Assembly: GCA_016432285.1 (NCBI GenBank)
Contig: CP066682.1
Coordinates: 252,273-288,932 of the forward strand
Length of the DNA: 36,660 nt
From: Candidatus Kaiserbacteria bacterium
GTDB taxonomy: Bacteria > Patescibacteriota > Minisyncoccia > Phycocordibacterales > UBA2100
Direction of reading: 5' to 3'
Shown: one piece after another, positions 1 to 36,660 of the stretch
Layout of the letters: each line of letters begins with the position of its first letter
Numbering within the stretch: position 1 is the stretch's first letter
Translations under genes and position numbers: made by a program
Notes under the pieces: generated by a model
Told to the model about the DNA's origin: nothing
The model's database searches: none
Seen by the model: the letters and a program-made list of their open reading frames with translations, nothing else

Positions 1-500
1 GCGTCTTCGAGGTAGACGGAGAGCGTCGACGGGTCGGCGAGCGCGAGGCGCTCGCGCCAGGAGGCTTCGGGAAACGCGCGCCGGAGCGATCGGGCGGCGA
101 TTGAAAAGGTGTACGACTCGATCACGAGCGAGATCGCGAGCACCAGGAAGACCATCGAGGAGAACTCGACGGAGTGATCGGCGGAGAGCGCCGATATACC
201 CTGGTACACCGTTACTCCCGCGCCCACGAAGAGGACTCCGCACGCCGAAATAAGCGCCCAGAAAAAGCGCTCGTTGCCGTACCCGTACTCGAACTGGTCG
301 TCGGATCGCTTCGTCGAGCGGCCAAGGCCGATGAGGAGCAGTATCTGATTGACCGTATCCGCGAGGCTGTGCACGGCTTCGGAGAGCATGGAGCTGGAGC
401 CGGAAGAAAGCGCGGCGACAAACTTGATCACCGTAACGCTCGTGTTGCCGCCGATCGCCGCCGCGACCGGCCAAAAACCTTGTGTGTGTTGCAAAGCCAT
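1..500 (-). CDS. Cation diffusion facilitator family transporter (5' part only)
   Basis: This is the N-terminal ~166 residues of an integral membrane metal-ion exporter; the 3' end lies beyond the left edge. The start is the ATG at 500-498. Near residues 30-50 it shows SSGSSSMLSEAVHSLADTVN: the H-S-x-x-D pattern in transmembrane helix 2 supplies metal ligands in CDF/SLC30 transporters. FEYGYGNERFFWALI and later hydrophobic stretches fit helices 3-4 of the ZnT9-like branch. Family knowledge implies H+-coupled export of Zn2+ or a similar divalent metal, but the metal cannot be told from this fragment. Base composition is GC-rich, like the host genes and unlike the neighbouring island. No Shine-Dalgarno and no clear -10 were seen. 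Confidence 0.85.
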   Translation of the reverse strand, partial: MALQHTQGFWPVAAAIGGNTSVTVIKFVAALSSGSSSMLSEAVHSLADTVNQILLLIGLGRSTKRSDDQFEYGYGNERFFWALISACGVLFVGAGVTVYQGISALSADHSVEFSSMVFLVLAISLVIESYTFSIAARSLRRAFPEASWRERLALADPSTLSVYLED

Positions 501-520
501 TGTGCGGTGGTGGTGTCCCG

Positions 521-676
521 ATGTTCGAACCGAAAACACGGCTTACCTTCGGGAAACTTGATAAAAGTATACAGGAATTGAGGGCTATGTATAAAGCACA
601 TCCGGAGTGGTTTGAGGTGCCGAAACCAAAATCTATAAAGGGTAAGAACGAGGTGGATTACTCTATCGGATCTTAA
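521..676 (+). CDS. Possible 51-residue hypothetical protein
   Basis: An open frame beginning MFEPKTRLTFGKLDKSIQEL and ending at TAA 674-676, where it meets the hsdS stop convergently. The product would be soluble, basic and helix-rich, and I recognise no family. It starts 20 nt from the divergent transporter gene and runs into the AT-rich restriction-modification island. It could be a small island gene, a remnant of a gene broken by island insertion, or a chance frame. No ribosome binding site or -10 box was found, so confidence is low. Confidence 0.3.
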   Translation: MFEPKTRLTFGKLDKSIQELRAMYKAHPEWFEVPKPKSIKGKNEVDYSIGS

Positions 677-2382
677 GAAAAGAGTAACTTTTTGTCCCAA
701 CCCTTTGAGATCGCGAAATCGTAAGTACCCTTAATGAGCTGTGGTGAAAATTTGTCTTTCTTCCACTCGTACATCTTCTGCTTAATCACTTCAAAATCGG
801 TAGTTTTGTTGTCCTGCATGATCTTGCAAACTGTGGCGAGGCACTCGATAGCAGAGCTGTCGGCATTTTTGATATATGGCAGAAGGTCGTTGAGTACGGC
901 CGTCATGCTACCGAGCACCTTTGAGCGATATTTGAATAACTTGTCGGCATTTGCGCCCAACGCATATACACCGCTTACTTTGCGGGTAAAAAAGCGGTTA
1001 TACGTACTCATGCCGGCCATGAGCGTACGCTTGATTTCGCTGTCATACGGGCCAAAATTTTGAGCCGCAAATCTGAACCCCAGTGGTACCTGATAGATTT
1101 CTTGAGCAATGTAAAGAACTTTTGCTATTACCATTTCCCCCCGCTCAAATTGACGCAGAATGGCAGCGATAGCTTGTTGTAAAGCGAATTTATTTACTTT
1201 GACAACTGGGAGTTGTGCGCCCTTTTCCGTATCAAATGAGTGAACCAGTGTTGATCTGCGCAATTCTCGATAAGTTAAGTTCTGTTGAACTATATGCTTC
1301 TGGTAATTTGCGATCGCCGTAAATTGCTCGATCATGATCTCCTGCTCTTTGAGGGTAGGCATGGAGATTTTAATAGCATCGAAAAGATTTTTATCTACTC
1401 TGGGTAAATTAGCGCCTTTCATAAACTGGGTGGATTTTCTTACGATGAATGGGCTGCGTAGAATCAATGCAAGCAATTCGGATTTAACAATGTGCTGTTT
1501 TGCACGTAATACCCAAATATCTGTCGAACAAATACCATCAAATTCCGCAATCCAAACTTTATTTAAGTACGGGCGCAGCTTTCCATACAATATGTCACCC
1601 TTCTTAAATCGTGTTTTATTGCTTTCAATATGAGAGCCAGGTGTCGGTTTGAAATTTACAAGTTCGCCGGTTCCAGAACCTATATGCTCAAGCCCAACGT
1701 AATTAAAAACTTCCGTGTCATTTTTTGTTGGTATAAAAGCATCATTTATTCTCTCAAAAAGATTGCCCAGCTTCCCTTGCTGGCTACCCGACATTAGGTG
1801 TCGCTTTACCATAGACGCAATTAGCTCATTTACAGATTCGATCAGCGCCTCACACACCTTTTGCGCTCTTTGGATGGAAGCGAGCCGCTCAACGATTTCT
1901 GTTTGTGTGTTAAGTGAGGGGTAAGGAATATCTAAATTTTTCAAAATGGCAGAGTTCAACCCTTTCATTATTGCGCCTTTTGCATTATCAAAAATCTGCT
2001 TCACAACAACCGGATTGCCATTTAGAGATAGATTGAGAAATTGTGGGGTCACAACATTCTTATTAGGCGTGATTTTTATTAAATGCGAAGAAATAATTGC
2101 CGTACCAATTTCTTTTGGAGTAACACATGTCCGCCCTATTGTTCCCATCATAGTTACCAAGATGTCGTCCGGTTTGACTGTATATGCAGTAAGGTCTTTA
2201 TATTTTTCTGCAGTCACAAATTTCTTCTTCTCATCATCAAATTCATTACTTACAATGTTCTCGATAAATAACACTCTTGCCTTACCTTCATCGACTAGTT
2301 CACCAACTTTAAGAGCGCTCCCAAAGGGGCCAATTTTTATGTCCTCAATTAAATCGACTAATTTGCTCGTTTGCCACGACAT
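673..2382 (-). CDS. hsdS: Type I restriction-modification specificity subunit HsdS with an extra C-terminal domain
   Basis: HsdS recognises the bipartite DNA target and positions HsdM and HsdR. Two target-recognition domains are visible: residues ~1-190 (SKLVDLIEDIKIGPFGSAL through a coiled-coil spacer) and ~200-385 (GDILYGKLRPYLNKVWIA, STDIWVL, LKEQEIMIEQF). I chose the ATG at 2382, 4 nt after the hsdM stop; the frame is open to an earlier ATG at 2445, but that would overlap hsdM by 59 nt. From about residue 395 there is an additional ~170-residue domain (MVIAKVLYIAQEIYQVPLGF, NFGPYDSEIK). It resembles extensions seen on some HsdS proteins and, more loosely, the Panacea/SocA-like fold. The gene is AT-rich, which suggests horizontal transfer. 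Confidence 0.88.
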   Translation of the reverse strand: MSWQTSKLVDLIEDIKIGPFGSALKVGELVDEGKARVLFIENIVSNEFDDEKKKFVTAEKYKDLTAYTVKPDDILVTMMGTIGRTCVTPKEIGTAIISSHLIKITPNKNVVTPQFLNLSLNGNPVVVKQIFDNAKGAIMKGLNSAILKNLDIPYPSLNTQTEIVERLASIQRAQKVCEALIESVNELIASMVKRHLMSGSQQGKLGNLFERINDAFIPTKNDTEVFNYVGLEHIGSGTGELVNFKPTPGSHIESNKTRFKKGDILYGKLRPYLNKVWIAEFDGICSTDIWVLRAKQHIVKSELLALILRSPFIVRKSTQFMKGANLPRVDKNLFDAIKISMPTLKEQEIMIEQFTAIANYQKHIVQQNLTYRELRRSTLVHSFDTEKGAQLPVVKVNKFALQQAIAAILRQFERGEMVIAKVLYIAQEIYQVPLGFRFAAQNFGPYDSEIKRTLMAGMSTYNRFFTRKVSGVYALGANADKLFKYRSKVLGSMTAVLNDLLPYIKNADSSAIECLATVCKIMQDNKTTDFEVIKQKMYEWKKDKFSPQLIKGTYDFAISKGWDKKLLFS

Positions 2383-2386
2383 AAAC

Positions 2387-3913
2387 TTAAAGCTTTTTCT
2401 TAACCACTTCCCGTAGCTTTGCCAATTCTTTACTTTTTTCTTCAATATCTCGCATGATCATTTCAGGATCTCGCAAGCTTTCCTCTTCTCCAGTTGAGTA
2501 AGGACTATAAACATTTGCCGACAAAATGTAGTCATTCTCAATAACTTTCTTTATGGGAGTAAACCAAGAGTAATTTTTCTCTACAGCCCGATTCTTGTTC
2601 CATAACTCACGAAGCTTTGGTAGGTCGTTTTTGTATCTGCTACCAAATCTCTTCGCTTTCGATAAAGACGACCCGTCACCTTGCATATCAAAAAACCAAA
2701 CCTTAGCGGCTTCATCGAGCTTAGGTTTAGCTTTTTTCTTAAAGATCAAAAAGGATGTTTTGACCCCAGCGTATGGTTGAAATACACCTGCTGGCATCGA
2801 AACCACAGCTTCAAGCTCGGTATTCTCGAGTAGATATCGTCTTATATCCTTATCATCCCTGTTGGTACCGAAAAGTGACCCTTCTGGCAAAATTACGCCT
2901 GCTCGTCCGTCTGGCTCTAGAGCATTGATTACGTGTCCCAAGAAAAGAACTTGGGATTTTGTTGACTGCACTGGAAGAGTTGGCTTAATGCGTTCGCGAT
3001 CCACTTTCCCAGAAAAAGGTGGGTTCGTAAGGATAACATCGTACTTCTTCAAATCGTCCTCTCCTTCTGATCCTGCAACGGTATCTTTGCGCTTAATATT
3101 GGCTCCTTCGATGCCATGCAAGATCAAATTCATAAGCGCCAGCCGCATCATTTCTGGATCTACATCTACTCCCCAAAACGTTCCTTTGGTTAAAAATTGC
3201 CATTCCTTTTTTCCCAGTTTTTCACCGTACCCTCTTTGGTATCCCTCCTTCTCTTCAATATTTTTCGGATCACTATTCTTCAAGCGTATATGCTCGTATG
3301 CAGAAATGAGGAAGCCGCCGGTACCGCAAGCTGGGTCGTAGATAGTGTTTCCAATTTTCGGATTCACCATCTCAACAATGGCACGCACGATATGGCGCGG
3401 AGTGAGGAATTGTCCAAGCTCACCAGCAGAGCCGATTTGATTCAGTAAACTCTCGTACAGATCTCCCTTAACGTCTGTATCGAGATTTGAGAATTCAATG
3501 GTGTCTATGATCTCGATTGTGCGCTTGAGTGTGATGGCATCGGGAATGAGTAGTTTTGCACCGTGAAAGATTTGCTGAATGTTTGAATGTCCGTTGTGCA
3601 GCTCGTCTATGAACGGGAATACTTTTGTACGCACGAATTCATATAGATCTTCACCGGTTTTCTCGCGCCAACGCGACCACCGGAATTTGTCGTTCCCATT
3701 CTCATAGATCGACTTATGCTTGTGGCCAGTGAGTTTTTCTTCCTTCTCCATCGCATTATCCTGCTCCTCAAGCATCTTGAGGAAAAAGAGAAAGCTGACT
3801 TGCTGGATGCGCGTTACCGGATCCTTTAATCCTGCTCCCCACAGGTAATCATTCAACCGCGCGAGCTTCTGCCGGAAATCCTCTCGCAGTTGTTGTAAGG
3901 TTTGATCCGACAT
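2387..3913 (-). CDS. hsdM: Type I restriction-modification DNA methyltransferase HsdM
   Basis: This 508-residue N6-adenine methyltransferase is the modification subunit; with HsdS it methylates the host target site. The N-terminal HsdM_N helical domain (LNDYLWGAGLKDPVTRIQQV) is followed by the SAM-binding motif I YDPACGTGGFLISAYEH and the catalytic motif IV VILTNPPFSGK (N-P-P-F, typical of adenine N6 methylases). QIGSAGELGQFLTPRHIVRA is also characteristic of HsdM. It starts 2 nt after the hsdR stop and is followed 4 nt later by hsdS, so the three genes form one operon. Length is normal for the family and the frame is intact. Confidence 0.96.
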   Translation of the reverse strand: MSDQTLQQLREDFRQKLARLNDYLWGAGLKDPVTRIQQVSFLFFLKMLEEQDNAMEKEEKLTGHKHKSIYENGNDKFRWSRWREKTGEDLYEFVRTKVFPFIDELHNGHSNIQQIFHGAKLLIPDAITLKRTIEIIDTIEFSNLDTDVKGDLYESLLNQIGSAGELGQFLTPRHIVRAIVEMVNPKIGNTIYDPACGTGGFLISAYEHIRLKNSDPKNIEEKEGYQRGYGEKLGKKEWQFLTKGTFWGVDVDPEMMRLALMNLILHGIEGANIKRKDTVAGSEGEDDLKKYDVILTNPPFSGKVDRERIKPTLPVQSTKSQVLFLGHVINALEPDGRAGVILPEGSLFGTNRDDKDIRRYLLENTELEAVVSMPAGVFQPYAGVKTSFLIFKKKAKPKLDEAAKVWFFDMQGDGSSLSKAKRFGSRYKNDLPKLRELWNKNRAVEKNYSWFTPIKKVIENDYILSANVYSPYSTGEEESLRDPEMIMRDIEEKSKELAKLREVVKKKL

Positions 3914-3915
3914 AA

Positions 3916-6156
3916 TTATTTAACGTTGACGAAAACACGCTGATTAAGCTCTGATAGCGTTGTTTGAAGCATGTCCTCCTCAAAAACCTTGAGAGCATAA
4001 TTTAGACCACCGATATTTTTGAAGATCGGCTCGTTGAATATGGATATATCAATCGGCTCACCACGCGCCACACATTGGGCCTTCACAAGCCGGAGTATCT
4101 TGATCTGATCGGCGTCAAAGTTTTTCTCGACGAGCCACGACTCAAACAGTTCGTTCACACGTTGCTCGTAAAGCTGTTCCTCCGTAGGCAGTTCTTTCGT
4201 TTTCAGGGCTGCTTGAATAAACTCGTTGAGAGTACCCACGGGATAGCGATATGCCTCACGCAAATTTGCTTCGTTGAAGTAAAACTCTGGTGAATTGAGT
4301 TGCTCGGAGAGATGCGCGGTTTCGTCATTCGTAAGTTCCTCTCCATGTTGCACTTTCGTGATGAGCGGTTCTGTCTTTGCGAGTGTCTGTATTTGACCTT
4401 CCCATGCGGCTTGATAGTCGTCGGTATCAATTCGTTCTCCCTCAGCTCCAACTTCGATAAAAGCTCGCTGAATAACCACATCAGCATTTTCAGGTGCCGC
4501 TTCCGGTACTTGAACAAATTGAGGAGGAATTGCTCTTTTCTCTTCTTCGGTAAGATCATCCGGCTCTGATCCCATCGGAACAACGGACGTTGCTTTGCCA
4601 TATGCGGCATTTGGATCGAAACTTTCATCGTTAAAGTAGCGCGTAACACCGGCAAAGTCGTACATACGGAACGACGTTTTGCCAAGTTTTGTGCTTAGGC
4701 GACTACCACGACCGCGCATCTGTTGGTAGAGGATCGGAGATCGTGTAGGACGCGCCAAAATGAGATTTTCCACCATTGGCGCGTCGATGCCGGTATCGAG
4801 CATTCCCACCGATACAGCAATCATCGGCATTTCTTCAAGCTTGAAACGTCTTATCGCCGCTCGCGGATCCTCTGTATCAGACGTAATAACTTCGGCGTAT
4901 CGGCCTTTGTGTTCTGGATAGGTTTGATTTAAATAATATGCCAACTGCGCCGCGTGCTTTTTTGATACTGCAAAGAGTATCGTTTTTCGATTGCGCTTCG
5001 GCTCTCGTTTTTCCTCTTCCTCACGGAAAGTTTTTGCCACCTGCTCGTTGCGAGCCGGCACGTTGATCCTTCGTTCCAAATCGTCAGGACTGAAATCTTC
5101 GCCCTCAAATTGCACGCCTTCGAGGGAAAGTTTTGTGTCTATTTGCACGATGTCGTATCCGGCAAGGTAGCCCTCTTGAATTGCACGCTTGATGCCATAC
5201 ACGAATGTTGGCTTACCGCGTTTCTCACGCTCATCCCAACACCCGAACATCTTGTATGTGTTGCGATCAACAAATGTGCTCGGTGTGGCAGTAAGGCCGA
5301 TGCGGAGGGCGTCGAAATGAGAAAGAACGCTGTTATAGATACCAAAAATTGATCGGTGCGCTTCGTCGGAAACTACTACGTCAAAATAGCCGCTAGTGAA
5401 GCTGCCGAGTTGAGAGTAAAGCGTTGGAAGCGTCGAAATAACAATCGAAGATTCGTCGCGCTGTCGGCCACCATATAAGAGCTTGCAAGGGTAGTCCTTG
5501 AGAATCTCTTCAAACGTTTCCTTCGTCTGGATACCGAGATCGATACGATCAACGAGAAACAGTACACGGCTCGCACGCCCCGCCTCAAAAAGCCGTTTGA
5601 GGTATAGAGCAATAGTGTCTGTTTTGCCTGTACCGGTTGCCATAACGAGAAGCATCCTACGTAAGCCGCCCTCTATGGTTTTATCCATGAGTTGCATCGC
5701 TTCTTTCTGGTAAGGGCGGAGGTTGCGATTTTCACCACCTTTAAAGTAAGTTTCAGGAACGGAAATATTCGTCAGTATTTTTCGATCAAGGCGAAGCGTT
5801 TGCAATTTCTCAAGGTCGCGCTGCCCGTAGAATGTAATAACTTTTTGTTCGGGACGATGTTTGTAATCCCAAAAATAAATATCTTCGCCGTTTGAGAGAA
5901 ATATAAAATCTATGTTCAATTCTTCGGCGTAAGTAAGCGCTTGTTGTTTTGCCGAAACTGGATCAACAGAAAAACGCTTGGCCTCGATGAGCGCGATGGC
6001 TCTGCCTCGGCCATCCTTCAAGAAATAATCTGCGCGTCCGCTTTTTGCAGCATCCTCTGTGGAAACTTGGTTCTTATCTTCAATATCCCAACCGGCCTCG
6101 CGCAGCTTGCGATCGATGATCATCCGCGCGTCGGTTTCTCTTTGGTTCAAGTTCAT
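3916..6156 (-). CDS. hsdR: Type I restriction enzyme R subunit HsdR
   Basis: A 746-residue ATP-dependent translocase and endonuclease subunit. It has an N-terminal nuclease region (GRADYFLKDGRGRAIALIEAK, the D...E-x-K pattern), Walker A MATGTGKTDT, the DEAH box VVSDEAHRS, motif III LTATPSTF, motif VI QQMRGRGSR, and a C-terminal EcoEI-type domain ending ELNQRVFVNVK. I place the start at the ATG at 6156, which gives the usual MNLNQRETDARMIIDRKL opening. The frame is open to 6222, but that extension would run through a repeated tRNA-Ser fragment. It is the first gene of hsdRMS and appears intact, so the system is probably active. Confidence 0.93.
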   Translation of the reverse strand: MNLNQRETDARMIIDRKLREAGWDIEDKNQVSTEDAAKSGRADYFLKDGRGRAIALIEAKRFSVDPVSAKQQALTYAEELNIDFIFLSNGEDIYFWDYKHRPEQKVITFYGQRDLEKLQTLRLDRKILTNISVPETYFKGGENRNLRPYQKEAMQLMDKTIEGGLRRMLLVMATGTGKTDTIALYLKRLFEAGRASRVLFLVDRIDLGIQTKETFEEILKDYPCKLLYGGRQRDESSIVISTLPTLYSQLGSFTSGYFDVVVSDEAHRSIFGIYNSVLSHFDALRIGLTATPSTFVDRNTYKMFGCWDEREKRGKPTFVYGIKRAIQEGYLAGYDIVQIDTKLSLEGVQFEGEDFSPDDLERRINVPARNEQVAKTFREEEEKREPKRNRKTILFAVSKKHAAQLAYYLNQTYPEHKGRYAEVITSDTEDPRAAIRRFKLEEMPMIAVSVGMLDTGIDAPMVENLILARPTRSPILYQQMRGRGSRLSTKLGKTSFRMYDFAGVTRYFNDESFDPNAAYGKATSVVPMGSEPDDLTEEEKRAIPPQFVQVPEAAPENADVVIQRAFIEVGAEGERIDTDDYQAAWEGQIQTLAKTEPLITKVQHGEELTNDETAHLSEQLNSPEFYFNEANLREAYRYPVGTLNEFIQAALKTKELPTEEQLYEQRVNELFESWLVEKNFDADQIKILRLVKAQCVARGEPIDISIFNEPIFKNIGGLNYALKVFEEDMLQTTLSELNQRVFVNVK

Positions 6157-6179
6157 ATTGGTTCTAACTTGGACATCGG

Positions 6180-6198
6180 GCGGAGAGGGAGGGATTCG
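6180..6198. repeat. 19-bp copy of the tRNA-Ser 3' end (att-like)
   Basis: The 19 nt here (gcggagagggagggattcg) are identical to 6322-6340, which is the acceptor 3' strand and T-arm end of tRNA-Ser(GCU). The copies are in the same orientation, 142 bp apart. A partial 3'-tRNA duplication beside an AT-rich island is the classic footprint of site-specific integration. No integrase gene is present in the window. Confidence 0.8.
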
Positions 6199-6207
6199 GT
6201 CACGGAT

Positions 6208-6255
6208 AATTTTGCCTTGCAAAATTTCCTCGACCCCGACTCGGCGCTTTGCGCC
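6208..6255. other. Two short perfect hairpins between hsdR and tRNA-Ser
   Basis: 6208-6226 is an 8-bp stem (AATTTTGC / GCAAAATT, loop CTT). 6243-6255 is a 5-bp stem (GGCGC / GCGCC, loop TTT). They lie between the two 3'-tRNA copies. Function unknown; they could be remnants of an integration element or leader structures of the hsd operon. Confidence 0.5.
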
Positions 6256-6277
6256 TCCGTCTTTCGAATCCCGTCCT

Positions 6278-6320
6278 CGTGATACGAAGAATACCCCGTT
6301 CGGGGTATTTTCGCATCACG
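6278..6320 (-). terminator. Long hairpin directly downstream of tRNA-Ser, likely terminator
   Basis: The core is AATACCCC / GGGGTATT (6290-6297 with 6302-6309, 4-nt loop). It is extended by CGAA/TTCG and CGTGAT/ATCACG outer arms, making a 43-nt imperfect palindrome. On the minus strand it begins three nucleotides after the tRNA-Ser discriminator base, so it probably ends the tRNA transcript. The U-rich tail is weak. Confidence 0.65.
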
Positions 6321-6322
6321 TG

Positions 6323-6411
6323 CGGAGAGGGAGGGATTCGAACCCTCGAGACAGTTTTACCCGCCTAACACGTTAGCACCGTGCCGCTTTCGACCACTCA
6401 GCCACCTCTCC
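6323..6411 (-). tRNA. tRNA-Ser(GCU)
   Basis: A class II tRNA of 89 nt reading AGC and AGU codons. The acceptor GGAGAGG (6411-6405) pairs with CCTCTCC, followed by discriminator G. The anticodon stem GCACG/CGTGT encloses loop GTGCTAA with anticodon GCT. There is a long variable arm and a T-arm with stem GAGGG/CCCTC around a TTCGAAT loop. CCA is not encoded. The first 18 nt recur at 6543-6560 and the last part recurs at 6180-6198. Confidence 0.95.
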
Positions 6412-6499
6412 TTCATGCGCCTGCGGCGCAGCCGGACGGGAGCTGATTGGTCGACAGGTCGTCCACCTCGCGCCTGTTCGCTTTCGCTCACATCGGCGC

Positions 6500-6544
6500 G
6501 TGCCTGTCGGCACCGGATGAAAAGCGGTCAACCTCTTTTCATCC
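6500..6544 (-). other. Structured leader of the tRNA-Ser transcript
   Basis: Two adjacent hairpins lie just after the duplicated tRNA-Ser 5' end: a 10-bp perfect stem (GGATGAAAAG at 6515-6524 with its complement at 6535-6544, 10-nt loop) and a 5-bp stem at 6500-6513 (GTGCC/GGCAC). Together with the tRNA-like 5' copy they form the first part of a ~150-nt leader. I cannot fold this into a complete second tRNA, so I regard it as leader RNA or a decayed tRNA. Confidence 0.55.
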
Positions 6545-6560
6545 ACTCAGCCACCTCTCC
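6543..6560 (-). repeat. 18-bp copy of the tRNA-Ser 5' end
   Basis: The minus strand reads GGAGAGGTGGCTGAGTGG, identical to nucleotides 1-18 of tRNA-Ser at 6411-6394. It begins 10 nt after the predicted -10 box, so the tRNA-Ser transcript would start with a copy of its own tRNA's 5' end. No matching 3' acceptor strand follows, so it is not a second complete tRNA. Confidence 0.85.
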
Positions 6561-6570
6561 GTGCGTGCTT

Positions 6571-6599
6571 AAAATACCACATCCGCATTCGCGTGTCGC
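6571..6599 (-). promoter_or_regulatory. Predicted promoter of the tRNA-Ser transcript
   Basis: Minus-strand -10 TATTTT at 6576-6571 with a TG extension (TGG before it), and -35 GCGACA at 6599-6594, 17-bp spacer. The predicted start is 3-4 nt before the tRNA-Ser 5' copy. Confidence 0.55.
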
Positions 6600-6621
6600 A
6601 CCGCGATCTGTCGCGCATGAA

Positions 6622-6650
6622 CACAACCCGCCCCTTGGGGGCGGGTTGTG
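6622..6650. terminator. 13-bp GC-rich hairpin after the small membrane protein gene
   Basis: Perfect stem CACAACCCGCCCC / GGGGCGGGTTGTG with a 3-nt loop, placed 17 nt beyond the stop of the minus-strand gene 6667-6822. There is no T-tract on either side, so it may be a terminator without a tail or an mRNA 3'-end stabiliser. Confidence 0.6.
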
Positions 6651-6666
6651 CGCGGGGCCGGAGCGA

Positions 6667-6822
6667 CTAGCGCAGGGCCTGCATGACGATCCAGAATGCT
6701 CCGGACGTCAGTACGAACCAGATGCCAAGCCCCACCGGCGAGCCCCAAGAAAACCACGAGCCCCAGCTGCGCCAGTTGCGCATGTGCTCGCGCATATCCC
6801 AATCTTCGTTCGAGTCAGTCAT
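6667..6822 (-). CDS. 51-residue single-pass membrane protein, unknown function
   Basis: Begins MTDSNEDWDMREHMRNWRSW and ends at TAG 6669-6667. The first ~25 residues are charged and rich in Trp, Arg and Glu. The C-terminal half is one hydrophobic helix (VGLGIWFVLTSGAFWIVMQA), which suggests a cytoplasmic N-terminus and one membrane span. I recognise no family. A strong hairpin follows the stop by 17 nt, which supports a real transcription unit. An upstream TATACA lies about 20 nt before the start, so this mRNA may have a short leader. The frame is too short for routine gene finders. Confidence 0.6.
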   Translation of the reverse strand: MTDSNEDWDMREHMRNWRSWGSWFSWGSPVGLGIWFVLTSGAFWIVMQALR

Positions 6823-7005
6823 AAACGACGTTTACTAATAAATGTATACATCCGACCAGCTCTCAATTTGACGTACCACCGCTCCTTGGTTGCAGGCCGA
6901 GCTGGCGTGCGGGAGCGTATAGAGGTGGATTTATCGCTGCACGCAGCATAACACCAGACGAGCTTCTGAGCACATTGCGCAGGTGAGGGGCGATGCGTTC
7001 GATCG

Positions 7006-7869
7006 CTACCAGCTACTTGAAGCGCCGCCGCCGCCGGAGGAGCCGCCGCCGAATCCGCCGAACCCTCCGCCGTGGCCGGAGCCAAAGCCCCCGCCGCCCG
7101 CCCACCATGGGGGCACCGTGCCACTACTCTTTGCCGCCTTGTACGTATGTGATACGACGTAGTCGAGCAAGAGTCCGAGCACGATCGCGCCGAGTGTGAT
7201 GAGACCGAAAAATCCGAGCGTGAAGCCGATCGCTTCGATGAAAATCCCCGCGAAGCCGCCGACGATTCCACCCGCCCACCAGGATTTGCTGCGGGCGAGC
7301 ACTGCGGCGACCCACTGCACGACGAAAAAGAAAATGGCGAAGATCCACCACCAGTCGAAGGAGATGCTTTCCGTGCTTTCGGCAACGTACTCTCCCTGCG
7401 TGGCAGACTCGATAGAGCGCACTCCCACGGTGATCGCGGAATCGTAGTCGCCGTCTTTGAGATACGGCCTCATCTCGCCGAGGATGCTCGCAGCGGTCGA
7501 ATCCGGGAGCGCGCCTTCGAGGCCGTACCCCACTTCGATGCGCATCTCCCGCTCTTCAAGCGACAGCAGCAGCAAAACCCCGTTGTCGCGGCTCGCTTTG
7601 CCCACGCCCCATTCCTCAAAAAGGCGCACGGCGTAGTTCTCGATGTAATCACCGCCCATCGAGGGGATGATCGCCACCGCGATTTCGTTGGTGGTCGATG
7701 CGTTGAATGCGGCAAGCTCCGCATCGAGCGCCGTTATCGTCTCGCTCTTGAGGACGTTTGCAAAATCGTTGACGTACCCAGCGGGGGAGCCGGGCGAGGA
7801 ATACGCAAACGCGATGGCGGGCGTAAGGAGCGCGCCCGCGAGAAGGCCCGAGACGAGCCCTTTGTGCAT
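7006..7869 (-). CDS. TPM-domain membrane protein (YgcG family)
   Basis: A 287-residue protein starting at the ATG at 7869, two bases after the lemA stop. Residues 1-22 form a signal peptide (hydrophobic LLAGALLTPAIAFA, cleavage after AFA). Residues ~28-150 are a TPM domain: YVNDFANVLK, a conserved N-E-I-A-V core, GVLLLLSLEEREMRIEVGYG and the final L-P-D-S-T block. Two or three membrane helices follow (~170-240). The tail is Gly/Ser-rich (GGGFGSGHGG, SSGGGGASSSW), typical of YgcG-like proteins. TPM domains act in the extracytoplasmic space; proposed roles include phosphatase activity and photosystem or cell-envelope maintenance, none proven here. It forms an operon with lemA, a common pairing. 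Confidence 0.9.
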   Translation of the reverse strand: MHKGLVSGLLAGALLTPAIAFAYSSPGSPAGYVNDFANVLKSETITALDAELAAFNASTTNEIAVAIIPSMGGDYIENYAVRLFEEWGVGKASRDNGVLLLLSLEEREMRIEVGYGLEGALPDSTAASILGEMRPYLKDGDYDSAITVGVRSIESATQGEYVAESTESISFDWWWIFAIFFFVVQWVAAVLARSKSWWAGGIVGGFAGIFIEAIGFTLGFFGLITLGAIVLGLLLDYVVSHTYKAAKSSGTVPPWWAGGGGFGSGHGGGFGGFGGGSSGGGGASSSW

Positions 7870-7870
7870 A

Positions 7871-8449
7871 CTAGAGCTCGACCGTCGGAGGCGTGTCGGC
7901 ACTTTCCACCGCCTCAAACATGGTGCGGGGAGCAAACCCAAAGAGAGAGGCGACGAGAGATCCCGGGAAGGTCTTTACGCTCACGTTGTAGTCGCGGACG
8001 ATCTCGTTGTACCGCATGCGCTCCACGGAAATCCTGTTTTCAGTGCCGGAAAGCTCTGCCATGAGCGACTGCACCGTATCAGCGGAACGAAGCTGCGGAT
8101 AATTTTCCATGATCACGAGGAGCCTTGCGAGCGCGCTTTCCACCTGCGTGGCCGCGCCAGCGCGCGCTTCGGGAGAGACGGCGCCCGAGTAGCGCGTGCG
8201 CGCGTCGGCGATCGCCTGAAAGACCTCCTGCTCCTGATTCATGATGCCCTTCACCGAATTGACGAGGTTGGGGATGAGGTCGAAACGACGCTGGTACTGC
8301 GACTCCACCTGCGCCCACTGCGCGTCGATGCTCTCGTTGCTTTTTACGAGGCTGTTATATTTGCCGCCCACAAAGAGCGCGAGCAGCACGAGTACGATGC
8401 CGATAATGACGGGCCATGTGGCCCACTTTCTGAAAGATGTAGGTTCCAT
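7871..8449 (-). CDS. lemA: LemA family protein
   Basis: A 192-residue protein with one N-terminal membrane helix (~residues 11-29) and a long helical extracytoplasmic domain. It has the LemA signatures YNSLVKSNESIDAQWAQVES, RRFDLIPNLVNSVKG and ENRISVERMRYNEIVRDYNV. LemA proteins are widespread and are often encoded next to TPM-domain proteins, as here; their biochemical role is unsettled. A -10 box 6 nt before the ATG suggests a leaderless transcript covering lemA and the TPM gene. Confidence 0.95.
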   Translation of the reverse strand: MEPTSFRKWATWPVIIGIVLVLLALFVGGKYNSLVKSNESIDAQWAQVESQYQRRFDLIPNLVNSVKGIMNQEQEVFQAIADARTRYSGAVSPEARAGAATQVESALARLLVIMENYPQLRSADTVQSLMAELSGTENRISVERMRYNEIVRDYNVSVKTFPGSLVASLFGFAPRTMFEAVESADTPPTVEL

Positions 8450-8455
8450 AACGGC

Positions 8456-8461
8456 ATCATA
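8456..8461 (-). promoter_or_regulatory. -10 box of lemA
   Basis: Minus-strand TATGAT, 6 nt upstream of the lemA ATG (8449). It predicts a transcript starting at or within a base or two of the start codon. Confidence 0.5.
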
Positions 8462-8498
8462 CGCTCTCGCCGCCGAGTTTCAATCCACACGATCTGCC

Positions 8499-9686
8499 TC
8501 AGCCCTCGACGACTCGTATCTTCGCGGCCGACCGTTTTGCTTTTTCGCGCGCGGAGTCGACAGAATCGGCTGTAGCGAGCACGACAGCCATGCGGCGATG
8601 CTTGACGACTTCGGGCTTCCCAAAAATCCGCACGCCCGTGCCTTCTTCTTGAAGCGCCTCGTCGATGCCTTCGTACGCCGGATTCTTCAGATCTCCTTCC
8701 GCGAGGATCGCCACGGACGCACCGGGTTTGCAAGGGATCGAGGGAATGGGAAGGCCGAGGATCGCGCGCACATGCAGCTCCATTTCGCTCATGCTCTGCG
8801 AGATCATCGTTACCATGCCGGTGTCGTGCGGGCGCGGCGAGAGCTCGGAGAACCACACTTCGTCGCCTTTGACGAAGAGCTCGACGCCGAAAATGCCACG
8901 CCCCTTTTGCCCGCACAGATCGCCCACGATTTTCTCGGCGATCTGCTGCGCCTTCGCCAGGGCCGCGTCAGACATCGGCTGCGGCTGCCAGCTTTCGCGA
9001 TAGTCGCCGTCGATCTGGATGTGGCCGACCGGCGCGCAGAAGGAAATGCCGCCCGCATGCCGCACGGTGAGGAGCGTGATCTCGTAATCGAAGTCGATGC
9101 GTCCTTCGACGATCACGCGGCCGGTTTTTCCGCGGCCCTCTTCGATCGCGAATTTCCATGCGGCCGCGAGATCCTCTTTTTTGTCCACTTTGCTCTGCCC
9201 GTGGCCGGAGGACGACATCGTCGGCTTCACGAAGCAGGGGAAGCCCACGTCGGCCGCACCTTTCTCCAGCTCCTCCAAGCTGCCCGCGAAATGGTACGGC
9301 GAGGTCGGCAGCCGCAGGTCCTCCGCCGCGAGCTTGCGGATGCCTTCGCGATCCATGGTAAGGAGCGCGGCACGCGCCGTGGGGATCACGGTCCAGCCTT
9401 CCTTTTCGAGCTCGACGAGCGTTGGGGTGGCAATCGCTTCGATCTCCGGGACGATAAAAGTGGGCTTCTCCTTTTCGACGACTTCGCGGATCTTGGCGCC
9501 GTCGAGCATGGGGAAGGTATAGAAGCGATGCGCCACCTGCTGCGCCGGTGCGCCTTCGTACCGGTCGCACGCGATCACTTCGCACCCGAGCCGCATCGCT
9601 TCGATCGCCACCTCTTTGCCGAGCTCCCCAGATCCAAGGAGGAGGATCTTGATCGCGCTTGTCTTGAGGGGCGTGCCGAATCGCAT
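8499..9686 (-). CDS. purT: Formate-dependent phosphoribosylglycinamide formyltransferase PurT
   Basis: This 395-residue ATP-grasp enzyme makes formyl-GAR from GAR, formate and ATP, the folate-independent third step of purine synthesis. Order: N-terminal dinucleotide-like fold ([35 protein letters not shown]), ATP-grasp domain ([31 protein letters not shown]), then metal and substrate residues ([30 protein letters not shown]). The [10 protein letters not shown] signature separates PurT from PurK. Length and motifs are complete. It starts divergently from the flavin oxidoreductase gene. No other de novo purine genes are in the window except the later step GuaB. Confidence 0.96.
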
Positions 9687-9692
9687 GCCGCC

Positions 9693-9698
9693 ATCCTA
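9693..9698 (-). promoter_or_regulatory. -10 box of purT
   Basis: Minus-strand TAGGAT, 6 nt upstream of the purT ATG. No convincing -35. Confidence 0.4.
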
Positions 9699-9715
9699 GC
9701 ACGCGCGAAAACTGA

Positions 9716-9721
9716 TACACT
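9716..9721 (+). promoter_or_regulatory. -10 box of the flavin oxidoreductase gene
   Basis: TACACT, 8 nt upstream of the ATG at 9730, divergent from the purT promoter. No clear -35. Confidence 0.4.
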
Positions 9722-9729
9722 TTTGAGAA

Positions 9730-11187
9730 ATGAACTCGCTTGTGGAGGAACACGACCGAAAGCGAGAGCGCATACAAGCCGATCTCCGGCGGTTTTACGA
9801 GCGGGGGATCAAGGTCAAGATTTATCACGGAAGCACCAACTCGGTCCGCGCCCAGCAGTTCGAGCCGGACAGGATGATTGATACGACTGATCTCAATCGG
9901 ATTATCGAGATCAATAAAGAGGAGCGATATGTCCTCGTCGAGCCCAATGTGCCCATGGACGCGCTCGTGCGGGAGAGCGTCAAACACGGGCTCGTACCGC
10001 CGGTCGTTCCCGAATTTCCCGGCATCACGGTCGGCGGCGCGGTGCAGGGCGGAGCGGGAGAGAGCAGCTCCTTCAAGTACGGAGGCGTGCACGAGTGCTG
10101 CGAGGAATACGAGATGCTCCTTGGCAGCGGAGAGGTAGTTCGTGCATCGCGACAAGAGCGAGCCGACCTTTTCTGGGGCACCGCCGGCTCGTACGGCTCG
10201 CTCGGGGTCATGACGATGATAAAAATGCGACTCGTGCCCGCGACGAAATACGTGTGCCTCCGGTATCAGCGGTACCACAGCGTCGAGTCGGCTCTCGAAG
10301 CTGTGCGGCAGCTTTCACGATCGTCGGTCGACTTCATCGACGGGATTATTTTCAGCGAGGATCGCACGGTCGTCATGTCGGGCGTGCGTACCGACACGCC
10401 CGCGGCGCGTACCGCAAGGTTCTCGCGCGCGTGGGACGAGTGGTTCTATCTGCACGTGCAGACAATCGGCCGGAAGTACGAAAGCTACGAAGAGACGATT
10501 CCGCTTCAAGATTATCTCTTTCGGTACGATCGCGGCGGTTTCTGGGTGGGGTGGTACGGATTCAAGCGGTGGTCTGTGCCCTTCAACAGGCTCACGCGCC
10601 TTCTCTTCAATCCCTTCCTCAAGACGCGCGAGCTGTACGACATTCTGCACGCCACCAACACCTCGCAGCAGTTCATCGTGCAGGACATCTGCGTGCCCGA
10701 AGAGCGCGCGCAGGATTTCCTCGATTTTGTCCGCACGCGGCTTTCGATCTACCCCTTGTGGATCCTGCCGATCAAGCCTGATGCTCTGACGCCCTTGCTC
10801 TCGCCTCCCGAAAAAAAGGTTCCGTTTGCCATCGACATCGGTGTGTGGGGCGACATACCCGGCGATATGCGCGACTACGCCCTTTTTCTGAAGCTCAACC
10901 GCGACATGGAGCAAAAAACGCAGGAGCTCGGCGGCCGGAAGATACTCTACGCCCACACGTTTTATCCCAAAGAAGAGTTCTGGCAGATCTACGACCGCTC
11001 GTGGTACGAGACGCTCCGCAAGAAATACCATGCGGAGCGTACTTTCCCGGACGTCTGGGAAAAAGTGTACGTCGGGGATCGGTACCAGTCGCGCATCAGA
11101 TCAGGTTTGCGCACGCTGATCTACCGGAAGCTGCGGGAAAATATCGGAATGAAAGTCGAGAGACATTTTATCGCCTCCAAGCGCTAA
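9730..11187 (+). CDS. DHCR24-like FAD-dependent oxidoreductase
   Basis: A 485-residue soluble protein of the vanillyl-alcohol-oxidase/FAD_binding_4 superfamily. The FAD domain (~1-180) has VLVEPNVPMDALV, then PEFPGITVGGAVQGGAGESS with SFKYGGVHE, the flavin pyrophosphate region. Its layout and many C-terminal blocks (VVMSGVRTDTP, FIVQDICVPE, SIYPLWILPIKP, ILYAHTFYPKEEFWQIYDRS) recall eukaryotic delta-24-sterol reductase DHCR24 closely, but without that enzyme's N-terminal membrane anchor. The substrate is unknown; sterols are unlikely in such a reduced cell, so an isoprenoid, a polyprenyl lipid or a host-derived compound is possible. Its stop overlaps the convergent comF stop by 3 nt. Confidence 0.85.
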   Translation: MNSLVEEHDRKRERIQADLRRFYERGIKVKIYHGSTNSVRAQQFEPDRMIDTTDLNRIIEINKEERYVLVEPNVPMDALVRESVKHGLVPPVVPEFPGITVGGAVQGGAGESSSFKYGGVHECCEEYEMLLGSGEVVRASRQERADLFWGTAGSYGSLGVMTMIKMRLVPATKYVCLRYQRYHSVESALEAVRQLSRSSVDFIDGIIFSEDRTVVMSGVRTDTPAARTARFSRAWDEWFYLHVQTIGRKYESYEETIPLQDYLFRYDRGGFWVGWYGFKRWSVPFNRLTRLLFNPFLKTRELYDILHATNTSQQFIVQDICVPEERAQDFLDFVRTRLSIYPLWILPIKPDALTPLLSPPEKKVPFAIDIGVWGDIPGDMRDYALFLKLNRDMEQKTQELGGRKILYAHTFYPKEEFWQIYDRSWYETLRKKYHAERTFPDVWEKVYVGDRYQSRIRSGLRTLIYRKLRENIGMKVERHFIASKR

Positions 11188-11846
11188 GCTCGCGCAAGCG
11201 CGAGAAGCTCTACCTTCGCGCCGGCGCGACGCAGCGGAGTGGCGGCGTTTGCGAGCGTCGCGCCGGTCGTCGTAACGTCGTCGATGAGAAATATCCGCGC
11301 GTCTTTCACCGCGATCGCGTCCGTTACCGCAAACGCTCCGGCCACATTTGAGAGCCGCTCGCTTCTCGGCAGCTTCGTTTGCGGCTTTGTCGAGCGCACT
11401 CTTTCCAAGACAGCCGTGTGCAGCGTGGAGAGCGCGCCGTTTCTGAATTCCTCCGGGAGCTGCCGCAGGACGAGCTCGATCTGGTTGAAGCCGCGCGAGC
11501 GCGCGCGACTTTTGTGCAAGGGCACCGGGACGAGCAGTGTCTTGCGCGCAGAAAAGAGACGCTCCGACACCATCTCTTCGCGAAGGTAATCCTCGAGCAC
11601 GTTCGCGGCGAGCTTCGCGGCGTGCAGCGATCGATCGTACTTCAGCGCCTGGATCAGATCTTCAACCGCTTTCTCACGATACTCCATGAGCGTCGTGATC
11701 TTGGCACGGAGGAGCTCGTGCGGCGTGGGGGAGAGCGGTATCTCCGCGACCGTCCGCTCCTTCGTGCGCGCGCTCCGCTCACGAAGCGGCAGCAGCGCGT
11801 CGATAATCGCCCCCGTTATCGAGGAGAACGAGTCAAAAAACGACAT
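11184..11846 (-). CDS. comF: ComF family phosphoribosyltransferase-like protein
   Basis: A 220-residue cytoplasmic protein. The type I PRTase fold is marked by the PRPP loop IFLIDDVTTTGATLANA near the C-terminus, with ComF signatures LLVPVPLHKSRARSRGFNQI and RSTKPQTKLPRSERLSNVAGAF (given here as two adjoining pieces, RSTKPQTKL and PRSERLSNV). ComF proteins act in DNA uptake during natural competence, which fits a genome with type IV pili. The N-terminal four-cysteine zinc finger usual in the family is absent; that region (PLRERSARTKERTV) has no cysteines. Confidence 0.9.
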   Translation of the reverse strand: MSFFDSFSSITGAIIDALLPLRERSARTKERTVAEIPLSPTPHELLRAKITTLMEYREKAVEDLIQALKYDRSLHAAKLAANVLEDYLREEMVSERLFSARKTLLVPVPLHKSRARSRGFNQIELVLRQLPEEFRNGALSTLHTAVLERVRSTKPQTKLPRSERLSNVAGAFAVTDAIAVKDARIFLIDDVTTTGATLANAATPLRRAGAKVELLALARA

Positions 11847-11852
11847 TCATCT

Positions 11853-11858
11853 ACTATA
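11853..11858 (-). promoter_or_regulatory. -10 box of comF
   Basis: Minus-strand TATAGT, 6 nt upstream of the comF ATG (11846). It lies back to back with the promoter of the pterin dehydratase gene. Confidence 0.5.
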
Positions 11859-11871
11859 CAGGCTGCCGTGC

Positions 11872-11877
11872 TACAGT
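11872..11877 (+). promoter_or_regulatory. -10 box of the pterin dehydratase gene
   Basis: TACAGT, 6 nt upstream of the ATG at 11884. No clear -35. Confidence 0.35.
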
Positions 11878-11883
11878 GGCGCT

Positions 11884-12210
11884 ATGGATCTTGCGAAGAA
11901 AAAGTGCATTCCGTGCGAAGCGGGCTTGGCCCCCATGACAAAAGAGGAGGCGGAGAAGCTCTCCCAGCAGGTACAGGGGTGGCATCTTGGTGCCGACGGC
12001 AAACACCTCTCGAAGGAGTTCCGATTCGAGAATTTTCTTGAAGCAATGGCCTTCGCCAACAAGATAACGGCGGTCGCCGAAAGCGAAGGCCATCACCCCG
12101 ATCTCTCGATCGGCTGGGGACGAGTGGGAGTGGAGCTTTCGACGCATGCGATCAAGGGTTTGTCGGAGAATGATTTCATTCTGGCCGCCAAGATTGACGA
12201 AATACAGTGA
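11884..12210 (+). CDS. Pterin-4a-carbinolamine dehydratase (PCD/DCoH)
   Basis: A 108-residue protein that dehydrates 4a-hydroxytetrahydropterin to the quinonoid dihydropterin, normally recycling the cofactor of aromatic amino acid hydroxylases. The catalytic block AESEGHHPDLSIGWGRVGVE with the following STHAIKGLSENDF shows the paired histidines and the downstream His of the family. The start at 11884 gives MDLAKKKCIPCEAG, a common bacterial N-terminus with a C-x-x-C pair. No hydroxylase is in the window; many bacterial PCDs occur without one and may serve molybdopterin or other pterin chemistry. A TATACT box precedes the next gene, pilM, so the two are probably separate units. Confidence 0.93.
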   Translation: MDLAKKKCIPCEAGLAPMTKEEAEKLSQQVQGWHLGADGKHLSKEFRFENFLEAMAFANKITAVAESEGHHPDLSIGWGRVGVELSTHAIKGLSENDFILAAKIDEIQ

Positions 12211-12217
12211 TTTTGAG

Positions 12218-12226
12218 TGCTATACT
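12218..12226 (+). promoter_or_regulatory. Extended -10 promoter of the pilus operon
   Basis: TGCTATACT: a TGn extension plus TATACT, 7 nt before the pilM ATG. TTGACG lies 21 bp upstream of the hexamer, too far for a good -35, so the extended -10 probably carries the promoter. It predicts a leaderless pilM transcript. Confidence 0.6.
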
Positions 12227-12233
12227 GTGGTGA

Positions 12234-13382
12234 ATGGCGTTCTCGCTCGGATCATTGCTACAGAAATTTTCCGGTTCGATCGGCAAGCGCGAGGGAAGCG
12301 TGCTCGGGATCGACGTCGGCGCGTCGAGTGCCAAGATCGTGCAGCTGCGCGCGTCGCGCGGCGCGGCGATCCTCGAAACCTACGGCGAGATTGCGCTCGG
12401 CCCCTACGGCAACCAGCCCATCGGCAAAGCCGTGAAGCTCTCACCCGAAAAGACGGCGCAGGCGCTCACCGATCTCATGAAAGAGGCCAACGTAACCGCC
12501 CGCTCGGGCGGCCTCTCGATTCCGTTTTCTTCGAGTCTCGTGTCGGTGCTTGATCTCCCCAAGGTCGACAAGGAGGCGCTGAAGCGCATGGTGCCGATCG
12601 AAGCGCGCAAATATATTCCGGTGCCGGTCTCCGAGGTAACGCTCGACTGGTTTGTGATCCCGCAGGAAGAAGGCGAGAAGAGCGCCTTTGATCGCGTCGC
12701 TCCCGAAGGCCCGCAAAAGCCGAAAGGTCAGGAGGTGCTCCTCGTCGCCATTCACAACGACACGCTCACGAATTTCCAGACCATCGCGCAGGCCGCCGAC
12801 ATCAAGATTGAGTTTTATGAAATCGAGATTTTCAGCGCGATCCGCTCGGTTTTGGGGCACGGGCTCGCGCCGGTGCTCGTCGTCGACCTCGGCGCCGCGA
12901 CCACCAAGATGTACGTGGTGGAGCGGGGCGTCGTGCGCTTCACGCACCTCGTTACTTCCGGCGGGCAGCAGATGACTGAGACGCTTGCACGCACGCTCGA
13001 ATGGGATTTCGAGAAGGCGGAGCGTATCAAGCGCGAGCGCGGCCTCAACGACAGCAACGCGTACTCGGCGGAGGAGAACGAGAAGATAAAATCGGCCATG
13101 TTATCAACACTGACGCGTGTGTTTTCAGAAGTAAATCGCGTACTATTGAGCTACGGGCAGCGATACAATAAGAATGTATCGCACGTCGTGTTGACGGGCG
13201 GCGGCGCATCGCTCCCGGGCTTGGCAGAGCAAGCGAAGCTCATGCTGAGCGCGGATGTCGAGATCGCGGATCCGTTCGCGCGGACAGAGGCGCCGGCATT
13301 CTTAGGAGACGTTTTGCGTGATATCGGTCCCGGCTTTTCCGTTTCCGTGGGGCTCGTCCTCCGAAAACTGAAGGGCGCATAA
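12234..13382 (+). CDS. pilM: Type IV pilus assembly protein PilM
   Basis: A 382-residue actin-like ATPase on the cytoplasmic face of the pilus machine; it binds the N-terminus of PilN. Motifs: GSVLGIDVGASSAKIVQL (phosphate 1), VLVVDLGAATTKMYVVERG (phosphate 2) and VVLTGGGASLPGLAEQ (adenosine), all in PilM order. PVSEVTLDWFVIPQ is also typical. It is first in the operon, with its own extended -10 promoter, and is followed 4 nt later by the PilN-like gene. Length matches the family. Confidence 0.95.
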   Translation: MAFSLGSLLQKFSGSIGKREGSVLGIDVGASSAKIVQLRASRGAAILETYGEIALGPYGNQPIGKAVKLSPEKTAQALTDLMKEANVTARSGGLSIPFSSSLVSVLDLPKVDKEALKRMVPIEARKYIPVPVSEVTLDWFVIPQEEGEKSAFDRVAPEGPQKPKGQEVLLVAIHNDTLTNFQTIAQAADIKIEFYEIEIFSAIRSVLGHGLAPVLVVDLGAATTKMYVVERGVVRFTHLVTSGGQQMTETLARTLEWDFEKAERIKRERGLNDSNAYSAEENEKIKSAMLSTLTRVFSEVNRVLLSYGQRYNKNVSHVVLTGGGASLPGLAEQAKLMLSADVEIADPFARTEAPAFLGDVLRDIGPGFSVSVGLVLRKLKGA

Positions 13383-13386
13383 CGAT

Positions 13387-14085
13387 ATGCCTACCAGCGG
13401 TCCACAGCCATCTTTTATACCCCGTGAGGCCCCCACCGTAGGGCAGGTTCACCGCGCGCAAGGGAACGCCCTCTCGGACCTCACCGCGCTCGTCTCGCTC
13501 GTGCTCTTCGTGGCCTCTCTCGCCCTCGCGGGCGGCGTGTTTTTGTACGATCAGTACCTGCAATCTTCGAGCGCCTCGAAGATCGACCAGCTCGAGCGCG
13601 CGAAAGCCGCCTTCGAGCCGACCCTGATTGAGGAACTGACGCGCCTCGATGACCGCATGCGCGCTGCGGGGGAGGTGCTCCAGCAGCACATCAGCCCATC
13701 GGCTTTTTTCCAGATGCTTGAAGCGAGCACCATCTCGACGGTCGCCTTTACCTCACTCGATTTCCAGGTCGTCGACAACGGCCGTATGACGGTCGACATG
13801 GACGGCGTGGCGGCGAGCGTCAACTCGATCGCGCTCCAGGCCGACGTCTTCTCCAAGGGCGGCATGGTCACGAACCCCATCTTTTCAAACATCGACCGCG
13901 AATCGGACGGCGTGCACTTCGATTTGAGCGCGTTCCTCAATCCGGTGGCGATCAACTACGCACAGCTCGTCTCCGGTGCTGCTGCGGCCTTCGGGGCGCA
14001 GCCGGCTCAAACTATCGAAACAGCGCCGGCGGAAACGCAAGACGCGGGAGCGATCGACCCGTTCCAGCCGGGTGCAACACAATAG
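13387..14085 (+). CDS. PilN-like pilus assembly protein
   Basis: A 232-residue bitopic protein with a short cytoplasmic N-terminus (~1-35), one membrane helix (~36-56, ALVSLVLFVASLALAGGVFL), then a coiled coil (SASKIDQLERAKAAFEPTLI) and a periplasm-side globular domain. Position between pilM and the PilO-like gene, and topology, make it the PilN equivalent. Overall similarity to classical PilN is low by eye and the N-terminal PilM-binding motif is not obvious. The tail (~200-232) is acidic and Ala/Pro/Gln-rich. Starts 4 nt after pilM with no Shine-Dalgarno. Confidence 0.75.
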   Translation: MPTSGPQPSFIPREAPTVGQVHRAQGNALSDLTALVSLVLFVASLALAGGVFLYDQYLQSSSASKIDQLERAKAAFEPTLIEELTRLDDRMRAAGEVLQQHISPSAFFQMLEASTISTVAFTSLDFQVVDNGRMTVDMDGVAASVNSIALQADVFSKGGMVTNPIFSNIDRESDGVHFDLSAFLNPVAINYAQLVSGAAAAFGAQPAQTIETAPAETQDAGAIDPFQPGATQ

Positions 14086-14086
14086 T

Positions 14087-14656
14087 ATGGTCAAACTCAT
14101 TCTCTCTATCGTCGGCCTCGGTCTTTCTGGAGTGATCTTCTTCCTCTACACGCAGCCCGCGTACGAGGGCGTGCGATCCGTGCGTGCGACGATCGGTCAG
14201 TATGATCAGGCTCTCACGAAGGCTACGGAGCTCCAGCAGCTGAAGCAGACGCTGCTCTCGCGTTACAACACCTTCAACCAGAGCGACATCGACCGCCTCC
14301 ACAAGCTCCTCCCGGATCACGTCGACAACGTCCGGCTGGTTCTCGACCTCGACTCGCTCGCCGGCCGACACGGTATGGCCTTGCAGAACGTCGTGATCAG
14401 CAATCCCGCGAGCGAGGAGCTCGACCCCGGTGTCATCGCCGCCATCGGCGCTTCCGGTGCGCGATACGATTCGCTCACGCTGAAGTTCTCCACGATCGGC
14501 TCCTACGAGGATTTCCTCGGCTTCCTCCAGGATCTCGAGACGTCGCTGCGCGTGGTGGATCTCGTGTCGCTCAACATCACGCGCGACTCACTTTCCTCCG
14601 ACCTCTCACCGCGGTACCGCTACGACATCACGATCCGCACCTACTGGCTCAAATAA
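14087..14656 (+). CDS. PilO-like pilus assembly protein
   Basis: A 189-residue bitopic membrane protein. Residues 2-20 are a membrane helix (ILSIVGLGLSGVIFFLYT), followed by a coiled coil (QALTKATELQQLKQTLLSRY) and a compact C-terminal ferredoxin-like domain with GSYEDFLGFLQDLETSLRVV, the usual PilO signature region. KLLPDHVDNVRLVLDLDSLA is also PilO-like. The ATG at 14087 is 1 nt after the PilN-like stop; a longer open frame upstream is an artefact of overlap. PilO pairs with PilN to align the motor and pilus base. Confidence 0.85.
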   Translation: MVKLILSIVGLGLSGVIFFLYTQPAYEGVRSVRATIGQYDQALTKATELQQLKQTLLSRYNTFNQSDIDRLHKLLPDHVDNVRLVLDLDSLAGRHGMALQNVVISNPASEELDPGVIAAIGASGARYDSLTLKFSTIGSYEDFLGFLQDLETSLRVVDLVSLNITRDSLSSDLSPRYRYDITIRTYWLK

Positions 14657-14659
14657 CGT

Positions 14660-15016
14660 ATGGGATTCTTTTCCGAACACAAAACACTTCTCATCACCGT
14701 CGTCGCGATCATTCTCGTGATTGGCGTCTGGTACGGCATCTCAAGCGACGCGCCCTCAAGCTCGCTCCTGACTTCGGAGAATGTCGGGGGCGCGGGCAGC
14801 GCCGAAGATCAGAATCTCGTCGAGACGCTCCTCCAGCTCCGCGCGGTCTCACTCTCGGGCGCGATCCTCGGCGATCCGGCTTTCTTGAGCCTTCAAGATT
14901 TCGGCACGCAGATCGTGCCGGAGCCGATTGGCCGCCCCAACCCCTTCGCGCCGCTTTTGCGCGGGCTTCAGTCGACCTCCACTTCCCGCGGCTCGCAACT
15001 CTTTCCGACGCGGTAA
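14660..15016 (+). CDS. Small pilus-operon membrane protein, PilP-like position
   Basis: A 118-residue protein with one N-terminal membrane helix (LLITVVAIILVIGVWYGI, ~9-26) and an extracytoplasmic tail of about 90 residues. The tail ends with FGTQIVPEPIGRPNPFAPLL. Such R-x-N-P-F segments recall the start of PilP's conserved region, and its place after PilO matches PilP, but the protein is much shorter and lacks the beta domain that binds the PilQ secretin. No pilQ follows, in keeping with a cell that may lack a conventional outer membrane. Function as an alignment-complex accessory is inferred. Confidence 0.65.
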   Translation: MGFFSEHKTLLITVVAIILVIGVWYGISSDAPSSSLLTSENVGGAGSAEDQNLVETLLQLRAVSLSGAILGDPAFLSLQDFGTQIVPEPIGRPNPFAPLLRGLQSTSTSRGSQLFPTR

Positions 15017-15029
15017 GGCACGAGGGCCT

Positions 15030-16715
15030 ATGGTCGCAGACGCAGCAGTGACGGACGTCCCCCGGCGAGAGCTCGGAGACAGCAAAATCCCGTACGACGT
15101 GCTCCGCTACATTCCGGAGGAATCAGCCACACACTATCGTCTCGCACCGCTTGGAGTCGTCGACGACGTGCTTGAGGTCGGCATGGTCGACCCCGACGAC
15201 ATCCAGGCTTTCGATGCCCTGAATTTCATCACGCGTGGCAGCGGCATGCCCTTTAAGGTCTACCAGATTTCAGAGGGAGATTTTGAGCGGATACAGAAGA
15301 TGTACCGCGGGCTCGGCGGCGAAGTGGATAAGGCGGTTACCGATCTCCAGACGGAGCAAAAAAAAGACAAGATCGTCGATGCCGACACGGCGCCGCTGGA
15401 TCTCGACGACCCGTCGCTTGGCGGTGCAGAGGAGATCGTCAAGAACATCCAGGAAGACGCGCCGACGATTAAGATCGTTTCGACGATCCTCCGGTACGCG
15501 ATCGACGGCAAAGCATCCGACATACACATCGAACCGCAAACGCAGGGCGTGCGCGTGCGGTACCGCGTCGACGGCGACCTGCACACGAGCGTCATACTGC
15601 CCATGAACACGCACCGCGCGCTCGTCGCGCGCGTCAAGGTGCTCGCCTCGATCCGTCTCGACGAGCAGCGCAAGCCGCAGGATGGCCGCTTCTCCGCTTC
15701 CATCGACGGCCGTGCGATCGACTTCCGCGTTTCCACCTTTCCTTCGTACAACGGCGAAAAGGTCGTAATCCGTATTCTCGACCGTGATCAGGGTTACATT
15801 CCGCTCGACAAGATCGGTCTCTCGGAGCGAAATCTCATGCTCTTGCGGAAGGCCGTCGCGAGGCCGCACGGGCTCGTGCTCATATCCGGCCCGACTGGCA
15901 GCGGAAAGTCGACGACACTCTACTCCATGCTTGCGGAGGTGGACCGGGAGCACAAAAATGTGCTCTCGCTCGAAGACCCGGTCGAGTACTTTATCGAAGG
16001 AGTCACGCAGTCGCAGGTGCGTCCGGAGATCGGTTACTCCTTCGCTTCGGGACTACGCACCACCCTCCGTCAGGACCCGGACGTCATCATGGTGGGTGAA
16101 ATCCGCGACGGCGAGACGGCGAAGCTTGCCATTCAGGCGGCCCTGACAGGACATCTCGTGCTCTCCACCATCCACACCAACGATGCGGTCGGCACGGTAC
16201 CTCGTCTCATCGACATGGGCGTCGAGCCGTACCTCATCCCGCCAGTGCTAATTCTTTCCATGGCGCAGCGCCTCACGCGCACGCTCGCAGAAGGATCGGG
16301 CGCGGAAGTGGAGATCACCGCGAGCGACCGGCGGGCGATCGAGGCGCAGCAGAGCTCGCTCCCGCAGAAATACCGCTTTCCAGTGCCGAAAACCGCGTGG
16401 GAGCCCACGCGCACCGCCACTTCCGCCACCGGCATGCGAGGCCGCATGGCTGTCTTCGAGGTACTCGAAATGTCGTCGGAGATCGAGAAGATCGTCCTCG
16501 ATAATCCGGTGGAGTCGAAGCTCTGGAGCGCCGCGCGCTCGCAAGGCATGCTCACCATGCAGGAAGATGCCATGCTGAAAGCCTTCAACAAACAGATTCC
16601 GTTCTCGGAAGTCCACGCGCTCTCCTCGCTCCTTCTCTCGGGAGACGAGGAGATGCCGATTGCCGACAAAAAGCAGGGCGGAGGCGGAGAGGCACCGCCA
16701 GAAGAGATCGTATGA
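15030..16715 (+). CDS. pilB: Type IV pilus extension ATPase PilB
   Basis: A 561-residue hexameric ATPase that powers pilus extension. The start at 15030 gives an N-terminal MshEN/T2SSE_N domain (~15-110: SKIPYDVLRYIPEESATHYR). The motor domain has Walker A GPTGSGKSTT (~287), the Asp box DPVEYFIEGVTQSQVRPEIG, a Walker B-like DPDVIMVGEIRDGETA (~349) and His box LTGHLVLSTIHTNDA. The cysteines of the usual zinc-binding C-x-x-C...C-x-x-C element are all missing; the region reads TRTATSATGMRGRMAVFEVL (~460-475). The final ~20 residues are acidic and Gly-rich. The stop overlaps the next start (ATGA). Confidence 0.96.
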   Translation: MVADAAVTDVPRRELGDSKIPYDVLRYIPEESATHYRLAPLGVVDDVLEVGMVDPDDIQAFDALNFITRGSGMPFKVYQISEGDFERIQKMYRGLGGEVDKAVTDLQTEQKKDKIVDADTAPLDLDDPSLGGAEEIVKNIQEDAPTIKIVSTILRYAIDGKASDIHIEPQTQGVRVRYRVDGDLHTSVILPMNTHRALVARVKVLASIRLDEQRKPQDGRFSASIDGRAIDFRVSTFPSYNGEKVVIRILDRDQGYIPLDKIGLSERNLMLLRKAVARPHGLVLISGPTGSGKSTTLYSMLAEVDREHKNVLSLEDPVEYFIEGVTQSQVRPEIGYSFASGLRTTLRQDPDVIMVGEIRDGETAKLAIQAALTGHLVLSTIHTNDAVGTVPRLIDMGVEPYLIPPVLILSMAQRLTRTLAEGSGAEVEITASDRRAIEAQQSSLPQKYRFPVPKTAWEPTRTATSATGMRGRMAVFEVLEMSSEIEKIVLDNPVESKLWSAARSQGMLTMQEDAMLKAFNKQIPFSEVHALSSLLLSGDEEMPIADKKQGGGGEAPPEEIV

Positions 16716-17119
16716 TGGCAGAAACAAACGGCGAGAAAAAGAGCGTGCTTTTCGTCGACGACGATAAATTTCTCGCAGACATGTACGGCCTCAAGTTCAC
16801 GAACGGCGGTTTTACGGTGCAAGCATGTCTTTCTGTCGCCGACGCGCTTGAAGCCCTCCGGAGCGGCTTCCAGGCCGACGCGATCGTCTTCGATCTTGTG
16901 ATGCCTGAGCGCGATGGCTTCTCTTTTCTCCAGGCGCTTCGCGACGAGAAGCTCGCGCCGCAAGCGGTTCGCATCGCTCTCACGAATCAGAGCGATGACT
17001 CCGAGAAGAAAAAAGCGGAGGAGCTCGGCGTCGATCGCTACGTGGTGAAGGCGAGTATGATCCCTTCGGAAGTGGTCGCGCTCGTCGCGCAAGAGATTGG
17101 CGCTCGAAAGAAAAAATAA
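16712..17119 (+). CDS. Single-domain response regulator in the pilus operon
   Basis: A 135-residue CheY-like receiver with no output domain. D16-D17 (LFVDDDKF) bind Mg2+, D61 (AIVFDLVMPERDGF) is the expected phosphoacceptor, T in IALTNQS is the switch residue, and the conserved Lys lies in YVVKAS. It starts inside the last codons of pilB (a second ATG three bases later is an alternative). Its placement between pilB and pilT suggests control of extension versus retraction, like PilG/PilH. No histidine kinase is in the window. Confidence 0.93.
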   Translation: MMAETNGEKKSVLFVDDDKFLADMYGLKFTNGGFTVQACLSVADALEALRSGFQADAIVFDLVMPERDGFSFLQALRDEKLAPQAVRIALTNQSDDSEKKKAEELGVDRYVVKASMIPSEVVALVAQEIGARKKK

Positions 17120-17165
17120 GTTATCCCTGTGCACAGTCGGTGCGCCGCTTCTTAGAATCACGGGT

Positions 17166-17171
17166 TAGAAT
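17166..17171 (+). promoter_or_regulatory. -10 box upstream of pilT
   Basis: TAGAAT, 6 nt before the pilT ATG, in the only sizeable gap (58 nt) of the first half of the pilus operon. It could start a separate pilT transcript. Confidence 0.45.
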
Positions 17172-17177
17172 GCTTCC

Positions 17178-18239
17178 ATGGAGTACGCCGCGACCTTGAA
17201 GAAGTACATCAACGTCCTCCTCCACGAAGGCGGATCCGACCTGCACTTTTCCGCAGGCGCTCATCCCACCATACGCGCGGCGGGAGTTCTCGCGCCCATG
17301 CTGAAGGAGCCGGTCCTCACGGCCGAGGACGCGCTGGAGTTCGCCAAAGTGCTCCTCGCACCGGACCAGCTCAAGCGCTTTCTTGTAGAAAAGGAGGCCG
17401 ATTTTGCGTACGAAAGTGAAGACAAGATTCGCTTCCGCGGCAACGCCTTCTACCAGCGGGGATCCGTCGCGATCGCGCTGCGACTCATCCCGAAGCAAAT
17501 CCGCAGCATCACGGAGTTGAATCTCCCCGATATCCTCACGTCGTTTGCCCGTAAGTCGCAGGGATTTTTTCTTGTCGTGGGTCCCGTGGGGCAGGGCAAG
17601 ACCACCACGCTCGCCGCGCTCGTCGATCTCATCAACACCGAGCGCATGGAGCACATCGTAACGATCGAGGATCCGATCGAATATATTTTCGAGCCGAAGC
17701 AATCTCTCATCGACCAGCGCGAAGTGCGCATCGATACGAAAGATTTCCCCGCGGCACTCCAGTCGGCATTTCGCCAGGACATCGACGTTTTGCTCGTGGG
17801 AGAGATGCGCGGCCCCGAGACCATGTCGGCCGCAGTGACGGCGGCTGAAACAGGCCACCTTGTGCTCTCCACGTTGCACACCAACAACGCTTCGCAGACG
17901 ATCGACCGTATCATCGACACCTTCCCTTCATCGCAGCAGGATCAGATCCGCTTGCAGCTTGCCTCGTCGCTCGCAGGGATCTTCAGCCAACGCCTCATCC
18001 CGCGCATCTCAGGCGGCCTCATCCCCGCGTACGAGCTCCTCATCAACAACAAGGCGATTGCCAATCTCATCCGCGAGAAGCGTACGCACGAGATCCCCAC
18101 AGTCATCGAGACCGGCTCGACCGAAGGCATGATCGATATGAACCGCTCGCTTGCGGAGCTCGTCGCGCGCGGCGAGATCACCGTGGAGAGCGCCTACCAG
18201 TACTCGCTCAATCCAAACGTCTTGCAGAAGCTCCTCTGA
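17178..18239 (+). CDS. pilT: Type IV pilus retraction ATPase PilT
   Basis: A 353-residue hexameric ATPase that depolymerises pili. It has the PilT N-terminal PAS-like domain (LHFSAGAHPTIRAAGVL), a Walker A variant GPVGQGKTTT at ~135-142 (the family norm is GPTGSGKS/TT), Asp box IVTIEDPIEYIF, Walker B-like DIDVLLVGEMRGPETM and His box ETGHLVLSTLHTNNA. The C-terminal ANLIREKRTHEIPTVIETGS corresponds to the PilT-specific retraction motif AIRNLIRE. Intact and of normal length. It is followed 6 nt later by pilC. Confidence 0.95.
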   Translation: MEYAATLKKYINVLLHEGGSDLHFSAGAHPTIRAAGVLAPMLKEPVLTAEDALEFAKVLLAPDQLKRFLVEKEADFAYESEDKIRFRGNAFYQRGSVAIALRLIPKQIRSITELNLPDILTSFARKSQGFFLVVGPVGQGKTTTLAALVDLINTERMEHIVTIEDPIEYIFEPKQSLIDQREVRIDTKDFPAALQSAFRQDIDVLLVGEMRGPETMSAAVTAAETGHLVLSTLHTNNASQTIDRIIDTFPSSQQDQIRLQLASSLAGIFSQRLIPRISGGLIPAYELLINNKAIANLIREKRTHEIPTVIETGSTEGMIDMNRSLAELVARGEITVESAYQYSLNPNVLQKLL

Positions 18240-18245
18240 TTTCGT

Positions 18246-19454
18246 ATGGCTCTCTTTTCGTATCGAGCGGTCGATCCGGACGGCGCCGAACGCGCGGGTA
18301 CGATCGACGCGGTCAACATCGACGTGGCGATCGCGGCGCTTCAGCGCCGCGGGCTCGTGATTTCCGCCATCAATCCGCAAGAGGCGAAAGGTTCGGCGTG
18401 GGGCCGCATCAGCCTCTTTGATCGAATCACCAACGCCGACGTCGTGATGATCTCGCGCCAGATCACCACGCTCTTCGAGGCGCAGGTTTCGGCGCTCCGA
18501 GCCTTCCGCCTCCTCGCCGCCGAAGCGCGCACCCCGAAGCTCGCGGCAAAGCTCACCGAAGTGGCCAACGACATCCAGAGCGGCTCCACCATCTCCGCCG
18601 CGCTGGGGAGGCACCCCGACGTTTTCAGTATTTTCTACGTCAACATGGTGCGCGCCGGCGAGGAGGCGGGTAAGCTCGACGAAACCTTCTCGTACCTCGC
18701 AGACTATCTCGACCGCAACTACGAGATCACCCAAAAAGCGCGCAACGCGCTCATCTATCCCGCCTTCATCACGTTCACCTTCCTCGTCGTCATGGGATTG
18801 ATGATGACGCTCGTGATTCCGAACCTTGCCGACATGCTCGGCGAAGTGGGGCAGGAGGTCCCGGTCTACACCAAGGTCGTGATCGGGATCAGCAACTTCC
18901 TCGTGCGCTACATCCTGCTCTTCATGCTCCTTCTCGTCGCGGCGATCTTTTTCCTCTACCGCTTCGCACTCACGCCGCAGGGTAAGGAGATGTACTCGCG
19001 TGCGCGCATGCAGATCCCCGCGATCGGCGGCATCTACCAGAAACTCTTTCTCTCGCGTGTCGCCGACAACCTCTCGACTATGCTCAAAAGCGGCGTGCAA
19101 GTCCTCCGGGGGCTCGAGATTACCGGGAGCGTCGTCGACGACGCGGTGTATGAGCGCGTGATCGCTGCGGCTGCCGCCGACGTGAAGGGGGGATTGCCGG
19201 TTTCCGAAGCCTTCCGCAAGCATCCCGAGATACCGGGGATCGTGGTCGCCATGCTCAAAATCGGCGAAGAGACCGGCAACATGGGGCAGATACTCGAGAC
19301 GATGGCCCGCTTCTACCGGCGCGAGGTCAACAACGCCGTCGACACGCTGGTCGGACTCATCGAGCCCTTCCTCATCGTCTTTTTGGCGGTCGGCGTGGCC
19401 ATGCTGCTTGCGTCGGTGCTGATTCCGATCTACAACATCGCCTCGGGATTCTAA
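18246..19454 (+). CDS. pilC: Type IV pilus inner-membrane platform protein PilC
   Basis: A 402-residue polytopic protein with two T2SSF domains (~65-190 and ~270-395) and three main membrane regions (~165-190, ~215-240, ~370-395). Diagnostic segments: MALFSYRAVDPDGAERAGTI, MISRQITTLFEAQVSALRAF, VNMVRAGEEAGKLDETFSYL and MLKIGEETGNMGQILETMAR. PilC couples the PilB and PilT motors to pilin movement. It follows pilT after 6 nt with no Shine-Dalgarno. Confidence 0.95.
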   Translation: MALFSYRAVDPDGAERAGTIDAVNIDVAIAALQRRGLVISAINPQEAKGSAWGRISLFDRITNADVVMISRQITTLFEAQVSALRAFRLLAAEARTPKLAAKLTEVANDIQSGSTISAALGRHPDVFSIFYVNMVRAGEEAGKLDETFSYLADYLDRNYEITQKARNALIYPAFITFTFLVVMGLMMTLVIPNLADMLGEVGQEVPVYTKVVIGISNFLVRYILLFMLLLVAAIFFLYRFALTPQGKEMYSRARMQIPAIGGIYQKLFLSRVADNLSTMLKSGVQVLRGLEITGSVVDDAVYERVIAAAAADVKGGLPVSEAFRKHPEIPGIVVAMLKIGEETGNMGQILETMARFYRREVNNAVDTLVGLIEPFLIVFLAVGVAMLLASVLIPIYNIASGF

Positions 19455-19498
19455 GCAGGGTTGTCCACAGGCCTGCTGTCGTTTGTGAACGGTGTCGC

Positions 19499-19504
19499 TA
19501 TAAT
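19499..19504 (+). promoter_or_regulatory. -10 box of the major pilin
   Basis: A consensus TATAAT, 7 nt before the ATG at 19512. It predicts a leaderless pilin mRNA and decides between two possible starts: an ATG at 19503 lies inside the box itself. Confidence 0.6.
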
Positions 19505-19511
19505 GATTCGC

Positions 19512-20018
19512 ATGAAGAAGAACGCACAGAGGGGTTTTACCTTGATCGAATTACTCGTCGTTATCGCCATTATCGGCATCCTTTCGTCGGTCGTGCTCGC
19601 CTCCTTGAACAGCGCGCGCAAGAAGGGGCGCGATGCCCGTCGCATCGCCGACATTAAGCAGCTCCAGCTTGCGCTTGAGCTCTACTACGACGCCCACCCC
19701 TCCACCGGCTACCCCACGACTGCCCAGTACGGCTCAGCTCTCGTCTCCGAAGGCTTCATTGCTTCGATCCCCACCGACCCACAGGGCAACGTCGCCTACT
19801 CTTACGCGGCGCTCGGCTCCGGCACGAGCTGCACCAGCTACCACCTCGGCGCTTCGCTTGAGGTCACCAACAACTCCGCATTCAACGCCGACGCCGACGG
19901 CGCCGATTCCTCGGGCCTGTGCACCGGCGGCGGCGACGACTTTGCGGGAACTGATACCGCGAAATGCAATTCTGTCACTGACACGTGGGGTGTAGGTTGC
20001 TACGACGTCAAACCGTAA
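19512..20018 (+). CDS. Type IV major pilin-like protein
   Basis: A 168-residue prepilin. The start MKKNAQRG/FTLIELLVVIAI gives a short positively charged leader, a prepilin peptidase site after Gly8 and the essential Glu5 of the mature protein. The hydrophobic alpha1 helix continues to about residue 30. ARRIADIKQLQLALELYYD is the usual CPR/Gram-positive pilin stretch after it. Cysteines in the C-terminal half could form a disulfide loop. Its own TATAAT box, a position after pilC and a strong hairpin downstream suggest a separately and strongly transcribed major subunit. The C-terminal domain is rich in Asp/Gly/Ser. Confidence 0.9.
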   Translation: MKKNAQRGFTLIELLVVIAIIGILSSVVLASLNSARKKGRDARRIADIKQLQLALELYYDAHPSTGYPTTAQYGSALVSEGFIASIPTDPQGNVAYSYAALGSGTSCTSYHLGASLEVTNNSAFNADADGADSSGLCTGGGDDFAGTDTAKCNSVTDTWGVGCYDVKP

Positions 20019-20051
20019 TCGAACGATTAAAATAGTCATCTGCTTCGTTAT

Positions 20052-20075
20052 GGGCCCCGCTGGAAAGCGGGGCCC
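20052..20075 (+). terminator. 9-bp GC hairpin after the pilin gene
   Basis: GGGCCCCGC / GCGGGGCCC with a 6-nt loop, 33 nt after the pilin stop and just ahead of the pilD promoter. The T-tract is missing, so it may attenuate transcription or stabilise the pilin mRNA. Confidence 0.6.
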
Positions 20076-20086
20076 TCGTGCTCGCT

Positions 20087-20092
20087 TATAAT
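20087..20092 (+). promoter_or_regulatory. -10 box of pilD
   Basis: Consensus TATAAT, 9 nt before the ATG at 20102. Predicts a transcript with 0-3 untranslated bases. Confidence 0.6.
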
Positions 20093-20101
20093 TGAAGACA
20101 C

Positions 20102-20902
20102 ATGACTGCTGTTTTTTTTGCACTCTTCGGCCTCATCGTCGGCAGTTTTCTCAATGTGCTGATCCTGCGGTGGGGGAAGGAGGGTATCGGCGGCCGAAGT
20201 CGCTGCCCTGTCTGTAAGCGCGAGCTCGCGTGGTTTGATCTCATTCCGATCTTTTCGTGGATTTTCCTGCGGGGCCGCTGCCGCACATGTGGCGCCAGGA
20301 TTTCGATACAGTATCCACTCGTTGAGGGCGCGACGGCACTTACCTTCGCGCTCATCGGCGCCTCTCCGGTGCCGCTTACGCTCCAGCTTTTCGCACTCCC
20401 CATCGCTGCTCTTTTGATCGCGATTGCCGTGTACGATCTCTACCACACGATCATTCCCGATGTGTGGGCATATGTGGCGGCCGTCCTTTCCCTCGCCGCG
20501 GCGCTCACGGCGCCTGCCGCGTCGGACAACGCACTCGAGATCGTCCTCTCCGGGCCGATCGCCGCGGCGCCGCTCTTTTTGTTGTGGCTCGTCTCCCGCG
20601 GTAGGTGGATGGGACTCGGCGACGGGAAACTCGCGCTCACGCTGGGATGGCTCCTCGGTTTCCCCGCAGGATTGATCGCCGTCTTTTTTGCGTTCGTGCT
20701 TGGCGCGTTGGTCAGCGTGCCGCTGCTGCTTCTGTCGCATGCACCCGCCTCCGGATTTACCCCCACCGCTGATTCCGAAAATCGCCGTCCGAGGTTTACA
20801 ATGAAAAGCGAGATCCCATTCGGACCGTTTCTCATCGCAAGCTGCTTCATACTATGGTTCATGCAGATGTACGGCGTCCCCCTTCCGCTCACGCTCTTCT
20901 AG
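20102..20902 (+). CDS. pilD: Prepilin peptidase / N-methyltransferase PilD
   Basis: A 266-residue polytopic aspartic protease that cuts prepilin leaders and methylates the new N-terminus. The N-terminal methyltransferase-type domain has two C-x-x-C pairs (C35/C38 in RCPVCKREL and C60/C63 in RCRTCGA), the zinc site of the full-length form. Catalytic aspartates are in AVYDLYHTIIPD and the G-x-G-D motif MGLGDGKLALTLGWLLGF. About eight hydrophobic helices are visible. It processes the pilin and pseudopilins encoded on both sides. The 3' end overlaps the next gene by 49 nt. Confidence 0.95.
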   Translation: MTAVFFALFGLIVGSFLNVLILRWGKEGIGGRSRCPVCKRELAWFDLIPIFSWIFLRGRCRTCGARISIQYPLVEGATALTFALIGASPVPLTLQLFALPIAALLIAIAVYDLYHTIIPDVWAYVAAVLSLAAALTAPAASDNALEIVLSGPIAAAPLFLLWLVSRGRWMGLGDGKLALTLGWLLGFPAGLIAVFFAFVLGALVSVPLLLLSHAPASGFTPTADSENRRPRFTMKSEIPFGPFLIASCFILWFMQMYGVPLPLTLF

Positions 20903-21480
20903 GGCGCGACCACGAATCCGGCTTCACGCTGATCGAGCTCATCGTCGTTACCGCGATTCTTACCCTCATATCCTCGCTCATCCTCGTCAGCAACAACCGT
21001 TTCGGCGGGCGGATCCTCCTCGAAAATCTTGCCTACGATGTGGCGCTTTCGATACGCGAGGCGCAGGTCTTCGGTATCTCGGTACGGCAGTTCGGCGCGG
21101 GAAATTTCGGAGCGGGTTACGGCGTGCAGTTTACGCGGGTAGAAGAAGGTGGCGAGCCATCGACTACCTTCGTCCTCTTTGCCGACGCCGTGAGCGCCAA
21201 CGGCATTTACGATCAGGGTGAGATTGTTGGCAGCCCGTACCTCATGGAGCGCGGCTTTCATGTGGCCGACCTCTGCGCGCGCGGCAGCGGCGCGGAGGCC
21301 GAGACGTGCGGCCTCTCGCGGCTCGACATGCTTTTCAAACGCCCGGAGCCCGACGCCTACATCCGCATCAACGGCAATCTCGGCTCGCTCCAAGAGCGCG
21401 GCAGAATAGTGCTCGAATCGCCCCGGGGAGACCGGGTCAGCGTCGTCGTTGAGATTACCGGACAGATCTCCGTCGAATAG
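20854..21480 (+). CDS. Type IV pseudopilin (GspH/FimT-like)
   Basis: A 208-residue prepilin-like protein. The ATG at 20854, inside the end of pilD, gives a 23-residue leader ending HESG/FTLIELIVVTAILTLISS, with Glu5 present; the leader is longer than that of the other pilins. The mature domain (LENLAYDVALSIREAQVFGI, GAGYGVQFTRVEEGGE, RGRIVLESPRGDRVSVVVEI) has the GspH/FimT pattern. It is probably a minor pilin that primes pilus assembly. The 49-nt overlap implies translational coupling to pilD. Confidence 0.85.
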   Translation: MVHADVRRPPSAHALLGRDHESGFTLIELIVVTAILTLISSLILVSNNRFGGRILLENLAYDVALSIREAQVFGISVRQFGAGNFGAGYGVQFTRVEEGGEPSTTFVLFADAVSANGIYDQGEIVGSPYLMERGFHVADLCARGSGAEAETCGLSRLDMLFKRPEPDAYIRINGNLGSLQERGRIVLESPRGDRVSVVVEITGQISVE

Positions 21481-21481
21481 T

Positions 21482-22045
21482 ATGACAAAGCACGACCGCG
21501 GATTTACGCTCATTGAAATGATCATCGCGGTCGCGCTCTTTGCCACCGTGATGCTGATCGCGGTGGGTTCTCTCCTCGCGCTCGTTGGGGCCAACAGGAA
21601 GGCGCAGGCCTTGCAGAGCGTGATGAACAACCTCAACATCGCGCTCGATGGGATGGTGCGCTCGATCCGCATGGGATCGGACTACCACTGCGGGCTCGGC
21701 ACGTATACGGCTCCGCTCGAGTGCCCGACGGGCGATACCATCTTCGCATTCGAAGCCTTCGGCGGAAGCGCCGCCAACCCGACCGACCAGTGGATCTACA
21801 AATACGACCCGGACACCAAGCGCATCTATAAATCAGAAGACGCAGGCTCGCACCTCTACGCCATCACCGCGCCGTCGGTCGTCATCGACAACATGAAGTT
21901 TTACGTCGTCGGCACCGATCGCGGAGACACGACACAGCCGAAGGTGGTGATCACGATCAAGGGTACGGCGGGGGTGCCGGGCACCAAAACAGAAACGACC
22001 TTTTCCATGCAGGCGACGGCTGTGCAGCGACTCCTCGATCTATGA
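21482..22045 (+). CDS. Type IV pseudopilin (PilW/GspJ-like)
   Basis: A 187-residue minor pilin. The start at 21482 gives MTKHDRG/FTLIEMIIAVAL, a 7-residue leader and Glu5. ALDGMVRSIRMGSDYHCG, FAFEAFGG and QWIYKYDPDTKRIYKSED are like the GspJ/PilW class. The ATG is 1 nt after the previous stop, and its own stop overlaps the next start (ATGA). No Shine-Dalgarno is seen, so translation is probably coupled. Confidence 0.85.
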   Translation: MTKHDRGFTLIEMIIAVALFATVMLIAVGSLLALVGANRKAQALQSVMNNLNIALDGMVRSIRMGSDYHCGLGTYTAPLECPTGDTIFAFEAFGGSAANPTDQWIYKYDPDTKRIYKSEDAGSHLYAITAPSVVIDNMKFYVVGTDRGDTTQPKVVITIKGTAGVPGTKTETTFSMQATAVQRLLDL

Positions 22046-22614
22046 TGCACGAACAAACGAAACGGATCGAACGTATCGCCGATATGAAAGTGGTACGAGG
22101 CTTCACGCTCATCGAAACGCTCGTCGCCGTATCGCTGCTTTCGGTGGCGATCGTCGCGCCCATGTCGCTCACCGGCCGGAGCCTCGCTGCGGCATACTAC
22201 GCGCGCGATCAGGTAACCGCATTCCACCTCGCGCAGGAAGGTATCGAATCCGTGCGGCACGCGCGCGACCACAACATCCTCCTCAACGCCCTCGGCACGC
22301 CCGCAGACCTGCTCGCCGGCATTCCCTCTACGACGGGCGACCCCTTTACCGTCGACACGACCAACAACGACGCGATGGCGCTCTGCAATCCGCTCGAAGC
22401 CTGCCCGGCGCTTCGGACGAATGGCGAGCTCTACGGATACAACGAAGACTGGAATTCGACACGCTTTACGCGGAGCATCAGCGCAGTTTTTGTAGACGGC
22501 TCCACCGACGAAGTGAAAGTGAACGTCGTGGTCTCGTGGCAATCCGGTGCCTTCCAGAGCCGCTCAGTTACGATTTCGGAAAACCTCTACCGCTGGGTGC
22601 GCGAGATCGAATAG
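22042..22614 (+). CDS. Type IV pseudopilin (PilV/GspI-like)
   Basis: A 190-residue minor pilin. The ATG at 22042 gives a 19-residue leader before G/FTLIETLVAVSLLSVAI; an internal ATG at 22084 would give the shorter MKVVRG/FTLIE leader and is a fair alternative. Glu5 is present. HLAQEGIESVRHARDHNIL is the typical PilV/GspI sequence after the membrane helix. It overlaps its upstream neighbour by 4 nt and is followed 1 nt later by the PilX-like gene. Confidence 0.85.
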   Translation: MMHEQTKRIERIADMKVVRGFTLIETLVAVSLLSVAIVAPMSLTGRSLAAAYYARDQVTAFHLAQEGIESVRHARDHNILLNALGTPADLLAGIPSTTGDPFTVDTTNNDAMALCNPLEACPALRTNGELYGYNEDWNSTRFTRSISAVFVDGSTDEVKVNVVVSWQSGAFQSRSVTISENLYRWVREIE

Positions 22615-22615
22615 T

Positions 22616-23125
22616 ATGAACATCTTCAACCAATCGGCGCAGAGACAGAGAGGATTCACGCTATTGCTTGCGGCACTGGTCGCTTCGGTCGTGCTCGCAC
22701 TCGGCGCCGCCATTTTCAAACTGGCGCAAAAAGAGATTACGCTCTCGTCGATCGGCCGCGATTCGCAATACGCTTTCTACGCGGCCGACACCGGCGCCGA
22801 GTGCGCGCTCTTTTGGGATCTTCGGTACGGATACTTCGCCACGAGCTCCCCCCCAGGCGTTACTCCCGAGTGCGACGCGCAGGCGATCATCGCAAGCGGG
22901 CGCCTCGCCACGTTTCCCTACACGATGACCTTCCAATTCGCCCCGAGCGGCTTTTGCACCAACGTCGCGGTGGAGAAGACGAAGGATGCGCAGAACGCGA
23001 TCCGCACCGTGGTGCGGGCCGACGGCTACAACGTCATCGTGCCGGAAGGCAATGCTGCCTTGTGCGATTCCATGATCGCCGCCGCGCCGCGCGCCCTCCA
23101 GCGATCCGTCGAGCTCCATTACTAG
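22616..23125 (+). CDS. PilX-like minor pilin lacking Glu5
   Basis: A 169-residue protein with leader MNIFNQSAQRQRG and the processing site G/FTLLLAALVASVVLALG. The residue at position 5 of the mature form is Leu rather than the Glu found in the other four pilins. YAFYAADTGAECALFWD corresponds to the A-A-x-x-G-x-E-x-A block that follows the first helix in PilX-type proteins. Lack of Glu5 is also the GspK pattern for the subunit at the pilus tip, so a tip role is possible. It is the last gene of the pilus cluster. Confidence 0.8.
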   Translation: MNIFNQSAQRQRGFTLLLAALVASVVLALGAAIFKLAQKEITLSSIGRDSQYAFYAADTGAECALFWDLRYGYFATSSPPGVTPECDAQAIIASGRLATFPYTMTFQFAPSGFCTNVAVEKTKDAQNAIRTVVRADGYNVIVPEGNAALCDSMIAAAPRALQRSVELHY

Positions 23126-25458
<2,333 letters not shown>

Positions 25459-25464
25459 TCCTGT

Positions 25465-26877
25465 ATGGATCTTACGAAATTGACGATCGCAAGCGCTCGG
25501 AAGGCCCTCGACGCGAAAGAGTATTCCGCGCTCGACCTCACCAAGGCGTACATCGATCAGATCTCACAAAAGGACGCCGCTCTCCACGCCTACCTGGAGG
25601 TGTGGGAGAAGAGTGCGAAAGACGAGGCCAAGCGAGCCGACGCTCGAATCGCAGCGGGGGAGGCGCTCTCTCTCACCGGCATACCGCTTGCGATCAAGGA
25701 CAACATTTTGATCGAGGGGCGCGCAGCGAGCTCGGCTTCGAAGATTCTCGAAAACTATCGCGCACCCTACGACGCCACGGTGATTGAAAGAATGAAGCAG
25801 GAGGACGCGGTCTTTCTCGGGCGAACCAACATGGACGAATTCGCCATGGGAAGCTCGACCGAAAATTCGGCGTACGGCCCTACCCGCAACCCGATCGATA
25901 CCGCGCGCATCCCAGGCGGCTCCTCCGGCGGATCGGCGGCAGCGGTGGCCGCGCACATGGCGCTCGCTGCGCTTGGGAGCGACACGGGCGGATCGATTCG
26001 CCAGCCCGCAGCACACACTGGCCTTGTCGGCCTGAAGCCGACGTACGGCGCCGTTTCCCGCTACGGACTCATGGCCATGGGCTCGTCGCTCGATCAGATC
26101 GGACCACTTACCAAGACAGTCGACGATTCGAAACTACTTTTTGAAGCGATCCGCGGGTACGACGCTTCTGACAGCACGTCGCTGAAGGAAAGTGCGAAGG
26201 ATTTTAAGAAACCTCGAGTGATCGGAGTGCCTCGCGCCTTTCTCGAAAGTGGCGTCGATGCCGATCTCCTCACCGTCTTCGAGAAGACGCTGGGCGCGCT
26301 GCGCGAAAAAGGCTACGAAATCCGGGACATCGACATGCCGACGCTCCCATACGGGCTCGCCGTCTACTACGTCGTCATGCCGGCAGAGGCTTCGACCAAC
26401 CTCGCGCGCTTTGACGGCATTCGGTACGGCCTCTCGGAGCCGGCGCCGACGATCGGCGAGGTCTACGCGAAGACGCGGGGGAAAGGATTTGGCCCGGAAG
26501 TGCGGCGTCGCATTCTCGTGGGTACCTTCGTGCTCTCCGCCGGCTACGCCGATGCGTACTATCGCAAAGCTCGCGCGGTACGTGCGGGAATCACCCGGGA
26601 GTTTGCCGATGCTTTTCAAAGTGTGGATGCGATTGCGGTACCCACGACGCCAGCGCCGGCCTTCAAGTTTGGCGAGAAGACGTCGGACCCGCTCGCCATG
26701 TATGCCGAAGATATTTTTTCGGTGCCGGTGAATCTCGCAGGAGTACCCGCGATCTCCGTGCCGTGCGGGCATGTGGCGCGAGAGAGTTCGCAGCTTCCAA
26801 TCGGATTTCAGATCATCGCGGAGCACGGGCGGGAGGAGACACTGTTTGCAATCGGGAAAGACGTCGAGGCAGCGTAG
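25465..26877 (+). CDS. gatA: Asp-tRNA(Asn)/Glu-tRNA(Gln) amidotransferase subunit A
   Basis: A 470-residue amidase-signature glutaminase that delivers ammonia to GatB. The catalytic Ser-cisSer-Lys triad is intact: K78 in GIPLAIKDNILIEG, S153 in IPGGSSGGSAAAVAA and S177 in GSDTGGSIRQPAA. GLVGLKPTYGAVSRYGLMAM, SLDQIGPLTK and the late PTTPAPAFKFGEK blocks are typical of GatA. Length is normal. An AATAAT lies 5 nt before the ATG but is weak; co-transcription with gatC is likely. Confidence 0.97.
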   Translation: MDLTKLTIASARKALDAKEYSALDLTKAYIDQISQKDAALHAYLEVWEKSAKDEAKRADARIAAGEALSLTGIPLAIKDNILIEGRAASSASKILENYRAPYDATVIERMKQEDAVFLGRTNMDEFAMGSSTENSAYGPTRNPIDTARIPGGSSGGSAAAVAAHMALAALGSDTGGSIRQPAAHTGLVGLKPTYGAVSRYGLMAMGSSLDQIGPLTKTVDDSKLLFEAIRGYDASDSTSLKESAKDFKKPRVIGVPRAFLESGVDADLLTVFEKTLGALREKGYEIRDIDMPTLPYGLAVYYVVMPAEASTNLARFDGIRYGLSEPAPTIGEVYAKTRGKGFGPEVRRRILVGTFVLSAGYADAYYRKARAVRAGITREFADAFQSVDAIAVPTTPAPAFKFGEKTSDPLAMYAEDIFSVPVNLAGVPAISVPCGHVARESSQLPIGFQIIAEHGREETLFAIGKDVEAA

Positions 26878-26975
26878 CCTGCCCCGTGAGATACGTAGTC
26901 GAGCGGTTCATCGTCCGTTCGGTCGCGACGACCGGTGCTGTGTGAAGAAGCGTGAGCTGTCGTTATCTCGCGGGG

Positions 26976-26981
26976 TATAAT
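26976..26981 (+). promoter_or_regulatory. -10 box of the HEPN-like membrane protein gene
   Basis: Consensus TATAAT, 6 nt before the ATG at 26988. This fixes the start choice; an open frame extends upstream to 26952 but would contain the promoter. Confidence 0.6.
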
Positions 26982-26987
26982 TTCGGG

Positions 26988-27683
26988 ATGCCAGGCGATC
27001 AGACGCTCATCGGTGCGCTGCCGAGCGGCTTTGAGTTCTTCGGTGATCTCCTTTTCAAGTGGGTGCCGGCGAGCGTGATCGCGGTGAGTCAGAGCGTCTC
27101 CGGCAGCGAGTCGCCGTACTCAATGCTGACGGATCCGGTCTCGGCCGTTACCGTGCCCTCGCTCCTCGCGCAGACGAGCGCACCCGGCACGTACGACGCG
27201 CTCCTTGGCGCGTGGTACACGTGGACCGTCCTTTCTTTCGCGCTCTCGATCCCGTTTCTTGCGGTCGTTATCTACACGTTCATCCGAATCATGCAGATCC
27301 GCACCGCGGAGCGGCGCGCCGTGGCCGCCGCACAGCGGACCGTCGCCGCAGAAGACGTACCGCGTACGCAATTGAGATGGAATCGCGTGCTCGATCAGGC
27401 TTCGTCGTCCTCGCCCGAGGGCTGGCGGCTCGCGATCCTCGAAGCCGACATCATGCTGAACGAGTTACTCGACCTGCAAGGCTACAAGGGTGAGACGATG
27501 GCCGACAAAATGAAGCGCGTCGAACGGGGCGACTTTAATACCATCGACGATGCGTGGGAAGCGCACAAGGTGCGCAACCGCGTCGCGCACGAGGGGAGCG
27601 CGCACGAGCTCAGTCCGCGCGAAGTGCGCCGCATCATCAACCTCTACGAGCGGGTGTTTAAGGAATTCAAATATATCGAATAG
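26988..27683 (+). CDS. Membrane-anchored protein with a C-terminal HEPN-like R-x4-H motif
   Basis: A 231-residue protein with no name I recognise. Residues ~1-70 are weakly hydrophobic and probably extracytoplasmic. One strong membrane helix follows (~75-100, VLSFALSIPFLAVVIYTFIR), then a basic coiled stretch (RTAERRAVAAAQRTVAAEDV). The C-terminal ~100 residues are all-helical: WRLAILEADIMLNELLDLQG, DAWEAHKVRNRVAHEGSAHE, and PREVRRIINLYERVFKEFKY. RNRVAH fits the R-N-x-x-x-H catalytic motif of HEPN ribonucleases, with suitable flanking helices. The domain would lie in the cytoplasm. It has its own TATAAT promoter and a 12-bp terminator downstream, so it is monocistronic. RNase activity is inference. 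Confidence 0.7.
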   Translation: MPGDQTLIGALPSGFEFFGDLLFKWVPASVIAVSQSVSGSESPYSMLTDPVSAVTVPSLLAQTSAPGTYDALLGAWYTWTVLSFALSIPFLAVVIYTFIRIMQIRTAERRAVAAAQRTVAAEDVPRTQLRWNRVLDQASSSSPEGWRLAILEADIMLNELLDLQGYKGETMADKMKRVERGDFNTIDDAWEAHKVRNRVAHEGSAHELSPREVRRIINLYERVFKEFKYIE

Positions 27684-27685
27684 AG

Positions 27686-27776
27686 GCTTGGCCAAGCGCT
27701 CACTTGTCGCCGTCGCTCCTCGTTCCGCTCGGCCCTGATTTTGCGACCCGTTCTGATGAACGGGACCCCGCAAAAT
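27686..27776. other. Palindrome and two-storey hairpin downstream of the HEPN-like gene
   Basis: 27686-27697 is a perfect 12-bp palindrome (GCTTGGCCAAGC) right after the stop. 27738-27776 is a two-part hairpin: outer stem ATTTTGCG / CGCAAAAT and inner stem CCCGTTC / GAACGGG around TGAT. These could be 3'-UTR structures of the plus-strand gene or trailer structures for the minus-strand fMet tRNA. Confidence 0.5.
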
Positions 27777-27824
27777 CCTGCAAGTCCCGACGTGAAGCAC
27801 ACTTCACTCCCCTCGACAAAATGC

Positions 27825-27853
27825 AAAAAGTCCGCCATAGAGGCGGACTTTTT
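27825..27853. terminator. Bidirectional rho-independent terminator
   Basis: A perfect 12-bp stem AAAAAGTCCGCC / GGCGGACTTTTT with loop ATAGA. It has T-runs on both strands and lies between the convergent HEPN-like gene and the initiator tRNA. Confidence 0.9.
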
Positions 27854-27862
27854 GCGATTTTG

Positions 27863-27934
27863 TTGCGGGGGCGGGACTTGCACCCGCGACCTCCAGGTTA
27901 TGAGCCTGGCGAGCTACTACTGCTCCACCCCGCT
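27863..27934 (-). tRNA. Initiator tRNA-fMet(CAU), unusual elbow
   Basis: 72 nt without CCA. Anticodon stem CCAGG/CCTGG encloses CTCATAA (anticodon CAT). Positions 1 and 72 are A and A, so unpaired as expected for an initiator. The D-arm GAGC/GCTC has a 7-nt loop AGTAGTA with no GG pair, and the T-loop is TGCAAGT, with G in place of the near-universal U55; the T-stem GCGGG/CCCGC is perfect. The anticodon stem has A29-U41 in place of one of the three G-C pairs typical of initiators. Acceptor, stems and lengths are otherwise sound, so I regard it as functional. Confidence 0.88.
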
Positions 27935-27941
27935 GCGGGCC

Positions 27942-27970
27942 AATGTACTACAATCGAGCGTCCGTCGCAA
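27942..27970 (-). promoter_or_regulatory. Predicted promoter of tRNA-fMet
   Basis: Minus-strand -35 TTGCGA (27970-27965), 17-bp spacer, -10 TACATT (27947-27942). The mature tRNA starts 7 nt after the -10, so the primary transcript may have almost no 5' leader. Confidence 0.5.
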
Positions 27971-27995
27971 CGATTTTTCAAAAAAGACAACGCGA

Positions 27996-28187
27996 CTAAT
28001 CGTGCGCGAGTGCGGTGATCACCAGTTCGATCAGCGAAAGTGCCGCGAAAATCGCGGCGGCGAGCAGAAATTGTCGCCATTCCAAAAAGAGGACGAGCGA
28101 TCCGACAGCGTAGGTGAGATACGCTACCGAGAGAAACCAGAGCACGGAATTGAATGCAAGCACCGTATTCCAAAAGTATCCCTGCAT
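27996..28187 (-). CDS. 63-residue two-helix membrane protein, unknown function
   Basis: Starts MQGYFWNTVLAFNSVLWFLS and is almost entirely hydrophobic, with two predicted membrane helices (~8-32 and ~38-60) and few charges (E36, R38, E54, D63). I recognise no family. A TATACT box 6 nt upstream of the ATG strongly supports expression from its own promoter. It lies between the fMet and Met tRNA genes, all on the minus strand. A small-protein role in the membrane is the only safe inference. Confidence 0.65.
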   Translation of the reverse strand: MQGYFWNTVLAFNSVLWFLSVAYLTYAVGSLVLFLEWRQFLLAAAIFAALSLIELVITALAHD

Positions 28188-28193
28188 GCAAAA

Positions 28194-28199
28194 AGTATA
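28194..28199 (-). promoter_or_regulatory. -10 box of the 63-residue membrane protein
   Basis: Minus-strand TATACT, 6 nt before the ATG at 28187. Confidence 0.55.
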
Positions 28200-28275
28200 C
28201 CGTACCTTCGCGGTGTCGCTGGGACTCGGCGAAGAGCTCGTTCGTCGTCTCAGCCTTCGGCCTCGGCAGTTTTTG

Positions 28276-28349
28276 TGTCGGGGGTGGGACTCGAACCCAC
28301 GACCTAGCGCTTATGAAACGCTCGCTCTAACCGGCTGAGCTACCCCGAC
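28276..28349 (-). tRNA. tRNA-Met(CAU), elongator (or tRNA-Ile2)
   Basis: 74 nt. Acceptor GTCGGGG/CCCCGAC, discriminator A, D-arm GCTC-AGCCGGTTA-GAGC, anticodon stem AGCGT/GCGCT around TTCATAA, T-arm GTGGG-TTCGAGT-CCCAC; a standard class I cloverleaf. CAU is the anticodon of elongator Met, but the gene for the lysidine-modified Ile tRNA looks the same; sequence alone does not decide. CCA is not encoded. Confidence 0.92.
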
Positions 28350-28355
28350 GAACGA

Positions 28356-28430
28356 GGAGCAAAATGCGAGCTTATGTTCGCATTTTCTCCGAGCGACGTC
28401 GGGGAGCGCGGAGCGTTTTCGCCGACGTCG
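28356..28430 (-). other. Structured leader of tRNA-Met with acceptor-stem echo
   Basis: On the minus strand the leader begins with CGACGTCGG (28430-28422), which pairs with CCGACGTCG. Within this stem are GTCGG, the first five bases of tRNA-Met, and CCCCGAC, identical to its 3' acceptor strand. A second hairpin follows at 28390-28356: GGAG and AAAATGCGA pair with TCGCATTTT and CTCC. The second hairpin shares the sequence AACGAGGAGCAAA (plus strand) with the leader of tRNA-Asp. Confidence 0.6.
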
Positions 28431-28435
28431 TAGAG

Positions 28436-28441
28436 AGAATA
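28436..28441 (-). promoter_or_regulatory. -10 box of the tRNA-Met transcript
   Basis: Minus-strand TATTCT in the context GATATTCTC, the same nonamer as at the tRNA-Thr(GGU) promoter. The echo hairpin starts 5-9 nt further on. No clear -35. Confidence 0.45.
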
Positions 28442-28461
28442 TCGCAGATTAGCGCCCGCGG

Positions 28462-28662
28462 CTAGCCGGCAAAGCCCTGCCCGGTGAAGAGAATGATGAG
28501 CAGGAAGAGGATCGGGATCGTGAGTGCGAGCGAGAGCAGAAAGAGCCCCAAGAGTCCGATTCCTGCCACGAGGTACCATGACTTATCGCGCCTTTTTACA
28601 ATCAAATACACGCCGCCGATCAGGGTCAGCAGAGAAAAGAGCGGCACGAGTAGGATTTCCAT
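28462..28662 (-). CDS. 66-residue membrane protein, unknown function
   Basis: The ATG at 28662 gives MEILLVPLFSLLTLIGGVYL, followed by a short basic loop (IVKRRDKSWYL) and a second and third hydrophobic stretch ending LLIILFTGQGFAG. Two or three membrane helices are likely, with the KRRDK loop inside the cell. I recognise no family. A TATAGT box 6 nt upstream supports the start and excludes the longer frame that runs back through tRNA-Asp. Confidence 0.65.
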   Translation of the reverse strand: MEILLVPLFSLLTLIGGVYLIVKRRDKSWYLVAGIGLLGLFLLSLALTIPILFLLIILFTGQGFAG

Positions 28663-28668
28663 ACGCTG

Positions 28669-28674
28669 ACTATA
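28669..28674 (-). promoter_or_regulatory. -10 box of the 66-residue membrane protein
   Basis: Minus-strand TATAGT, 6 nt before the ATG at 28662 and 8 nt beyond the 3' end of tRNA-Asp. Confidence 0.55.
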
Positions 28675-28681
28675 CCATTTG

Positions 28682-28755
28682 CGCGAGCGGCGGGACTCGA
28701 ACCCGTAACCTCTCCCGTGACAGGGGAGTGCTCTAACCAGTTGAGCTACGCCCGC
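28682..28755 (-). tRNA. tRNA-Asp(GUC)
   Basis: 74 nt. Acceptor GCGGGCG with CGCTCGC (one G-U), discriminator G (an Asp identity base), D-arm GCTC-AACTGGTTA-GAGC, anticodon stem CTCCC/GGGAG around CTGTCAC (anticodon GTC), T-loop TTCGAGT. The outermost T-stem pair is A-C, a mismatch. CCA is not encoded. Confidence 0.94.
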
Positions 28756-28761
28756 AAACGA

Positions 28762-28828
28762 GGAGCAAAGTGGAAGTTTACTTACACTTTCTCCGAGTGC
28801 GGCGGGTGGAGCGTTCGCTCTCGCCCGC
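28762..28828 (-). other. Structured leader of tRNA-Asp with acceptor echo
   Basis: The minus-strand leader contains GCGGGCG (28828-28822), identical to the first 7 nt of tRNA-Asp. It folds as GCGGG/CCCGC with an inner GAGCG/CGCTC stem. The second hairpin at 28794-28762 (GGAG and AAAGTG with CACTTT and CTCC) is related in sequence to the one before tRNA-Met and ends 6 nt before the tRNA. No good promoter was found upstream of this leader. Confidence 0.5.
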
Positions 28829-28941
28829 ATGTGATGAGTGAAGCGTGAGCTGTCACCTTCTCACGTTCTCCAGGGCAGACTTTGGTCCGCAGGGGAACGG
28901 TAGAACAATACGTTAAAAAACCGGTCTTTTCAATCACTTGA

Positions 28942-28947
28942 TATACT
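28942..28947 (+). promoter_or_regulatory. -10 box of the 44-residue protein gene
   Basis: TATACT, 6 nt before the ATG at 28954; probably drives the three-gene unit 28954-30342. Confidence 0.55.
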
Positions 28948-28953
28948 GCTGGT

Positions 28954-29088
28954 ATGGACGTCCTGTATACCTTCCTCAAGACGATTCTCGACTTTTTGGT
29001 GCAGATCGCCATGCTTTTTATACAGATGTTTATCTACATTCTGAACTTCATCATGAGCCTCATCCAGTCGCTCGCCAATTCCGTCTGA
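28954..29088 (+). CDS. 44-residue hydrophobic/amphipathic membrane peptide
   Basis: MDVLYTFLKTILDFLVQIAM continues as one long hydrophobic helix to LANSV and stops at TGA 29086-29088. Only two acidic residues and one Lys are present. Its size and character recall small membrane peptides such as toxin-like or regulatory peptides, but I recognise no family. A TATACT box 6 nt upstream, and the next ATG 1 nt after its stop, show that it opens an operon with the 196-residue protein and the HD protein. Confidence 0.65.
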   Translation: MDVLYTFLKTILDFLVQIAMLFIQMFIYILNFIMSLIQSLANSV

Positions 29089-29089
29089 T

Positions 29090-29680
29090 ATGGAGATGGA
29101 AACCAAGGAGATGCGAAAGGGGGCGCGCGAGCCGGACGAGGCCTCCATCGAACATCTCACGAGGGTCTTACGCAGGCTCGGCGTTGAGTATTCTGATTCT
29201 CCGCGTGAGCTTTTTGCGCGCGACGTGCAGTACGACTCCCTGCCGAAGCTCGACGAGCGAGAGCGAATGATATTCGACGGACTCTCCGAGGCGTGTAGGG
29301 ATTTCTCGAAGGGATTGTTCATCTATGACGATTTCGGCAACGACCAGACCGCACGCCGCTCGTGGGAAATCGAGTATGGTATGAAGGCGGCCGCCGACCG
29401 GTACAGCAAATTCGGAAAGAACACGATGAATAAGATCGAGATGGCACTCACGCGCTTTGCGGAGCTCACCGAAGGTAAACCCAACACGCCGGGGCTAAAA
29501 AAGATCCGCGAGCTACGCGCGAAGTTGCCAACGAAAGAAGAGTTCGAGCAATACAGCTCCGACTTCTCGCTCCAAGAAAAGGAGGCACTTGTGGAGCGCA
29601 TGGATGCGCTCGCGCGCGACTTCCTCCGGTACTTCGCGCCGTACGAATCCGGTTCGCTCGAGTACCGACAGGCAGCATGA
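29090..29680 (+). CDS. Hypothetical 196-residue soluble helical protein
   Basis: No recognised family. The sequence is charged and mostly helical, with an acidic/basic N-terminus (MEMETKEMRKGAREPDEASI), PKLDERERMIFDGLSEACRD, an aromatic centre (GLFIYDDFGNDQTARRSWEI) and a C-terminal helix SLQEKEALVERMDALARDFL. There are no signal peptide and no membrane segment. It starts 1 nt after the 44-residue peptide gene and overlaps the HD gene by 4 nt (ATGA), so the three are translated from one message. A partner or regulator of the HD protein is a guess from context. Confidence 0.75.
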   Translation: MEMETKEMRKGAREPDEASIEHLTRVLRRLGVEYSDSPRELFARDVQYDSLPKLDERERMIFDGLSEACRDFSKGLFIYDDFGNDQTARRSWEIEYGMKAAADRYSKFGKNTMNKIEMALTRFAELTEGKPNTPGLKKIRELRAKLPTKEEFEQYSSDFSLQEKEALVERMDALARDFLRYFAPYESGSLEYRQAA

Positions 29681-30342
29681 AGACCGCGGAAGACATCTAC
29701 GACGAGTACAAGATCATGCCGAGCCTCCAGCTGCACCAGCTGCGGGTAGCCGCGGTGGGTAAGCTGATCTGCGAGAGCTTCAAGGAAGCGGTCGATCAAC
29801 GTACGGTGGTATCGGCGTGTCTCTTTCACGACATGGGGAATATCTTGAAGTTTGATCTCGCCGTCTTTCCGGAGTTTCTCGAACCGCAGGGGCTTTCGTA
29901 CTGGCAGAGCGTAAAGGCAGACTACGAGAAAAAGTACGGCACGGATCAGCATGCGGCAACGCTCCAGATAGCACGCGAGCTCGGACTCTCAGATTTCACA
30001 ATTACCTGTATCGATGCGGTCGCTTTTTCGAAGGCGGAAAAGACGCTCGCGGAAGGCAGCTGGGAAGAGAAAATCTGCGAGTACGCCGATACGCGCGTCG
30101 GGCCGCGCGGAGTCCTCCCCATGGTGGAGCGGCTGGAAGAGGGCAGGAAGCGGTACCTCGACCGACAGGTAAAGACCGGCGTGAACGTGCCGCAGGATCG
30201 CTTTGATCAGCTGCTCGAGGTGGAGCGCAAGATGGAGCAGCAAATCTTCTCGCACGCTTCCGTGCGGCCGGAGGCGATCATCGACGAATCCATCGATCCG
30301 ATGATCCGAGAATTGAGAAACTACCCCGTCGACGAAACGTGA
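29677..30342 (+). CDS. HD-domain phosphohydrolase-like protein
   Basis: A 221-residue protein with the HD metal-site pattern: H20 (SLQLHQLRVAAVG), H51-D52 (SACLFHDMGNILKF) and a later Asp (TITCIDAVAFSKAE). The HD superfamily includes nucleotidases and cyclic-nucleotide phosphodiesterases; the opening DEYKIMPSLQLHQLRVAAVG is distinctive but I cannot assign a substrate. The C-terminal part (LLEVERKMEQQIFSHASVRP) is a charged helix. The TGA stop occupies 30340-30342, touching the last base of the convergent tRNA-Thr(GGU). Confidence 0.85.
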   Translation: MKTAEDIYDEYKIMPSLQLHQLRVAAVGKLICESFKEAVDQRTVVSACLFHDMGNILKFDLAVFPEFLEPQGLSYWQSVKADYEKKYGTDQHAATLQIARELGLSDFTITCIDAVAFSKAEKTLAEGSWEEKICEYADTRVGPRGVLPMVERLEEGRKRYLDRQVKTGVNVPQDRFDQLLEVERKMEQQIFSHASVRPEAIIDESIDPMIRELRNYPVDET

Positions 30343-30414
30343 GCCGATGGCCGGAATTGAACCGGCGACCTACTCCTTACCATGGAGTTGCTCTACCATC
30401 TGAGCTACATCGGC
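30342..30414 (-). tRNA. tRNA-Thr(GGU)
   Basis: 73 nt. Acceptor GCCGATG/CATCGGC, D-arm GCTC-AGATGGTA-GAGC, anticodon stem ACTCC/GGAGT around ATGGTAA (anticodon GGT), T-arm GCCGG-TTCAATT-CCGGC, discriminator T. The 3' end meets the stop codon of the convergent HD gene. CCA is not encoded. Confidence 0.94.
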
Positions 30415-30460
30415 ACGAGAGAAACGAGAGAGCTGCTTGCGGGCTCTTTCTTCGAACGCC

Positions 30461-30490
30461 GCCGATGTATGAGCCTGCGATTACATCGGC
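30461..30490 (-). other. Acceptor-stem echo hairpin of tRNA-Thr(GGU)
   Basis: The minus strand reads GCCGATGTA, 12-nt loop, TACATCGGC: a perfect 9-bp stem. The 5' arm equals nucleotides 1-9 of tRNA-Thr(GGU), and the 3' arm contains its 3' acceptor strand CATCGGC. It lies 46 nt before the tRNA and 10 nt after the -10 box, so it would form the very 5' end of the transcript. A further AGAGC/GCTCT hairpin lies between it and the tRNA. Confidence 0.75.
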
Positions 30491-30500
30491 AAACGTGTTG

Positions 30501-30529
30501 AGAATATCCGAATTTGATTGAAAAACCAA
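30501..30529 (-). promoter_or_regulatory. Predicted promoter of tRNA-Thr(GGU)
   Basis: Minus-strand -35 TTGGTT (30529-30524), 17-bp spacer, -10 TATTCT (30506-30501) within GATATTCTC. It overlaps the opposing promoter of tRNA-Thr(CGU). Confidence 0.6.
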
Positions 30530-30546
30530 GCTCGATAACGTAGGAT
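30518..30546 (+). promoter_or_regulatory. Predicted promoter of tRNA-Thr(CGU)-prfB
   Basis: -35 TTGAAA (30518-30523), 17-bp spacer, -10 TAGGAT (30541-30546). The tRNA starts 9 nt after the -10. The -35 region is shared, on the other strand, with the tRNA-Thr(GGU) promoter. Confidence 0.6.
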
Positions 30547-30555
30547 TGTGGGCGC

Positions 30556-30628
30556 GCCACCTTAGCTCAGTTGGTAGAGCACGTCTTTCGTAAAGACGGG
30601 GTCCCGAGTTCAAATCTCGGAGGTGGCT
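30556..30628 (+). tRNA. tRNA-Thr(CGU)
   Basis: 73 nt. Acceptor GCCACCT/AGGTGGC, D-arm GCTC-AGTTGGTA-GAGC, anticodon stem CGTCT/AGACG around TTCGTAA (anticodon CGT), T-arm CCGAG-TTCAAAT-CTCGG, discriminator T. The next base is C, followed at once by the prfB start codon (bases CATGG), so the two genes must share a transcript unless prfB has an internal promoter. CCA is not encoded. Confidence 0.95.
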
Positions 30629-30629
30629 C

Positions 30630-31511
30630 ATGGACAAGACTGCAATCGAAAAAAGAATCGCGGAGATCGAAGTCGCGATGGGCGCTGCCGATTTCTGGAC
30701 CGACAAAGAAAAGGCGCAGGCCACCCTGAAGGAGTACCAAGATCTGAAGGCAAAGCTTGCGGGTGCCGGGAGCTACGACAAGGGAGACGCGATCCTCTCT
30801 ATCGTCTCGGGCGCGGGCGGGGACGACGCCGAAGATTTCTCGCGCATGCTCTTTTCGATGTACTCCAAGTACGCTGCTTCGCGCGGGTGGCGCACGTCGC
30901 TGCTTACCTCCAACGAAAACTCAATGGGCGGCTTTCGCAGCGTGTCGTTCGACGTAACGGGACAGGGCGCGTACGGCGCGCTAAAAAAAGAGGCGGGTGT
31001 GCATCGCCTGGTGCGCATGTCGCCCTTCAATTCCGCGGGCAAACGGCAGACATCCTTTTCGCTCGTCGAGGTGTTGCCGCGCCTCCCCGACGTCGGCGAG
31101 ACGCACATACCAGAAAGCGAGCTTGAAATAACGGTGGCGCGCTCCGGCGGCCCCGGCGGACAAAACGTCAACAAACGCGACACGGCCGTGCGCATGGTGC
31201 ATACGCCAAGCGGCATTGCCGTCCACGTTACTTCTGAAAGGAGCCAGGCTCAGAATCGTGAAAAAGCGCTCGAAATGATCCGCGGCAAGCTCTTTCGGCT
31301 GAAAGAGGAGGCGCAGGCACGCGAATCGCGTGACCTCTCTGCTGGCGCCTCCACTAAAATCGAATGGGGAAGCCAAATCCGCTCGTACGTGCTGCACCCG
31401 TATCAGCTCGTGAAGGATCACCGCACCGATGCGGAGCGGCGAGACGTGGAGCGGGTACTCGAAGGGGATATCCAGTCGTTCGTCGATGCGGAAAAGGCCC
31501 TACAGGGCTAG
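30630..31511 (+). CDS. prfB: Peptide chain release factor 2, short form
   Basis: A 293-residue class I release factor that reads UGA and UAA. The RF2-specific S-P-F tripeptide is at 131-133 (HRLVRMSPFNSAGKRQTSFS) and the catalytic GGQ at 176-178 (SGGPGGQNVNKRDTAVRM). WGSQIRSYVLHPYQLVKDHR is the domain 3 signature. Typical RF2 is ~330-370 residues; here most of helical domain 1 is missing and the protein opens at the equivalent of the ADFWTDKEKAQATLKEY segment. No programmed UGA frameshift site is present. The ATG is 1 nt after tRNA-Thr(CGU). Confidence 0.93.
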   Translation: MDKTAIEKRIAEIEVAMGAADFWTDKEKAQATLKEYQDLKAKLAGAGSYDKGDAILSIVSGAGGDDAEDFSRMLFSMYSKYAASRGWRTSLLTSNENSMGGFRSVSFDVTGQGAYGALKKEAGVHRLVRMSPFNSAGKRQTSFSLVEVLPRLPDVGETHIPESELEITVARSGGPGGQNVNKRDTAVRMVHTPSGIAVHVTSERSQAQNREKALEMIRGKLFRLKEEAQARESRDLSAGASTKIEWGSQIRSYVLHPYQLVKDHRTDAERRDVERVLEGDIQSFVDAEKALQG

Positions 31512-31593
31512 TAAAGGCGCTGCTTTTGCGGGGCCTCCACCCCATTCAAGCTCGTTCATGAAGGCGGACTTTCGCGATTCGCTCGCGGCGCGT

Positions 31594-31599
31594 TATACT
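31594..31599 (+). promoter_or_regulatory. -10 box of ftsE
   Basis: TATACT, 8 nt before the ftsE ATG (31608), in a 96-nt gap after prfB. Confidence 0.5.
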
Positions 31600-31607
31600 G
31601 AAGCCCG

Positions 31608-32288
31608 ATGATTTATTACGACAAGGTGACCAAGGTGTACGGCACCAGCTCTCCCGCCGTACAGGAGGTCACGCTCTCCGTCGACCCCGGCGAATTCGTC
31701 TCCATCGTAGGCCACTCAGGCGCCGGCAAGACGACTCTCCTCAAACTGCTCTTCGCAGAGGTCCTTCCCACCGAAGGATCCGTCTATTTCGGCTCCCGCG
31801 AGATCGGGACGCTTTCCTCGAAGGAGCTTCTGAAGCTGCGGCGCAACATCGGCACCGTTTTTCAGGATTTCCGGCTCCTCCCCACGAAAACGGTGTACGA
31901 AAACATCGCGTTCGCGCTCGAGGTGGCCGGCAAGTCCGACGAGGACATTGAGGCCGACGTGCCGCATGTGCTCGAGCTCGTCGGGCTGCCCGACAAAATG
32001 TGGAGCTTTCCCTCGCAGCTCTCCGGCGGCGAGCAGCAGCGCATTGCAATCGCGCGCGCGATCGTCAACCAGCCCGACGTCTTGATCGCCGATGAGCCCA
32101 CTGGCAATCTCGATCCGATCAACGCCCACGATGTCGTGGAGATTTTGAAAAAGATCAACGATCTCGGCACCACCGTCCTTCTCACCACGCACAACAAGTC
32201 GGTGGTCGACTCCATCGGCCGCCGCGTCGTTACCATGGATCAGGGCCGCATTATCCGTGACGATAAACAGGGGAAATACGTGCTGTAA
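31608..32288 (+). CDS. ftsE: Cell division ATP-binding protein FtsE
   Basis: A 226-residue ABC ATPase. Walker A GHSGAGKTTLL (residues 35-45), Q-loop VFQDFRLLPTKTVYEN (FtsE-like), signature LSGGEQQRIAIARAI, Walker B VLIADEPTGNLDP and H-loop TTHNK. FtsE with FtsX forms a divisome transporter-like complex that controls peptidoglycan hydrolases rather than moving a substrate. It is followed 9 nt later by ftsX. Its TATACT box suggests a leaderless transcript. Confidence 0.97.
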   Translation: MIYYDKVTKVYGTSSPAVQEVTLSVDPGEFVSIVGHSGAGKTTLLKLLFAEVLPTEGSVYFGSREIGTLSSKELLKLRRNIGTVFQDFRLLPTKTVYENIAFALEVAGKSDEDIEADVPHVLELVGLPDKMWSFPSQLSGGEQQRIAIARAIVNQPDVLIADEPTGNLDPINAHDVVEILKKINDLGTTVLLTTHNKSVVDSIGRRVVTMDQGRIIRDDKQGKYVL

Positions 32289-32291
32289 AAT
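32286..32291 (+). promoter_or_regulatory. -10-like box before ftsX
   Basis: TAAAAT, 6 nt before the ftsX ATG and overlapping the ftsE stop. Could give an extra ftsX transcript; co-transcription with ftsE is equally likely. Confidence 0.35.
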
Positions 32292-32297
32292 AATCCT

Positions 32298-33224
32298 ATG
32301 TCGATGTGGACCAATGCAAAGCGGGTGGCGAGGTACGGACTGATCGGATTCGTCCGCAACGGTTTCGTGTCGCTCGCGGCGGTACTCATCATGACGATCA
32401 CGCTCTTTGTGATGGCGGGCCTCCTCATCTCCGGCGCCGCGCTCAACTCCACCTTGAAGGAGCTGACCTCCAAGGTAGACGTGACCGTCTACTTCCTGCC
32501 GGCGGCGCAAGAGGAGACGATCCAGCAGATGAAACGCTCTCTTGAGGCGCTTCCCGAAGTGGCGAGCGTCGCGTACGTGAGCAGGGAGCAGGCGCTCGCT
32601 GATTTTCGCGAGCGGCACAAGAACGACCAGCTGACGCTCCAGGCGCTCGATGAGCTCGGCGACAATCCGCTCGGCGCTTCGCTCGACATCCGTGCCAAGC
32701 AGACCTCGCAGTACGAATCAATCGCGCAGTATCTGGAGACCGAACAGCAGGCGGGCGGCACGGCGGCTTCGATCGACAAGATCAACTTCTTCCAAAACAA
32801 GACGGCGATCGACCGGCTCACCAACATCATCGAGACCTCAAAGCGCCTCGGCATCGCGGTGGCGCTCGTCCTGGGACTCGCGTCGCTCCTCATCGCCTTC
32901 AACACGATCCGCCTCGCGATCTACACCGCCCGCGACGAGATCGGCGTCATGAATTTGGTGGGTGCGGGGCGCTGGTACATTCGCGGCCCCTTCATGATCG
33001 CGGGCGTTTTGTACGGCGTGGTCTCGGGGCTCATCGTGCTGTTGCTTCTCTACCCGGCCACGCTCTGGATGGGCCCCGGAAGCGAGCGCTTCTTCGGCAC
33101 CTTCAATGTATACACCTACTTTTTGCAGAGTTTTCCCTTGATTTTCTTCACGATCTTGGGAGCTGGTATCGCGCTCGGCGCGCTCTCGAGCTATCTTGCG
33201 GTCCGCCGTTATTTGCGAACCTAA
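32298..33224 (+). CDS. ftsX: Cell division protein FtsX
   Basis: A 308-residue membrane protein with four helices: ~20-45 (AAVLIMTITLFVMAGLLISG), ~185-205, ~235-258 and ~275-298. The extracytoplasmic loop (~50-180: VDVTVYFLPAAQEETIQQMK, LPEVASVAYVSREQALADFR) is the ECD that binds hydrolase activators. NLVGAGRWYIRGPFMIAGVL is the conserved coupling region. FtsX is the partner of FtsE immediately upstream. Confidence 0.95.
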   Translation: MSMWTNAKRVARYGLIGFVRNGFVSLAAVLIMTITLFVMAGLLISGAALNSTLKELTSKVDVTVYFLPAAQEETIQQMKRSLEALPEVASVAYVSREQALADFRERHKNDQLTLQALDELGDNPLGASLDIRAKQTSQYESIAQYLETEQQAGGTAASIDKINFFQNKTAIDRLTNIIETSKRLGIAVALVLGLASLLIAFNTIRLAIYTARDEIGVMNLVGAGRWYIRGPFMIAGVLYGVVSGLIVLLLLYPATLWMGPGSERFFGTFNVYTYFLQSFPLIFFTILGAGIALGALSSYLAVRRYLRT

Positions 33225-33229
33225 CTCGT

Positions 33230-34882
33230 ATGGCACGCACCAAAAAAGAAGGAGGCCACAAATATATTTTCGTCGTGGGCGGCGTGATGTCGGGCGTAGG
33301 CAAGGGGATCGCTGCGGCCTCGATCGGCAAGCTCCTCACGGCGCGTGGCCTTACGGTCAATCTCGTCAAGATCGATCCGTACCTCAACGTCGACGCCGGC
33401 ACGATGAATCCCATCGAACACGGCGAGGTGTTCGTGCTTGATTCCGGTCTCGAAACGGATCAGGACATGGGCAACTACGAACGCTTCCTCGGGCGCGATC
33501 TGGGGCCCGACGACTACATGACGAGCGGCATGGTGTATCGCTCCGTGATCGACCGTGAGCGTAATTTGGGGTACGGCGGCAGGTGCGTGGAGGCTGTACC
33601 ACATGTGCGCGACGAGATCGTCGACAGGCTCAAGCGATCGGCGGAGCTCGCCAAATCCGACGTGACGGTCGTCGAAATCGGCGGCACCCTCGGAGACTTT
33701 TCAAACGCGCTCTTTATTGACGCCGCGCGCGTGATGCACTTGCAGCACCCGAGCGACGTCGTCTTCGTCATGGTCAGCTACCTGCCGGTGCCCGGGACGC
33801 TCGGCGAAATGAAGACGAAGCCCACGCAAAACGCCATGCGCGAGCTCAACTCCTACGGCGTGCAGGCCGACATTCTGATTGCGCGCTCCACGCACTCACT
33901 CGACAAGCGTCGCAAGGAAAAGCTCGCGATCTCATGCAACGTGCAGCCCGATATGATCATCTCGGCGCCCGACGTAGATTCGATCTACGACGTGCCCCTC
34001 AATTTCGAGCGCGACAAGCTCTCCGAGATCTTGCTTGAGAGCCTCGGCTTGGAGGGCAAGCATGAGGCCGACCTCTCGGAGTGGAAGGCGTTCGTCGACA
34101 AGACGCACAACGGCAACACCAGCGTGAAGATCGGCATCGTCGGCAAGTACTTCGATACGGGCGATTTCGTACTCTCCGATGCGTACATCTCGGTGATCGA
34201 AGCGATCAAATACTCTGCATACGCGCTCGGCACGAAAGCCGAGCTCCACTGGCTCAACGCCAAAGACTACGAGAAGAATCCAGAGTCGGTCTCGGAGCTA
34301 AAAGAGTACGACGGCGTGATCGTCCCGGGCGGCTTTGGCGAGACGGGCATCGAAGGCAAGATCGCGGCCATCAAATTTGCACGCGAGAACAAAATCCCGT
34401 ACTTCGGCCTCTGCTACGGCATGCAACTCATGACGGTGGAGTATGCACGCAACGTGGCCGGCCTCGAAGGAGCGCACACGACCGAGATCAATCCCGAGAC
34501 CCCGCACCCGGTGATCATGATTTTGCCTGAGCAGGTGGAGAAACTGGCCAAGAAGGATTACGGCGGCTCCATGCGGCTCGGCGCCTACCCGGCGGATCTC
34601 GTAGATGGCACGATCGCACGCGAGAGCTACGGCACTGCCAAGATCTCGGAGCGCCACCGCCACCGCTACGAGGTCAATCCCGAATACGTGGAGCAGCTCA
34701 CGAAAGCTGGCATGATTTTTTCGGGTGTTTCGCCCGACCGGCGGCTTATGGAAATCGCGGAGCTGCCGAAGGAGCAGCACCCCTTCATGCTCGGTACGCA
34801 ATTCCATCCGGAGCTGCGCGCTAGGCCGCTTGCTCCGCATCCGCTCTTTACCGCCTTCATCAAAGCCGCATTGAAGCGTTGA
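33230..34882 (+). CDS. pyrG: CTP synthase
   Basis: A 550-residue amidoligase converting UTP, ATP and glutamine to CTP. The synthetase domain has YIFVVGGVMSGVGKGIAAAS (P-loop; S-G-V replaces the common S-S-L/G-L), KIDPYLNVDAGTMNPIEHGE and VVEIGGTLGDFSNALF. The glutaminase domain has the Cys395 nucleophile in FGLCYGMQLMTVEYAR, with ERHRHRYEVN and the final FHPE. All key residues are present. It begins 5 nt after ftsX with no Shine-Dalgarno or -10 box, so it is probably part of that unit. Confidence 0.97.
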   Translation: MARTKKEGGHKYIFVVGGVMSGVGKGIAAASIGKLLTARGLTVNLVKIDPYLNVDAGTMNPIEHGEVFVLDSGLETDQDMGNYERFLGRDLGPDDYMTSGMVYRSVIDRERNLGYGGRCVEAVPHVRDEIVDRLKRSAELAKSDVTVVEIGGTLGDFSNALFIDAARVMHLQHPSDVVFVMVSYLPVPGTLGEMKTKPTQNAMRELNSYGVQADILIARSTHSLDKRRKEKLAISCNVQPDMIISAPDVDSIYDVPLNFERDKLSEILLESLGLEGKHEADLSEWKAFVDKTHNGNTSVKIGIVGKYFDTGDFVLSDAYISVIEAIKYSAYALGTKAELHWLNAKDYEKNPESVSELKEYDGVIVPGGFGETGIEGKIAAIKFARENKIPYFGLCYGMQLMTVEYARNVAGLEGAHTTEINPETPHPVIMILPEQVEKLAKKDYGGSMRLGAYPADLVDGTIARESYGTAKISERHRHRYEVNPEYVEQLTKAGMIFSGVSPDRRLMEIAELPKEQHPFMLGTQFHPELRARPLAPHPLFTAFIKAALKR

Positions 34883-34893
34883 ATCCTCAAGGA

Positions 34894-35637
34894 ATGTTGA
34901 AACTCGTTTCGCTAAACATCGAGCTCGACAAACATCTTGATACCGTCGCCGCGTTTCTCGCGGCGCAAAAGCCCGATGTCGCGTGCTTGCAGGAAGTGTT
35001 CGAGCAGGATCTTCCGCGACTGAGTGAGGCACTTAGCGCCCCGAACTACAAGTTCGTTCCCATGAATCGGCACACCGAGGCGCAGCCGCCGAAAGTCATG
35101 GGAATCTGCGTGCTCACGAGCCTGCCGATAGTAAAGACGAACGCACAACTGTATCGCGGTGATCCTCGCCTTATCCCACCGTTCGACTGGAACGATCAGA
35201 ACACGTTCCGATTCAAGAACCAGGCGCTCCTCATGTGCGATATTCGCAAAGACGAGACGTACCGAGTGGGAACGACACACTTTACATGGACACCCGACAG
35301 TCAGCCGGATGAGCTACAGCACGAAGATATTAAAAAGCTCGTCTCCATGCTTGAGCAAGAGGGTGAGTTCGTCGTCGCGGGGGATTTTAATGCACCGCGA
35401 GGCGGTGAGATATTCAGCGAACTGGCCCTTCGGTACAAAGACAACATCCCCGCGGAGTACAAGACGAGCATTGATGTCTCGCTTCATCGGGCCGGAAAGG
35501 AGAAAGCACGCCTTCTCGAAACATTGATGGTAGACGGCCTCTTTTCGACCCAAGGCTACAAAGTGTCCGATGTGAAATTGCACTTTGGCATCTCCGATCA
35601 CGCTGCCATTTCGGCCGACCTTTCGGTGGCGAATTGA
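34894..35637 (+). CDS. Endonuclease/exonuclease/phosphatase family protein
   Basis: A 247-residue metal-dependent phosphoesterase of the DNase I/exonuclease III/sphingomyelinase fold. Metal and catalytic blocks: [25 protein letters not shown] (Glu), [11 protein letters not shown] (D-x-N) and [12 protein letters not shown] (the final D-H pair). The substrate is unknown: DNA, phosphoinositide-like lipids and nucleotides are all possible in this family. I use the ATG at 34894; an in-frame TTG at 34879, overlapping the pyrG stop, is possible. There is no signal peptide, so it is probably cytoplasmic. Confidence 0.88.
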
Positions 35638-35655
35638 CTTTTGCGCCCGAGCGGG

Positions 35656-35661
35656 TATAAT
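35656..35661 (+). promoter_or_regulatory. -10 box of guaB
   Basis: Consensus TATAAT, 5 nt before the guaB ATG at 35667. Confidence 0.6.
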
Positions 35662-35666
35662 TAGAT

Positions 35667-36660
35667 ATGGTTGCTAAAAATTTCGACGAAAGCTTTACGT
35701 TTGACGACGTACTGATCCGTCCGGCGGCTTCTTCCATGGAGCCCGCCGAAGCAAATCTCTCCACAAAAATCGCCGGCATCGATCTCAAGGTGCCGTTTTT
35801 GAGCGCGGCCATGGACCGCGTAACCGAAAGCGACATGGCGATCGCGCTCGGGAAGCTCGGCGCGCTCGGGGTGCTGCACCGCAACTGCTCGATCGAAACG
35901 CAGGTCGACATGGTAGCGAAGGTCAAAGCGGCCGGCGTGCCGGTCGCTGCCGCATGCGGACCGTTCGCGGCCGATCGCGCGGAAGCGCTTGATCGGGCCG
36001 GCTGCGACGTGATCGTCGTCGACTGCGCGCACGGGCACAACCTCAACGTCGTCGCGAGCGCGAAGAAGATCAAGAAGAATTTGAAACACGCCAAAATGAT
36101 TTTCGGCAATATCGCCACCGCGGAAGCTGCGAAAGAGGCCGTGGCCTTCGCCGATGCGGTGAAGGTGGGCGTCGGCCCCGGGTCCATCTGCACGACGCGC
36201 ATCATCTCCGGCGTCGGCGTGCCGCAGCTCTCCGCCATTCTTGAGGTGGTCGCGGTCGCCTCCAAAAAAGGTGTTCCCGTGATCGCCGACGGCGGCATGC
36301 GCACCTCCGGCGACATCGCGAAAGCACTCGCCGCGGGCGCTTCTGCTGTGATGCTCGGCAATCTTCTCGCGGGCACCGACGAGACTCCCGGAAAGGTCGT
36401 CGAGAAAAACGGCAAGAAGTACAAAGAGTACCGCGGCATGGGATCGAAGTCGGTCATTGAAAGCGCTGCGGGGAAGGAGCGCTACTTTACGCACGGCCGC
36501 AAGGCGGTGCCCGAAGGCGTGGAGGCCGTCGTGGAATACAAGGGCCCCGTCGACGATGTGGTGGCGACACTCACTTCCGGCGTGCAGGTGGGGATGGGGT
36601 ACGTGGGAGCGCGCACGCTGAAGGAATTCCCGAAGAAGGCCAAGTTCATCCGCATCACCA
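35667..36660 (+). CDS. guaB: IMP dehydrogenase without CBS domains (3' end beyond window)
   Basis: 331 residues are visible; the enzyme oxidises IMP to XMP with NAD+, the first committed step of GMP synthesis. The N-terminus [14 protein letters not shown] is typical. The catalytic Cys175 lies in [49 protein letters not shown], the flap residues E-R-Y-F and VPEGVEA identify IMPDH rather than GMP reductase. The ~120-residue CBS pair usually inserted in the barrel is missing: [20 protein letters not shown] runs directly into the next strand. Such CBS-less IMPDHs are known from some parasites and reduced bacteria. Confidence 0.95.

Follow-up and report, generated by a model that had tools for sequence, protein, structure and literature searches.

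The locus and its gene content

The window, i.e., the whole analysed stretch of 36,660 nucleotides from a Candidatus Kaiserbacteria genome, contains a gene, here termed X, for a predicted membrane-anchored HEPN-domain protein of 231 amino acids, flanked by gatA upstream and by a tRNA-Met gene downstream. The genes and signals at the locus are as follows:

23150–25168, plus strand: ligA, NAD-dependent DNA ligase (TIGR00575, 748 bits)
25165–25458, plus strand: gatC (PF02686, 32.8 bits, cut-off 23)
25465–26877, plus strand: gatA, conserved upstream neighbour of X (TIGR00132, 569 bits, cut-off 481.1)
26976–26981, plus strand: perfect −10 box TATAAT, 6 nt before the ATG (sequence and conservation)
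26988–27683, plus strand: X, 231 amino acids (open reading frame, homologues and structure model)
27822–27856, plus strand: two-way terminator hairpin, 139 nt after the stop codon of X

The reading frame of X begins with an ATG at 26988 and its stop codon ends at 27683. Mechanical calling of open reading frames (ORFs) placed the start at an upstream GTG (26952); the ATG was chosen because M1 is common to the alignment and the −10 box lies 6 nt upstream of it. According to the neighbour table, ligA is an upstream neighbour in near relatives as well. Elsewhere in the window, positions 12234–23125 hold ORFs that by eye resemble a type IV pilus operon (PilM-like, PilB, PilT, PilC, pilins and prepilin peptidase), and on the minus strand (673–6222) there are ORFs resembling, by eye, a type I restriction-modification system, the S-like one carrying an extra C-terminal stretch of ~190 amino acids.

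A TATAAT- or TATACT-type box ends 6–7 nt before the ATG in 17 of 21 X genes from the genus and its near relatives, whereas 10 of 93 further ORF starts, called mechanically in these loci, have one at this position. A conserved −10 box right before the ATG points to a leaderless mRNA whose first nucleotide is the A of the ATG or one beside it, hence X is predicted to possess its own leaderless-type promoter in this genus. Leaderless mRNAs may be common in the genus. The initial annotation had assigned X a consensus promoter and terminator of its own and had noted no adjacent antitoxin. The −10 box is indeed perfect; an acceptable −35 match was not found, and a promoter scan reported 0 promoters here, without any −35/−10 pair. 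The terminator stands, and the hairpin may also serve the convergent tRNA-Met gene. Likewise, gatA and tRNA-Met flank X with no toxin-antitoxin partner, and no MNT nucleotidyltransferase was found beside it among the window neighbours.

Membrane anchor and topology

The protein can be divided into the following regions:

26988–27215, plus strand: N-terminal region, predicted outside (alignment, K/R balance)
27216–27284, plus strand: membrane helix, about residues 77–99 (hydropathy over homologues; long helix 66–120 in the model)
27366–27680, plus strand: cytoplasmic HEPN-like domain, residues 127–231 (AlphaFold model, VIA-align)
27447–27449, plus strand: D154 in helix 2, invariant (106/106)
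27564–27590, plus strand: H193-x2-R196-N197-x3-H201, motif of the HEPN catalytic type at the end of helix 3 (conservation counts)

By hydropathy, a membrane helix precedes the HEPN domain in 104 of 107 homologue ORFs (L087, L091 and L143 have no clear one). Lysine and arginine residues are more numerous after than before this helix in 95 of the 104, equal in 4 and reversed in 5, and this balance places the C-terminal domain in the cytoplasm, in agreement with the single membrane helix and cytoplasmic helical domain originally proposed. The full-length model of X shows a second helix at residues 10–38, the nature of which is uncertain. In the alignment, the outer part varies in length and content, and it may comprise just a few residues. 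TSP3 repeats (PF18884, 52.9 bits) are found in the N-terminal part of one homologue (L048), which is consistent with an outside location. In L021 and L028, the outer part seemed by eye to hold SH3-like repeats; Pfam did not confirm them, and they have been discarded.

Fold and conserved motif of the cytoplasmic domain

AlphaFold modelled full-length X with a mean pLDDT of 84.1, most blocks of the domain reaching 90–97, and the domain alone (105 residues) with a pLDDT of 93.9 and a pTM of 0.86; in the numbering of the domain model, the helices span 2–12, 17–37, 60–79 and 84–100, plus an insert helix at 45–50. When compared with known structures by VIA-align, the domain returned HEPN/MtlR proteins in rows 1–20, headed by 2hsb (Z 11.4, rmsd 2.1, 100 residues) and including HepT of MntA-HepT (Z 10.7), YutE (Z 8.8) and MtlR (Z 8.4), while the first unrelated row had a Z of 7.9; the full-length model gave the same picture. 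The best HEPN rows of Foldseek (E 0.28–0.39) were not significant, and middling Z values are readily scored by helical, or four-helix, bundles. The case for the fold is therefore made by the grouping of HEPN rows at the top of the VIA-align list together with the motif; on these models, a HEPN-like fold is supported.

The motif reads VRNRVAHEG (residues 195–203), and RNxxxH is present in 96 of 96 X loci, which bears out the original recognition of RNRVAH as a HEPN R-N-x-x-x-H motif. Among 107 distinct homologue sequences, drawn from 142 loci across the phylum, H193 is conserved in 107/107, R196 and N197 each in 106/106 and H201 in 106/107, making the motif the most conserved part of the protein. 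The lone homologue in which the motif His is lost, with Arg instead (L134, 2043–2570), has no gatA or gatB nearby. Thus, neither a non-HEPN fold nor poor conservation of the Arg and His residues, the two outcomes named at the outset as speaking against a HEPN protein, was found. In HEPN enzymes, as described in the survey by Anantharaman et al. (PMC3710099), it is the Arg and His of the motif that are used to cut RNA.

Further hallmarks of HEPN domains can be recognized in X. The model is a four-helix up-down bundle within the range of ~100–120 residues (with the Foldseek E values not being significant); R196 and H201 lie in helix 186–205, as expected for an Rx4-6H motif at the end of helix 3; the motif Arg is followed by a polar residue of the N, D or H type, namely N197; helix 2 (143–164) carries conserved acidic residues, D154 and E152, the latter position being E or D in 92 of 106 sequences; and the frequent insert between helices 2 and 3 is represented by a short helix (171–176). 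An Ex3[KR] signature is missing, since neither E152-A-D-I-M156 nor D154-I-M-L-N158 offers a K or R at +4; this context is, according to the survey, typical of many HEPN families but not universal (PMC3710099).

A new family below all cut-offs

Pfam, NCBIfam, PHROGs and PADLOC gave nothing over cut-off for the HEPN part of X or its homologues, and PDB sequence searches returned nothing meaningful. Sub-threshold Pfam hints were most frequently to HEPN_Swt1 (PF18731; 9 of 22 homologues, best E 0.0028), followed by HEPN_RiboL-PSP (4 of 22, best E 0.011). X of the window itself scored 14.5 bits with HEPN_RiboL-PSP (cut-off 28.4) and did not match Swt1; the homologue L091 reached 17.5 bits with Swt1 (cut-off 27.5) and L028 reached 17.2 bits with RiboL-PSP (cut-off 28.4). 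DUF4145 did not appear for X of the window or among the 25 families shown for the 22 homologues. With PADLOC, X of the window was without a match, and the 22 homologues matched four families with one member each, among them a weak match to a CARF-HEPN model (E 0.016). Foldseek against viral models yielded no significant match (best row A0A482IIS2, TMq 0.71), and neither plasmid records, queried with the window domain, nor phage records, queried with the L088 protein, gave a match at E 0.01. X is a new HEPN family that lies under every Pfam and NCBIfam cut-off, and a description of it was not found in the literature searched on HEPN proteins in connection with Patescibacteria, the candidate phyla radiation (CPR) or GatCAB, or on gatB and amidotransferase in the CPR. 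A CPR-wide study reports 106 families enriched in the CPR, most of them poorly annotated, and finds membrane helices in 76 (PMC6744442).

Distribution and inheritance

X is a single-copy gene in its own genome of 859 kb and, with that genome counted, occurs in 35 of 41 close genomes. The named neighbours of this genome are mostly Candidatus Kaiserbacteria records. In the class sample it was found in 261 of 285 genomes, i.e., in 250 with profile A2 and in 11 of the remaining 35 with the broader profile A5, one of these 11 being weak (E 2.3e-4). In the phylum sample, A2 (E 1e-4) detected X in 220 and A5 (E 1e-3) in 231 of 379 genomes; outside the class, many genomes of the phylum gave no match to X although gatA is nearly universal (363/379). 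Across the sampled genomes X is mostly single-copy. Several phylum genomes outside the class have two matches to the X profile, and one locus (L135:5643–6001) contains, beyond gatB, a weak second HEPN-like ORF without RNxxxH.

Over 87 loci, sequence distances of X and gatA are correlated (Mantel r 0.76, with 0 of 1000 permutations as high), from which we infer that X has been inherited vertically, unlike a mobile toxin. We regard X as a vertically inherited core housekeeping gene of the phylum.

Linkage to gatA and gatB

GatCAB converts Glu-tRNA(Gln) to Gln-tRNA(Gln) and Asp-tRNA(Asn) to Asn-tRNA(Asn). In a set of 96 loci, with some genomes counted twice, gatA lies upstream of X on the same strand in 91; in four of the other five loci the end of the contig cuts the upstream sequence short, and in L058 a histidine-kinase-like gene is found instead. 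The designation of X as monocistronic conceals this position directly after gatA. Where the places of both genes are listed (86 genomes), 71 genomes have X on the strand of gatA and no more than 7 kb downstream of it, 58 of them at a distance of up to 1 kb, and 15 do not. Counted by family label, the linkage holds for 46 of 55.

X is usually encoded beside one or both of gatA and gatB, and five arrangements of these genes were seen. The first is gatC-gatA-X with gatB elsewhere, as in the own genome (gatB at C1:792847–794274); elsewhere in the class, too, there are loci with gatA-X and no gatB in the flank covered. The second, gatA-X-gatB with overlapping or nearly overlapping genes, is found in L085, L088–L090, L092–L094, L112–L117 and others, including other classes. 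In the third, a cyclophilin-type peptidyl-prolyl isomerase gene (e.g., L135:2431–3189, L144:2467–3216) is inserted to give gatA-cyclophilin-X-gatB, in some cases with an extra small gene (L135–L139, L141, L142, L144). The fourth is X-coaE-gatB with gatA elsewhere (L125, L126, L130), and the fifth X-gatB (L132). Among ten loci with X away from gatA, four have gatB no more than 640 nt downstream and six have neither gene (L127, L128, L129, L131, L133, L134). A gene of ~190–220 amino acids, similar among loci, precedes X in L125–L128, L130 and L132, where gatA is elsewhere; four scanned members had no Pfam match at 1e-4.

X thus resides in the gat cluster, as is to be looked for in a GatCAB subunit or partner, neighbourhood alone being no proof of joint function. 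The promoter of its own in the genus, the separate gatB in the own genome and the six loci with neither gene count against a coupling. Since many genomes possess gatA and no X (of the 148 genomes in the phylum sample that are X-negative, 135 have gatA), GatCAB can work without X.

Joint absence of the two genes deserves caution. Both profiles miss X in 24 of the 285 class genomes; 13 of the 24 are also without gatA, and 11 of the 13 retain gatB (G054, G128, G301, G045, G071, G081, G090, G138, G154, G212, G227). GlnRS (glnS) was not detected over cut-off in the 45 genomes tested, among them all 13 without X and gatA; these 45 genomes should, consequently, depend on GatCAB. With gatB kept and no glnS over cut-off, the co-loss is more likely due to gaps in the assemblies where gatA and X lie together, but three of these 11 genomes are rated 100% complete. 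Co-loss was, therefore, rejected as proof of functional dependence, and the lower frequency of missing gatA in X-positive than in X-negative genomes of the phylum sample (3/231 versus 13/148; Fisher p 0.0009) carries the same caveat that linked genes are lost together at assembly gaps. In G042, G229, G294, G404 and G526, the gatA matches contain one in-frame stop (TAA or TAG).

Proposed function

The invariant active site, the membrane anchor and the lasting linkage to GatCAB suggest a membrane-held RNase that acts with the amidation step. Our preferred reading, held with moderate confidence, is that X is a HEPN RNase, tethered to the membrane and coupled to the amidation of tRNA, where RNase activity, substrate and GatCAB contact are all putative. 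Behind a short or variable outer part, a single predicted membrane helix would hold the HEPN domain facing the cytoplasm. The latter is most likely an active, metal-independent endoribonuclease using D154, H193, R196, N197 and H201, and probably acts as a dimer, by analogy to other HEPN enzymes. X would work jointly with the GatCAB step of tRNA charging, be it by physical or by regulatory contact; its likeliest job would be the cutting or trimming of RNA at the inner membrane face, with tRNA as the first suspect. Digestion of tRNA and of an mRNA has been reported for HEPN toxins (PMC11586414). The gat context suggests a role of X in protein synthesis, not in defence.

A narrower version, tentative and on balance unlikely, is that X keeps a check on Glu-tRNA(Gln) and Asp-tRNA(Asn) and cuts tRNA left unamidated by GatCAB, e.g., when imported glutamine is short. 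If true, this would make X an extra conserved component of amidation in Patescibacteria, through which the accuracy of translation would depend, at the membrane, on the supply of nutrients.

Among the alternatives, it is doubtful, yet worth weighing, that X is a non-catalytic membrane adaptor, which would use its HEPN domain to bind tRNA or GatCAB and to keep the amidation complex at the membrane, with no cutting of RNA. The tight gat linkage would suit such a role, and an uncontrolled core RNase would pose a toxicity problem, no antitoxin gene having been seen. Where PMC3710099 treats motif-less HEPN domains, these are regarded as probably RNA-binding; a non-catalytic role is, however, tied there to the loss of the motif, whereas in X the motif is what is conserved best.

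We also regard it as improbable that X serves mRNA turnover in general, as a membrane RNase comparable to RNase Y or RNase E, with the gat linkage reflecting only joint expression with genes of translation or an old neutral gene order. The anchor with the domain inside, the leaderless-type promoter in the genus and the lineages in which X is away from gatA fit this explanation, as does the proposal in PMC3710099 that there are HEPN proteins in the membrane which act in RNA processing at its inner face. Against it, the linkage extends over most family labels and has outlasted several changes of gene order, including those that leave X near gatB and not gatA, a persistence which we judge to exceed what neutral order would lead one to expect at such depth.

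Finally, it is very improbable that X acts in defence or as part of a toxin-antitoxin system, or as a sensor of host contact along the lines of the outside signal suggested by the initial annotation: while HEPN domains are common in such systems (PMC3710099) and one homologue gave the weak CARF-HEPN match, X is a mostly single-copy, vertically inherited core gene linked to GatCAB, its context and the PADLOC, plasmid and phage searches all speak against toxin or defence, an MNT partner and the Tyr of the type VII motif RX4HXY are missing (H201-E202-G203), and the outer part is not conserved, so that sensing of an outside signal in an episymbiotic life is unsupported.

As regards the wider meaning of the preferred reading, that of an RNase coupled to amidation, HEPN RNases have been met above all in toxins and defence, and X is a near-universal, mostly single-copy gene in a class with very small genomes. 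If X is an RNase, it is a candidate core factor of RNA processing or tRNA quality control in a little-understood phylum, and a hypothetical protein of hundreds of sampled genomes would thereby acquire a function that is concrete and testable.

Comparison with known systems

Membrane HEPN proteins as a kind have been known since 2013, when membrane-bound HEPN proteins and stimulus-dependent RNA decay were proposed (Anantharaman et al., PMC3710099). The main text of that article makes no mention of GatA, GatB or tRNA amidotransferase. With the Abi2/SWT1-type HEPN proteins described in that article (nearest Pfam model HEPN_Swt1, PF18731), X shares a single transmembrane helix, a C-terminal HEPN domain inside and Rx4H; it differs in lying under the Pfam cut-off, in lacking a conserved globular N-terminal domain and in being a phylum core gene linked to gatCAB. 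DUF4145-type proteins, having a transmembrane segment with a WP signature, likewise appear there as membrane-bound HEPN proteins proposed to act in stimulus-dependent RNA decay (PMC3710099), whereas DUF4145 is absent from the matches of X of the window and from the 25 families shown for 22 homologues.

The HepT toxins of type VII HEPN/MNT systems (PDB 6m6w, 7bxo, 5yep, 7ae8, 8xeh) are alike in fold (Z up to 10.7), have Rx4H in common with X and, by report, digest tRNA. In contrast to them, X is without an MNT partner and without a Tyr after the His, which in the RX4HXY motif of type VII is the site of AMPylation (PMC11586414), and it has a membrane anchor and vertical inheritance. In the AF0298-like family, as described in PMC3710099, the motif His is typically missing and another one is present. 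Its representative 2hsb is the best structural match to X, yet is only 10% identical.

RNase Y and RNase E are membrane-bound and cleave RNA at the inner membrane face, with folds and active sites unrelated to HEPN. Their likeness to X in cleaving RNA at this face holds if X is a nuclease.
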